A stretch of 46,404 nt of DNA from Deltaproteobacteria bacterium (GTDB taxonomy: Bacteria > Desulfobacterota > Binatia > DP-6): the NCBI GenBank assembly GCA_005879795.1, contig VBKJ01000133.1, forward strand, positions 1 to 46,404. The letters run 5' to 3'. Shown piece after piece: positions 1 through 46,404 of this stretch; the first letter of the stretch is position 1; the number at the start of each line of letters is the position of its first letter. The notes beneath the pieces were generated by a model. The model worked only from the letters and a program-made list of their open reading frames with translations, searched no databases and was not told where the DNA came from. The translations under genes and the position numbers were made by a program.

Positions 1-522
1 AGATTCGGCAACGATCTCCCGAAGGCGCTCGCGGCGTACAACGCGGGCGAGAGGAAACTCGCTACGCTCCACAAGCAGATCTCGGGGCTGAGCTTCTGGG
101 ACGCGAAGCTGTCCGAGGCAATTCCGATGGAGACACGGAGCTACGTCCCAGGCGTCCTCGCGGCTGCCTGGATCTTCTTGCATGCGCAGGACTACGGCCT
201 CGTATCGTCAGGGCTGGAGCTCGGCGCGACCACGATCGCGCTCAGGGAGTCCGCCTCGATCGGCGAGCTGACGATCTGTCTCGGACCGGGCCAGAACCGC
301 AACGGGTGGTTCCGCACCCTCCGCAACCTCAACCCTCGCGTGAGCGGCAATCAGCGGATCGACGCGGGCGAGAAGCTGCGGATCCCGTCCATGCTGGTAC
401 CGCGCTACGTGGAGCACTGCGCCGGCGATTCTCCGCTGCTCGCACGCGCCCGCCAGCTGCACGAGGCCACGGACGAGAAGGAGGGGCGATTCGATTATGC
501 GCTGCAGGAGGGCGGCACCTGA
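1..522 (+). CDS. Lytic murein transglycosylase, C-terminal part (5' end outside window)
   Basis: The reading frame is open from base 1, so the N-terminus lies outside the window; 173 residues are visible. The segment ALAAYNAGE (about residues 9-17) is the hallmark of the lysozyme-like SLT fold of MltD/Slt-type lytic transglycosylases, and ETRSYV at residues 44-49 is the usual 'PxETRxYVP' motif closing that domain. Residues about 80-130 resemble a degenerate LysM module, with a NLNP core and a final IDAGEKLRIP. The family cleaves the MurNAc-GlcNAc bond of peptidoglycan in the periplasm, giving 1,6-anhydro ends. The catalytic Glu would lie upstream and cannot be checked. An ATG at 127 is internal and not the real start. 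The gene ends just before a tract of transposase and recG debris. Confidence 0.85.
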   Translation, partial: RFGNDLPKALAAYNAGERKLATLHKQISGLSFWDAKLSEAIPMETRSYVPGVLAAAWIFLHAQDYGLVSSGLELGATTIALRESASIGELTICLGPGQNRNGWFRTLRNLNPRVSGNQRIDAGEKLRIPSMLVPRYVEHCAGDSPLLARARQLHEATDEKEGRFDYALQEGGT

Positions 523-529
523 TCTAGCG

Positions 530-690
530 TCACGAGGGGGAACGCAGGAATTTCCGGAACTCGTTCACGATGAAGCCGGGGAGACCACTGCCGTCGGTCT
601 GCGCGTCCACGGCGGCGAGGAACTCGGTAAGGTGCGCGCGCACGACGCGGTGGAGCACGCCCGTCGTCGGCGATGGGGCGGGTAGAGGGC
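530..690 (-). pseudogene. IS91-family transposase N-terminal remnant
   Basis: Read on the minus strand, the segment ending at the TGA at 530-532 encodes VLHRVVRAHLTEFLA, then a GLPGF segment and NEFRKFL. This matches my recollection of the extreme N-terminus of IS91/IS801-type transposases, where a conserved '(V)LxxVVxxHLExFLA...GLPxFVExEFRxFLxCG' block precedes the zinc-finger region. Only about 42-50 residues remain and the frame stops where the CG and zinc-binding cysteines should follow. No catalytic HUH or tyrosine motif is present nearby. I read this as a truncated, dead transposase. The identification rests on motif memory, not on a search. Confidence 0.55.
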
Positions 691-952
691 CGCCACGCGA
701 TCGTCCGTAGCGGGCCACGGGCGAGCCACGCGCGCGCGATTTCAACCCTTCCGACATTTGACGCGTAGCGTACCGAAACGACCCGTTGCCGGCATGGATG
801 CCTTGATGGCGCCCGCGGTGCGCCATCGAAATCCGGAGCGCCCCTCCGCTCCGGGCCGGCACGATGGTTCGGTACGAGGAAGGGCTTGTGGGACGCAAGC
901 GATAAGTGCCATACGGGCCCTATACGAGATGGTCATCACGCCCGAGGCGTGA

Positions 953-1102
953 GATGAACTGCGCCGGCAGCCGCGCACGCAGCGCCGGCACGAGCCGCGT
1001 CGAGGGCGGGAACGCCGTGCCCGGCTCCTGCACGGCGACGCTCCGCCGGAGCGCCAGCCCGAGCTGGAGGAAGAACAGCTCGTCGAAGATCAGCGAGCAG
1101 TG
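953..1102 (-). pseudogene. recG (ATP-dependent DNA helicase) internal remnant
   Basis: On the minus strand this stretch encodes IFDELFFLQLGLALRRS, then EPGTAFPPSTRLVPALRARLP. That is the conserved wedge-to-helicase linker of RecG ('RLAFDELFxLQLxLxxRR...F...xLPFxLTxAQ'). The similarity stops at the point where the LTxAQ motif and Walker A of the helicase should begin; a different sequence and a stop at 920 follow. No other RecG motif is seen nearby. It is therefore a roughly 45-residue fossil of a DNA-repair helicase that normally spans about 700 residues. It lies between the IS91 scrap and the ABC ATPase gene, consistent with a rearrangement breakpoint. Confidence 0.5.
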
Positions 1103-1192
1103 CGCGAGCATGCGCCGGCGGTTTGCCGCCGACGCGATCGCTGCGCGCGCCCTGGCGGTGATCGGCGAGGAGCGCTTCTTCGACTGAGCACG

Positions 1193-2287
1193 ATGGCGAG
1201 CGTCGAGTTCGAGCACGTCGACAAGGTCTTCCCCGACGGGACGCGCGCTGTCGCCGACTGCACCCTGCGGGTCGAGGATGGCGAGCTGGTGGTCGTGGTC
1301 GGTCCGTCGGGTTGCGGCAAGTCGACGCTGCTCCGGCTGGTGGCCGGGCTCGAGGAGGTCAGCGCCGGGACGGTCCGCATCGGCGAGCGGGTCGTGAACG
1401 AGCTCAGCCCGCAGGAGCGCAACGTCGCCATGGTCTTCCAGGACTACGCCCTCTACCCGCACCTCTCGGCGCGCGGCAACCTCGAGTTCCCGCTCCGCAT
1501 GCGCCGGCTGCCGCGCGCCGACAGGCGCCGGCGGGTCGAGCGGGCGGCGGAGCTGCTCAGCATCGGCGATCTCCTCGACCGCCTGCCGAGGCACCTCTCG
1601 GGCGGGCAGCGGCAGCGCGTCGCGATGGGCCGCGCGCTCGTGCGGGAGCCGAGCGTCTTCCTCCTCGACGAGCCCCTCTCCAACCTCGACGCCAGGCTCC
1701 GCGTGCAGGTGCGGGCGGAGATCGGGGAGCTGCAGGCGCGCACCGGCACGACGATGATCTACGTGACCCACGACCAGGTGGAGGCGATGACGCTCGGCGA
1801 CCGTGTCGCCGTCCTCGACCGGGGCCGCCTGCAGCAGGTCGCCCCCCCGCGCGACCTCTACGACCGCCCCGCCAACGCCTTCGTCGCGGGCTTCATCGGC
1901 AACCCGCCGATGAACCTCTTCCCCACCCGCCTCTCGGTGGACGACCGGGGCCGGGTCGTGATGGACCTGGGCGGCCAGCCGGTGCCCGTGTCCGGCGCGC
2001 CGGCGCACGCGGCGGCCGTCACCGCCGGCGTCCGCCCGGAGTCGCTGCGGCTGGTGCCCGCCGGCGCCGCCGAGGGCGCCGTGCGCGCCGTCGTCGAGCA
2101 CCTCGAGTGCCTGGGCCACGAGACGCAGGCCCACCTGCGCGTCGCCACCGGCGGCGACGGCGGCGTCCGCCTCGTCGCCCGCGTGCAGGGGATGCCGGGG
2201 CTCGCCAAGGGCGAGCCCGTCGGCGTGCAGGTGGATCCCGCCCGGGTGCACCTCTTCGGGGAGGACGGGCGCGCGCTCGGGGATTGA
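1193..2287 (+). CDS. Sugar ABC transporter ATP-binding protein (UgpC/MalK/MsmX type)
   Basis: This 364-residue protein is the cytoplasmic ATPase of a carbohydrate (CUT1) importer. Walker A GPSGCGKST spans residues 37-45, the Q-loop Gln is at 83, the signature LSGGQ at 135-139, Walker B VFLLDE at 155-160 and the switch His at 193. A C-terminal OB/TOBE-type regulatory region occupies about 240-364, as in MalK and UgpC. I chose the ATG at 1193 because the homologous sequence (VEFEHVDKVF) begins there; an in-frame ATG at 1100 would add a low-complexity Arg-rich leader overlapping the recG debris. The gene converges on the opgGH-ABC-glycosidase operon, whose transporter lacks an ATPase of its own, so it is the obvious partner. 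Ribosome-site evidence is weak. UgpC-like ATPases often serve several importers. Confidence 0.93.
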   Translation: MASVEFEHVDKVFPDGTRAVADCTLRVEDGELVVVVGPSGCGKSTLLRLVAGLEEVSAGTVRIGERVVNELSPQERNVAMVFQDYALYPHLSARGNLEFPLRMRRLPRADRRRRVERAAELLSIGDLLDRLPRHLSGGQRQRVAMGRALVREPSVFLLDEPLSNLDARLRVQVRAEIGELQARTGTTMIYVTHDQVEAMTLGDRVAVLDRGRLQQVAPPRDLYDRPANAFVAGFIGNPPMNLFPTRLSVDDRGRVVMDLGGQPVPVSGAPAHAAAVTAGVRPESLRLVPAGAAEGAVRAVVEHLECLGHETQAHLRVATGGDGGVRLVARVQGMPGLAKGEPVGVQVDPARVHLFGEDGRALGD

Positions 2288-2716
2288 GCCGGGGGTGCGC
2301 CGCGTATCGCAGATTCGATATTGACAGCCGCAAACCGGCGGCGAGATCATCGCGTCCGTGTCCTCCCGGCTAGCCGTTCACGGCGTCTTGACATGCACCC
2401 TTCTCCTCGCGGGTGCTGAGCCCGCCTCTACGCGCCTCCACGACCCCATCCAGTGCTGCCATGCGGGCGGGAGCGGTGTCCCGAAGTGCCGCGCGAAGAG
2501 CCGGCGTGCCTGCCAGAAGAATGTGCAGCTCGTTCACGCGCCCACCGTGGGGACCTTCGAGGCCCGCGGGGATCACCGCCGCACTTCCCGCCCGCTCCCG
2601 TGCGCAGTCGGCCCGCACGATCGACACCGCTGGAAACCGCCCCCTCGGCGTGGCGACCGACGGGATGACCTCACGGCGCGAGCGAGTGCGATCGGCCGAA
2701 TGCGCGGGCCGTCTCG
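2288..2716. other. 429 bp gap between convergent genes; no gene recognised
   Basis: This gap separates the ABC ATPase from the convergently transcribed glycoside hydrolase. I see no tRNA-like fold, strong hairpin with a T-tract or recognisable protein. A minus-strand frame from about 2660 to 2370 has a coding-like composition (for example ELHILLAGTPALRAALRD), but it lacks a credible start codon and matches no family I know. It could be another gene remnant like those at 530-1102. Confidence 0.4.
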
Positions 2717-5700
2717 TCAGTACTCCAGCAGGATGTCGGCGGGGAACTCCCGGACGGTGGCGGTGTCGGCGGTGTGTGCCGCGAGCGGCCGGCCGTTCAC
2801 GCTGACCGCGCGCAGGGGCCGGGCGAGGGGCGAGCAGACCACGATGCCCCCCGGCGGCACGGCGAGGTCCCCGGACACGCGCAGGCGCACCGCGTCGGCG
2901 CCCTCGGCGCGCAGGCTCAGGTCGAGCACCCCGTGGTACGTCGGCAGACGCTTCACGCTGACGCCCGGCTCGGCCGTGACCCAGGCGGCCGGCACACCCG
3001 CCGCCAGGACGAGCGCCTGGTCCGACTCGCGCTCGTAGGCGAGCAGCGCGCGCACCGAACGGACGAAGGTCGAGCCCACCCAGGTGTGCGGCATGTCCCC
3101 GATGAACCGGGGCGCCTCCCGGTCCCGCCACACGATCTCGGCCCACTCGTTCCAGCCGCGCGGCCGCTGGTCGGCCAGGAGCTGGTCGAGGAGATCGAGC
3201 GCGCGCTGCTTCTCGCCGAGGCGCACGAAGGCGCCCACGTTGCGCACCTCGTAGGGAGAGTACTCGTCCGAGTCCGTGTCGCCCCGTCGTCGCGCCACGA
3301 GCTCCTCCCAGTACCGCTCGAAGGTCCGCGTCAGCGCGGGCTCGGGCAAATGCCCGAGCTCGCCGCCGGGCGCGAGCGCGATGCTCGTCGAGGTCGGGTC
3401 GAAGTCGCCGAGCTCGGCCGAGCCCGGGAGGAAGTCGATCCCGTGCTGCGCCATGGCGCGGCCGATCGAGGCGTAGAGCGCCTCGCGGAAGGAATCGCGC
3501 AACGCCGCGAGCTTGGCGGTGCGCCCCTCGTCGCCGACCACCCGGGCCATGTCGGCCGCGTCCTTCAAGCCCCGCAGCGCGAAGAAGTCGTCCCAGTAGG
3601 AGTGGACCGGGTACCCCGAGTAGCCCTCGTGGCTGATCGAGGCGGGCAGGATGCCGTGGAACACGGCCTTGTCCGGCGCCTTGAAGTCGTCGCCCGTGCT
3701 CTGCCCCCGCAGCGCCGCCAGGTAGTCGACGGCGCGCAGCACGTGCGGCCACATGTCGTGGAGGAAGCCCACGTCGCGGGTGTAGCGGTAGTACTCCGCG
3801 ACGGCGTACACGAACGCTCCCGGGCTGTCGTGCTCGGAGACGCGCTCGGCGCCGCGCCGGTCGACACAGCACGGCACCTTGCCGTCGGGGCCCTGGTAGC
3901 GCGCGTACCAGCGCAGGAACTCGCGCACCTCGGGCGTGAAGCCCATCTCGAGCAGCGCGGAGGAGGTGATGGCCCCGTCCCGGATCCACGAGCGGGCGTA
4001 GTTGCGCGATCCGGGCTGGATGGCGGGGCCGTCGCGGTTGATCTGGATGTAGGCGAGGGTCGTCTTGAGCGTTTGCTCGAGCTTGCGCGCCTCGGGGGGC
4101 AGGTCGATGGCCACCCGCCCGAGCACCGTCTCCCAGTCGCGCCGCGTCCGCTCCTGCTGCTCGGCGACGTAGGCCGCACCGTCGGCGGCGATCAGGCGCG
4201 CGGCGGTGGGTGCCACGTCGTGGAAGGGGACGGCGAGGTCGACCTCCGCACGCCCCTTGGGCTCGAGGTAGAGGTTGTACTGGAGCGCGCCCGAGGCGAA
4301 GCCGAGCGGATCGGTGACCTCGGTGTGCGGCGGCACGCGGTCCGCAGCGAGGAAGCGGGTGACCGAACCCGCCTCGAAGGGCGCGGCGCCGAAGTGGTCG
4401 GGCAGCGTGAGCGAAACCACGGCGCGGTCGCGGTCCACCCAGACCACGCGCCCGTCGAAGCGCATGCTGCGGATGTGCGTGACCCCCCCCGATACGTTGA
4501 GCGTCTGCCAGGGCGGGTTCACCTGGAAGGGACGGATCGCCACGTAGAGCCGCACCGGCTCACCCCGGTCAGCACGGTTGGATATCTGGTAGCGCGCGTA
4601 GAGCGTGGACGCGCCGGGCTCCCCACCCGCGAACGCCGTGACGGTGAGCGTCAGCCGCTCGTGCTGCCAGGTGACCGAGGGAATGGGGAGGTAGCCGTCC
4701 TGCAGCTCCTGCCCGGTCGTGACCGAGTGCCAGGTGACGAGCTCGCCGCCGGCGTAGAGGAAGGGCTCGATCGAGAACGCCGCCTTGTCGACCTCGAGCA
4801 TCCCCTCCTCGTTCAGGAGTGCTTCCTTCTCGTCCCCGGCCGCGCCGACGAGCGTCCAGTACGTCTGGCGCCCGTAGAGGTACTTGGGGTACGTCCCCTC
4901 GGGCGCGTCCCGCGCGATCGCCGCGAAGAAGTCGCTCGGCGAGGCGGAGAACGAGAACGGCTTCACCGTGAGCGTGGCGATGCCATAGCCCTGCGCCCGG
5001 CTGCTGTGCCGGAGGTCGAGGCGGATGAACCGGGACTCGGCGTCCGGGAGGTAGATGTAGTCGCGGCCTCCGTGGCCGGTCACGGTCGAGAAGCCGGTCG
5101 TCCACTGCGTGCCGTCGTTGGAGACCTGCACCTCGAACGACGTCGCGTAGTCGTCCGGGTCCCAATCGATGACGAGGCCGCCGTACTCCCGGTTCTTGCG
5201 GAAGTCGAGGAGCACCGACTGGGCGCGCGGGACCGGCTCGCTCTTCCAGCCCGTCGCCGCGTCCTCGTCGAGCATCAGCGGCGGCTCGTGGCCGGGCAGC
5301 GAGGTCGAGGCCTGGATGTCGGGGGGGACGCCGTCCGGGGTCACGGGCTCGCGCTCCTCGAAGCGGAGGTCGTCGATCCAGATCGATCCGCTCCCCCCCT
5401 CCCCGGCCGAGATCGCGAACTCGATGGTGCCCACCTGCTTCGGCTCCCGGGCTCGGGACGGGCCCCAGGCGAGGGAGAGGCGGGACTTGCGGATCGTGAT
5501 GCCCTGCCAGTCGGTGGGAAAGGAGAAGTCGCGCTGATTCTCCCACCAAACGTTCTTCCCGGCCGGGTCGACCAGCTTGAACTCGAAGTTGTTGCCGCGC
5601 CCTTCCCCGCGCAGGGAGAAGGTGAACGCGTAGTTCTCGGGCAGCGTGAGCGGGAACTGCTTGCGCACGATGACGTACCCGCCGCCGCTGCCGAGGTCGA

Positions 5701-5899
5701 ACCCGACGCGCATCCCCATGCCCGAGTGCCCGGGCTCCTGGAGCGTCCACGCGCGCGCGCCCTCGGAGGCGACGGTGGTCCAGCCGGTGAACGTCTCGAA
5801 GTCGTCGAGGACGACGCTCGCAGCGCGTGCGCGGGCGCCGCCCAGGTGGAGCGCGAGGAGGAGAGCGGCCGGCCAGGTCGCTCGGCGTGCGGTCGTCAC
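2717..5899 (-). CDS. Secreted modular glycoside hydrolase: CBM-like + discoidin (F5/8C) + six-hairpin catalytic domain
   Basis: The protein has 1060 residues. A signal peptide (about 1-27, hydrophobic run then ARAA) leads into a jelly-roll, CBM11/CIA30-like domain (about 28-190, VVLDDFE...WIDDLRFE). A discoidin or coagulation-factor 5/8-type module follows (about 195-325, with VQVSNDGTQW and FIRLDLR). The rest is a beta domain plus an (alpha/alpha)6 six-hairpin catalytic region of the GH15/GH63/GH94 superfamily. Conserved-looking acidic motifs there are SWIRDGA near residue 637, EHDSPG near 688 and IGDMPHTWVGS near 933. I infer hydrolysis of an oligo- or polysaccharide in the periplasm or outside the cell; the exact family and substrate cannot be read. 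GTG at 5899 fits the signal peptide and lies 8 bases after the upstream permease stop, so it is the last gene of the opgGH/ABC operon. Confidence 0.8.
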   Translation of the reverse strand: MTTARRATWPAALLLALHLGGARARAASVVLDDFETFTGWTTVASEGARAWTLQEPGHSGMGMRVGFDLGSGGGYVIVRKQFPLTLPENYAFTFSLRGEGRGNNFEFKLVDPAGKNVWWENQRDFSFPTDWQGITIRKSRLSLAWGPSRAREPKQVGTIEFAISAGEGGSGSIWIDDLRFEEREPVTPDGVPPDIQASTSLPGHEPPLMLDEDAATGWKSEPVPRAQSVLLDFRKNREYGGLVIDWDPDDYATSFEVQVSNDGTQWTTGFSTVTGHGGRDYIYLPDAESRFIRLDLRHSSRAQGYGIATLTVKPFSFSASPSDFFAAIARDAPEGTYPKYLYGRQTYWTLVGAAGDEKEALLNEEGMLEVDKAAFSIEPFLYAGGELVTWHSVTTGQELQDGYLPIPSVTWQHERLTLTVTAFAGGEPGASTLYARYQISNRADRGEPVRLYVAIRPFQVNPPWQTLNVSGGVTHIRSMRFDGRVVWVDRDRAVVSLTLPDHFGAAPFEAGSVTRFLAADRVPPHTEVTDPLGFASGALQYNLYLEPKGRAEVDLAVPFHDVAPTAARLIAADGAAYVAEQQERTRRDWETVLGRVAIDLPPEARKLEQTLKTTLAYIQINRDGPAIQPGSRNYARSWIRDGAITSSALLEMGFTPEVREFLRWYARYQGPDGKVPCCVDRRGAERVSEHDSPGAFVYAVAEYYRYTRDVGFLHDMWPHVLRAVDYLAALRGQSTGDDFKAPDKAVFHGILPASISHEGYSGYPVHSYWDDFFALRGLKDAADMARVVGDEGRTAKLAALRDSFREALYASIGRAMAQHGIDFLPGSAELGDFDPTSTSIALAPGGELGHLPEPALTRTFERYWEELVARRRGDTDSDEYSPYEVRNVGAFVRLGEKQRALDLLDQLLADQRPRGWNEWAEIVWRDREAPRFIGDMPHTWVGSTFVRSVRALLAYERESDQALVLAAGVPAAWVTAEPGVSVKRLPTYHGVLDLSLRAEGADAVRLRVSGDLAVPPGGIVVCSPLARPLRAVSVNGRPLAAHTADTATVREFPADILLEY

Positions 5900-5907
5900 C
5901 CGGCGCG

Positions 5908-6729
5908 CTACTCCTTCACGCTCCCGGCCATGATGCCGGCGAGGTAGTAGCGCTGCAGGCAGACGAAGAGCACGAGGACGGGCAGCACGGTCAGCACCGC
6001 CCCGGCCATCATCAGCTCCACGTCCTGCACGTGCTCGCCCGCCAGGTTCGCGAGCGCCACCGGCAAGGTGTAGCGGCGGGCGTCGGCGAGCACGACGAGC
6101 GGCCACATGAAGTCGTTCCACGTCCCCATGAACGTGAAGACGGCGAGCGTCACCAGGATGGGCGCGCACAGGTACAGCACCAGCGAGCGGTAGATACGGA
6201 GCTCGCCGGCGCCGTCGATGCGGGCGGCGTCGAGCACGCTCTCCGGAATGGAGAGGGCGTACTGACGGACGAGGAAGATGCCGAAGACGCTCGCCATCCC
6301 CGGGACGATCACGCCCGCGTACGTGTTCACCAGGCGGAGCTCGCGGAGCATCAGGAAGAGCGGCAGCATGCCGACCTGGGCCGGGATCACGAGGCCTGCC
6401 AGGAGGACGCGGAAGATGTGCTCGCGCCCGGCGAAGCGGAGCTTGGCAAAGGCGTAGCCCGCCATGGAGTTCACGAGGAGCGCGATCACCGTGACCGACG
6501 CGGCGAGCCCGGCGCTGTTGCGCAAGGAGCGCGCCAGGTCGAGGCGCGTGAAGAGCCCGCGATAATGCTCGAACGTGATGGCGCTCGGCACGAGGCGCGG
6601 CGGGACGGCGGTGGCCTCGCCGGCGGGCATCAGCGACGCCGAGACCATCCAGAGGAGCGGGGCGAGGACGAGCACGGCGCCCCCGACGAGGGCCGCGTGC
6701 AGCAGGACCGCCTCGGCCGCACGCCTCAT
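5908..6729 (-). CDS. Carbohydrate ABC transporter permease (MalG/UgpE type)
   Basis: This 273-residue inner-membrane permease has six predicted hydrophobic segments. The EAA loop, which docks the ATPase, reads DAARIDGAGELRIYRSLVLYLCAPI in sense, with DAARIDGAG as its core. The short N-terminus, PPRLVPSAITFEHY segment and YYLAGIMAGSVKE ending are typical of MalG/UgpE/LacG-type CUT1 permeases. Its ATG overlaps the stop of the preceding permease by four bases (ATGA, 6726-6729), implying translational coupling. It would pair with the neighbouring MalF-type subunit in a heterodimeric channel importing an oligosaccharide delivered by the lipoprotein encoded upstream. The substrate is not readable from the permease. 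Confidence 0.93.
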   Translation of the reverse strand: MRRAAEAVLLHAALVGGAVLVLAPLLWMVSASLMPAGEATAVPPRLVPSAITFEHYRGLFTRLDLARSLRNSAGLAASVTVIALLVNSMAGYAFAKLRFAGREHIFRVLLAGLVIPAQVGMLPLFLMLRELRLVNTYAGVIVPGMASVFGIFLVRQYALSIPESVLDAARIDGAGELRIYRSLVLYLCAPILVTLAVFTFMGTWNDFMWPLVVLADARRYTLPVALANLAGEHVQDVELMMAGAVLTVLPVLVLFVCLQRYYLAGIMAGSVKE

Positions 6730-7667
6730 GCGCCCGCCTCCTCCGCCCCCCGCCGCCCCGCCGGTGCCGTCGCCATCTCCCGCTCTCCAACCATTAGCCC
6801 GCGCAGCCGAAGTTGCAAGGCCGTGCCGGCGAGGATGACGGCGAAGAGCACGAAGGCGATCGCCGCGCCGCGGCCCATGGTCCACCAGCGGAAGCCCTCC
6901 TCGTACATGAGCAGCACGACGCTGAGGGTGCTGTCCGCCGGCCCTCCCTGGGTCATGACGTAGGGTTCGGCGAAGAGCTGGAAGTAGCCGATCATCGTGA
7001 CCACGCCGACGAAGACGAAGGTCGGCGCGAGCATCGGCAGCGTGACCCGCCGGAACTGCTGCCAGGCGCCCGCGCCGTCGATCCGGGCGGCCTCGTAGAG
7101 GCGCTCCGGGACGTTCTCGAGCCCGGCGACGAAGATGATCATGTTGAAGCCGAAGTTCTTCCACACCGCGAGCAGGATGATGGCGGGCATGGCCCAGGCG
7201 GGATCGCCGAGCCAGTCGATCGGACCGAGCCCGACCAGCGCGAGCCCCCGGTTCAAGAGGCCGAAGCGGGGGTGGTAGAGGTAGCGCCAGACGACCGCAA
7301 CCGCGACCAGCGTGGTCACCACGGGCAGGAAGAAGACCGTCCGGAAGAAGCCGCGGAGGCGCGCCAGCCTGGCGTTCACGAGGAGCGCCGCGCCGAGCGA
7401 GACGGCGACGGAGAGCGGGCCGCCGACGAGGACGAAGTAGAGCGTGTTGCGGAGCGCGATCCAGAAGCGCGGGTCGCGCAGGAGGGTTGCGTAGTTGTCC
7501 CCGCCGACCACCCGCAGGTGGCGCGGGTCGCCGATGGCGTAGACGTCGAAGTCCGTGAAGCTCAAGAGCAGCGCGGCGACGACCGGCGCGAGGAAGAAGA
7601 CGCCGATCAGGCCGAGCGCCGGCGCCACGAACCAGACGGCGGGACCGATCCGCCGGCGCCGCGTCAC
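6726..7667 (-). CDS. Carbohydrate ABC transporter permease (MalF/UgpA type)
   Basis: This 313-residue inner-membrane protein has six hydrophobic segments and a binding-protein-dependent transport (MetI-like) domain. The EAA-loop core EAARIDGAGAWQQFRRVTLP is seen towards the C-terminus, with the family motif PYVMTQGGPADST after it. Those two features are typical of UgpA/MalF/LacF permeases. The start is GTG at 7667, inside a GTGA overlap with the stop of the binding-protein gene (7664-7667); a longer frame would add a non-hydrophobic Arg/Gly-rich leader. It forms the translocation pore with the next gene's product. The ATPase is presumably the UgpC-like protein at 1193-2287. Confidence 0.93.
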   Translation of the reverse strand: MTRRRRIGPAVWFVAPALGLIGVFFLAPVVAALLLSFTDFDVYAIGDPRHLRVVGGDNYATLLRDPRFWIALRNTLYFVLVGGPLSVAVSLGAALLVNARLARLRGFFRTVFFLPVVTTLVAVAVVWRYLYHPRFGLLNRGLALVGLGPIDWLGDPAWAMPAIILLAVWKNFGFNMIIFVAGLENVPERLYEAARIDGAGAWQQFRRVTLPMLAPTFVFVGVVTMIGYFQLFAEPYVMTQGGPADSTLSVVLLMYEEGFRWWTMGRGAAIAFVLFAVILAGTALQLRLRGLMVGEREMATAPAGRRGAEEAGA

Positions 7668-8977
7668 CGCGCCTCCGCCTGGCCGAGGAGCCAGCGGCGC
7701 TTCGCGAGCAGCGCGTCCACCTTCCCATCGAGCGCGGCGAGCGCCTCGTCCGCCGTCATGGTCCCGCGCACCGCCGCCTCCGCGTGCCGGGCGATCTCGG
7801 TGGCGATCCGCTCCCACTCGGGGATCTTCGGCGTCGCGCGCACGGCCTCGAGCTGCGTCCAGAACGCGCCCGTGTACGGCTCACGGTCGAGCGCCGCCTC
7901 GGTCCACGCGCTCCGCCGCGCCGGAAGGTCACCCGTCAGCCGGTAGAAGCGCGTCTGCTGGGCCGGCTCGGAGAGGTACTCGATCAGCTGCCAGGCAGCC
8001 TCCTTGCGGGGCGAGCTCCGGTAGAGGGCGAGGCTCGCGCCGCCGGCGAGCGAGACACCCGGGTAGCCGGCGTCGGGCGCCGGCAGGGGTGCGGTCGCCC
8101 AGCGCCCCTCCAGGCCGGGCGGCAGCCGCTGCCGGAACTCGCCGATGTTCCACGGGCCGCTCATATACAGGGCGAAGTACCCGGCCGCGAAATCCTGGTA
8201 CACGTTGGTCACGGCGGCCTCCCCGGTGCCGGGCGCGAAGCCGCGCCGGAAGAGGTCGAGGTAGAAGTCGAACGCCTGGCGGAAGGGCGGGCTGCGGAAG
8301 TCGCCGTAGCGCTCGCCGTCGCGCAGGAGCCCCGCTCCGAGCTGCAGCGCCAGGACGACCGGCGGCTGCCACTCGTGGAGGGGGAGCAGGATCGCATAGC
8401 GCTCCGGGCCCGCTCGCGCCTTCACCCGCACCATCGCGTCGGTCCACGTCGCCCACGTGCGCGGGGGGTCGGGACAGCCGACCTCCGCGAGCAGGTCGCG
8501 GCGGTAGAAGAGGACGCGCGTGTCCACGTACCACGGCACGCCGCGGGTGACGCCGTCGACGACGTTGGTATCGAGGATGCCGGGGAAGTAGTCTCCGCCC
8601 GCGAGGACCGGAGAGCGCGCGATCCGGCCGTCGAGCGGTTCGAGCGCGCCCAGGGCGGCGAGCTCCGGGAGCCAGGTGTTGCCCGCCTGGAAGACGTCGG
8701 GCATCGCCCCGCCCACGTAGGCCGTCACCAGCTTCTCGTGCGCGGCGCTCCACGGAATCTGCTGCACGCGTACGCGGCGGCCCGGATGGCGGCGCTCGAA
8801 CCCCGGCATCAGCTGCGCCACCACCTCTCCCTCGCGCCCCATCGCCCACAGCTCGATCACCACGCCGTCGTGCGCGTCACGGCTGCAGCCGAGCCAGGCG
8901 CCGAGCAGCAGCAGGGCGAGGCGCGGGCCGACGTGGGAGGGGCGGCGCGCGGGACGGGACGGACGCGGCGGGCTCAA
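7664..8977 (-). CDS. Sugar-binding lipoprotein of ABC importer (family 1 solute-binding protein)
   Basis: The mature part is a family 1 extracellular solute-binding protein (MalE/UgpB-like). It opens with VIELWAMGREGEVV, contains VTAYVGGAMPDVFQAGNTW, and has the DFAAGYFALYMSGPWNIGEF signature of sugar-binding members. The N-terminus carries a basic stretch, then LALLLLGAWLGC, a lipobox whose Cys would be lipidated and tethered to a membrane. No ATG or GTG lies in frame ahead of the lipobox. TTG at 8977 overlaps the opgH stop as TTGA (8974-8977), the same arrangement as neighbouring junctions, giving 437 residues. The protein should capture an oligosaccharide in the periplasm. Given the operon this may be an OPG-derived glucan, but that is inference. 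Confidence 0.9.
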   Translation of the reverse strand: MSPPRPSRPARRPSHVGPRLALLLLGAWLGCSRDAHDGVVIELWAMGREGEVVAQLMPGFERRHPGRRVRVQQIPWSAAHEKLVTAYVGGAMPDVFQAGNTWLPELAALGALEPLDGRIARSPVLAGGDYFPGILDTNVVDGVTRGVPWYVDTRVLFYRRDLLAEVGCPDPPRTWATWTDAMVRVKARAGPERYAILLPLHEWQPPVVLALQLGAGLLRDGERYGDFRSPPFRQAFDFYLDLFRRGFAPGTGEAAVTNVYQDFAAGYFALYMSGPWNIGEFRQRLPPGLEGRWATAPLPAPDAGYPGVSLAGGASLALYRSSPRKEAAWQLIEYLSEPAQQTRFYRLTGDLPARRSAWTEAALDREPYTGAFWTQLEAVRATPKIPEWERIATEIARHAEAAVRGTMTADEALAALDGKVDALLAKRRWLLGQAEAR

Positions 8978-11679
8978 GGCGAGGGCGGCGGCCCCGGGTG
9001 CGGGGCCCGCCCGGGACGGCCCCAGCGCGCGGCCCGCTCGCGCTCGGGCAGGCCCCAGACGCGCCGGTGGAGCCCGTCGGTCAGGTCGGGATCCCGGAGC
9101 AGGATGCCGCGCTCGCGCGCCGTCAGGCTCGCGGGCCCTTCGGCGAGCGCCCGCTCGAGCAGCGCCTCGCGCGCCGCCCGGAGCCTCGGCTCGAGCGAAC
9201 GCCTGCGGCCGAGCAGCGCCCGGTGCAGCGCGTTCACGTAGGGATCGACGGCGGCACGGACGAAGCCGTCCCGCTCGCGCTCGGGCAACGCGGACGTCTT
9301 GCGGCGGGCGATGCGCGCCAGCTCGAGCAGGTCGTGCAGCTCCGGGGGTGGCGCCGTCTCCTCGGGGATCACGAACAGCCCCCACCGCCGCGCGCGCTCG
9401 CCCAGGCTCGAGCGGCTCGTGTACACCGAGAGCGGCACCGACAGGATGAGCGCGCCGATGACCGGCGTCACCCACCAGAAGTAGCCCGGGCTCAGCCAGA
9501 AGAGGGCCGCGCCCCACGCGCTCGCGAACAGCGAGTCGAGCCCGTGGTGCCGGAGCGCCTCCCGCCAGCTGGTGGTGATCTCCTCCCGGCCCTGCGAGCG
9601 CCAGCCCACGGTGCGCCCGAGCAGGTTCGTCAGGACGAACCGGCTGTGGAACACCATGCGGATGGGGGCGAGCAGGCTCGAGAGCAGTATCTCGAGAAGC
9701 ACGCCGAGCGACAGCTTCACGACGCCGCCGAAGGCCCGCGCGCTGCGCCGCCTGAGCACGATCAGGAGCACGCTCAGGATCTTGGGGAGGAAGAGGATCA
9801 TGGCGATCACCGCCAGCAGCCAGAGCGCCCAGTCGAGTCTCCAGATCGGCCACTCGGGGAACAGGCTCGCCCCGTGCGGGAAGTACTCGGGCTCCCGGAG
9901 CGCGGTCGCGACCGCCTCCACCGTGCTGAGCGTCAAGAAGACGAACCAGAGGAGGGCCGAGACGTACGACAGCGCGCCGTTCAGGAAGAGCGCGCGGTGC
10001 GCGCCGAACAGGCCCTCGGTGAAGAGGAGCCGCAGGTGCTGCAGGTTCCCCTGGCACCAGCGGCGGTCGCGCTTCATCTCCTCGAGCAGCGTCGACGGCG
10101 TCTCCTCGTAGCTGCCCCCGAGGTCGTAGGCGAGCCACAGGCTCCACCCGGCCCGCCCCATGAGGGCGGCCTCGACGAAGTCGTGGCTCAGGATCTCGCC
10201 GCCGAGCGGCTCCCGGCCGGGGAGGCGGGGCAGCGCGCAGTGATCCATGAAGGGCTCGACGCGAACGATCGTGTTGTGCCCCCAGTACTGCCCGTCGCCC
10301 AGCTGCCAGTAGTGGAGGCCGGCCGCGAACATCGGGCCGTACACCCGGCTCGCGAACTGCTGCACGCGCGCGAACAGCGAGCTGCGGTTCACGGCCGCGG
10401 GTGCGGTCTGGATCATGCCGACGCCCGGGTGGCGCTCCATGAGCTCGACGAGACGGACGAGCGTCTCGCCGGTCATCAGGCTGTCGGCGTCGAGTACGAC
10501 CATGTAGCGGTAGCGCCGGCCCCAGCGCCGGCAGAAGTCGGCGACGTTGCCGCTCTTGCGCTCCACGCGCGCCTTGCGGCGGCGATAGAAGATACGGCCG
10601 AAGCCGTCGACGGCGCGACACCAGTCGAACCATGCCTCCTCCTCCTTCACGGCCGCGCTCGGGTCGGCCGAGTCGCTGAGCACGAAGAAGTGGAAGCGGT
10701 CGAGCGCGCCGGCGCGCTCGAGGGAGCGATGGATCGCCCTGAGCCCCGCGAACACCCGCTCGACCGGCTCCTCGCAGACGGGCATCACGATGGCCGCGAG
10801 GACGCCCTCGGCCGGGGCCGCCGGCGCCTCGTCGCCCGACGGCTCGAGGCTGGTGATCGCGAAGCGATCGCGGCGGCGGACGAGGGTGAGGAAGCCGAGC
10901 ACGGCGGTCCAGAAGCCGATCGATATCCAGCCGAAGAGGGCGCCGAAGAAGGCCGCGATCGTGACCTCGAGCCAGGTGCGCCCCTGGTGGGGCAGGACGC
11001 CGACCATGAACTCGCTCGCGATGATGGTGGGGACGAGCACCAGCAGACCGAGCAGGAGCCGGCGTCGGAACGCGACGCGCGCCCACGGGAGCCGGCGGCG
11101 CATCCGGCGGAGCTGGCCGCCATAGAGCGCCCGGTCGGCCGGGGCGGCCGGCGCCCGCTTCCGGCGCCGGCGGCGCAGGAAGCGGCGCTCGATCGGCTCC
11201 GAGACCATCGCCCGGCGGCTGAGCTCGGGCATCGAGCGCAGGAGACCGTCCCCGGCGGCGATCCCCGCCGGCCGGCCCGGGTTGTCGCTCCGTGGCGAGC
11301 GTCCTCCGAACGCCCGCTCGAGGCGCCAGGGGAGGAAGCCGTCGGGGGGGCCCTGCGGCGGACGCGCGGCTCCCGGACGCTCCTCCTGCACGAGCTGGCG
11401 CAGCGCGCGCATCGTCTCCGACACCGCGTCGCCCCCGGTCTCCCACGGCTGCGTCAGGGCGCGTTCGACCGCCCGGGCCGCGAGGGCGCCATGGTCGTGC
11501 GCGTCGAGCCCGAGGGCGGCAAGGTAGGCGCGCGCGCGTGTGTGGGCCTCCTTCCAGTCGTGGAGGATCCGGCCCGCGGGCACCTCGAGGCGGCGGTCGC
11601 ACGCCGGGCCGACCTGTCGCAGCGGAGCCGGATCGCCATCCATCGCGGGAGAACGCGAGCGGGGTGCCTGCTCGCTCAC
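8974..11679 (-). CDS. opgH: Glucans biosynthesis glucosyltransferase H (OpgH/MdoH)
   Basis: This 901-residue inner-membrane GT2 glycosyltransferase matches the full length of E. coli OpgH (about 850 residues). Its cytoplasmic GT-A domain shows IVMPVCEEP, the VVLDADSL (DxD-type) motif near residue 395, an acidic LSHDFVEAALM motif and RRWCQGN (the Q/RxxRW motif) near residue 540. It is flanked by hydrophobic segments before (ARVAFRRRLLLGLLVLVP) and after. OpgH polymerises the linear beta-1,2-glucan backbone of osmoregulated periplasmic glucans from UDP-glucose and is thought to move it across the inner membrane. The start is GTG at 11679, overlapping the opgG stop (GTGA, 11676-11679). Unusually, the gene continues directly into a sugar ABC importer instead of ending a two-gene opgGH operon. 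Confidence 0.95.
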   Translation of the reverse strand: MSEQAPRSRSPAMDGDPAPLRQVGPACDRRLEVPAGRILHDWKEAHTRARAYLAALGLDAHDHGALAARAVERALTQPWETGGDAVSETMRALRQLVQEERPGAARPPQGPPDGFLPWRLERAFGGRSPRSDNPGRPAGIAAGDGLLRSMPELSRRAMVSEPIERRFLRRRRRKRAPAAPADRALYGGQLRRMRRRLPWARVAFRRRLLLGLLVLVPTIIASEFMVGVLPHQGRTWLEVTIAAFFGALFGWISIGFWTAVLGFLTLVRRRDRFAITSLEPSGDEAPAAPAEGVLAAIVMPVCEEPVERVFAGLRAIHRSLERAGALDRFHFFVLSDSADPSAAVKEEEAWFDWCRAVDGFGRIFYRRRKARVERKSGNVADFCRRWGRRYRYMVVLDADSLMTGETLVRLVELMERHPGVGMIQTAPAAVNRSSLFARVQQFASRVYGPMFAAGLHYWQLGDGQYWGHNTIVRVEPFMDHCALPRLPGREPLGGEILSHDFVEAALMGRAGWSLWLAYDLGGSYEETPSTLLEEMKRDRRWCQGNLQHLRLLFTEGLFGAHRALFLNGALSYVSALLWFVFLTLSTVEAVATALREPEYFPHGASLFPEWPIWRLDWALWLLAVIAMILFLPKILSVLLIVLRRRSARAFGGVVKLSLGVLLEILLSSLLAPIRMVFHSRFVLTNLLGRTVGWRSQGREEITTSWREALRHHGLDSLFASAWGAALFWLSPGYFWWVTPVIGALILSVPLSVYTSRSSLGERARRWGLFVIPEETAPPPELHDLLELARIARRKTSALPERERDGFVRAAVDPYVNALHRALLGRRRSLEPRLRAAREALLERALAEGPASLTARERGILLRDPDLTDGLHRRVWGLPERERAARWGRPGRAPHPGPPPSP

Positions 11680-13244
11680 GGCAGGATCACGTAGGACCAC
11701 GTCTCCGTCAACGTGTCGCCCCCCTGCTCCAGGAACGCCCGCAGCTCGAGCGGCTCCCGCCTCTTCGGCCGCACCTGGAACGTGAGCCGCCAGCCGCCGG
11801 TGAAGGGATTCTTCACCACGTGCTCCTCGAGGAGCTCGCCGGCCTCGGCTCCGCCGGCCACGGTGACCACGCCGTGCAGCACCCGGTCGGCCGGTATCGC
11901 CGCCAGCTTCTTGCCGGCGAAGTCGATCACGAAGCGCTGGGCATCCTTGGCGGTGCCGCCGTCGCGACGGGTGGCCACGGCGCGACCGCCGGGCGGCCGT
12001 GCCGGGTCGTCGCCGAACCAGTAGAGGGTGTACGAGAAGGCGGCCGGCTCGCCGGGCTTCGGCGCGCTCTCCGGCACCCAGTAGGCGACCACGTTGTCGT
12101 TCGTGTCCGAGGGGCTCGGAATCTCGACCAGCTCCACGGAGCCCGCTCCCCAGTCGCCGCCCGCCTCGACCCAGGCGCTCACCCGGCGCTCCGGGTACGT
12201 CTCCAGATCCTGGTAGTGATCGAACTCGCGATCTCGCTGCAGCAGCCCGAACCCCCGAGGCCTCTCCATCCGGAAGCGGTTCACGTTCAGCGTGCGGCGG
12301 TTCTCGAGCGGGCGCCACAGCCACTCGCCGCTCGCGAAGCCGATGAGCAGCCCGTCGGAGTCGTGCACCTCGGGGCGGAAGTCGTCGAAGGGCCGGTTGG
12401 TGTTCTCGCCGTGGAAGAACATGCTGGTGAGCGGCGCGATCCCGAGCTTGCGCACCTCCTTGCGCAGGAAGAGGCGGCACTCGACGTCGACCGCCGTCTG
12501 CTCGCCCGGGCGGACCACGAAGCGATAGGCGCCGCTGAGCCTCGGGCTGTCGAGCAGGGCGTAGACCGTCAGGCGGTCCGCCTGCGGAGCGGGGCTGACC
12601 AGCCAGAATTCCTTGAAGAAGGGGAACTCCTCGCCCCAGGACTCCGCCGTGTCGATGCCGAGCCCGCGCGCCGACAGCCCGAACCCCTCGTCCTTCCCGA
12701 CCGCTCGAAAGTAGGTCGCGCCGAGGAACACGATGACCTCGTCGAAGTAGTCCCGCGTCTTGATCGGATAGTGGGCACGAAGGCCGGCATAGCCGAGGTT
12801 CTGCGGCACCCGGCTCGCGAAGTCGTTCTTGCCGTAGTCGAACTGATCGGGCGAGAAGTCGACGGGGTGGATCCCTTTCGCCTCGACGACGTTCACCCGC
12901 ACGGTCCGGTTGTAGTATAGCCCGGGGTGGAAGAACTGCACCTGGAAGGGCGCCTTCCGGTCACGCCAGAGCGCCCGCTCGGGCCGGAAGCGGATTTCGC
13001 GCCACTGGTCGTAGCTGATCTTGAGGAGCCAGTCGGGCACTCGTCCCTTCGCGTCGAGGAAGGGCTTCTCGGCGAGCCGGTGGGCCCTCTCGGCCACGTC
13101 GTCGAGACCGAACGCCGCGGCGCGGGCGGGGAGCGCCGCCACGGCGAGCGCCGCGAGCGCATGGAGCAGCGCTGACCGGCGCGCGCCCTCCGCCCCCGGC
13201 GACCACATGCTGCGCAAGGTCATGCAGGGAATGGCTCGTTTCAT
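11676..13244 (-). CDS. opgG: Periplasmic glucans biosynthesis protein OpgG (MdoG)
   Basis: This 522-residue exported protein is close to the 511 residues of E. coli OpgG. A basic N-terminus and the hydrophobic LLHALAALAVAALPARAAAF give a signal peptide ending near residue 45. The mature part starts with GLDDVAERAHRLAEKPF and carries the family blocks FHPGLYYNRTVRVNVV, FFHGENTNRPFDDFRPEVHDSDGLL and DFDHYQDLE-like EFDHYQDLETYPE, which are diagnostic of MdoG/MdoD. OpgG is required for OPG assembly in the periplasm; OpgG/OpgD family members have lately been shown to act on beta-1,2-glucan. ATG at 13244 was chosen; ATGs at 13223 and 13211 would still leave a signal peptide and cannot be excluded. 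It heads the operon, with 125 bp separating it from the divergent monooxygenase gene. Confidence 0.95.
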   Translation of the reverse strand: MKRAIPCMTLRSMWSPGAEGARRSALLHALAALAVAALPARAAAFGLDDVAERAHRLAEKPFLDAKGRVPDWLLKISYDQWREIRFRPERALWRDRKAPFQVQFFHPGLYYNRTVRVNVVEAKGIHPVDFSPDQFDYGKNDFASRVPQNLGYAGLRAHYPIKTRDYFDEVIVFLGATYFRAVGKDEGFGLSARGLGIDTAESWGEEFPFFKEFWLVSPAPQADRLTVYALLDSPRLSGAYRFVVRPGEQTAVDVECRLFLRKEVRKLGIAPLTSMFFHGENTNRPFDDFRPEVHDSDGLLIGFASGEWLWRPLENRRTLNVNRFRMERPRGFGLLQRDREFDHYQDLETYPERRVSAWVEAGGDWGAGSVELVEIPSPSDTNDNVVAYWVPESAPKPGEPAAFSYTLYWFGDDPARPPGGRAVATRRDGGTAKDAQRFVIDFAGKKLAAIPADRVLHGVVTVAGGAEAGELLEEHVVKNPFTGGWRLTFQVRPKRREPLELRAFLEQGGDTLTETWSYVILP

Positions 13245-13300
13245 ACCAGGCTCGAGAGGGTCAAGCCCGCGGCCCGGGCGACGCGCGCCGCGGCGACGCG

Positions 13301-13330
13301 TTGACGCGCCCTCTCTCCACGGCGTAGTAG
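13301..13330 (+). promoter_or_regulatory. Candidate sigma-70-type promoter of the monooxygenase gene
   Basis: A TTGACG -35 box (13301-13306) is followed after 18 bp by TAGTAG (13325-13330), with a start site expected near 13337. That would leave a leader of about 33 bases containing the purine-rich GAGGAGAGG before the TTG start at 13370. The site lies between divergent genes. This is a pattern match in GC-rich DNA only. Confidence 0.4.
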
Positions 13331-13369
13331 TCGGACGTTCGGGCAACCGGCACGAGGAGAGGACCCGAG

Positions 13370-14878
13370 TTGCAAGCCCAGGATCGGACCCATCCGCGCA
13401 TCGTCATCATCGGGTCGGGCTTCGGCGGCCTTTGCATGGCGATCCAGCTGAAGCGGACCGGGATCCATTCCTTCACCATCCTCGAGAAGACCGACCGGCT
13501 GGGCGGCACCTGGCGCGACAACACCTACCCCGGCGCCGCGTGCGACTCGCCCTCGTTCGTGTACTGCTTCTCCTTCGAGCTGAAGACCGACTGGTCGCGG
13601 AAGTGGGCGCCGCAGGCGGAGATCCTCGCCTACATGGAGCACTGCAACCTCAAGTACGACCTCCTCCCCCACATCCGCTTCGGGACCGAGGTCGCGGGCG
13701 CGCGCTTCGACGCGGACGCCGGCATCTGGCGCATCCGCACCGCCGCCGGCGAGACGATCGAGGCCGAGGTGCTGGTGAGCGCCGTCGGGCAGCTGAATCG
13801 CCCGTCGCACCCTGCCATCCCCGGGCTCGCTCGCTTCCGGGGCGTGTCCTTCCACTCCGCGCGCTGGCGGCCCGACGTGGACCTCGGCGGCAAGACCGTG
13901 GCCGTGATCGGCAACGCCGCGAGCGCCATCCAGTTCATCCCCCAGATCGCGCCCGTGGTGAAGCGTCTCCACGTCTTCCAGCGCAGCGCCAACTGGATGA
14001 TCGCGAAGAACGACCGGGTCTACGGCGAGCGGGAGAAGCGACTCTTCGCACGCGTGCCCGGCCTCGCCCGGCTATACCGCTGGTGGCTCTGGTTCCAGTA
14101 CGAGCAGCGCTTCCCGATCTTCCGCCGGAACCGCTTCATGAGCCGCATGATCACCCGCATGGCCGAGGAGAACATCCGCGCGACGGTGTCCGATCCGGCG
14201 CTGCAGCGCGCGCTCGTGCCCGACTACCCGATCGGCGGCAAGCGCATCCTCATCTCCGACGACTACTACCAGGCGCTCAACCGGGACGACGTCGAGGTCG
14301 TGACGAGCCCGATCGAGCGCGTGACCGAGGACGCGATCGTGACCCGCGACGGCCGCGCCCGCCCCGCGGACGTCGTCATCGTCGCGACCGGCTTCGAGAG
14401 CACGTCGTTCCTCGTGCCGATGAAGATCGCGGGACCCGACGGCCGCCTGCTGGAGGAGGTCTGGCAGGACGGCGCGGAGGCGTACCTCGGCATCAGCGTC
14501 GCGGGCTTCCCGAACTTCTTCATGCTCTACGGCCCCAACACGAACCTCGGCCACAACTCGATCATCTTCATGATCGAGTGCCAGGTGCGCTACATCATGG
14601 ACTGCATCCGGGCGCTCGCGGCGCGCGACCTCGCGTGGCTCGACGTCCGCGCCGACGTGATGCGGGCGTACAACGAGCGTCTGCGGGCCGTGCTCGCGCG
14701 CTCGGTGTGGGCGACGACCGACCACAGCTGGTACAAACGGGCCGACGGGCGCATCACCAACAACTGGTCCGGCACCACGGTCGCGTACTGGTGGCGGACC
14801 CGCCGCGCCGACCTCCGCCTCTACCGGCAGCGGGCGCGCACGCGGGCGGCCGAGGCCGCGGTCGCGCAGGTCGCCTGA
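13370..14878 (+). CDS. Flavin-containing monooxygenase, Baeyer-Villiger type
   Basis: This 502-residue FAD/NADPH enzyme has a first Rossmann motif GSGFGG (15-20). The type I Baeyer-Villiger fingerprint FxGxxxHxxxW is met at F156, G158, H162 and W166, and a second nucleotide-binding motif GNAASA sits at 181-186. The central TGF segment (ATGFEST) is also typical. Family members insert oxygen next to a carbonyl (ketone to ester or lactone) or oxygenate heteroatoms. The length and the DNTYPGAACDSPSFVYCFSF block resemble cyclohexanone- and steroid-type enzymes. The start is TTG at 13370, supported by a strong GAGGAGAGG ribosome site a few bases upstream and by the immediate start of the Rossmann strand. 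The next genes encode a DUF1329 protein and a dioxygenase, compatible with catabolism of a hydrophobic compound. The substrate is unknown. Confidence 0.92.
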   Translation: MQAQDRTHPRIVIIGSGFGGLCMAIQLKRTGIHSFTILEKTDRLGGTWRDNTYPGAACDSPSFVYCFSFELKTDWSRKWAPQAEILAYMEHCNLKYDLLPHIRFGTEVAGARFDADAGIWRIRTAAGETIEAEVLVSAVGQLNRPSHPAIPGLARFRGVSFHSARWRPDVDLGGKTVAVIGNAASAIQFIPQIAPVVKRLHVFQRSANWMIAKNDRVYGEREKRLFARVPGLARLYRWWLWFQYEQRFPIFRRNRFMSRMITRMAEENIRATVSDPALQRALVPDYPIGGKRILISDDYYQALNRDDVEVVTSPIERVTEDAIVTRDGRARPADVVIVATGFESTSFLVPMKIAGPDGRLLEEVWQDGAEAYLGISVAGFPNFFMLYGPNTNLGHNSIIFMIECQVRYIMDCIRALAARDLAWLDVRADVMRAYNERLRAVLARSVWATTDHSWYKRADGRITNNWSGTTVAYWWRTRRADLRLYRQRARTRAAEAAVAQVA

Positions 14879-15004
14879 GCCGGCTCGCCCGCTTCAGCAC
14901 CGCCGAGCGGCGAGGGGACGTGTTCTTCCTCGAGGCGCTGTACGCGAAGGAAGGCAGGGCGCGGGCCAGGCTCCGTAGCCGCGATTTCCGTGTCGGGATT
15001 TCCG

Positions 15005-15034
15005 TTGCCCTCGCGCCCGGATCCGGGCTACAGT
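15005..15034 (+). promoter_or_regulatory. Candidate promoter of the DUF1329 gene
   Basis: TTGCCC (15005-15010) is followed after 18 bp by TACAGT (15029-15034), a common -10 form, about 30 bases upstream of the ATG at 15066. It lies in the 187 bp gap after the monooxygenase gene and suggests the DUF1329 gene has its own promoter. Confidence 0.4.
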
Positions 15035-15065
15035 GCCGCGCCGGTCGGCGGGTGAGCTGAACACC

Positions 15066-16391
15066 ATGATGTCCAGGCCAGGGCTCGTCGTGGTCGCTCT
15101 CGTCCTCTTCGCGACCGTCGCCGCGCGCGCGGCTGAGGGGCCGAAGCCCGGCGAGACGCTCGATCAGAGCACCTGGCGGGAGGCGGAGACCCTGCTGCCC
15201 CCGGAGATCCTGCGGCACTACCGCGAGGGCGAGTACAGCAACCCCATCGTCGACTGGCCGGAGAGCAAGTACAGCTGGCCGCCGGACTTCCTCGCCGCGA
15301 CGAAGGCCAACGCGGGCAGGTTCACCGTAGGCCCGCGCGGGGAGATCCTGAGCAAGGAGACCGGCAAGCAGCCGCCGTACGTCCTCGGCCTGCCGTTTCC
15401 GACCATCGACCCGAGCGATCCGGCGGCCGGCGTGAAGGTGGTGTGGAACCAGTTCTACCGCTTCTGGTACTTCGGGAACCTGCTCGCCGAGTCGCAGGTG
15501 AACTGGATCAGCCCCCGGGGCCTCGACCGCCGCACCGACCTGGACGTCCGCTTCGCCTACTACGACGGCGTCCCGGCGGACGAGCGCCTGCCGAACCCGC
15601 AGAACTTCCTGACCCAGGCCCTGATCCTCGTGAAGGCGCCCGCCGACCTGCACGGCACCGCCGCCCTCACCTGGCGGTACCGGGATCCCGACCGGCGGGA
15701 CTCCACCTGGTCCTACGTCCCCGCGCTCCGCCGCGTGCGGGCCGTGAGCCCGGCCAACCGGTCCGACGGCTTCCTCGGCTCGGACATGAGCCAGGACGAC
15801 GGTCCCTTCTTCGACGGCAAGCCGGAGGACTTCGAGTGGCATTTGAAGGGCGAGGCGGAGGGGCTCCGCTTCGCCGAGGACCTCAATCTGAAGGACGTCT
15901 CCAAGGCCCGCTGGGTGCCGGAGGTCGGGGCCTGGGACGCGGACTGGCCCGACACGAAGTTCCTCGGCTACATGGATCCCGCGTGGAAGGGCCTCGCGTG
16001 GGCGCCGACCGGCCCCTCGGTGCTCGCCCGGCGGCCGTTCTGGGTGGTCGAGGGCGTGCCGCGCGACCGCTACTACCTCTACGGCAAGCTCGAGCTCTGG
16101 ATCGACAAGCTCACCTACCAGGGCGCCTGGCACCGCAAGTACGGTTGGAAGGGCGAGCAGCTGAACACCATGCAGGTGATGGCGTGGAACCCGATCCCGT
16201 TCACGCGGCCGAACGGCAAGGTCGACTACATGCAGGGCTCGAACATGGCCTACCAGTGCGCGGAGAACCTGAAGCTCAACCGTGCCACGGTCGCCGGGAT
16301 CAAATCGAGCCCGACGTCCCATTTCTATGGCCGGATCAAGTTCAACCCCGACGTCTTCGACGTCGAGGCCCTCGTGCGCTCCGGCAAGTAG
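15066..16391 (+). CDS. DUF1329 family outer-membrane/periplasmic protein
   Basis: This 441-residue exported protein has a signal peptide at about 1-24 (VVVALVLFATVAARAAEG). The mature part shows DUF1329 features: LPPEILRHYREGEY, RFTVGPRGEILSKETGKQPPYV, GLPFPTIDP, a Tyr/Trp-rich middle (KVVWNQFYRFWYFG) and the EWHLKGEAEG segment. The fold is related to LolA/LolB-like lipoprotein-sorting proteins. DUF1329 genes commonly sit beside RND or FadL-type systems and hydrocarbon or steroid catabolism genes, but no biochemical role is firmly established. ATG at 15066 (or 15069) was preferred over GTG at 15033 because it directly precedes the signal peptide. It lies between the monooxygenase and dioxygenase genes, so it may help deliver a hydrophobic substrate. 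Confidence 0.85.
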   Translation: MMSRPGLVVVALVLFATVAARAAEGPKPGETLDQSTWREAETLLPPEILRHYREGEYSNPIVDWPESKYSWPPDFLAATKANAGRFTVGPRGEILSKETGKQPPYVLGLPFPTIDPSDPAAGVKVVWNQFYRFWYFGNLLAESQVNWISPRGLDRRTDLDVRFAYYDGVPADERLPNPQNFLTQALILVKAPADLHGTAALTWRYRDPDRRDSTWSYVPALRRVRAVSPANRSDGFLGSDMSQDDGPFFDGKPEDFEWHLKGEAEGLRFAEDLNLKDVSKARWVPEVGAWDADWPDTKFLGYMDPAWKGLAWAPTGPSVLARRPFWVVEGVPRDRYYLYGKLELWIDKLTYQGAWHRKYGWKGEQLNTMQVMAWNPIPFTRPNGKVDYMQGSNMAYQCAENLKLNRATVAGIKSSPTSHFYGRIKFNPDVFDVEALVRSGK

Positions 16392-16407
16392 CGGGGCCGC
16401 GGGCCCG

Positions 16408-17568
16408 GTGCACGGCTTCCCGGCCCTCGACTTCGACGACTACCACCGCCGCGTGCTGCCCGCCCGCTGCGTGTCGGAGGCCGGGCGAGCGGCCGCGCGC
16501 GACTTGCGGGGGGCCGCCCCGATCGCATTCCTCCTGACCGACGGCCGCGCCTACCGGCTGACGCCCGCAGCCGACGCGATCGCCGTCGAGCCGGTCGCCG
16601 AGGCCCCGACCATCGTCGAGCTCGACCCGTCGGCGTGGTCGGATTTCGTGCACGAGCTGCACACGGCGGCCGGTCTCCTCTACGGAGGCCGGGTCCGGTT
16701 CGTGCGCGGTGAGCCCGCCGACCTCGAGCGCTGGGAGCCGGCGCTGCGCGCCCTGTTCTCCGGGCGGCCGATCTTCGACCCCCATGGCTGCGACTTCCGC
16801 GATCCGGCCGGCGCGCCACTCGACCTCCACCGGCGCTTCCGGCTCGACGATTCGGCCGAGGAGCTGCGCCACTTCCTCGGCCAGACGGGCTACCTGCTCG
16901 TCGGGCACGTCTTCGCGCCGGAGGAGATCGCGCACATCGCGGCTGCGGTGGACCGGGCCCAGGCGAGGGCGCGACCGGGCGACGGCCGCTCGTGGTGGGC
17001 GAGGCGGGCCGACGGGGCGCCGGTCCTCTGCCGCCTCGTCTACCTCGGCCTCGGGCTCCCGGAGATCGCCGCGCTGAGCGACGACCCGCGGCTCCGCCGC
17101 CTGGCGGCGCTCGCGGGAGAGCCGCTCCGCCCCACGCTCGACCGCTCGGACGGGCATTCGCTCGTGATCAAGAACCCGGCCGTCGTCGAGGGCCTCTCCG
17201 ATCTGCCGTGGCATCGCGACTGCGGCCTCGGCGGGCACCCCATCACGTGTCCCGCGGTCAACGTCGGCGTGCAACTCGACGCGGCGACCGCGGAGACCGG
17301 GCGCCTCCTCTTCCTGACGGGCTCCTGGCGCGGATCCTGCCACCGGCGCGACCTGGAGCGTCCGGACCTGCCGGTCGTCGCCGTCGACACGGAGCCCGGC
17401 GACTGCACGGTCCACCTGGGCGACACCCTGCACGCTGCGCCGCCGCCGAGCGGCTGCGGCCCGGGCCGCCGGACCCTCTACGTCACGTTCATGCCCGCGC
17501 GCGCGTTCGACGTGATCCCGCCGGGCCAGAGCTACAACGACGTGATCCGCGCGCGGGTGGGCGGCTGA
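16408..17568 (+). CDS. PhyH-like Fe(II)/2-oxoglutarate dioxygenase
   Basis: This 386-residue protein carries a phytanoyl-CoA-dioxygenase-like double-stranded beta-helix in its C-terminal half. The iron ligands are readable as the HxD pair H269 and D271 (WHRDCGLGG) and a distal H342 (HLGDTLHAAPP), followed by the Arg pair in RRTLYVTF, expected to bind 2-oxoglutarate. The N-terminal half (about 1-140) matches nothing I recognise. The enzyme would hydroxylate an unknown substrate with O2 and 2-oxoglutarate in the cytoplasm. I set the start at GTG 16408, 16 bases after the DUF1329 stop; upstream in-frame sequence is the wrong-frame tail of that gene. The short spacing implies co-transcription with the DUF1329 gene. 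Confidence 0.8.
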   Translation: MHGFPALDFDDYHRRVLPARCVSEAGRAAARDLRGAAPIAFLLTDGRAYRLTPAADAIAVEPVAEAPTIVELDPSAWSDFVHELHTAAGLLYGGRVRFVRGEPADLERWEPALRALFSGRPIFDPHGCDFRDPAGAPLDLHRRFRLDDSAEELRHFLGQTGYLLVGHVFAPEEIAHIAAAVDRAQARARPGDGRSWWARRADGAPVLCRLVYLGLGLPEIAALSDDPRLRRLAALAGEPLRPTLDRSDGHSLVIKNPAVVEGLSDLPWHRDCGLGGHPITCPAVNVGVQLDAATAETGRLLFLTGSWRGSCHRRDLERPDLPVVAVDTEPGDCTVHLGDTLHAAPPPSGCGPGRRTLYVTFMPARAFDVIPPGQSYNDVIRARVGG

Positions 17569-17666
17569 TGCCCGCGCCGCGGCTCCGACCGCGCACGGGC
17601 GCGCGTCGTCCCATCCATCTAGCTCGCTAGCAGAAGTCCCCGCGCATAGACCCGCTTCGGGGCGGA

Positions 17667-17688
17667 GCCGGCGGCGTGGGCCGCCGGC
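17667..17688 (+). terminator. GC-rich hairpin, possible terminator
   Basis: A perfect 9 bp stem (GCCGGCGGC / GCCGCCGGC) encloses a GTGG loop about 100 bp after the dioxygenase stop. Only a weak pyrimidine run (CACCTTTC) follows, so intrinsic termination is possible but not certain. Confidence 0.3.
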
Positions 17689-17810
17689 GTCACCTTTCGC
17701 TGGGCGTGGTCTCCCCCCTTTTCGGCGCTGCTGCTCAGGTCTCATTCGATTACCCTCCTCGCCGGCGCATGGTACCCGCAGGCGAGCTGACCAGATCACG
17801 AGGAGGTCGC

Positions 17811-20800
17811 ATGCCCGCCGTCTCGCGTCCCCGCTCGCTCCGGCTTCTCGCCGCGCTCTGTCTCGTCGCCCCGCTTGCCGCACCTGCGCCCGCGGCCGCC
17901 CAGAGCGGCACCTGCAACCTCCCCGCCTACCCGAACGACCCCGACTACGCGCCCGCCGAGCGGGGCGATCGGACGAAGACGTGGAACGAGGAGCAGTGGT
18001 ACCTCTACTCCTGTCTGCCGAGCGACGCGCCGGCCGCCACCGATCCCGAGGGCGCGAGCGGCATGAGCGTCGAGCGGGTCTGGAACGAGCTCGGCGACCG
18101 CGGGCGCGACGACGTCATCGTCGCCTACATGGAGGGCGGCGTGAACTGGCGCCTGGACGACAGCCCCGAGCTGCGCCGGCGCGCCTACCTGAACACAGGC
18201 GAGCTGCCGCTCCCGGAGGACGCCGGCGGCGTGACACACGGCGCCTACGACCTGAACGGCGACGGCGTGGTCAACGTCGACGACTGGGCCGACGACCCGC
18301 GCGTGCGGCGGCCGTTCCTCCACACCCAGGCGAGCGGGATCACCGCCGAGGACCTGATCGTCGCGTTCTCGGACGGCCGCGACGACGACGGCAACGGCTA
18401 CGTGGACGACATCTCGGGCTGGAACTTCCACCGCGACACGAACGATCCGCAGACCGACAACAGCGTCTACGGCCACGCGAACGGCGAGTCGCGGCAGGTG
18501 CTCGGCGAGACCGACAACGCGCTCCGCACGGCGGGCATGTGTCCCAGGTGCCGCCTCCTCACCGTCAAGGCGGGCGACGAGGCGATCGACCGACCCGACC
18601 GGGTGGCCGAGGCGATCACGTTCGCGGTCGACTCGGGTGCGAAGGTGATCACGGGCGTGATCGCGTCGACCGGGCTCATCCCCGAGGTCGCCCAGGCGCT
18701 GCGCTACGCCTACGACCGCGGCGTGGTGGTCGCGTGGGCCTCGAACGACTTCGACTCGGGCGACCACACCGACGGCATGTTCTACCCGCACCTCTGGCCC
18801 GGGAACTCGATCGTCGGCGATCAGTCCACGCGCGGCCAGCAGTCGCCGAGCGTGCTCCTGAACCGGACCTACCGCAGCCGCTCGACGCTCACATCATTCG
18901 GTCCGCACGCGCTCTTCAGCGTGCCCAACAACGACGGCTCGACCTCGACCGGCACACCCACCCAGGCGGGCGTGGCCGCCCTGGTCATCAGCGCCGGACT
19001 CGACGCCGCGGCGGCGCTCGAGATCGCCCGGCCGCTCAGCGCCGACGAGGTGAAGCAGGTCGTGCGCTCGACGGTGTCCCCCATCGACGATCCGACGCTG
19101 CCGTTCCCGGGCCTTCCGGGTGCGACCTTCAACATCCAGTACGGCTACGGGCGGCCGAACGTCTACCGGGCGGTCCGGGCCGTCCACGCCGGGAGGATCC
19201 CCCCGACCGCGGACATCCTGCAGCCCGACTGGTATCAGGAGGTCGACCCGACCGTGCGCTCGGCCCTCAATATCTGCGCCGCCGTCGCGGCGCGGAATCC
19301 CGGTCCCTACACCTGGACCATCGGGTACGCACTCGGGCCGGAGCCCCTGGAGTCCGAGTTCGTGCCCATCGGCTCGGGACGGGGGAGGCGGTCCGGCACC
19401 GCGTGCGCCTCGCTCGGGCTCACGAACATCCCGTCATCGTTCTGGAGCGGGGACTTCGCCATCACGCCCGACCGCCTCTCGATCGAGCGCTACGACGTGA
19501 CCGTGCGCGTGCGCGTGACGGACGCGGCGGGCCTCGTCGGCGAGGACCGGCGCGCCTTCCACCTGCGTCACGACGCGAGCGAGATGCCCGGCTTCCCGGT
19601 CCGCCTCGGCAGCTCGGGCGAGTCCTCGCCGACGATCGCCGGCCTCGAGGGGCGTCGCACGCTCGACGTCGTGGTCGCGACCGCCGGCGGCACGGTGCAC
19701 GTGCTCCGTGCCAATGGCCGCGAGGCCCCGGGCTTCCCGGTCTTCACCGGTCCCGCGCCCGGCATGGACCCGGCCTCGGACGTGAACTACCTCGCCGTCC
19801 CGCGCTGGGGTAACGACCCGAGCGCTCGCCCGCGCGACGGGATCGCGGCGCCGACGGCGGTCGGGGACGTCGATGGCGATGGCCAGCTCGACATCGTCGC
19901 CACCACGGTGAGCGGCCGCACGTACGCGTGGCGGAGCGACGGCACGCTGCTCTCCGGCTTCCCGGTCGAGACCGACCGTGCCTTCGCCCACCAGCCCGTT
20001 CCGACCCCCGACACGCCGTATCACCGCAACCGCTCCACCGGCGCGTTCGCGGCACCGGTGCTCGTCGACCTCGACGGCGACGGCGCGCTCGACATCGTGC
20101 AGGCGGCCTGGGACGGGCACGTGTACGCCTGGCACGGCGACGGGAGCGCGGTCGCCGGCTGGCCCGTCGACACCGACTACCCGGCGCTCCGCCCCTCGGG
20201 CCAGACCTACGCGCGCGACGACAAGGTCGTCGCCACGCCCGCGGTCGCGGACATCGACGGCGACGGCACGCCGGACCTGGTCGTCTCCCTCCAGGACACG
20301 TCGTGGCCCAGCGACTCACCCGCCGGGGCCCCGATCGCCGGCTATCTCCTCGCCTTCTACGGCCAGGGCACGGCGCGCGGCAACGCCGGCCTCATCGAGG
20401 GCTGGCCGGTCGCGCTTCAGGGCCTCGTGCAGGGCTACGGCTCCGCGCAGGACTTCGTCACCGAGGGCCTCACCTCGCCCGTCGTCTACGACCTGCCGAC
20501 GGGGCCGGTCGCGGTCGTGACGGTCAACCTGTTCGGGCAGTACCTGGTCGACCTCCGCACCCGCGCGACGCGGCAGTTCGCCGACGCCTCGCTCGCCGAC
20601 GGCGGCGCGATCGTGCCGTTCACCACCTCGCCGTCGGCGGGCGTCCTGCTCGGGGGCGGCGCCCCGCTGATCGCCCAGTCGGGGTCCTCCGCCTCGGACG
20701 TCGCGACCGGCGTCGTCGAGACGCCGGGCATGGGAATCCGCGTGCACTCGGGCGTGGGCGTCTGGGATCCGTCGACCGGCCAGAGCCTGTCGCAGTTCTC

Positions 20801-21182
20801 GCAGCCGATCCAGGGCCTCGCCTTCTTCAGCGCGCCCGCGCTGGCCGACGTCTCGGGCGACGGCGTCCCGGACGTCATCCTGGCGACGGACTCCGCCGCG
20901 CTCCACGCCTGGGACGGCCGCACCGGCCAGCCCGTCGCCGGCTTCCCCAAGTGGACCGGCGGCTTCTCGCTCTTCACGCCCGCGGTGGCGGACCTCGACT
21001 GCGACGGGCGGCTGGACGTCGCCCTCATGACACGGGAGGGCTACCTGCACGTCTTCCGCACCCGCGGGCTCGCCTCGGCGGTGAGGCAGGCGTGGCACTG
21101 GCATCAGGACAATCGGAACAGCGGGCACTGGGGCCCCGACTCGGGAGCGGGGGAGGGACGGTGCGGCGTCGGGGGAAGGTGA
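17811..21182 (+). CDS. Secreted subtilase-like (S8) protein with degenerate triad plus FG-GAP/VCBS repeats
   Basis: This 1123-residue exported protein has a signal peptide at about 1-30 ending AAAQ. Residues about 90-450 follow the S8 subtilase layout: a core strand VIVAYMEGGV, a YGHANGE block, the AEAITFAVDSGAKVI helix-strand and a GTPTQAGVAALV block. The catalytic positions are altered. The Asp of 'DTG' is E108-G-G, H222 is kept but in HAN rather than HGT, and the nucleophile of GTSMAAP is P383, so proteolysis is unlikely. A dockerin-like Ca-binding loop DLNGDGVVNVDDW lies near 147-159. The C-terminal half holds FG-GAP/VCBS-type repeats with DxDGDGxxD loops near residues 686, 754, 815, 1013 and 1062, suggesting a beta-propeller. 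The start has a strong GAGGAGGT ribosome site at 17799-17806. Probably surface or extracellular; function unknown. Confidence 0.85.
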   Translation: MPAVSRPRSLRLLAALCLVAPLAAPAPAAAQSGTCNLPAYPNDPDYAPAERGDRTKTWNEEQWYLYSCLPSDAPAATDPEGASGMSVERVWNELGDRGRDDVIVAYMEGGVNWRLDDSPELRRRAYLNTGELPLPEDAGGVTHGAYDLNGDGVVNVDDWADDPRVRRPFLHTQASGITAEDLIVAFSDGRDDDGNGYVDDISGWNFHRDTNDPQTDNSVYGHANGESRQVLGETDNALRTAGMCPRCRLLTVKAGDEAIDRPDRVAEAITFAVDSGAKVITGVIASTGLIPEVAQALRYAYDRGVVVAWASNDFDSGDHTDGMFYPHLWPGNSIVGDQSTRGQQSPSVLLNRTYRSRSTLTSFGPHALFSVPNNDGSTSTGTPTQAGVAALVISAGLDAAAALEIARPLSADEVKQVVRSTVSPIDDPTLPFPGLPGATFNIQYGYGRPNVYRAVRAVHAGRIPPTADILQPDWYQEVDPTVRSALNICAAVAARNPGPYTWTIGYALGPEPLESEFVPIGSGRGRRSGTACASLGLTNIPSSFWSGDFAITPDRLSIERYDVTVRVRVTDAAGLVGEDRRAFHLRHDASEMPGFPVRLGSSGESSPTIAGLEGRRTLDVVVATAGGTVHVLRANGREAPGFPVFTGPAPGMDPASDVNYLAVPRWGNDPSARPRDGIAAPTAVGDVDGDGQLDIVATTVSGRTYAWRSDGTLLSGFPVETDRAFAHQPVPTPDTPYHRNRSTGAFAAPVLVDLDGDGALDIVQAAWDGHVYAWHGDGSAVAGWPVDTDYPALRPSGQTYARDDKVVATPAVADIDGDGTPDLVVSLQDTSWPSDSPAGAPIAGYLLAFYGQGTARGNAGLIEGWPVALQGLVQGYGSAQDFVTEGLTSPVVYDLPTGPVAVVTVNLFGQYLVDLRTRATRQFADASLADGGAIVPFTTSPSAGVLLGGGAPLIAQSGSSASDVATGVVETPGMGIRVHSGVGVWDPSTGQSLSQFSQPIQGLAFFSAPALADVSGDGVPDVILATDSAALHAWDGRTGQPVAGFPKWTGGFSLFTPAVADLDCDGRLDVALMTREGYLHVFRTRGLASAVRQAWHWHQDNRNSGHWGPDSGAGEGRCGVGGR

Positions 21183-21228
21183 CTCGGCCCCCTCTCGAGT
21201 GGGGACGACGACGGATCGAGCGCGGGCC

Positions 21229-21257
21229 TTGTCGATCGTCGTCGAATCCTCTACTAA
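21229..21257 (+). promoter_or_regulatory. Candidate promoter of the hybrid kinase gene
   Basis: TTGTCG (21229-21234) and TACTAA (21252-21257) are separated by 17 bp in the 105 bp gap upstream of the histidine kinase. A start site near 21264 would give a leader of about 24 bases. AT-containing hexamers stand out here against the GC-rich background. Confidence 0.45.
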
Positions 21258-21287
21258 CAGGAACCCGCATCCCCCAGTCCTTCGATC

Positions 21288-22973
21288 TTGACCAGGCCGG
21301 AGAGCACGAGAGAGCCCGGGCCCGCATCCAGGCGACCCGAAGAAGCCGTTCGCTGGCTCGAGGCGGTCACCGACACCGCGCTCGGGCGCCTGTCGCTCGA
21401 GGAGCTGCTGAGCGAGCTCCTCGTCCGCGTGCGCTCGATCCTCGGGGTCGACACCGCCGCCATTCTGCTGCGGGAGGGCGAGGAGCTCGTGGCGCGCGTG
21501 GCCAAGGGGCTGGAGGAGGAGGTCGAGGCGGGTGTCCGGATTCCGATCGGGCGCGGCTTCGCGGGACTCGTGGCCTCCGAGAAGCGACCGATCTTCATCG
21601 AGGATGTCGACCACTCCCAGGTGCTGAACCCGATCCTGCGCGAGAAGGGAGTCCGCTCGCTCCTCGGCGTCCCGCTTCTCTTCGAGGGCGGGGTGATCGG
21701 TGTGCTCCACGTGGGCACGCGCCGGCGCCGGCAGTTCGATCGACAGGACGCGCAGTTGCTCCAGGTCGTCGCCGACCGGATCGCCCTCGGGATCGAATAC
21801 GAGCGGCTGTACCGGGAAGCCGAGGAGACCAGCCGCCTGAAGGATGAGTTCCTCGCGACCATCTCCCACGAGCTCCGCACCCCGCTCACGCCGATCCTCG
21901 TCTGGGTGAGTCAGCTGCGGCAGCGGACGTTCGATCCCGCCCACGCCGCGCGCGCGCTCGACGCGATCGAGCGCAGTGCGAGGATGCAGGCCCGGCTGGT
22001 CGACGACCTCCTCGACGTCTCGCGCATCATCGGCGGGAAGCTGCGCCTCGACCTCCGCCCGACGGAGCTCGCCTGGGTGATCGAGGCGGCAATCGAAGCG
22101 GTGCGACCGGCGGCTGCGGCCAGGGACATCCGCATCGAGACAAAGCTCGAGCCACGGGTCGACGTGATCCGGGGCGATCCGGAGCGGCTGCAGCAGGTGG
22201 TGTGGAACCTGCTCTCCAACGCGATCAAGTTCACGCCCGAGGGCGGGCGCGTCGATGTCACGCTCCAACGCGTGGACGCCCACCTCGAGCTGACGGTCAG
22301 CGACACGGGCCGGGGGGTCGCGCCCGGGTTCCTGCCCCATCTCTTCGAGCGGTTCCGGCAGGCCGACGCGTCCACCACGCGCGCGCACGGCGGCCTGGGC
22401 CTCGGTCTCGCAATCGTCCGTCACATCACCGAGCTCCACGGCGGCACCGTCCAGGCCGAGAGCGAGGGCGAGGGGAAGGGAACCACCTTCAGGGTGCGGT
22501 TCCCGCGCGGGGTCGCGATTCGGGGCGCGAGCGAGCAGGAGCGCGCGCCGCGAGGAGAGACCTTCGCCCGCGCGGCGCCCGCGCCACTCGGCGGCCTGCG
22601 CCTCCTGGTGGTCGACGACGAGCCGGATACGTGCGACGTCCTCGAAGCGGTCTTGCGCGGGGCGGGCGCCGAGGTCCGCGCCTGCCGGTCGGCCGCCGAG
22701 GCGTTCGCTCAGCTCGAGATCTGGTGGCCGGACGTGCTCCTGTGCGACATCGCGATGCCCGGCGAGGACGGATACTCGCTCATGCGGAGGATCCGGGCCG
22801 CGCAGGGCCGGTACGGACGCGCGCTCGGTGCCGTCGCGCTCACGGCCCGCACCCGGGCCGAGGACCGGGAGAAAGCGCTCTCGGCCGGTTTTCAGTTGCA
22901 CGTCCCCAAGCCGATCGACGGCGACGACCTCCTCGCGGTGCTCGCGAGAGTCGCCCGGGTTGCGGCTTCGTGA
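21288..22973 (+). CDS. GAF-domain hybrid sensor histidine kinase with receiver domain
   Basis: This 561-residue cytoplasmic protein has no membrane segment. A GAF domain (about 30-175, with VPLLFEGGVIGVLHVG) senses an unknown small ligand or redox cue. The HisKA dimerisation helix carries the phospho-acceptor H194 in SHELRTPLTP. The HATPase_c domain shows the N box NLLSNAIKFTPEGG, G1 DTGRGV, F box FERFRQAD and G2 GLGLGLAIV. A C-terminal receiver (about 440-555) has the acidic pair in VVDDEPD, phospho-acceptor D487 (LLCDIAMPGEDG) and the conserved Lys in HVPKP. All key residues are present, so the kinase looks active. The start appears to be TTG at 21288 with a poor ribosome site; no better start exists before the GAF domain. 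No cognate output regulator lies directly beside it. Confidence 0.9.
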   Translation: MTRPESTREPGPASRRPEEAVRWLEAVTDTALGRLSLEELLSELLVRVRSILGVDTAAILLREGEELVARVAKGLEEEVEAGVRIPIGRGFAGLVASEKRPIFIEDVDHSQVLNPILREKGVRSLLGVPLLFEGGVIGVLHVGTRRRRQFDRQDAQLLQVVADRIALGIEYERLYREAEETSRLKDEFLATISHELRTPLTPILVWVSQLRQRTFDPAHAARALDAIERSARMQARLVDDLLDVSRIIGGKLRLDLRPTELAWVIEAAIEAVRPAAAARDIRIETKLEPRVDVIRGDPERLQQVVWNLLSNAIKFTPEGGRVDVTLQRVDAHLELTVSDTGRGVAPGFLPHLFERFRQADASTTRAHGGLGLGLAIVRHITELHGGTVQAESEGEGKGTTFRVRFPRGVAIRGASEQERAPRGETFARAAPAPLGGLRLLVVDDEPDTCDVLEAVLRGAGAEVRACRSAAEAFAQLEIWWPDVLLCDIAMPGEDGYSLMRRIRAAQGRYGRALGAVALTARTRAEDREKALSAGFQLHVPKPIDGDDLLAVLARVARVAAS

Positions 22974-23032
22974 GCGGCGGGCCGGGCGCCGCAGCCGCCG
23001 TGCTTGCCCCGACAGCCTCCTACCTTAACTAG

Positions 23033-23389
23033 CTAGTTCGCCTGCTGGCGACTGGTCTCGATGAGCACAGGCGGGAAGTTGAACTCCTCGTCGGGCGGCC
23101 GGCGGCCCACCTTCGCGCTCACCTGGAGGCGATCGCCGACGGCGGGTGCGGGCGCGTGGCTCACCACGTTGATGCGGCGGTCGTCGCCAAGGAGCGTGTA
23201 GAAGCTCTCCCCGAGGTGGCCGAGGCTCGGAGCAACCACGGTGCCGACCACCGTGACCTGCTGGTTCGCATAGTCGTCGGGGTGCTCCACGATGGCCCGG
23301 ATCGACGTGTCGGCCGAGGCGGGTTCGGCGATCGCGACCAGCAGGCCAACCACGACGACAGCGATCACGGCGCGCGAGATGGCGACCAT
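23033..23389 (-). CDS. Small secreted OB-fold-like protein
   Basis: This 118-residue protein has a clear signal peptide (about 1-26: VIAVVVVGLLVAIAEPASA). The mature part (IVEHPDDYANQQVTVVGTVVAP, FYTLLGDDRRINVVS, VGDRLQVSAKVG) has the strand pattern of a small OB-fold domain of the kind found in nucleic-acid-binding or cytochrome-maturation proteins. 'Pxxyxgqxvtv.GxV' openings are common in secreted OB-fold proteins of unknown role. I chose ATG at 23389; a GTG at 23410 would add seven residues. Its stop overlaps a 12 bp perfect palindrome (AACTAGCTAGTT, 23027-23038), and it converges on the kinase gene. No function can be assigned. Confidence 0.7.
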   Translation of the reverse strand: MVAISRAVIAVVVVGLLVAIAEPASADTSIRAIVEHPDDYANQQVTVVGTVVAPSLGHLGESFYTLLGDDRRINVVSHAPAPAVGDRLQVSAKVGRRPPDEEFNFPPVLIETSRQQAN

Positions 23390-23512
23390 TCGAGCGAACT
23401 CTACCGCCACGACCGCGCCTCGTGCAATACGGAATTCCGACCGAGCGCGATTTTCCGCGTTGACGACCTCGGGATCGATCGGCTAAGGCAGGAAGGCCTG
23501 GAGGCCAGCCGG

Positions 23513-25219
23513 ATGAGAGGACGCGTGCGCTTGAAGCTGGCGGTCGGCATCGCGGTGCTCGGCGTGGGGGTCCCGGCCGCCGCCGATCCCGTCAACAGCG
23601 ATCTCGCCGCCGCCCAGGCGGGCGGCGGCTGCTACCCGACGGGCATTCAGCCCTCGCTGTTCGACATGCTCGTGCTCGTCAACCCCGAGTGGGCCCCGCT
23701 GCTGAACGGCATGACGGTCGCCTCCACGCCCGTCCTGGTGCACGGCACCGTCCTGGGCATGCACGGCGACACCAGCGGTGACTTCCCCGCCACGCACGTC
23801 CGGGCCGACGTCAACCACTTCGTGATGCCCGATCCGGAGGACGCCGGCCGGCTCGCGACCGGGAACGGTGACGGCGAGGTTCACTTCGAATGGGAGGCCG
23901 GCACCTACCCCGCCTGGGCCTGGGCCGGCACCGGAGACCGCATCGTCGGCCTGGGGCGCTGGATCTTCGACTGTGGGCATCCGGACCCGACGCCCGGGAA
24001 CTGCTCCGTGACCACGGCCTCGCAGTGCGTGCTCGACGGCGACTGCCAGCCGCCCACGTGCCCGAGTTGCGGCTCGGGGGAGACCTGTGTGGGCGCGCAC
24101 TTCGGGTACAGCTCCGAGCTCCATCCCCCGCAGGCGACGGCCGCGATCCGGACCGGGCGCGGGGCCGTCGTCTCGAGCCTGACCGGCGCCACGCCGGTAC
24201 CCGCCACCAGGGTCGACATCTTCGTGAGCCCCTACGCCGGCGGGGCCAGCGACGAGTGCATCCTGACGCACCGGGAGACGCCCCTCGACCTCCTGAGCGT
24301 CGAGTGCTTCCCGCTCGCGCAGCCGGTGGCGCCGATCAACGGCCAGGACTTCGAGTTCGACGTGCCGCTGCCGCCGCGCCCCGCGGTGGGCGGCAGGCTC
24401 AAGCGGCGCATCGTCCCCCAGCAGGGACCGGCCGGCGCCGCGGCGCGCATTCGCGTGGTCCGGCGCCACGGGGACCGGGAGCACCTGCATGTGAGGGTCA
24501 GGATGACGAAACGAGTCCACGGCGTCCTCCCCACCGGGTACGCCGGGACGTTGCTGGCGGGATGGGTGAAGGATCCCACCCCGCTCACCCACGTCCGGGT
24601 GACGGTGAGCGACCTCGTCATCAACAACGCGCTCCAGCTGGCCACGCCCGTGGCCCCGAAGACGTGCTCCACCAGCCACGGCCCGTGCAGCACGAGTGCC
24701 GACTGCTCGAGCGGGGAGTCCTGCCTCGGCGCCGGGCCCGTGAAGAGCTGGGTCATGCAGGCCGCGATCAACGGCGAATGGCAGGAGCTCAGCGGCCTCG
24801 ACGTGGTGAACACCGGCGACGTCATCCCGCAGACGCTGGTCTACGATCAGTACCTGCCGGCGAGCGGGGAGGTGCATCTGGAGGTCAACGGCGCGGCGCA
24901 CGAGTGCGTCGACACGATGTACGCCAAGTCGCTGGCCACCGACGTCGCCGAGCTCGGGTTCAACAAGGGTATCGCCTGCCTGGCTTCGACCGCGCACCCC
25001 CCCGGGACGATCAACCTCGCCTACGCCGGGCCGGACTTCGGCGCCGGCGGCTCCGGCTCGATGGACTACGAGACCGTGAGCTCGGGCGGCGAGGGTGGAA
25101 ACTGCTCGACGAGCACGACGCTCACCTGCGTGGTCGACGACGACTGCCCGTCCGGGGAGATGTGCCAGACGACGGGCGGCGCCTTCTCCCTGCGCTACCG
25201 GATCGAGCGATTGCCGTAA
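23513..25219 (+). CDS. Secreted protein with three Cys-rich 'C..DxDC..GExC' repeats
   Basis: This 568-residue protein has a signal peptide of about 23 residues (VGIAVLGVGVPAAAD). It matches no enzyme family I know. Three short cysteine modules are spaced through it: near residue 163 (CVLDGDC then SGETC), near 385 (CSTSADCSSGESC) and near 530 (CVVDDDCPSGEMC). The same C-x6-7-C-x3-D-C-x-S/P-G-E-x-C pattern, usually with 'D.DC', recurs in secreted proteins of myxobacteria and related deltaproteobacteria. Between them are beta-rich, Thr/Val-rich stretches and an Arg/His-rich segment near 310-340. ATG at 23513 has GGAGG about nine bases upstream and begins a normal signal sequence. Likely extracellular or surface-anchored; function unknown. 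Confidence 0.75.
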   Translation: MRGRVRLKLAVGIAVLGVGVPAAADPVNSDLAAAQAGGGCYPTGIQPSLFDMLVLVNPEWAPLLNGMTVASTPVLVHGTVLGMHGDTSGDFPATHVRADVNHFVMPDPEDAGRLATGNGDGEVHFEWEAGTYPAWAWAGTGDRIVGLGRWIFDCGHPDPTPGNCSVTTASQCVLDGDCQPPTCPSCGSGETCVGAHFGYSSELHPPQATAAIRTGRGAVVSSLTGATPVPATRVDIFVSPYAGGASDECILTHRETPLDLLSVECFPLAQPVAPINGQDFEFDVPLPPRPAVGGRLKRRIVPQQGPAGAAARIRVVRRHGDREHLHVRVRMTKRVHGVLPTGYAGTLLAGWVKDPTPLTHVRVTVSDLVINNALQLATPVAPKTCSTSHGPCSTSADCSSGESCLGAGPVKSWVMQAAINGEWQELSGLDVVNTGDVIPQTLVYDQYLPASGEVHLEVNGAAHECVDTMYAKSLATDVAELGFNKGIACLASTAHPPGTINLAYAGPDFGAGGSGSMDYETVSSGGEGGNCSTSTTLTCVVDDDCPSGEMCQTTGGAFSLRYRIERLP

Positions 25220-25371
25220 GCGACGGGGGTCCGGCAACATGCTCTTCGCCGCGGCCAGCGGGCCCGCCCTCGTCCCCTTCGGCCCCGTCGCCCCGAGGCG
25301 GGCGCCGGGGCTGCCCGTCTCAGCGGGAGCCGCCGCTTGACCCGGGTCCACGACGCGACCACACTCGGTTC

Positions 25372-25890
25372 GTGAAGCTCGCGGCGATGCATGGGCCGCC
25401 GGCTCTCTGCTTCGCGGTCCTGCTGACGCTCTCGCTGCCCGCCGGCGCGGCGTGCATGGGCCATGGCGGCGGCCACTCCGGTGGGGGCGGCTTCGCCGGC
25501 GGCGGGCACTTCGGTGGCGGCGCGCACTTCGGCGGTGGTGGGCACTTCGGCGGTGGTGGGCACTTCGGCGGTGGTGGGCACTTCGGCGGCGGCGGGCACT
25601 TCGGCGGCGGCGGGCACTTCGGCGGCGGCGGGCACTTCGGCGGTGGTCGCTTCGGAGGCCACTTCCCCGGAGGCTTCCATGGCTTTCGCTCCGGGTCCTT
25701 CTTCCACTCCAATCACGGCTTCCACCACGGACCCTTCTTCTTTGGCAACGGCTTCGTCGTCTTCGGCGTCCCGTGGGTCTTCCCACATTACTACTACCCG
25801 TACACGCCCTACCCGTATTACTCTCCCTACTGCGATCCCTACTCGCCTTACTACGACCCGAACTACTGCTACTGGCTGACCGGCTCCTAG
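25372..25890 (+). CDS. Small secreted Gly/His/Phe-repeat protein
   Basis: The 172-residue protein starts with a signal peptide (VKLAAMHGPPALCFAVLLTLSLPAGAA in sense, cleavage near residue 27). A GGGGHF tandem repeat occupies about residues 43-94. A His/Phe-rich segment follows, then a Tyr/Pro-rich tail with repeated YYPYTPYPYYSPYCDPYSPYY-like dipeptides and two Cys. No domain is recognisable. Such Gly/His proteins are low-complexity, possibly metal-binding or structural cell-surface proteins. The start is GTG at 25372 because it gives a Lys near the N-terminus of the signal; ATG at 25387 is the alternative. It lies 150 bp after the Cys-repeat protein and may be co-expressed with it. Confidence 0.7.
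   Translation: MKLAAMHGPPALCFAVLLTLSLPAGAACMGHGGGHSGGGGFAGGGHFGGGAHFGGGGHFGGGGHFGGGGHFGGGGHFGGGGHFGGGGHFGGGRFGGHFPGGFHGFRSGSFFHSNHGFHHGPFFFGNGFVVFGVPWVFPHYYYPYTPYPYYSPYCDPYSPYYDPNYCYWLTGS
25498..25653 (+). repeat. 18-bp coding tandem repeat (GGGGHF)
   Basis: Seven 18 bp units run from 25513 to 25638, flanked by 15 bp part-units. Units 2-4 are identical copies of GGCGGTGGTGGGCACTTC, and units 5-7 are identical copies of GGCGGCGGCGGGCACTTC. Homogenised blocks indicate recent slippage or unequal exchange, so copy number probably varies between strains. The reading frame is preserved by any unit change. Confidence 0.95.
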
Positions 25891-25914
25891 ACGTGCATCG
25901 GACGGCCCGGGTCC

Positions 25915-26295
25915 TCACCTCACCCGATGCCGGTCGACCAGCTCCAGCAACTCGTCCGGATCGGCGGGCTTCTGCAGCACGGCGGCGGCCCCCATGCGCG
26001 TCGCCCGGGCTGCGAGCGGATCGGCGGAGACCACGACCACCGGGATCGAGTCGAGCCTCTCGTCGCGCCGCTGCACCGCTCGGAAGTCCCAGCCGTTCAT
26101 CCGCGGCATCATCAGGTCGAGCAGGATCAGGCAGGGCAGATCCTCGGCGGCGCGGAGCAGGCGCAGGGCCTCCAGCCCGTCCGCCGCCTCCAGCACGCGG
26201 TAGCCCTCGCTCGCGAGCAGGGCGGCGAACGCGCCGCGCACACCCGCGTCGTCCTCGACGATGAGCACGGGAGCCGCGGAACGCTTGGACGTCAT
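25915..26295 (-). CDS. Single-domain response regulator (receiver only)
   Basis: This 126-residue CheY-like protein shows the acidic pair D15 and D16 (VEDDAG), phospho-acceptor D60 ([14 protein letters not shown]), S90 in the Thr/Ser position and K109 (LQKP). The length equals one receiver domain with no output domain. It would relay phosphate from a histidine kinase by protein-protein contact. ATG at 26295 has AAGG just upstream. Immediately upstream lies a twice-frameshifted PAS remnant, so the gene may once have been controlled by, or fused to, that sensor. The intact kinase at 21288 is a possible present partner, by inference only. Confidence 0.9.
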
Positions 26296-26304
26296 CCTTG
26301 CTCT

Positions 26305-26614
26305 GCCCTCAGCATTCGCCCGTGCGGCCTCGGAGGCCGCCGCCGGCAAGACCGCGGCGCGCCGCTCTCGAGGACGCGGCCCAGCGAGGCGCCCAGGTTG
26401 GGAACGCCCGTCGCATGCGGATCGTCGGGGTTGTCCGGGAAGACCTCGAAGAGCTTGCGGCCGAGGATCCTCGCGCTTGGTCATGGTCGCGTGCAGGTAG
26501 GCGTCGCTGGCCGCGACGATGGTCAGGTCCGCGGTCAGGACGAGGCCGCCGCGGCGCGGACCCGAACAGCGCGCGAAAGTCCGGAGCCGGAGCCCTATCT
26601 GATCCGTGTGGCAT
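26305..26614 (-). pseudogene. PAS sensor domain remnant with two frameshifts
   Basis: Reading the minus strand from ATG 26614, a PAS domain can be followed only by switching frame twice. PDFRALFGSAP comes first, then [26 protein letters not shown], readable in the next frame as LVLTADLTIVAASDAYLHAT and TMTKRED. After a second shift come [20 protein letters not shown] and [14 protein letters not shown]. This is the conserved N-terminal PAS of a large group of hybrid kinases ('[59 protein letters not shown]'). No kinase domain follows; the sequence runs into the receiver gene. It is a decayed gene or a site with two sequencing errors plus truncation. Confidence 0.75.
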
Positions 26615-26902
26615 GGTCGATCTCCTCGCCAGCCCACCCTCCGCACACACCTGGGCACGACCGGCACGGTCACGCGGACGCGACGCCCGATCCAACACGG
26701 TCCGGGACACGAGCCGGCGATCCCGTTTGGATCGGCAGTGTTCGGCATGATGCGCGATACGCACGGGGAACGTCAAGGTGGGAGACGTTGCCTCCCGATG
26801 TGGCACGCGCGGGGGACACACGCTGACGCCGAGCGTGACCCACGCGTTGCGCCGGCTCGGAGCTCTTGTCCCCGCAACTCCCACCCGCTGAAGGGTTGCT
26901 GG

Positions 26903-27688
26903 TCACGACGCGGTCAGCGGCTGCGCCCGCAGCGTCTGGCGCCGTACGAACTCGGGCGCGAGGCTCTTCACGAGGGGGGTGAGCCCCGTGAACCAGGGCA
27001 GGTAGATGCGGAACTTCCTGCTCTCGAGCGCCTCCAGGACGCCCGCCGCGACCCGCGCGGCGTCCATGCACACGAACCTGGGCGGCATGGGCTGGCCCTT
27101 GAACTGCTCGAGGGTGAGCGGCGTGATCACGTGGCCGGGGTACACGATCGACACGCGCAGGCCCTGCTCGCGCACCTCGAGCAGCAGGGCCTCGGAGAAG
27201 GCGTCGAGCGCGGCCTTCGAGGCGGCGTAGGCCGTCTGCCCGGGCGGCGGCGAGAAGGCCGAGGGTGAGGAGACGTTGACGATGTGGCCGCTCCGCCGGC
27301 CGAGCATCCCGGGGAGGACCGCGAGGGCGCAGGCGACGGCGCCCAGGTAGTTGGTGCGCATGATCGACTCGAACTCGACCGCCGACGTCCGCACCGCGGG
27401 CTTGTAGGCCCCGGTCCCCGCGTTGTTCACCAGGACGTCCACGCGGCCGTGCGCCCGCTCCAGGCGGCGCAGCGTCGCGGTGATGGCCTCGGCGTCGCTC
27501 ACGTCGGCCTGGGCGGTCTCGACCGTTCCGGAGAGGCCGCGGGCGCTCTCCTGCAGGCGCGCCAGGTTCTCGGCGCCGCGGGCGATGCCGATCACGGTGG
27601 CGCCGCGCCGCGCGAGCGCGATGGCGGTCTCCCGGCCGATGCCGGTCGAGGCACCCGTGACCACGGTAATCAGACCCCGGTAGTCCAT
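26903..27688 (-). CDS. Short-chain dehydrogenase/reductase (SDR)
   Basis: This 261-residue classical SDR has the cofactor motif TGASTGIG (11-18), NNAG (88-91) and a catalytic set of S141, Y154 and K158 (YAASK). The C-terminal extension (RKFRIYLPWFTGLTPLVKSLAPEFV) resembles DHRS7-like and acyl-chain-acting SDRs. It would reduce or oxidise a carbonyl or hydroxyl group with NAD(P)H; Thr/Arg residues after the first strand hint at NADP(H), with low certainty. ATG at 27688 has AGGAGGAGG upstream. It lies 55 bp after the YkgJ-like gene on the same strand. The substrate is unknown. Confidence 0.9.
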   Translation of the reverse strand: MDYRGLITVVTGASTGIGRETAIALARRGATVIGIARGAENLARLQESARGLSGTVETAQADVSDAEAITATLRRLERAHGRVDVLVNNAGTGAYKPAVRTSAVEFESIMRTNYLGAVACALAVLPGMLGRRSGHIVNVSSPSAFSPPPGQTAYAASKAALDAFSEALLLEVREQGLRVSIVYPGHVITPLTLEQFKGQPMPPRFVCMDAARVAAGVLEALESRKFRIYLPWFTGLTPLVKSLAPEFVRRQTLRAQPLTAS

Positions 27689-27743
27689 GACAGCGACCTC
27701 CTCCTGGACGAGGGCATCACGGCGCTGCCGGGCACCACGCGCG

Positions 27744-28127
27744 TCAGCCCGCGCGGCCCGGGAGATCGACCGCGTAGCCGCACTCCGGATCGGCGAGCGG
27801 CATCTCGCGCGGCGCCTGGCCGTACCAGGGGTAGCCGCGGCAGACGAGCGGTCGTTCCTCGTACACGGTGCAGCGGCCGTCCGCGCCGAGCCGATCGCAG
27901 GTGTAGAGCTGCGCGTCCGCGGGGAGCCGGCTCGTGTAGAACGGGTTCAGCGCCGTCGCCTCCGCACGCGTCAGCGGATGCCAGTGCTCGGCGGCGAAGA
28001 CGTGGTCGGAGGGAATGCCGAGCACGCGGGTCAGGGCGGCCATCTGCCGCACCTCCTCGGGCGACTGTTCGAGGACCAGGACCTTGCAACAGGCGCCGCA
28101 GCCGTTGCAGCTGCCCCGGAGCTCCAT
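27744..28127 (-). CDS. YkgJ-type cysteine-cluster protein
   Basis: The 127-residue protein carries the N-terminal C-x2-C-x2-CC motif (C7, C10, C13, C14) and further cysteines at 77, 86, 96 and 116. This is the pattern of the YkgJ/UPF0153 family, which binds a zinc or iron-sulfur cluster. RPLVCRGYP is the family's 'RPxxCRxxP' signature. The biochemical role is not established; members are often called Fe-S cluster oxidoreductases. ATG at 28127 puts the first Cys at residue 7 as usual. It precedes the SDR gene on the same strand. Confidence 0.85.
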   Translation of the reverse strand: MELRGSCNGCGACCKVLVLEQSPEEVRQMAALTRVLGIPSDHVFAAEHWHPLTRAEATALNPFYTSRLPADAQLYTCDRLGADGRCTVYEERPLVCRGYPWYGQAPREMPLADPECGYAVDLPGRAG

Positions 28128-28225
28128 CGCCGGGGACCGTAGCGCAGCGCCATCGCGGAGTTCAACGGGGCTGGCGTCACTGCACGCCGCCGGCAGTTCT
28201 CCTTCACCGCGAGGGGACGATCCAG

Positions 28226-29596
28226 CTAGAACAGCCGCTCGAACCGCTGTCTCAGGTCGTCGATCCCGTCCGCGATCCGCGCGAAGGTCCGCGTGAAGAA
28301 CGCCCCCAGGTCGTCGCCCTCGCTGTCGCCGATCACGCCGAAGGGCACCTCGCCCGCGGGACGGAAGCGGCTGTGAGCGAGCGGGTCGTGCGCCGCCACC
28401 CGCGCGACGTCCACGTGCGGGATCGACTCGCCGAAGCGGGCGTTGATCGCCTCGATGAACGTGTTGGCGATGAGGGCGTTGCCGGTCCGCGTCGGGTGGA
28501 TGCCGTCCAGGCTGAAGATGCCGCCCAGATAGCGCGTGGTGAGATCCGGTGTGCCGTCGGCGTTCAGGTCGACGCCGCTCGCGCCCAGCTGATCGAAGCC
28601 CGTGAACAGGTCGACCGGCGCGATCACGACGCCGCGGGTCCGCTCCGTGTCCGCGATGGCCGCCGCGATCTCGTCGTTGAAAGCGCTCACCCTGGCCCGC
28701 ACCTGCACACGCTCGGCCGCATCCAGCACCTTGGCGCACGGGGGAGTGGGCAGCCGGTCGGGGGAGAGATCGATCGAGAGGAGGTCGTCCGCGGCGACCG
28801 GCTCGGTCGTGCCGTCCGTCGCGCGACAGCTCGTCACGTCCCCGGCGGCGCGGCGCAGGGCCGCGATGGCCGTCGGATCGGGGAGGTTGGCGACCGCCAT
28901 GTCCGCCTGCGTGTCGGCCAGCGCGTCGAGCAAGGCGCGGAAGCGGCCCCCGAACTCGTCCGCCGTGAGCGTCACCGCGCCGGGGCTGGTGTCGGTCGCC
29001 ATGTCGAGCACGTCGTTGTTCCCGATCCAGACCAGGAGGAAGCTCGGACGCAGGTCGCGCGCGCGGCTCACCTGCGACACGGGCTCGGGCCGGAGCGGGA
29101 GGCCGAGGATCAGGAACTTGAGCACGTCACGCCCGTTCACGTCGCCCGTGACGAGCCCGCCGGCGATGTCTTCCGCGGCGATCTTCTGAAAGACGCTCCG
29201 GGTGTCCTCGCCCGGGACGGCGAGGTTGCGCGCGGTCTTGCCCGGGTGGGCGCGGAAGCCGAGGCCGTCGTGCGTGCGCCGCACCTCGCCTCGGTCGAGG
29301 CGGCCATTGCCGTTGGCGTCCACGATCCCGAGCGGCGGCGGCACGCCGGGCGCGCTCAAGAAGGGCAAGGGCAGCCGCACCTGCGCCCGCCGGGCGACGA
29401 AGGCCGGGGCGCTGTCCACCTGCCCCGGACGCCCAACGCCGACGAAGCCGCCCGAGCCGAAGCCCGCGAGCAGGCTGTCGCCGACAACCACCATGCGCCG
29501 CAGCCGGGAGACGCCGGCGTGCGCGTCCCCGGCCAGCAGTGCGTTCACGAGGAGCGCCGCGCAGAGAGACCGATGGCAGATCGCAGTGCTACGCAT
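28226..29596 (-). CDS. Secreted SGNH/GDSL-like hydrolase
   Basis: This 456-residue exported protein has a signal peptide ending near residue 27 (LCAALLVNALLAGDAHA). The SGNH blocks are readable: block I VVVGDSLLAGFGSGG with nucleophile S41, block III WIGNND near residue 192 and block V LDGIHPTRTGN near residue 365 carrying the Asp/His pair. An EF-hand-like DANGNGRLDRGE loop and a GVDLNADGTPDL loop suggest calcium binding. It should be a lipase or esterase acting outside the cytoplasm; the substrate is not readable. ATG at 29596 was chosen over GTG at 29623 because it directly begins the signal peptide. It stands alone on the minus strand, with about 200 bp upstream. Confidence 0.82.
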   Translation of the reverse strand: MRSTAICHRSLCAALLVNALLAGDAHAGVSRLRRMVVVGDSLLAGFGSGGFVGVGRPGQVDSAPAFVARRAQVRLPLPFLSAPGVPPPLGIVDANGNGRLDRGEVRRTHDGLGFRAHPGKTARNLAVPGEDTRSVFQKIAAEDIAGGLVTGDVNGRDVLKFLILGLPLRPEPVSQVSRARDLRPSFLLVWIGNNDVLDMATDTSPGAVTLTADEFGGRFRALLDALADTQADMAVANLPDPTAIAALRRAAGDVTSCRATDGTTEPVAADDLLSIDLSPDRLPTPPCAKVLDAAERVQVRARVSAFNDEIAAAIADTERTRGVVIAPVDLFTGFDQLGASGVDLNADGTPDLTTRYLGGIFSLDGIHPTRTGNALIANTFIEAINARFGESIPHVDVARVAAHDPLAHSRFRPAGEVPFGVIGDSEGDDLGAFFTRTFARIADGIDDLRQRFERLF

Positions 29597-29796
29597 GCGT
29601 CGCGAGATGGCCGGAGTCAACACCCGAACCCCGCCCGCAGCTACTCACCCGGGCGGGTGAGCCACCGCGACAACAACAGGGGAGCCCCGTCAGCTGATGC
29701 AGCGGCCGATCGTGCTGCGCGGCAATCCGGCGTTCATCGCCCGGCCGGCGGAGGAAGGTGCTCGCGCTGCTGGTCCGACAACCCGGTGTGGCGCTC

Positions 29797-30882
29797 TCAG
29801 GGGACCACGTCTGGCTCATGCGCGCCTGGAGGTCCGAGCCCCCGCCCCGTCACGAGCGGCAGGTCGAGCGCCGACAGGAGTCCCGGGTTCGCCCGGCACA
29901 CCGCGGGGATCGCATTCACGATCCGCGTCGCCGCGAGCAGCACCCCGCCCACGGCGCGGTCGCCCTTCTCGTCCTCGAACTCGAGCTCGCAGCGCATCGC
30001 GGGCGTGCCCTTGATCAGCACGCGATAGCTTCCCTTCCCCTGCGGCCACTCCGGCGCGAGCTCGTCGTCGAGCCGGGTCACGTGCTCGACCACGATCGCC
30101 GGCCGCCCGCCCACGATCCCCTGCACCTCGAAGCGGAGCGCGGCCATGGTGCCGGGCTCGACCGTGTGCGCACCGACCCGGATCGGGCGCACGGCCGGCC
30201 GCCGCTCGTAGACGGAGCGGATGTCCTCCAGCTCGACCGCCAGCCCCTCGGCGAGGAGCCGGACCGTCCCGCCCCACGCGAAGGTCAAGGAGCCCGGTGC
30301 GAGCAGGAGCGGCGTGTGATCGAGCGGCTTGCCGAACCCCATCGTCTCGAACAGCACCTGCGGCTGGTCGTAGGTCGCATAGTTGATGATCTCGAGGATG
30401 CGCACCTCCGTCCAGCGCTGACACAGCCCCGACAGCGCGAGCGGCAGCAGGTCGTTCGCGAACCCCGGGTCGATCCCCGAGGTGAAGAAGGATGTCCTGC
30501 CCCGTCGGCACGCGTCTTCCAGCTTGTCGCGCACCTCGGGGAAGAAGGAGCGGGGGTGCACGAGCGGGACGATCGAGCTGGAGACGACATCCTTCCCGGA
30601 CGCGAGGATGCGGCAGATGTCCTCGACCGCCTCGAACGGCCGGAGGTCCGCCGTCGCCGTGTAGCAAACGCAGTCCGCGTCGAGCGCGAGCAGCGCGTCG
30701 GCGTCGGTGGTCGCGCGCACACCCACCGGCGCGAGCCCGCACAGCTCGCCCGCGTCCCTCCCGGCCTTCGCCGCGCCCGACACCCACAGGCCGGCCAACT
30801 CCAGCTCCGGGTGCCCGATGATGCAGCGGAGCGCGAAGCGCCCGACGTTCCCCGTACTCCACTGGATCACGCGGTAGGGCAT
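29797..30882 (-). CDS. DapB-fold NAD(P)-dependent oxidoreductase (diaminopentanoate dehydrogenase-like)
   Basis: This 361-residue protein opens with the Rossmann motif of dihydrodipicolinate-reductase-like enzymes (VIQWSTGNVGR, glycines at about 11 and 14), then YTATADLRP and a SGIDPGFANDLLPL segment. The relatives I recall are 2,4-diaminopentanoate dehydrogenase and the 'dihydrodipicolinate reductase' paralogues abundant in mycobacteria and soil bacteria, many linked to lipid or steroid catabolism. True DapB is only about 270 residues and lacks the long C-terminal domain. ATG at 30882 lies one base after the stop of the upstream SDR gene, so the two are translationally coupled and probably act in one pathway. 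The reaction is unknown. Confidence 0.8.
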   Translation of the reverse strand: MPYRVIQWSTGNVGRFALRCIIGHPELELAGLWVSGAAKAGRDAGELCGLAPVGVRATTDADALLALDADCVCYTATADLRPFEAVEDICRILASGKDVVSSSIVPLVHPRSFFPEVRDKLEDACRRGRTSFFTSGIDPGFANDLLPLALSGLCQRWTEVRILEIINYATYDQPQVLFETMGFGKPLDHTPLLLAPGSLTFAWGGTVRLLAEGLAVELEDIRSVYERRPAVRPIRVGAHTVEPGTMAALRFEVQGIVGGRPAIVVEHVTRLDDELAPEWPQGKGSYRVLIKGTPAMRCELEFEDEKGDRAVGGVLLAATRIVNAIPAVCRANPGLLSALDLPLVTGRGLGPPGAHEPDVVP

Positions 30883-30883
30883 C

Positions 30884-31660
30884 TCAGTCGAACGGCCAGT
30901 TGGTCGACTCGGTGCCACCGTCCACCTCGACCACCTTGCCGGTCACCCAGCCGCCGGCGGGTGAGCATAGCCAGAGGGCGGCCAGGGCGACGTCCTCCAC
31001 CGACCCGATGCGGCGCATGGGCGTCATCGCCTCCATCTGCATTCGGATCTCGTCGGTGAGGAAGGGCCGCAGCGCCGACGTCTCCACCGCGCCCACCGCG
31101 AGCGCGTTCACGCGCACGCGCGGCGCGAACTCGGCGGCGAGCTGCCTGGTCATGAACGAGAGCGCCGCCTTCACCGTGCCGTAGGCAACGAAGCCCTTGC
31201 GCACGATGCGCCCGGCCGCGGACGAGATGTTCAGCACCGCACCGCCGTCGCGCGCGAGCATGTGGGGGAGGCACGCGCGGGTGAGCAGGAAGGCGGAGGT
31301 CAGGTTGAACCTGAGGCACCACTCCCACGACGGCAGATCCGTGTCGAGGAACGGCATGGGCGGGAAGCCGCCCGCGTTGTTGACCAGGAGGTCGATGCGG
31401 CCGAAGTCCGCCATCGTGCGCCCGACGACCTCCTCGAGCTGCGCCGGGTCGGTCACGTCGCAGCGGACCGGGAGCGCGCGCCGCCCAAAGCCGCGCACCC
31501 GTGCGGCCGTCGTCTCGATCTCCGTTTCCGTGCGCGCGGCGCACACCACGTCGGCGCCCACCTCGGCGAAGGCGAGCGCGATCGCCTGGCCGATACCACG
31601 GCCGGCGCCGGTCACGAGCGCGACCCTGTCCGTCAGCCGGAAGCGGTCGAGGAGCCCCAT
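30884..31660 (-). CDS. Short-chain dehydrogenase/reductase (FabG-like)
   Basis: This 258-residue classical SDR has TGAGRGIG (17-24), NNAG (94-97) and the catalytic residues S147, Y160 and K164 (YGTVK). Its C-terminus has the usual LCSPAGGWVTGKVVEVDGG motif. AART after strand 2 suggests NADP(H). ATG at 31660 was chosen; upstream in-frame sequence runs into the divergent promoter region. It is followed one base later by the DapB-fold oxidoreductase, forming a two-gene redox unit. FabG-like SDRs span acyl, steroid and sugar substrates, so no substrate is given. Confidence 0.9.
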   Translation of the reverse strand: MGLLDRFRLTDRVALVTGAGRGIGQAIALAFAEVGADVVCAARTETEIETTAARVRGFGRRALPVRCDVTDPAQLEEVVGRTMADFGRIDLLVNNAGGFPPMPFLDTDLPSWEWCLRFNLTSAFLLTRACLPHMLARDGGAVLNISSAAGRIVRKGFVAYGTVKAALSFMTRQLAAEFAPRVRVNALAVGAVETSALRPFLTDEIRMQMEAMTPMRRIGSVEDVALAALWLCSPAGGWVTGKVVEVDGGTESTNWPFD

Positions 31661-31746
31661 GCCGGGCCGGGATCGCTCCGAAGCCCTCCGGAAGTCAAGA
31701 ACGGTCGCTGGCAAACGCGGCGCGCGGGCGTTAGCATCGGGCCGCC

Positions 31747-32139
31747 ATGGCATCCCAAAAGCACATCGAGCACGCGGCCGCGACGCTCTCCTTCCAGGCC
31801 TTCTGGACCTGGCTCCAGGCCCACCCGAACTGCATCCTGCGCGCGGGCACGCCCGAGGTCGTGCTCTACGACGACGACGACCTCCACTGGCACTTCGCCG
31901 TCGAGGGGGACGACACCCGTGTCGTGCAGCTGATCCGCGGCAAGACCCTCGTGGGCGAGATCGTCGTGACGCCGGGTGACATCGCCTACGTGCAGGGCGT
32001 CGCGGGAGAGGCGGAGGACGAGTACATGTTCGAGCTCATCTCCGAGACCGAGACCGACCGCGTCGCCGGCTACCACGTCGTGCTCTCGCACGCGTACGAC
32101 GCCGAGTCCAGCCTCCCGCCCGGGCGCGCGGTGCACTAG
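31747..32139 (+). CDS. Conserved-looking small acidic protein, function unknown
   Basis: The 130-residue protein has no signal or membrane segment. It begins with an amphipathic helix (AAATLSFQAFWTWLQAH), then a run of acidic residues (YDDDDLHWHFAVEGDD) and alternating strands (VVQLIRGKTLVGEIVVTPGDIAYVQG), ending in YHVVLSHAYD. The composition and codon use are those of a real gene. I do not recognise the family. It is divergent from the SDR/DapB-fold pair with an 86 bp shared upstream region. Its stop codon lies inside a 16 bp palindrome that abuts a mobile-element-like hairpin. Confidence 0.7.
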   Translation: MASQKHIEHAAATLSFQAFWTWLQAHPNCILRAGTPEVVLYDDDDLHWHFAVEGDDTRVVQLIRGKTLVGEIVVTPGDIAYVQGVAGEAEDEYMFELISETETDRVAGYHVVLSHAYDAESSLPPGRAVH

Positions 32140-32147
32140 GAGGCCTC

Positions 32148-32212
32148 CTAGTGTGGTGTCCGCGAGGTGGCTTTACTGCGAGTGCCGAGCCACGTCGCGG
32201 ACAGCACACCAG
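32148..32212. mobile_element. MITE-like 65-bp hairpin element
   Basis: Two 25-base arms (32148-32172 and 32188-32212) are inverted repeats matching at 22 of 25 positions around a 15-base loop. The left end begins CTAGTGTGGTGTCC and the right end is its complement with changes (ends CACACCAG). A TA at the left edge fits IS630/Tc1-type elements, which target TA; at the right edge it is decayed to CA. No open reading frame fits inside, so it would be a non-autonomous element moved by a transposase elsewhere. A 28-base copy of the left end recurs at 36898. Confidence 0.6.
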
Positions 32213-32282
32213 GTGAGCGAGCCCGCCGCTGACGCCCGCCGGTCACGACCACCCCGCCTTCGCCGCCGCCGTCCTCGCGAAG

Positions 32283-33530
32283 GTGAGCCGCCGCCTCATC
32301 CCCTTCATGTTCGTCCTCTACGTGGTCGCCTACCTCGACCGCATCAACGTCGGCTTCGCGGCGCTCCAGATGCGGCAGGACCTGGGCTTCACGGACGCCG
32401 TCTACGGCCTCGGCGCGGGCATCTTCTTCATCGGCTACTTCCTCTTCGAGGTGCCGAGCAACCTGATCATGCACCGGGTGGGCGCGCGCGTGTGGATGGC
32501 GCGCATCATGATCAGCTGGGGCGTCATCTCGGCGGCGATGATGCTCGCGCGCGGCGCGGCGAGCTTCTACGCGCTCCGCTTCCTCCTCGGCGCGGCCGAG
32601 GCGGGGTTCTTTCCCGGAATGATCCTCTACCTCACCTACTGGTTCCCCGCCGCCGAGCAGGCGCGCGCCGTGGCGCGCTTCATGACTGCGACCGCGATGG
32701 CGGGCGTGGTGGGCGGGCCCATCTCCGGGGCCATCCTCGTGGGGCTCGGCGGCCGGGGCGGGCTGGCGGGCTGGCAGTGGCTCTTCCTCCTGGAAGGCCT
32801 GCCGGCGGTGGCGTTCGGGCTCGCCGTGCTCGTCTACCTGACCGATCGCCCGGAAATGGCCGACTGGCTCGCGCCCGAGGAGCGCAGGTGGCTTGCGGAG
32901 CACATGGGGCGCGAGCACGCCGAGCGGCAGGCGCGGCACGGCTACGGCGTCGTGCAGGCCCTCGCGCACCGGCGGGTGTGGCTGCTCGGGCTCCTCTACT
33001 TCGCGCTCGCGTGCGGGGTCTACGGCGTGAGCTTCTGGATCCCGCAGATCATCGAGGGCTTCGGCGGGCTCGGGGACCTCGCGGTGGGCATGGTGTCGGC
33101 GGTCCCGTACCTGGCCGCGGCGATCGGCATGGTGGTCGTCGGCGCGCACTCGGATCGATGCGGGGAGCGGCGCTGGCACCTGGCCGGGTCGGCATTCGTC
33201 GGTGCGGCAGGGCTGCTCGCGAGCGCGAGCGTCACGTCGCCCGTCGGGTCGCTGCTCGCCCTCTCGCTCGGCGCGCTCGGGGTGTGGAGCGCGCTCGGGC
33301 CGTTCTGGGCCCGCTCGGCCACCTTCGCGAGCGGGAGCGCGGCCGCGGGCGCGATCGCGCTCGTCAACTCGGTCGGCAACCTGGGCGGCTTCCTCGGCCC
33401 CTACCTGATCGGGCTCGTCAAGGAGCGCACCCACGGCTTCGCCGGCGGGCTCGCCATCCTGGCAGGCGGGCTCGTCCTGGCGGGGGTGATCGCGCTCGGC
33501 CTCCGCGACGAAGCCGAGCCACCGGCCTGA
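32283..33530 (+). CDS. MFS transporter, anion:cation symporter (ACS)-like
   Basis: This inner-membrane transporter of at least 415 residues has twelve hydrophobic segments. YLDRINVGFAAL in the first helix pair, the GYFLFEVPSNLIMHRVGAR loop and RFLLGAAEAGFFPGMILYLTYWFP are diagnostic of the ACS family (phthalate, tartrate, 4-hydroxyphenylacetate, glucarate carriers). It probably imports an organic acid with protons. The start is uncertain. GTG at 32283 is the first standard start, but family-like sequence (HPAFAAAVLAKVSRRLIPF) extends upstream in frame to about 32241, where only a CTG at 32229 is available before a stop at 32214. The MITE-like hairpin ends at 32212, so its insertion may have removed the native start. 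Confidence 0.88.
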   Translation: MSRRLIPFMFVLYVVAYLDRINVGFAALQMRQDLGFTDAVYGLGAGIFFIGYFLFEVPSNLIMHRVGARVWMARIMISWGVISAAMMLARGAASFYALRFLLGAAEAGFFPGMILYLTYWFPAAEQARAVARFMTATAMAGVVGGPISGAILVGLGGRGGLAGWQWLFLLEGLPAVAFGLAVLVYLTDRPEMADWLAPEERRWLAEHMGREHAERQARHGYGVVQALAHRRVWLLGLLYFALACGVYGVSFWIPQIIEGFGGLGDLAVGMVSAVPYLAAAIGMVVVGAHSDRCGERRWHLAGSAFVGAAGLLASASVTSPVGSLLALSLGALGVWSALGPFWARSATFASGSAAAGAIALVNSVGNLGGFLGPYLIGLVKERTHGFAGGLAILAGGLVLAGVIALGLRDEAEPPA

Positions 33531-33534
33531 TGCT

Positions 33535-33615
33535 TCAGCGAATACGGGCGATCACACCGAGCGCCGCGGCCACCGTCGCCCACGCGATGAGCAGGTGCGC
33601 AAGTCCGGTCAGCAT
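33535..33615 (-). CDS. Putative 26-residue single-span membrane peptide
   Basis: A short minus-strand frame encodes MLTGLAHLLIAWATVAAALG, then VIARIR. It is one strongly hydrophobic helix with a basic C-terminus. The ATG at 33615 has a good GGGAGAA ribosome site five bases upstream, unlike chance frames here. It overlaps no other gene and converges with the MFS gene, whose stop lies four bases away. It could be a small membrane regulator, or an accident. Homologues have not been checked. Confidence 0.35.
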   Translation of the reverse strand: MLTGLAHLLIAWATVAAALGVIARIR

Positions 33616-33921
33616 CGCATTCTCCCGACACGCTGCGAGCAGCAAGTCCGCGGCCAGGGGTCGGGCCGCGTTGCATCGGACCCTCCACGCCGCGGCTGCA
33701 CAATCGCGCAGCAGCGTCCGCCCAGCGAAGCAGCGCCGCTCGACGGAGGACGGCGCTCATCTCCGCGTCCCCCCGGATCCTCGCTCGCCTTGCTGTCTGC
33801 TCGGAAGTCCAATAGGGGCCGCAGAGCGGAGGTAAGGAGTCCCTCCCCGGGCGTAACCGCAGGCCGGGCGGCCTGTTTTGCTCGGACCGCGCCCTGTGGG
33901 CGTGGAGAGGAGATGACGACC
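33616..33921. other. Leader region upstream of the FecR/DUF6600 gene; no gene recognised
   Basis: About 300 bp of less strongly GC-biased sequence precedes the FecR/DUF6600 gene. It ends in a strong ribosome site (GGAGAGGAG, 33903-33911). A GCCGGGCGGCC short repeat near 33860 could form a small hairpin in the leader. I found no protein or known RNA element. Confidence 0.35.
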
Positions 33922-36051
33922 ATGGGGTGGAAACGGCTCGCGACGACGGCTCTCGTAGTTCTCGTGGCGGTGGCCGGCCGGGCACCCGGTGTCGCGGCGG
34001 CGGTGCCGCGAGGGGCGGGCGCCACCCCCCCGCGGCTCAGCTTCACCGACGGCGAGGTGTCCTTCTGGCGTCCCGGCGCGGAGGACTGGGCCCCCGCGAA
34101 GGTGAACACTCCCCTCGCTGCGGGTGACTCCCTCTACACCGGCGAGAACGCCAACCTCGAGCTCCAGGTCGGCCCCAGTGCCTTCGTGCGCGCCGGGGCC
34201 GGGACCGAGCTGGGCTTCGAGTCCCTCGAGCCCGACCTCCAGCAGTTCAAGTTGACAACCGGCCACGCCGCGGTGGACGTGCGCCGCCTCCCGCGCGGCC
34301 AGGCGATCGAGGTCGACACACCCAACGGTGCCTTCACCATCGATCACCCGGGCTACTACCGCATCGACGTCGAGCAGGAGCGTACCACCTTCTCGACCCG
34401 CCGCGGCGGCGAGGCAACCCTCGTCCCTGCCGACGGCGAGGCCACCGACGTCGGCTCCGACAAACAGTTAGTGCTGGAAGGGACGGACACGCCGCAGCTC
34501 AGCACCAGCGCGGCCCCCGACCCCGACGACTGGGACCGCTGGAACCTCGACCGCACCGGGCGCCCGAGCGAGCCGTCGCCCAGCGCGGCCTACGTGTCCC
34601 CCGAGGTCGCGGGCAGCGAGGACCTCGACCGCCACGGCGACTGGCGCGACACGCCGCGCTACGGCCACGTGTGGGTGCCCCACGAGGTGCCGCCCGACTG
34701 GGCGCCGTACTCGACCGGGCGCTGGGTCTGGGACCCGTACTACGGCTGGACCTGGGTGGATGACGCGCCGTGGGGCTGGGCACCGTACCACTACGGCCGC
34801 TGGGTGTACGTCAACGGCTTCTGGGGCTGGGCGCCGGGCCCGGTCGTGGCGGCGCCCGTGTACGCGCCCGCGCTGGTCGCCTTTTTCGGCGCGCCGGGCG
34901 TCGGCGTGTCGGTGAGCGTCGGCGTCCCGTTCGTGAGTTGGGTGGCGCTCGGCTTCGGCGAGCCGGTCATCCCCTGGTGGGGCCCGGTCGGCTTCGTTGG
35001 GACGTGCTGGTGGGGCGGCTGGGGCGGCCCGCGCTTCGTCAACAACAACGTCGTCATCCAGCACAACACCTACGTGAACGTGCGGAACGTGACGGTCTTC
35101 CAGAATACGCACGTCCACAACGCGGTGATTGCGGTGCAGCGCGATCACTTCGGCCGGGGGCATGTCGAGCACGTGCGCCTGGGCGCGGCCGACGCGCAAC
35201 GTCTCCGTCCAATCCACGGGCGGCTCGGCGTGAAGCCCACGCCGGCAAGCCTGGTCGCCAAGGAAGGCCACGCCATCCGCCCGCCGCAGGCGGTGCATGC
35301 GCGGCCCGTGGTGGCGACGCGCCCGCCGCAGGATCTCTCGCACCGCCTGCGCGCCGCGGGGCTCAACCCGGCGTCGAGCGCCGCGCCGCCGCCGCGGCTC
35401 GTGCACGCGCCGCGGCCCCAGGGCGGCGGCCGCCAGGCCTCGTTCGGCAGCCGCGCGACCCCGCCACCGCCGCCGGGAGCGGGGCACCGCCGGCTCGAGG
35501 CGGGGGCGCGTCCCGCGCCGCCATCGCAGCACACGCACGGCGAGCGTCCGAACCTCGGCCCGCCTCGTGCCCCCGCAGCGCCGCGGGCGCCGACCACCGC
35601 GGAGCGCCGCCCGCACGGCGGCGCGCGCGCTGCCGAGCGCGGCACACCGCCGGCCCTCCCGCACGACGCGGAGCGGCGCCCTGCCGAGCGCGCCGCACCG
35701 CCACCCCCACCGCACCACGCGGAACGCGCGCGCCCCGCGCCACCTGCGCCGGCGCGCAGGGTGGAGCGGGAGCGCCCGGCGCGTGGCGCTCCACCCCCGC
35801 AGCTCGGCGCTCCGCCGCCGCGCGCACCACACGAGGGCACGCACGCGCCGCGGCCGCAGCCCGCGCCGCACGAGAAGCAACATCAGGGGCCGGGCGGCGC
35901 TCCGCCCTCCGCACGCTGGGAGGCGCCTCGCGCGCCGCATGCCTGGACTCAGCGCCCCGCCCGGAGCGCTTCCGTGCGCGAGCGTGGGGCGCGTCCGAGC
36001 GAGCGGCGGGCCGCCGGTGCGGAATCGCCACGCGTAGCGCGCGGGCGCTGA
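33922..36051 (+). CDS. Secreted FecR-like/DUF6600 protein with long Pro/Arg/His-rich tail
   Basis: This 709-residue exported protein has a signal peptide (about 1-27, LATTALVVLVAVAGRAPGVAAA). A FecR-like beta-domain (about 30-165) covers SFTDGEVSFWRPG, DSLYTGENANLELQVG, FKLTTGHAAVDVR and YYRIDVEQ. DUF6600 follows, with Trp/Tyr-rich WVPHEVPPDWAPYSTGRWVW, WTWVDDAPWGWAPYHYGRWV and VYVNGFWGWAPGP. Asn/Val-rich repeats (NNNVVIQHNTYVNVRNV) come next, then a roughly 300-residue disordered tail of Pro, Arg, Ala and His. ATG at 33922 was preferred over ATG at 33913 because the GGAGAGGAG site sits nine bases before it. It is probably a cell-envelope structural protein; DUF6600 has no established function. 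The basic tail may bind polyanions such as DNA or polysaccharide, by inference. Confidence 0.82.
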   Translation: MGWKRLATTALVVLVAVAGRAPGVAAAVPRGAGATPPRLSFTDGEVSFWRPGAEDWAPAKVNTPLAAGDSLYTGENANLELQVGPSAFVRAGAGTELGFESLEPDLQQFKLTTGHAAVDVRRLPRGQAIEVDTPNGAFTIDHPGYYRIDVEQERTTFSTRRGGEATLVPADGEATDVGSDKQLVLEGTDTPQLSTSAAPDPDDWDRWNLDRTGRPSEPSPSAAYVSPEVAGSEDLDRHGDWRDTPRYGHVWVPHEVPPDWAPYSTGRWVWDPYYGWTWVDDAPWGWAPYHYGRWVYVNGFWGWAPGPVVAAPVYAPALVAFFGAPGVGVSVSVGVPFVSWVALGFGEPVIPWWGPVGFVGTCWWGGWGGPRFVNNNVVIQHNTYVNVRNVTVFQNTHVHNAVIAVQRDHFGRGHVEHVRLGAADAQRLRPIHGRLGVKPTPASLVAKEGHAIRPPQAVHARPVVATRPPQDLSHRLRAAGLNPASSAAPPPRLVHAPRPQGGGRQASFGSRATPPPPPGAGHRRLEAGARPAPPSQHTHGERPNLGPPRAPAAPRAPTTAERRPHGGARAAERGTPPALPHDAERRPAERAAPPPPPHHAERARPAPPAPARRVERERPARGAPPPQLGAPPPRAPHEGTHAPRPQPAPHEKQHQGPGGAPPSARWEAPRAPHAWTQRPARSASVRERGARPSERRAAGAESPRVARGR

Positions 36052-36220
36052 CCGTATGGCACCGCCATCCCCGGCGCCACCGCGGGCCGGGCGGCGATGC
36101 CCCGCGATCCGCGCGCGACGTTGGCGAAGTGGTTCGCCTGGCCCATCACCGCGATGTTCGCCCCGGCGAGCTGCGTCAATCCACTTGCCTGAGCTCGCTC
36201 GCGCGCATAGGAGGGGCCGC

Positions 36221-36814
36221 ATGCGCAACCTGCTGATCGCCGTCGCTCTCGCCCTCCCCTCGTTCGCCGAAGCCGTCACCTGGAACCTCGATCCGTCCCA
36301 CACCAGCGTGCAGTTCTCGGTCCGCCACCTCATGGTGAGCAACGTGCGCGGCGAGTTCGCCAAGCTGAGTGGCAGCGTCGAGGTGGACGAGAAGGACCTC
36401 ACGCACTCGAAGATCCAGGCCGCCATCGACGCCGCCAGCATCGACACCCGCGTCGAGAAGCGCGACACGCACCTGAAGAGCCCCGACTTCCTCGACGTGG
36501 CCAGGTACCCGACCATCAGCTTCGTGTCGAAGAAGATCGAGCAGGCCGGCGCGGGACACTTCAAGGTGACGGGCGACCTGACCCTCCACGGCGTCACGCG
36601 CGAGGTGAGCCTCGACGTCCAGGGCCCCACGCGCGAGATCAAGGACCCCTGGGGCAACACCCGCGCCGGCGCGCAGGCCACCACCACGATCCATCGCAAG
36701 GACTTCGGCCTCACCTGGAACCAGGCGCTCGAGGCCGGAGGCGTGGCCGTCGGCGACGAGGTGTCGATCACGATCGACGTCGAGGCGACGAAGCAGACCG
36801 CCGCGGGCGGCTGA
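36221..36814 (+). CDS. YceI family periplasmic protein
   Basis: The 197-residue protein has a short signal peptide (about 1-18, LLIAVALALPSFAEA). The mature lipocalin-like barrel starts with VTWNLDPSHTSVQFSVRHLMVSNVRGEF, the YceI hallmark, and includes IDTRVEKRDTHLKSPDFLDV, DLTLHGVTREV and RKDFGLTWN. YceI barrels bind polyisoprenoids or similar amphiphiles in the periplasm. ATG at 36221 has a strong AGGAGGGG site about five bases upstream. It follows the DUF6600 gene by 170 bp on the same strand. Confidence 0.95.
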   Translation: MRNLLIAVALALPSFAEAVTWNLDPSHTSVQFSVRHLMVSNVRGEFAKLSGSVEVDEKDLTHSKIQAAIDAASIDTRVEKRDTHLKSPDFLDVARYPTISFVSKKIEQAGAGHFKVTGDLTLHGVTREVSLDVQGPTREIKDPWGNTRAGAQATTTIHRKDFGLTWNQALEAGGVAVGDEVSITIDVEATKQTAAGG

Positions 36815-36897
36815 GCCGCAGCCGTCAGCGCGGCGCGGGCTCGATCAACGGGACGATCTCCGCCGGGCGGCGGGTTGATCGCCGCACGCGCCCGTCG

Positions 36898-36925
36898 CTA
36901 GTGTGGTGTCCGCGAGGTGGCTTTA
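36898..36925. repeat. Solo 28-bp copy of the MITE-like element end
   Basis: This 28-base stretch (begins CTAGTGTGGTGTCC, ends GGTGGCTTTA) is identical to the left end of the hairpin element at 32148-32175. A partial match (GCCGAGCC) continues shortly after, but the right arm is missing. It lies immediately upstream of, and may overlap, the 5' end of the LMF1-like gene. Confidence 0.9.
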
Positions 36926-36940
36926 GAAGCCGAGCCCACG

Positions 36941-38458
36941 GTGACGCGCTCGCCCTACTGGCTCACCCGCTTCGTCCTCCTTCGCCTCCTCGGCTTCGTC
37001 TACTTCATCGCCTTCCTCTGCCTCGCCCGCCAGCTGCTCCCGCTGCTCGGCCACGACGGGCTCACGCCCGTCCCGCTCTTCCTCCATCGTCTGGAGGCGC
37101 ACTTCGGCTCGCGTCGGGCGGCGTCCCTCCAGCTCCCGAGCCTCTTCTGGCTCGACGCCTCGGACGGCTTCATGCTCGCCATGGCCTGGCTCGGGGCCGG
37201 CCTCTCGCTCGTGGTGCTGGCCGGCTTCGCGAACGCGCTCCTCATGGCCGTCCTCTGGGCGCTCTACCTCTCCTTCGTGCACATCGGGCAGGACTGGTAC
37301 GGCTACGGCTGGGAGATCCAGCTCCTCGAGACCGGCTTCCTCGCGGTCTTCCTCTGCCCGCTCCTCGATCCGCGCCCGTTCCCACGGCGTCCGCCGCCGG
37401 CAGCGGTCCTCTGGCTCTACCGCTGGCTCGTCTTCCGCATCATGCTGGGCGCGGGACTCATCAAGCTACGCGGCGATTCGTGCTGGCGCGACCTCACCTG
37501 CCTCTACTACCACTACGAGACGCAGCCGCTGCCGAACCCGCTGAGCCGCTGGCTGCACTTCAAGCCGCGCTGGTTCCAGAGGTGCGGCGTGCTGTTCAAC
37601 CACGTGGCCGAGCTGGTGGCCCCGTGGTTCGCGTTCTGGCCGCGCGCGGCGCGGCACGTGGCGGGCGGGGTGCTCCTTGCGTTCCAGGTGTCGCTCATCC
37701 TGAGCGGGAACCTCTCCTTCCTGAACTGGCTCACGATCGTACCCATCCTCGCCTGCTTCGACGACTCGCTGCTCCGCCGCGTGCTACCGCGCCGCCTCGT
37801 CGTGCGCGCCGAGCGCGCCGCGGCGGCAGCGCAACCCTCGCGCGCCGAGCAGGCGACGGTCGCCGCGCTGGTGGTGCTGGTCGCCGTGCTGAGCATCGAT
37901 CCCGTGCGCAACCTGCTCTCCGAGCGCCAGATGATGAACACGGCCTTCAACCGCCTCGAGCTGGTGAACACCTACGGCGCCTTCGGGAGCGTCGGCCGCC
38001 TGCGCCCCGAGATCGTCTTCGAGGGCACGAGCGACGCGACCATCACCGACGCCACCGTCTGGCGGGAGTACGAGTTCAAGTGCAAGCCCGGCGACGTCAT
38101 GCGCCGGCCATGCGTCGTCGCGCCCTACCAGGAGCGGATCGACTGGCAGATCTGGTTCGCCGCCATGTCGACGCCGGAGCGCTATCCGTGGACGCTTCAC
38201 CTGGTGTGGAAGCTCCTCCACGACGACCCGGGGGCGCTCAGCCTCCTGGCCACCAACCCCTTCCCCGATGCGCCGCCGCGCCACGTCCGCGCCCGCCTCT
38301 ACCGCTACGAGTTCGCGCCGCCCGGCGACCCGAGCGGGGCCTGGTGGCGGCGGACGCTCGTCCGCGAGTGGCTGCCGCCGCTCTCCGCCGACGATCCGCA
38401 TCTGCGCCGCTTCCTCGCCGCGCATGGCTGGATTGCCGCGACCGGACCACCGGCGTGA
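36941..38458 (+). CDS. Lipase maturation factor (LMF1) family membrane protein
   Basis: This 505-residue multi-span membrane protein has LMF1-family signatures: GYGWEIQLLETGFLAVFLCP, FRIMLGAGLIKLRGDSCWRDLTCLYYHYETQPLPNPLS (LMF1 core, around residue 170-200), FNHVAELVAPW and GNLSFLNWLTIVP. The C-terminal soluble part includes NRLELVNTYGAFG and FEGT, as in animal LMF1. In vertebrates LMF1 helps lipases fold in the ER; the bacterial role is unknown. Two GTG starts are possible: 36941 (chosen; begins TRSPYWLTRFVLLR) and 36917, which lies inside the element-end repeat. The secreted SGNH hydrolase in this window is a conceivable client, by inference only. Confidence 0.88.
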   Translation: MTRSPYWLTRFVLLRLLGFVYFIAFLCLARQLLPLLGHDGLTPVPLFLHRLEAHFGSRRAASLQLPSLFWLDASDGFMLAMAWLGAGLSLVVLAGFANALLMAVLWALYLSFVHIGQDWYGYGWEIQLLETGFLAVFLCPLLDPRPFPRRPPPAAVLWLYRWLVFRIMLGAGLIKLRGDSCWRDLTCLYYHYETQPLPNPLSRWLHFKPRWFQRCGVLFNHVAELVAPWFAFWPRAARHVAGGVLLAFQVSLILSGNLSFLNWLTIVPILACFDDSLLRRVLPRRLVVRAERAAAAAQPSRAEQATVAALVVLVAVLSIDPVRNLLSERQMMNTAFNRLELVNTYGAFGSVGRLRPEIVFEGTSDATITDATVWREYEFKCKPGDVMRRPCVVAPYQERIDWQIWFAAMSTPERYPWTLHLVWKLLHDDPGALSLLATNPFPDAPPRHVRARLYRYEFAPPGDPSGAWWRRTLVREWLPPLSADDPHLRRFLAAHGWIAATGPPA

Positions 38459-38578
38459 GGCGGACGGACGACGTGCGACCCGGCGCGGAGTGCAGCCTAC
38501 TCGCAGATCGTCGACCTGGCGGCCGCCACCCCGAGCGTCCGGCTGGCGTCCTCGCCGCACCCGTCACGCCGTCAGAGA

Positions 38579-39598
38579 TCACGAGCCCCGAATGCCCTGC
38601 AGCTCCTCCTTGTGCCCGCGCTCGAGCAGCTGGCGCACGGCCTCGAGGAGCGGCCGCCCGCGGTGCAGCACGTGGTACACCTGTTCGGTGACGGGCATGT
38701 CGACGCCCACCTTTCGCGCCAGGTCGTACGCCGCCGCCGCGGTCGAGAACCCTTCGGCCACCGAGCGCTGGCGCGCGAGGTAGGCGGCCGGGTCGGCGCC
38801 CTCGGCGACCCGCAGCCCGAGCGTGCGGTTGCGCGAGAGGTCGCCCGTGCAGGTGAGCACCAGGTCGCCCACCCCGGCCAGCCCGAGGAACGTGAGCGGA
38901 TCGGCCCCGAGCGCCACGCCGAGCCGGGCCATCTCGGCGAGCCCGCGCGTGATCAGCGCGGCACGCGCGTTCGCGCCGAAGCGCAGGCCATCACAGGCCC
39001 CGGTGGCGATCGCCATCACGTTCTTGACCGCGCCGCCCACCTGGACGCCGACCGGGTCGGCGCTCGAGTAGGTCCGTAGTGTGGCGGAATGGACGAGATC
39101 CTGCACCTTGCGGGCGGCGACCATTCCCTTCGACGCCACCACGACGTCGGTCGGGAGGCCGCAGGCGACCTCGCGCGCGAAGGTCGGCCCGGAGAGAAAG
39201 GCGAGGCGCTCGGGCTCGAGGTCGGGCATCGTCTCCTCGAGCACCATCGACATGAGCTTCAGCGTCCGCTCCTCGATACCCTTCGTGGCGACCACGACGA
39301 GCGCGTCGCTCCGCACGCCTGGGGCCGCCAGCGTCGACACGGCGCGCAGGTGGCTCGAGGGGGGGACGAGGACGACCACGTCCCCGCTCGCCGCCACCTC
39401 CCGGGCATCCGCCGATGCCCGGATGGTGTCCGGGAGCGAGACGTCCGGGAGGTAGACCGAATTCGTGTGCCGGGTGGCGATCTCCTCGGCCACTTCGGGC
39501 TCGTACGCCCACGCCGTCACCGCGTGCTCGAGCCTCGCCAGGTGGCAGGCGAGCGCGGTGCCCCACGCTCCGGAGCCGACGACCGCGAATCGTGTCAT
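38579..39598 (-). CDS. gpsA: Glycerol-3-phosphate dehydrogenase [NAD(P)+]
   Basis: This 339-residue cytoplasmic enzyme interconverts dihydroxyacetone phosphate and sn-glycerol-3-phosphate for phospholipid synthesis. The Rossmann motif GSGAWG (8-13), TKGIE with K106, LSGPTFA (135-141) and GGAVKN with K192 are all present, and the length is normal for GpsA (about 330-340). ATG at 39598 has AGGGG upstream. Downstream on the same strand lie a GYD protein's neighbours and an acyltransferase, so a lipid-synthesis context is plausible but the genes are not tightly packed. Confidence 0.96.
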   Translation of the reverse strand: MTRFAVVGSGAWGTALACHLARLEHAVTAWAYEPEVAEEIATRHTNSVYLPDVSLPDTIRASADAREVAASGDVVVLVPPSSHLRAVSTLAAPGVRSDALVVVATKGIEERTLKLMSMVLEETMPDLEPERLAFLSGPTFAREVACGLPTDVVVASKGMVAARKVQDLVHSATLRTYSSADPVGVQVGGAVKNVMAIATGACDGLRFGANARAALITRGLAEMARLGVALGADPLTFLGLAGVGDLVLTCTGDLSRNRTLGLRVAEGADPAAYLARQRSVAEGFSTAAAAYDLARKVGVDMPVTEQVYHVLHRGRPLLEAVRQLLERGHKEELQGIRGS

Positions 39599-39691
39599 GC
39601 GCCCCTATACAGCCCCGCGCCGGATGCTGCCATTCACGCCGGGACGCGGCGGGCACCGGACCGTCGCCGCCACTACGAACGGGCGGCGCGC

Positions 39692-39994
39692 CTACTTCAC
39701 GGCGGGCAGGCCGGCGACGATGCGCCGGTACTCCTCCTCGCCGAAGGCGCGGCAGGTCTCGATGCGCACGTTGCCCCTGGCGCTGAGGGCGAGCGAGAGC
39801 TTGACCGCCGTCTCGTCGTCCGGCGCCTCGGCGATGACCACCGCGTCGTACTTGCCGGTCACCAGGTAGAAGTCCCGGAGCTTCGCGCCGGCGGCTCGGT
39901 ACGCCTCCCTGGCCGCTTCGAGCCGGGCGGGCCCGTCCTTGATCGCCTCGATCCCACGCTGCGTGAAGCGGAGCAACGACACGAAGGTCGGCAT
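39692..39994 (-). CDS. GYD domain protein
   Basis: This 100-residue protein is a complete GYD (dimeric alpha/beta-barrel, ferredoxin-like) domain. It opens TFVSLLRFTQRGIEAIKDGPAR and has the name-giving motif as GKYDAVVIAEAPDDETAVKLSLAL, with GNVRIETCRAF closing the fold. GYD proteins are small soluble proteins of unknown biochemical role. ATG at 39994 has a perfect AGGAGGT site upstream, so expression may be high. It lies 27 bp downstream of the acyltransferase gene on the same strand. Confidence 0.88.
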   Translation of the reverse strand: MPTFVSLLRFTQRGIEAIKDGPARLEAAREAYRAAGAKLRDFYLVTGKYDAVVIAEAPDDETAVKLSLALSARGNVRIETCRAFGEEEYRRIVAGLPAVK

Positions 39995-40021
39995 GGCATT
40001 ACCTCCTGTTCGTGGTGCCTC

Positions 40022-40912
40022 TCACCCGAAGACCGGCAGCCGCCGCCGCGCTGCGAGGCCGTCGAGCATCTCCTGCATGATCCTGCTCACCCGGTCGTAG
40101 GCGTGCCGCACGGCGCGCGCGTCGCACGCCGCGTCGGGATCGTGGCCCAGCTCGATCGGCGGGCCGACGCGGTACACGAACTTCGCGGGCAGCGGCAGGT
40201 AGGGCAGGAAGCCCGAGAGCCACACGCCCCACGGCAGGCCCAGGTTCACCGGCAACGTCTTGACGCGCGTCCAGCGCGACATCCCCGTCCAGCGCGCCAG
40301 GCGCTGACTCGAGAAGAGCGTGACGTAGACCTCGTGTCCCCCGACGTCGACCACGGGCAGGATCGGGACGCCGTGCTCGAGCGCCAGCTGGACGAAGCCC
40401 GCGCGGCCGTGGAAGTCGATGGTGTGGCGGCGCCAGAAGCTCTTGAGACAGTCGAGCTCCCCGCCCGGGTAGATGAGAAGCGGCGCCCCCAGCCGGAGGA
40501 CCTTCGCGGCGTTCTCGCGCGAGGCGCGCAGCCCGCCCATCTTGACGAGGAAGGTCCGCAAGAGCGGGATGCGGAGCGCGGCGTCGTGCACCATCGCGTA
40601 TGCGGGACGCTCCACGCCGAGGAGCGACCACCAGTACGACACCAGCACCCAGCAGTCGGGGAGGAGCGGCCCGCCGTTGTGGTTCGCGACCGCGATGAAC
40701 GGGCGGTCGCGGGGGACGTTGTCCGCGCCGTCGATCTCCGCCCGGAAGTAATGGATCCTGAGCGCGTCGAAGAACGGGAGGGCGATCTCGCGGATGAACT
40801 CCGGATCCCGGGCGCCGGGGTCCGAGACGTCGACGTCGTGCACGAAGAGGTCGGCCAGCTGCATGGCCAGTCCGGACGTCTCTCGGGAAGCGAAGAGGAG
40901 GAGTTGACGCAT
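40022..40912 (-). CDS. Lysophospholipid/acylglycerol acyltransferase (PlsC/DGAT-like)
   Basis: This 296-residue protein has a PlsC-superfamily core. FIAVANHNGGPLLPDCW holds the catalytic His/Asp block in a variant spacing, and LLIYPGGELDCLKSFWRR corresponds to the 'FPEG/FPGG' substrate-binding block, as in monoacyl- and diacylglycerol acyltransferases. GVPILPVVDVGGHEVYV follows as in that group. It would transfer an acyl group to a glycerolipid at the inner membrane. ATG at 40912 begins RQLLLFASRETSGL; an in-frame start at 40936 is also possible. The spacing of the HxxxxD-type motif (His then Asp seven residues later) is unusual and worth noting. Confidence 0.82.
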   Translation of the reverse strand: MRQLLLFASRETSGLAMQLADLFVHDVDVSDPGARDPEFIREIALPFFDALRIHYFRAEIDGADNVPRDRPFIAVANHNGGPLLPDCWVLVSYWWSLLGVERPAYAMVHDAALRIPLLRTFLVKMGGLRASRENAAKVLRLGAPLLIYPGGELDCLKSFWRRHTIDFHGRAGFVQLALEHGVPILPVVDVGGHEVYVTLFSSQRLARWTGMSRWTRVKTLPVNLGLPWGVWLSGFLPYLPLPAKFVYRVGPPIELGHDPDAACDARAVRHAYDRVSRIMQEMLDGLAARRRLPVFG

Positions 40913-40984
40913 AGGCCCGCCCGCGGGCGGCGTCAAGGGGGGCCGCGCTGCGGGGCCCCGTGCGCCCCTCCCCGGCGGGGAGCT

Positions 40985-41998
40985 TCAGCGGTAGGCGATC
41001 ACCGCCCGCTGCGGCGACGGGACCAGCTCCCAGAGCTCGCTGCGCGCGAAGCCGACGTTGCGGAACATGCGCTCGTACTCGGTGAAGGTGTAGGCGTCGC
41101 CCGCCGGCGTGCCGGCCAGCATGACGAGCGCGAACGCCGCGGCGTCGGGCGGCGCGACGCGGCTCTCGTCCGGCACCATCTCGACCGCCACGGCGCGGCC
41201 GCCGGGCGCGAGCGCCCGATGGACCTTGCCGAGCAGCGCCTCGCAGCCGGCCGGGTCGAAGTGGTGGAGGATGTTGGTGAGCAGGACGAGATCGTAGCCC
41301 GAGCCGTAGTCCACCTCGAAGGCGCTCCCGGGGAGCGTCCGGAAGCGGTTCGCCACCCCGGCCGCGCGTGCGTTCTCCGCGGCCACGGCGAGCACGTTCT
41401 TCCAGTCGAGCGCGACGATCTCGGCCTTCGGGTTGTGCATGGCGAGCGTGATCCCGAAGAGGCCGTGGCCCGCGGCGATGTCGAGCACCTTCCACGGCCC
41501 CGCGGCCGAGGCGTCGAGCCGGTTGGCGAGCAGCTCGGCCATCATCCGCGCCAGCGGCGCCATCGAGCGCGCGAACTCGACCCACATGGGATGGTCCGGG
41601 GCGAGCTGCTCCTCGCCGACCGCGGCCCGCCCCGTGCGCACGGCGGTGGTGAGCTGGCCGAAGCCCCGCATCACCTGCGGCGAGGCGAGGAAGTGGATCG
41701 CCGTGGCGATGCAGGCGGGCGAGGCGCGGTCGAGGAACGTCGCAGCGGCGGGGGCGAGCGCGTACCGCCCGTCGCTCTTCACCAGGAACCCGTGCACCAC
41801 CAGGTAGTCGGCGAGGATGCGCACCCCGCGCTCCGACGCCTGGCAGCGCGCGGCGATCTCCTGCAAGCTGCCGGCCCCCGCGCCGATCGCCGTGAACAGG
41901 TCGACGTCGATTGCGGCCCGTAGTGCCTCGGTCTTCTGATACGAGAGGAAGGCCTGAAAGACCGCCGACGGGCCCAGCACGGTCTCGGTCTCTCCCAT
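40985..41998 (-). CDS. SAM-dependent O-methyltransferase-like protein (PF00891 type)
   Basis: This 337-residue protein has an N-terminal winged-helix dimerisation domain (about 10-90: ALRAAIDVDLFTAIG, ASERGVRILADYLVVHGFLVKSDGRYAL). A class I methyltransferase domain follows with motif I VLDIAAGHGLFGI, an acidic ALDWKNVL after strand 2 and NILHHFDPAGCEALLGKVHRALAPGG. The layout matches plant and bacterial secondary-metabolite O-methyltransferases and related non-methylating members. The substrate is unknown. ATG at 41998 is the natural start. It is 46 bp downstream of pbpC and 72 bp upstream of the acyltransferase gene, all on the minus strand. Confidence 0.88.
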   Translation of the reverse strand: MGETETVLGPSAVFQAFLSYQKTEALRAAIDVDLFTAIGAGAGSLQEIAARCQASERGVRILADYLVVHGFLVKSDGRYALAPAAATFLDRASPACIATAIHFLASPQVMRGFGQLTTAVRTGRAAVGEEQLAPDHPMWVEFARSMAPLARMMAELLANRLDASAAGPWKVLDIAAGHGLFGITLAMHNPKAEIVALDWKNVLAVAAENARAAGVANRFRTLPGSAFEVDYGSGYDLVLLTNILHHFDPAGCEALLGKVHRALAPGGRAVAVEMVPDESRVAPPDAAAFALVMLAGTPAGDAYTFTEYERMFRNVGFARSELWELVPSPQRAVIAYR

Positions 41999-42044
41999 GG
42001 TGACCCGCCTTATACTGCGCTGGGCGGCGCGGAAGCCACCCCGC

Positions 42045-44417
42045 TCACTCGACGCGCACGCGCACCGCCTCGGAGCCGGCGCGCGCGAACGGCAGCCGCG
42101 CCTGGAAGGTGTGCTCGCCGGGGGCGAGCGCCCAGCGCGTGGTGTACGGGTAGTCCACCACCCGGAAAGGCGCGCCGTCGACGTACCAGACGACCTGCTC
42201 GGCCGGCGGCTCGACGATCACGCGCAGCGCGAGCGTCGTCATGATGGCCGGGCTCTCGGGGTCGCGCACGAGCATGAGCCCGCTCCGCGGCGCGAGGATG
42301 CGAAGGCGCGAGGGCGGCGCCTCGCGCGCGAGGGGCGCGGGCGGCGCATCGAGCGGGCTCACCCCCACCGGCGGGCGCGGGAGCCCGTTCGCCGCCGCCC
42401 ACGCGGCGTAGCGCGCGGGGAGCACCGTGAAGCGCCGCACCTCGACGAAGCGGCGGGGCGTCGCGGCCGAGGCGAGGAGCCCGTCGCGCGCGTCCACCGG
42501 CTCGAGGACGTGCGCGTCGCAGTCCTCGAGCGGCTCCTGGCCCGGGCGGAACCACTCCAGCAGCACCTGCCCGCACGCGTGCGTGGCGCGCTTGCCGGTG
42601 AGGGCGCAGATGCGGACCGCGCGATAGCCCCGCGGCGGCGGGAACTGGAGGTCCTCGAGGCCGTCCTGCTGGCCCTGGTGGAGGTGGCCGAGGATGCGCT
42701 GCGCGAGGCCCGCGGCCGAGCTGAAGGCCGTGAGCCGGCTCATCGGCCGGTAGTCCGGACGGCCGAGCCAGACGCCGACCACGTAGCGCGTCGAGTACGC
42801 CACCGTCAGGGCATCGCGGTACTTGGACGACGTGCCCGTCTTCACCGCGACCGGGAACGGGTACTCGCTCGGCCCCATGCGCGGGAAGGTCGGCAGGCGC
42901 GCCATCGGGTCGGCGAGGAAGAGCGTCACCAGGCGCGCGGTGTCCTCGGAGAGGAGGCGCCGCGGCGGGGCGAGCGACTGGCCCCGATACCACACCAGCT
43001 CGCCGGCGCGCCCGTCGCCGGCCAGCACCGCATAGGCGCGCACGAGGCGCTCGAGCGTGGTCGGCATGGCGCCGATCGCAAGCCCGAGACCCCAGTGGCG
43101 CCCGGGCTGGTCGCCGTCGTGGAGCCCGAGGTCGCGGAGGAAGGCGTAGCCGTCGTCCAGGCCGAGGCGGTCGAGGAGGTTCGCCGCCGGGACGTTGCGC
43201 GAGTTGGCCAGGGCGACGCGCGGCAGGAGCGGACCCAGGAAGGCCTCGTCCGCGTTGGTGATGTCGCCCGGGGTGCGGAGGATGTCGTCCAGGATGGTGG
43301 CCGGGGTGATGGCGCCGCGCTCGAGCGCCAGCGCGTAGAGGAAGGGCTTGAGCGTGCTCCCCGGCGAGCGCGGCACGCGCGCGTAGTCGTAGGCGCCGGC
43401 ATGCCGGGCGTCGAAGTAGCCCGCCGAGCCGACCCACGCGACGACGCGGTTCGTGCCACGCTCGACCACGATCACGGCCGCGTTTCCCGCGCCGCGCTCC
43501 TCGAGCTCCCCGAGCGCGTCGGCGACCATCGCCGCGACCGCCTGCTGCACGTCGAGGTCGAGGGTCGTGTTGACGAGCGGCGCCGGTGGGGGCGCGCCGT
43601 GCCGGAAGAGCCGCTCGAGGTGGAGGACGGCGTGCAGCGCCTCCGGCGGCCGCCGCCCGAGGGGCGGGATGCGCAGCGCGGCGATCTGCCGCACGGCGAG
43701 GTCGTAGTCGTCGCGTCCGAGGACGTGCGCCGCGCGGAGCGTGTCGAGGACGCGCCGCCCGCGCTCGGCGGCCCGCCCGCGGCCGGCCTCGCGGTAGGGG
43801 TTCATGCGCGCGGGCGCCTGCGGGATGGCGACGAGGAAGGCCGTCTCGGCCCAGCTCAGGTCCTCGACCGGCTTCCCGAGGTAGCGGCGCGCGGCGTAGG
43901 CGATGCCGCGCACGCGGTTCCCGTAGGGCGCGATGCGGAGATAGTGCGCCAGCACCGCCGAGTGCCCGTAGCGCGCGGTGAGCACGAGCGCCGCCAGCGC
44001 CTCGACGAGCTTCCGCGGGTAGGTCCGCGGCCCCGGGCGCTCCAGGCGCGCCACCTGCATGGCGATGGTCGACGCGCCCGAGGCGCGCCGCCCGGCGCGC
44101 AGGTTCTGGGCCACGCCGCGCACGACGGCGAGCGGGTCGACGCCCGGGTGGCGCCGGAAGCGCCGGTCCTCGACCGCGAGGGTGGCGGCCACGACGCGCG
44201 GCGGGAGGCGCGCGAGCGGCCAGTAGCCGACCTCCGGATCGCGCGGGTCCGGCACCTCGGCGAGGAAGCGCCCGTGCGCGTCGCGCAGCAGGAGGGTCGG
44301 CGCCGGCGCAGTCAGGCGCACGCGCGCGGCAACGAGCACGAGGAGGCCGACCGCGAGCAGCGCGGCGCGCGCAGCACGCGAACAGCGGACGGGCCCCCAG
44401 ATGATTTTGCCGCTCAT
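42045..44417 (-). CDS. pbpC: Penicillin-binding protein 1C
   Basis: This 790-residue bifunctional peptidoglycan synthase has an N-terminal membrane anchor (ALLAVGLLVLVAARV). The GT51 glycosyltransferase shows catalytic E83 (AVEDRRFRRHPGVD) and GASTIAMQVARL. The transpeptidase has S354-x-x-K357 (SPGSTLKPF), SxN as SRN (ANSRN) and KTG (VKTGTSS). The C-terminal BiPBP_C domain ends LPFARAGSEAVRVRVE. All catalytic motifs are present. PBP1C is paired with a bacterial alpha-2-macroglobulin in many diderms. Here its ATG overlaps that gene's stop by four bases (ATGA, 44414-44417). Confidence 0.96.
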   Translation of the reverse strand: MSGKIIWGPVRCSRAARAALLAVGLLVLVAARVRLTAPAPTLLLRDAHGRFLAEVPDPRDPEVGYWPLARLPPRVVAATLAVEDRRFRRHPGVDPLAVVRGVAQNLRAGRRASGASTIAMQVARLERPGPRTYPRKLVEALAALVLTARYGHSAVLAHYLRIAPYGNRVRGIAYAARRYLGKPVEDLSWAETAFLVAIPQAPARMNPYREAGRGRAAERGRRVLDTLRAAHVLGRDDYDLAVRQIAALRIPPLGRRPPEALHAVLHLERLFRHGAPPPAPLVNTTLDLDVQQAVAAMVADALGELEERGAGNAAVIVVERGTNRVVAWVGSAGYFDARHAGAYDYARVPRSPGSTLKPFLYALALERGAITPATILDDILRTPGDITNADEAFLGPLLPRVALANSRNVPAANLLDRLGLDDGYAFLRDLGLHDGDQPGRHWGLGLAIGAMPTTLERLVRAYAVLAGDGRAGELVWYRGQSLAPPRRLLSEDTARLVTLFLADPMARLPTFPRMGPSEYPFPVAVKTGTSSKYRDALTVAYSTRYVVGVWLGRPDYRPMSRLTAFSSAAGLAQRILGHLHQGQQDGLEDLQFPPPRGYRAVRICALTGKRATHACGQVLLEWFRPGQEPLEDCDAHVLEPVDARDGLLASAATPRRFVEVRRFTVLPARYAAWAAANGLPRPPVGVSPLDAPPAPLAREAPPSRLRILAPRSGLMLVRDPESPAIMTTLALRVIVEPPAEQVVWYVDGAPFRVVDYPYTTRWALAPGEHTFQARLPFARAGSEAVRVRVE

Positions 44418-46404
44418 CGCCGCTCGGCCGGCGGCGTCACCTCGACGCGCGCGCCGGCGGAGTTCCCGCCCACGCTGCCGTCATACATCATCTCCGCCTG
44501 CGCAGCGGGCTGGATGAAGCGGCCGCCGGTCGCGGCGCGCGCGCGGAAGTAGAAGTCGAACGTCCCCCTGGGCAACGTGTCGTAGTAGAAGGAGAGCCGG
44601 TCGTCGAGGAAGGCCGTGTAGGTCGGCTCGAGCGTCAACACGCCCGCCGGCGTCGCGTCGGACGAGGCGGTGGCGAGCTTCGAGTTGAGCGGCTCGATGC
44701 CCGCGGCGAGCGGCACGACCACGGCCACGTAGTGGCGTTCCTCGGGGTTCACCACCTGCACGTGCTCCTCGACCAGGTCGCCGACGGCGAGCGCGAGCGT
44801 CGTGCCCGGCTGGGCGAGCGGCACGCGCTCGGGCGGCTCGTCCACGCCCTTCTTCACGCGCAGCCACTCGCGACTCACCACGAAGCCGCTCGCGTGCGCG
44901 GCCACCTGGCTGCCGTCGGCCGCGGGCACCCAGGTCGTCTCCGCGCGCACGCCGAGGACGCCGGCGTCCTTCCCGGGCTCGAGCGCCACCTCGCCGTCCT
45001 CGGCCGCGCTGGCGACCAGGCGACCGAGCGGCGCCTCGGGGCCGAGGGCCAGCGTCCGGAGCTCGCTGCCGAGACGGACGCGCACCGTGTGCGGCACCGT
45101 CCCGCGGAGCGGCGGCGAGAGGCGCTCGGCGAGCGCGCGCAGTGCGGCCGCGTTGGCGTTGGTCGAGCCCCAGCCGTCGCCCCGCCCGAGCGTGACGAGC
45201 GCGTTCACGAGCAGCTGGAGGCGCGGCTCGTTGCCCTTCACGCGCGCGACGGCGCGCGTCACCTCGGCGATGGTGCGCGTCTCGCCCGGGAGGATCAGGC
45301 CGTTGCGGCCCGTGAAGCGCTGCTGGAGGCCACCGTACTGCTCCTTGCCCTCGTAGAGGCGGATCACGATGCCGTCCCACAGGCGCCCGACCAGGCCCTC
45401 GACGGTGGACGACTGCGTGTCGCCCTGGCGCGCGAGCGCGAGCGCCACCTCGGACACCCCCTCGAGGTCGAGGAACTGCGCCCGGCGCGCCAGCTCGGCG
45501 GCGTAGCCCGGGTTGAACTTGCCGGCGTCGGCGAGCGCGGAGAGCGCCCACGCCCGCTCCGCGAACGCCTCGCCGTCGATGAAGTGGCTGTAGTCCGAGC
45601 GGAGCGCCTGGTCGAGCGAGTTGGTGAGCGTGTCGAAGAGCTTCTGCTCGACGGCGAAGCCGCCGGCGCGCGCGTCGACCAGGAAGTCGACCGTCCACGC
45701 TGTGAGCGACACGTAGCCGCGGCAGCCGGGCCAGTAGCTGACCAGGCCGTAGGCGTCTACGGTCGATGGGAGCCACTCGAGGACGTCGCGCACCGGGCGC
45801 GCCGAGGCCTCCTCGCCGCCCTCCTCGGAGAGCACGCCGCGGAACTTGCGGAGCGCGAGGAACGCCGCGGCGCGGCTGAGTCGCTGCTCGGTGCAGCCGT
45901 ACGGGTAGCCCTGGAAGAAGTCGAGGCCGGCCGCCATTCGCAGCAGCGCCGGCTGGTCGGAGACGAGCACCGTGCGGCGCACGGTGCCGGGCCGCGCGGC
46001 CTCGGGGACCGCGGGCAGTGCGACCGGCGCGCCGGCGCGCAGCTCCGCGAGCAGGCGTGTCGTCACGCGCTGGCGGTCGTCGCGGATCGGGAGCTTCACC
46101 TCGAAGGCGTCGCCCACGCCGTCGGAGAGCCGCTCGACGGCCACCTTGAAGGCGACCTCGTCGCGGGAGAGCTTGCCCTCGGCGGTGTACGGCGGCGTCG
46201 TCACCTCGACCGGGAACTCGATGCGCTCGGGGCGCTCGGGCGCCCAGGCGATCTCCCGCGTCGTCGGGCCCGTGATCGCCGCACCTTCCGCCGCGACCTG
46301 CGCCCTCCCCGGCCCGCCCTCGCCTTCCACGATGCGGCCGATCCCGGCCGCGGTGAACGCGTCGCCGGGGCGGACGAAGCGCGGGAGCGCCGGCTGCACG
46401 ACGA
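44414..46404 (-). CDS. Bacterial alpha-2-macroglobulin, C-terminal part (5' end outside window)
   Basis: The frame is open to the window edge; about 660 residues are visible of a protein expected to be 1,500-2,000 long. YPYGCTEQRLSRAAAFLAL is the thioester region: Cys and Gln of the CxEQ motif are kept, so a reactive thioester can form. The alpha/alpha thioester domain follows (GCRGYVSLTAWTVDFLVDA, RNGLILPGET, WGSTNANAAALRAL), and a receptor-like C-terminal domain ends near VGGNSAGARVEV. Such proteins trap attacking proteases in the periplasm. The gene overlaps pbpC by four bases, the conserved pairing in which PBP1C repairs the wall after breach. Confidence 0.93.
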   Translation of the reverse strand, partial: VVQPALPRFVRPGDAFTAAGIGRIVEGEGGPGRAQVAAEGAAITGPTTREIAWAPERPERIEFPVEVTTPPYTAEGKLSRDEVAFKVAVERLSDGVGDAFEVKLPIRDDRQRVTTRLLAELRAGAPVALPAVPEAARPGTVRRTVLVSDQPALLRMAAGLDFFQGYPYGCTEQRLSRAAAFLALRKFRGVLSEEGGEEASARPVRDVLEWLPSTVDAYGLVSYWPGCRGYVSLTAWTVDFLVDARAGGFAVEQKLFDTLTNSLDQALRSDYSHFIDGEAFAERAWALSALADAGKFNPGYAAELARRAQFLDLEGVSEVALALARQGDTQSSTVEGLVGRLWDGIVIRLYEGKEQYGGLQQRFTGRNGLILPGETRTIAEVTRAVARVKGNEPRLQLLVNALVTLGRGDGWGSTNANAAALRALAERLSPPLRGTVPHTVRVRLGSELRTLALGPEAPLGRLVASAAEDGEVALEPGKDAGVLGVRAETTWVPAADGSQVAAHASGFVVSREWLRVKKGVDEPPERVPLAQPGTTLALAVGDLVEEHVQVVNPEERHYVAVVVPLAAGIEPLNSKLATASSDATPAGVLTLEPTYTAFLDDRLSFYYDTLPRGTFDFYFRARAATGGRFIQPAAQAEMMYDGSVGGNSAGARVEVTPPAERR

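What the first reader, a model, noticed from the sequence alone, without database searches (positions are those of the whole stretch)
2717..13244. OPG synthesis genes fused at operon level to a sugar ABC importer and a secreted glycosidase
opgG, opgH, a sugar-binding lipoprotein, two CUT1 permeases and a modular glycoside hydrolase form one minus-strand unit. Four junctions are 4-base stop/start overlaps (11676-11679, 8974-8977, 7664-7667, 6726-6729) and the fifth gap is 8 bp. opgGH normally stands alone. The arrangement suggests a glucan made by OpgGH, trimmed by the glycosidase and taken back by the importer: a recycling or remodelling cycle for periplasmic glucan. The cycle itself is inference.
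Basis: partly seen in the sequence, partly recalled or inferred. Interest (0 to 1): 0.75.

Follow-up and report, generated by a model that had tools for sequence, protein, structure and literature searches.

The report
Glucan synthesis genes joined to glucan uptake
In a soil bacterium of the class Binatia, the two genes that make the cell's periplasmic sugar polymer (an OPG, a beta-1,2-glucan) share one operon with an importer and a sugar-cutting enzyme that elsewhere belong to beta-1,2-glucan-eating gene clusters, which points to a built-in make, trim and take-back cycle for this polymer.

Summary
A MalK-type ATPase, the only OB_MalK match in the genome, lies convergently at 1193-2287, so the importer is complete.

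The linkage is not unique. In 145 related genomes the glycosidase occurs in 28, all of which have OpgG (34 of 145 overall). The binding-protein gene lies within 4.1 kb of opgG in 16 of 27 genomes, in several arrangements, and in one gammaproteobacterium.

The substrate is most likely beta-1,2-glucan. The binding protein's nearest solved relatives are Xanthomonas citri 3uor and Lin1841, which binds beta-1,2-gluco-oligosaccharides. Across phyla the glycosidase sits with GH144, cyclic-glucan-synthase-type GH94, GH186 or this binding protein in 50 of 60 loci. Its fold is the GH15/65/94 type; its sequence fits no characterised family well.

In foraging clusters the same module goes with a TonB receptor and GH144; in Binatia opgG/opgH are linked to it instead. 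The recycling cycle is well motivated but untested biochemically. This is a new variant joining two known kinds, with an uncharacterised enzyme family.

The parts
11676..13244 (-). opgG: GH186/MdoG-superfamily periplasmic glucan protein. Catalytic Asp pair kept (D295, D383). EcOpgD Loop A is shortened. Residues that mark the Xanthomonas ring-forming OpgD are changed (W76 to Tyr78, D343 to Leu347, R477 to His475).
   Evidence: Pfam PF04349 636 bits; PDB alignments, best to E. coli OpgG 469 bits, XccOpgD 385, EcOpgD 330; residue mapping; only copy in the genome.
8974..11679 (-). opgH: GT2 membrane beta-1,2-glucan synthase with DAD (397), HD (499-500) and RRWCQ (539) motifs
   Evidence: NCBIfam MdoH 914 bits; motifs.
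7664..8977 (-). Sugar-binding protein of the importer, probable lipoprotein; predicted ligand beta-1,2-gluco-oligosaccharide
   Evidence: SBP_bac_1; 3uor 461 bits, Lin1841 236 bits, next best 134 bits.
6726..7667 (-). CUT1 permease (MalF/UgpA type)
   Evidence: PF00528, NCBIfam.
5908..6729 (-). CUT1 permease (MalG/UgpE type)
   Evidence: PF00528, NCBIfam.
2717..5899 (-). Modular exported glycosidase, 1060 aa: signal peptide, CBM11-like, CBM32, beta-supersandwich plus (alpha/alpha)6 catalytic domain. Invariant acidic residues E758, D770, E921, D935.
   Evidence: AlphaFold2 pLDDT 92.9, pTM 0.91; Foldseek and VIA-align.
1193..2287 (+). MalK-type ABC ATPase, convergent with the operon; the only OB_MalK match in the genome; completes the importer

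Best explanation
This is an OPG synthesis operon with its own turnover branch. OpgH makes a linear beta-1,2-glucan and passes it to the periplasm; OpgG (GH186) processes it. The exported CBM11-CBM32 glycosidase, probably with a separate periplasmic enzyme of the beta-1,2-glucanase clan (contig C110), cuts surplus glucan into oligosaccharides. The binding protein, two permeases and MalK return these to the cytoplasm, where a beta-glucosidase (and, in relatives, a GH94 phosphorylase) breaks them down. One transcript would keep synthesis and salvage in step. Shown: gene content, junctions, conserved linkage, families, complete importer. Inferred: substrate identity, direction of flux, reaction of the glycosidase, co-transcription.
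For: 1) The same six-gene order occurs in G005 and G006; G001 has one 3.5-kb insertion; G002 is split over two contigs. Other genera keep the genes together in other orders: opgG or opgG-opgH divergent from SBP-F-G(-GH), with MalK, GH94, GH1 or opgH close by (L036-L042, L046, L174-L177). SBP lies within 4.1 kb of opgG in 16 of 27 genomes. 2) Co-occurrence: all 28 glycosidase genomes have OpgG (hypergeometric P 2e-24 by genome, 6e-13 by genus, not corrected for phylogeny). 3) Linkage outside Binatia: L166 (gammaproteobacterium: GH94, GH, permeases, SBP, MalK, divergent opgG) and L089/L134, two GH186 genes beside the glycosidase. 4) Substrate: the SBP is related to Lin1841, which binds sophoro-oligosaccharides (PMC12369401). 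In Xanthomonad-like genomes an SBP 70-73% identical to 3uor sits in LacI-TonB-GH144-SBP-F-G-GH loci, and X. campestris GH144 is a proven beta-1,2-glucanase (PMC12102758). 50 of 60 glycosidase loci carry GH94, GH144, GH186 or this SBP. [quoted passage not shown] 6) GH144, TonB and LacI never share a locus with OpgG (GH144: 0 of 8 against 24 of 52, P 0.017, not phylogeny-corrected), and the genome has only two TonB-plug matches against 34-70 in Xanthomonad-like genomes, which favours own glucan over foreign glucan.
Against: No biochemistry. The GH94 phosphorylase beside the glycosidase in relatives was not found in this genome; the only GH94 match is the truncated end of a cyclic glucan synthase, so the cytosolic step rests on GH1/GH3 candidates elsewhere. 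In 11 of 27 genomes the SBP is not beside opgG. The same importer and glycosidase serve what look like foraging clusters in other phyla, so the module is not made for recycling alone.
Confidence: 0.6

Rival explanations
1. The operon is a foraging system for glucans released by other bacteria. OpgG acts as its endo-beta-1,2-glucanase in the place where GH144 stands in Xanthomonad, Gemmatimonadota and Acidobacteriota clusters; opgH is only a passenger or has been captured.
For: GH186 includes true endo-beta-1,2-glucanases (EcOpgD; PMC10514313). The same SBP-F-G-GH module sits in TonB/LacI/GH144 clusters. L089 and L134 have GH186 pairs with the glycosidase and no opgH or importer beside them.
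Against: opgH lies inside the operon with intact GT2 motifs and stays linked in several rearrangements. No TonB receptor or LacI regulator was found in the opg-linked loci and TonB plugs are scarce in the genome. OpgG is closest to EcOpgG, and the EcOpgD GW hydrolase loop is missing.
Confidence: 0.2
2. The glycosidase and OpgG remodel the glucan as part of its manufacture (size trimming or opening of rings), and the binding protein reports glucan level or returns small by-products only; there is no quantitative recycling.
For: OpgD-type enzymes set OPG length in E. coli (PMC11842490). A periplasmic relative of the GH189 ring-closing domain is linked to opgH and MalK in several relatives (L174, L176, L077). 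The glycosidase fold is close to enzymes acting on alpha-1,6 links.
Against: A complete CUT1 importer and, in relatives, a cytosolic-looking GH94 beside it imply carbon recovery rather than only shaping.
Confidence: 0.13
3. The importer carries an unrelated sugar (maltose or another alpha-glucan) and its joining to opgGH is a chance operon fusion.
For: 3uor is described in the literature as a MalE (recalled, not tested); weak GDE_C and GH15-type matches of the glycosidase.
Against: Repeated linkage in different orders, near-perfect co-occurrence with OpgG and the beta-1,2-glucan neighbours in many phyla.
Confidence: 0.07

Closest known systems
opgGH (mdoGH) operon of Gammaproteobacteria
   Same: OpgG and OpgH homologues, adjacent, same order, overlapping here
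   Different: Here the operon runs on into an importer and a glycosidase. OpgG lacks the Loop A seen in EcOpgD and the residues that mark the Xanthomonas ring-forming enzyme.
Listeria innocua lin1839-1841 and Streptomyces griseus SGR_2422-2427 beta-1,2-gluco-oligosaccharide clusters
   Same: Lin1841-type binding protein of an ABC importer next to enzymes for beta-1,2-glucan
   Different: Those are uptake and breakdown clusters only; none is reported to contain glucan synthesis genes, and their enzymes are GH94, GH3, GH1 and GH193 rather than this glycosidase.
Ignavibacterium album GH144/GH35/GH94 cluster (PMC8861115) and TonB-GH144-SBP-F-G-GH loci found here
   Same: Lin1841-type SBP and CGS-type GH94; the loci found here carry the same glycosidase
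   Different: TonB receptor, GH144 and LacI instead of OpgG-OpgH: taking up foreign glucan rather than making it.
GH15 glucodextranase and dextran dextrinase, GH65, GH94, GDE_C (amylo-alpha-1,6-glucosidase)
   Same: Beta-supersandwich plus (alpha/alpha)6 fold (VIA Z 26-31, 520-600 residues aligned)
   Different: 10-17% identity only; two extra binding modules; genomic setting is beta-1,2-glucan.

Membership tests
OPG synthesis operon (opgGH) | MdoG-family periplasmic protein with both catalytic Asp residues | tested here: met
   PF04349 636 bits; D295 and D383 align with EcOpgD D300 and D388.
OPG synthesis operon (opgGH) | MdoH GT2 glucosyltransferase next to opgG | tested here: met
   NCBIfam 914 bits; 4-base overlap; DAD, HD and RRWCQ motifs.
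OPG synthesis operon (opgGH) | Makes a beta-1,2-glucan | not testable with these tools
   Needs biochemistry.
Alpha-1,6-cyclised beta-1,2-glucohexadecaose synthase (GH186 clade 3) | W76 (or Tyr), D343 and R477 of XccOpgD | tested here: not met
   Y78 is allowed, but L347 and H475 are not (PMC11228985).
Beta-1,2-gluco-oligosaccharide CUT1 importer (Lin1841 type) | Binding protein homologous to Lin1841 | tested here: met
   236 bits over 392 residues, second only to 3uor, about 100 bits above the next best.
Beta-1,2-gluco-oligosaccharide CUT1 importer (Lin1841 type) | Two permeases and a MalK-type ATPase | tested here: met
Beta-1,2-gluco-oligosaccharide CUT1 importer (Lin1841 type) | Measured binding of beta-1,2-gluco-oligosaccharides | not testable with these tools
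   Needs ITC or a similar assay.
[quoted passage not shown]
   No PF10091 match for the glycosidase; the catalytic domain has a fused beta-supersandwich. The separate C110 protein does match PF10091.
GH15/GH65/GH94-like fold group | Beta-supersandwich plus (alpha/alpha)6 fold | tested here: met
   Foldseek E 2e-18 to GH94, VIA Z 30.6 to GH15 dextran dextrinase; membership of a numbered CAZy family could not be tested.
GH133-like GDE_C | Pfam GDE_C over most of the domain | tested here: inconclusive
   21.6 bits against a cut-off of 21, covering only positions 13-115 of 367.

The most novel reading that the evidence does not exclude
Binatia carry a dedicated OPG salvage pathway encoded together with OPG synthesis, and the CBM11-CBM32 enzyme is the founder of a new glycoside hydrolase family for beta-1,2-glucans, possibly the one that opens rings closed by an alpha-1,6 bond.
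Probability: 0.3. Interest if true: 0.75.

Novelty: new variant of a known kind. Interest (0 to 1): 0.58.

Why it matters
I found no described route for the recycling or turnover of OPGs in the papers searched (the library is limited). An operon that pairs the glucan synthase with a matching importer would give a genetic handle on OPG turnover. It would also predict the ligand of the Xanthomonas protein 3uor and mark an enzyme family, spread over many phyla, for assay on beta-1,2-glucans.

Tried and rejected
Xanthomonas CbG16alpha synthase as the identity of OpgG: rejected on marker residues. A cytosolic 1,2-beta-oligoglucan phosphorylase in this genome: the GH94 on C81 looked like one at first (ORF 1192 aa) but is the contig-truncated end of a cyclic glucan synthase. 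Neighbouring GH94s of relatives as Lin1839/LpSOGP-type: no LpSOGP entry was among the PDB hits at E 1e-10; they match the C-terminal half of CGS. OpgH had no solved relative in the PDB sequence search. Divergent upstream genes (FMO-like, DUF1329, PhyH) look unrelated. A Pfam scan of the whole A2 alignment was over the size limit. Literature searches for opgGH next to an importer found no precedent, but subscription papers are not held.

Full report
WHAT IS THERE. The window is contig C133 of a 4.1-Mb metagenome-assembled genome. Its nearest named relatives are soil and groundwater MAGs filed as Deltaproteobacteria or Candidatus Binatia. Six minus-strand genes follow one another: opgG 11676-13244, opgH 8974-11679, binding protein 7664-8977, permeases 6726-7667 and 5908-6729, glycosidase 2717-5899. 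The junctions read GTGA, TTGA, GTGA, ATGA and an 8-base gap. Family assignments are strong for all but the catalytic domain of the glycosidase. A MalK-type ATPase lies at 1193-2287 on the plus strand, convergent with the operon, and is the only OB_MalK match in the genome; the importer is therefore complete.

THE GLUCAN-MAKING PAIR. OpgH matches NCBIfam MdoH at 914 bits and keeps its GT2 motifs. OpgG is nearest to E. coli OpgG (469 bits), then Xanthomonas OpgD (385) and E. coli OpgD (330). Both catalytic aspartates of GH186 are kept (D295, D383), but the loop that holds the EcOpgD hydrolase Trp is shortened, and two of three residues that mark the Xanthomonas ring-forming enzyme are changed (PMC10514313, PMC11228985). 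It is thus a GH186 protein with intact catalytic residues of a type that has not been assayed.

THE IMPORTER. The binding protein's best solved relatives are 3uor from Xanthomonas citri (461 bits) and Lin1841 (236 bits); the next is at 134 bits. That 3uor comes from X. citri is recalled, not shown by the tool. Lin1841 binds beta-1,2-gluco-oligosaccharides (PMC12369401). In three gammaproteobacterial genomes whose binding protein is 70-73% identical to 3uor, the gene order is LacI, TonB receptor, GH144, binding protein, permeases, glycosidase. GH144 from X. campestris is a proven endo-beta-1,2-glucanase (PMC12102758). This makes a beta-1,2-gluco-oligosaccharide the likely ligand.

THE GLYCOSIDASE. 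It has a signal peptide by eye, a CBM11-like module, a CBM32 module and a catalytic domain with no close solved relative by sequence. The AlphaFold2 model from 59 homologues is confident (pLDDT 92.9, pTM 0.91). Its catalytic part is a beta-supersandwich plus (alpha/alpha)6 barrel like GH15, GH65 and GH94 enzymes, at 10-17% identity. The rows are close to tied, so neither anomer nor linkage can be read from them. Invariant acidic residues include E758, D770, E921 and D935. Pfam gives only a partial GDE_C match just over its cut-off. CAZy could not be searched, so I call it an enzyme family uncharacterised in the sources at hand.

NEIGHBOURS OF THE GLYCOSIDASE ACROSS BACTERIA. The scan of 85,000 species genomes returned 321 relatives; the best 80 loci span Proteobacteria, Binatia, Gemmatimonadota, Bacteroidota/Ignavibacteria, KSB1, Acidobacteriota, Verrucomicrobiota and Planctomycetota. 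Of 60 loci of at least 10 kb, 31 carry CGS-type GH94, 24 GH144, 23 the binding protein, 13 GH1 and 8 OpgG; 50 have at least one of GH94, GH144, OpgG or binding protein. [quoted passage not shown] A protein of that kind has been proposed to release sophorose in Ignavibacterium (PMC8861115). The setting is thus beta-1,2-glucan metabolism.

LINKAGE TO OPG SYNTHESIS. In 145 related genomes OpgG occurs in 34, the glycosidase in 28 (all with OpgG) and the binding protein in 27 (26 with OpgG). These P values (2e-24 by genome, 6e-13 by genus) ignore phylogeny and overstate independence. The binding protein lies within 4.1 kb of opgG in 16 of 27. The order of the window is kept in G005 and G006, in G001 with an insertion, and in G002 across two contigs; elsewhere opgG, or opgG-opgH, is divergent from the importer, with MalK, GH94, GH1 or opgH close by. 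Different orders with the same content argue for selection on the grouping. Outside the class, L166 (gammaproteobacterium) has opgG divergent from the importer-glycosidase-GH94 run, and L089 and L134 have two GH186 genes beside the glycosidase.

OWN GLUCAN OR FOREIGN GLUCAN. The same module occurs in two settings: with TonB receptor, LacI and GH144, or with OpgG/OpgH. No locus held both OpgG and GH144 (0 of 8 against 24 of 52, P 0.017, not phylogeny-corrected). The window genome has two TonB-plug matches, Xanthomonad-like genomes 34 to 70. This favours the cell's own periplasmic glucan as the substrate here, but does not prove it.

HOW IT PROBABLY WORKS. Shown: genes, order, families, complete importer, conserved grouping. 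Inferred: OpgH makes the glucan, OpgG shapes it, the glycosidase (and the periplasmic SGL-clan protein on C110) cuts it, the importer takes fragments back, and cytosolic enzymes finish it. In this genome the last step rests on GH1 and GH3 candidates, since the only GH94 found belongs to a truncated cyclic glucan synthase. The assembly is fragmented, so a missing GH94 phosphorylase could lie in a gap.

VERDICT. Observation confirmed. Interpretation partly supported: substrate class and grouping are well supported, the cycle is not tested. Both halves are known kinds; their union and the enzyme family are the new points.

Noticed in passing
L106, L109, L110, L118, L126, L138, L140, L148 and L051-L071 in part: A second group of paralogues of the glycosidase (about 42-48% identical to the window copy) stands next to an ABC_membrane_2 / SbmA-BacA-like ABC protein (PF06472) instead of the CUT1 importer, in Thiocapsa, Methylocaldum, Binatia and others. 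Function unknown.
   Followed up: partly
L077:14401-16251, L074:14275-15918, L174:13467-15005, L176:12652-14409; own genome C110 = L179:8056-9435: A standalone protein with signal peptide (seen by eye in L077 and in the own copy), related to the ring-closing GH189 domain of cyclic glucan synthase (136 bits) and to GH144, is paired with MalK and often with opgH in relatives: a possible ring-forming or glucan-cutting partner of OpgH.
   Followed up: partly
[quoted passage not shown]
   Followed up: partly
L089:6120-9533 and L134:8958-12246: Two tandem GH186 genes beside the glycosidase without importer or opgH, in a gammaproteobacterium and another proteobacterium.
   Followed up: partly
Own genome C168:29-1636 (L069): A second copy of the glycosidase, cut off by the contig end, 46% identical to the window copy.
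   Followed up: no
L168, L169, L171: The solved Xanthomonas citri protein 3uor probably belongs to a TonB/GH144 beta-1,2-glucan cluster and may be a beta-1,2-gluco-oligosaccharide binder rather than a maltose binder.
   Followed up: partly
window 13370-14878 (+), 15033-16391 (+), 16282-17568 (+), 17676-21182 (+): Plus-strand genes upstream of opgG: FMO-like monooxygenase, DUF1329, PhyH-like dioxygenase and a subtilase/FG-GAP protein; no visible tie to the operon.
   Followed up: no
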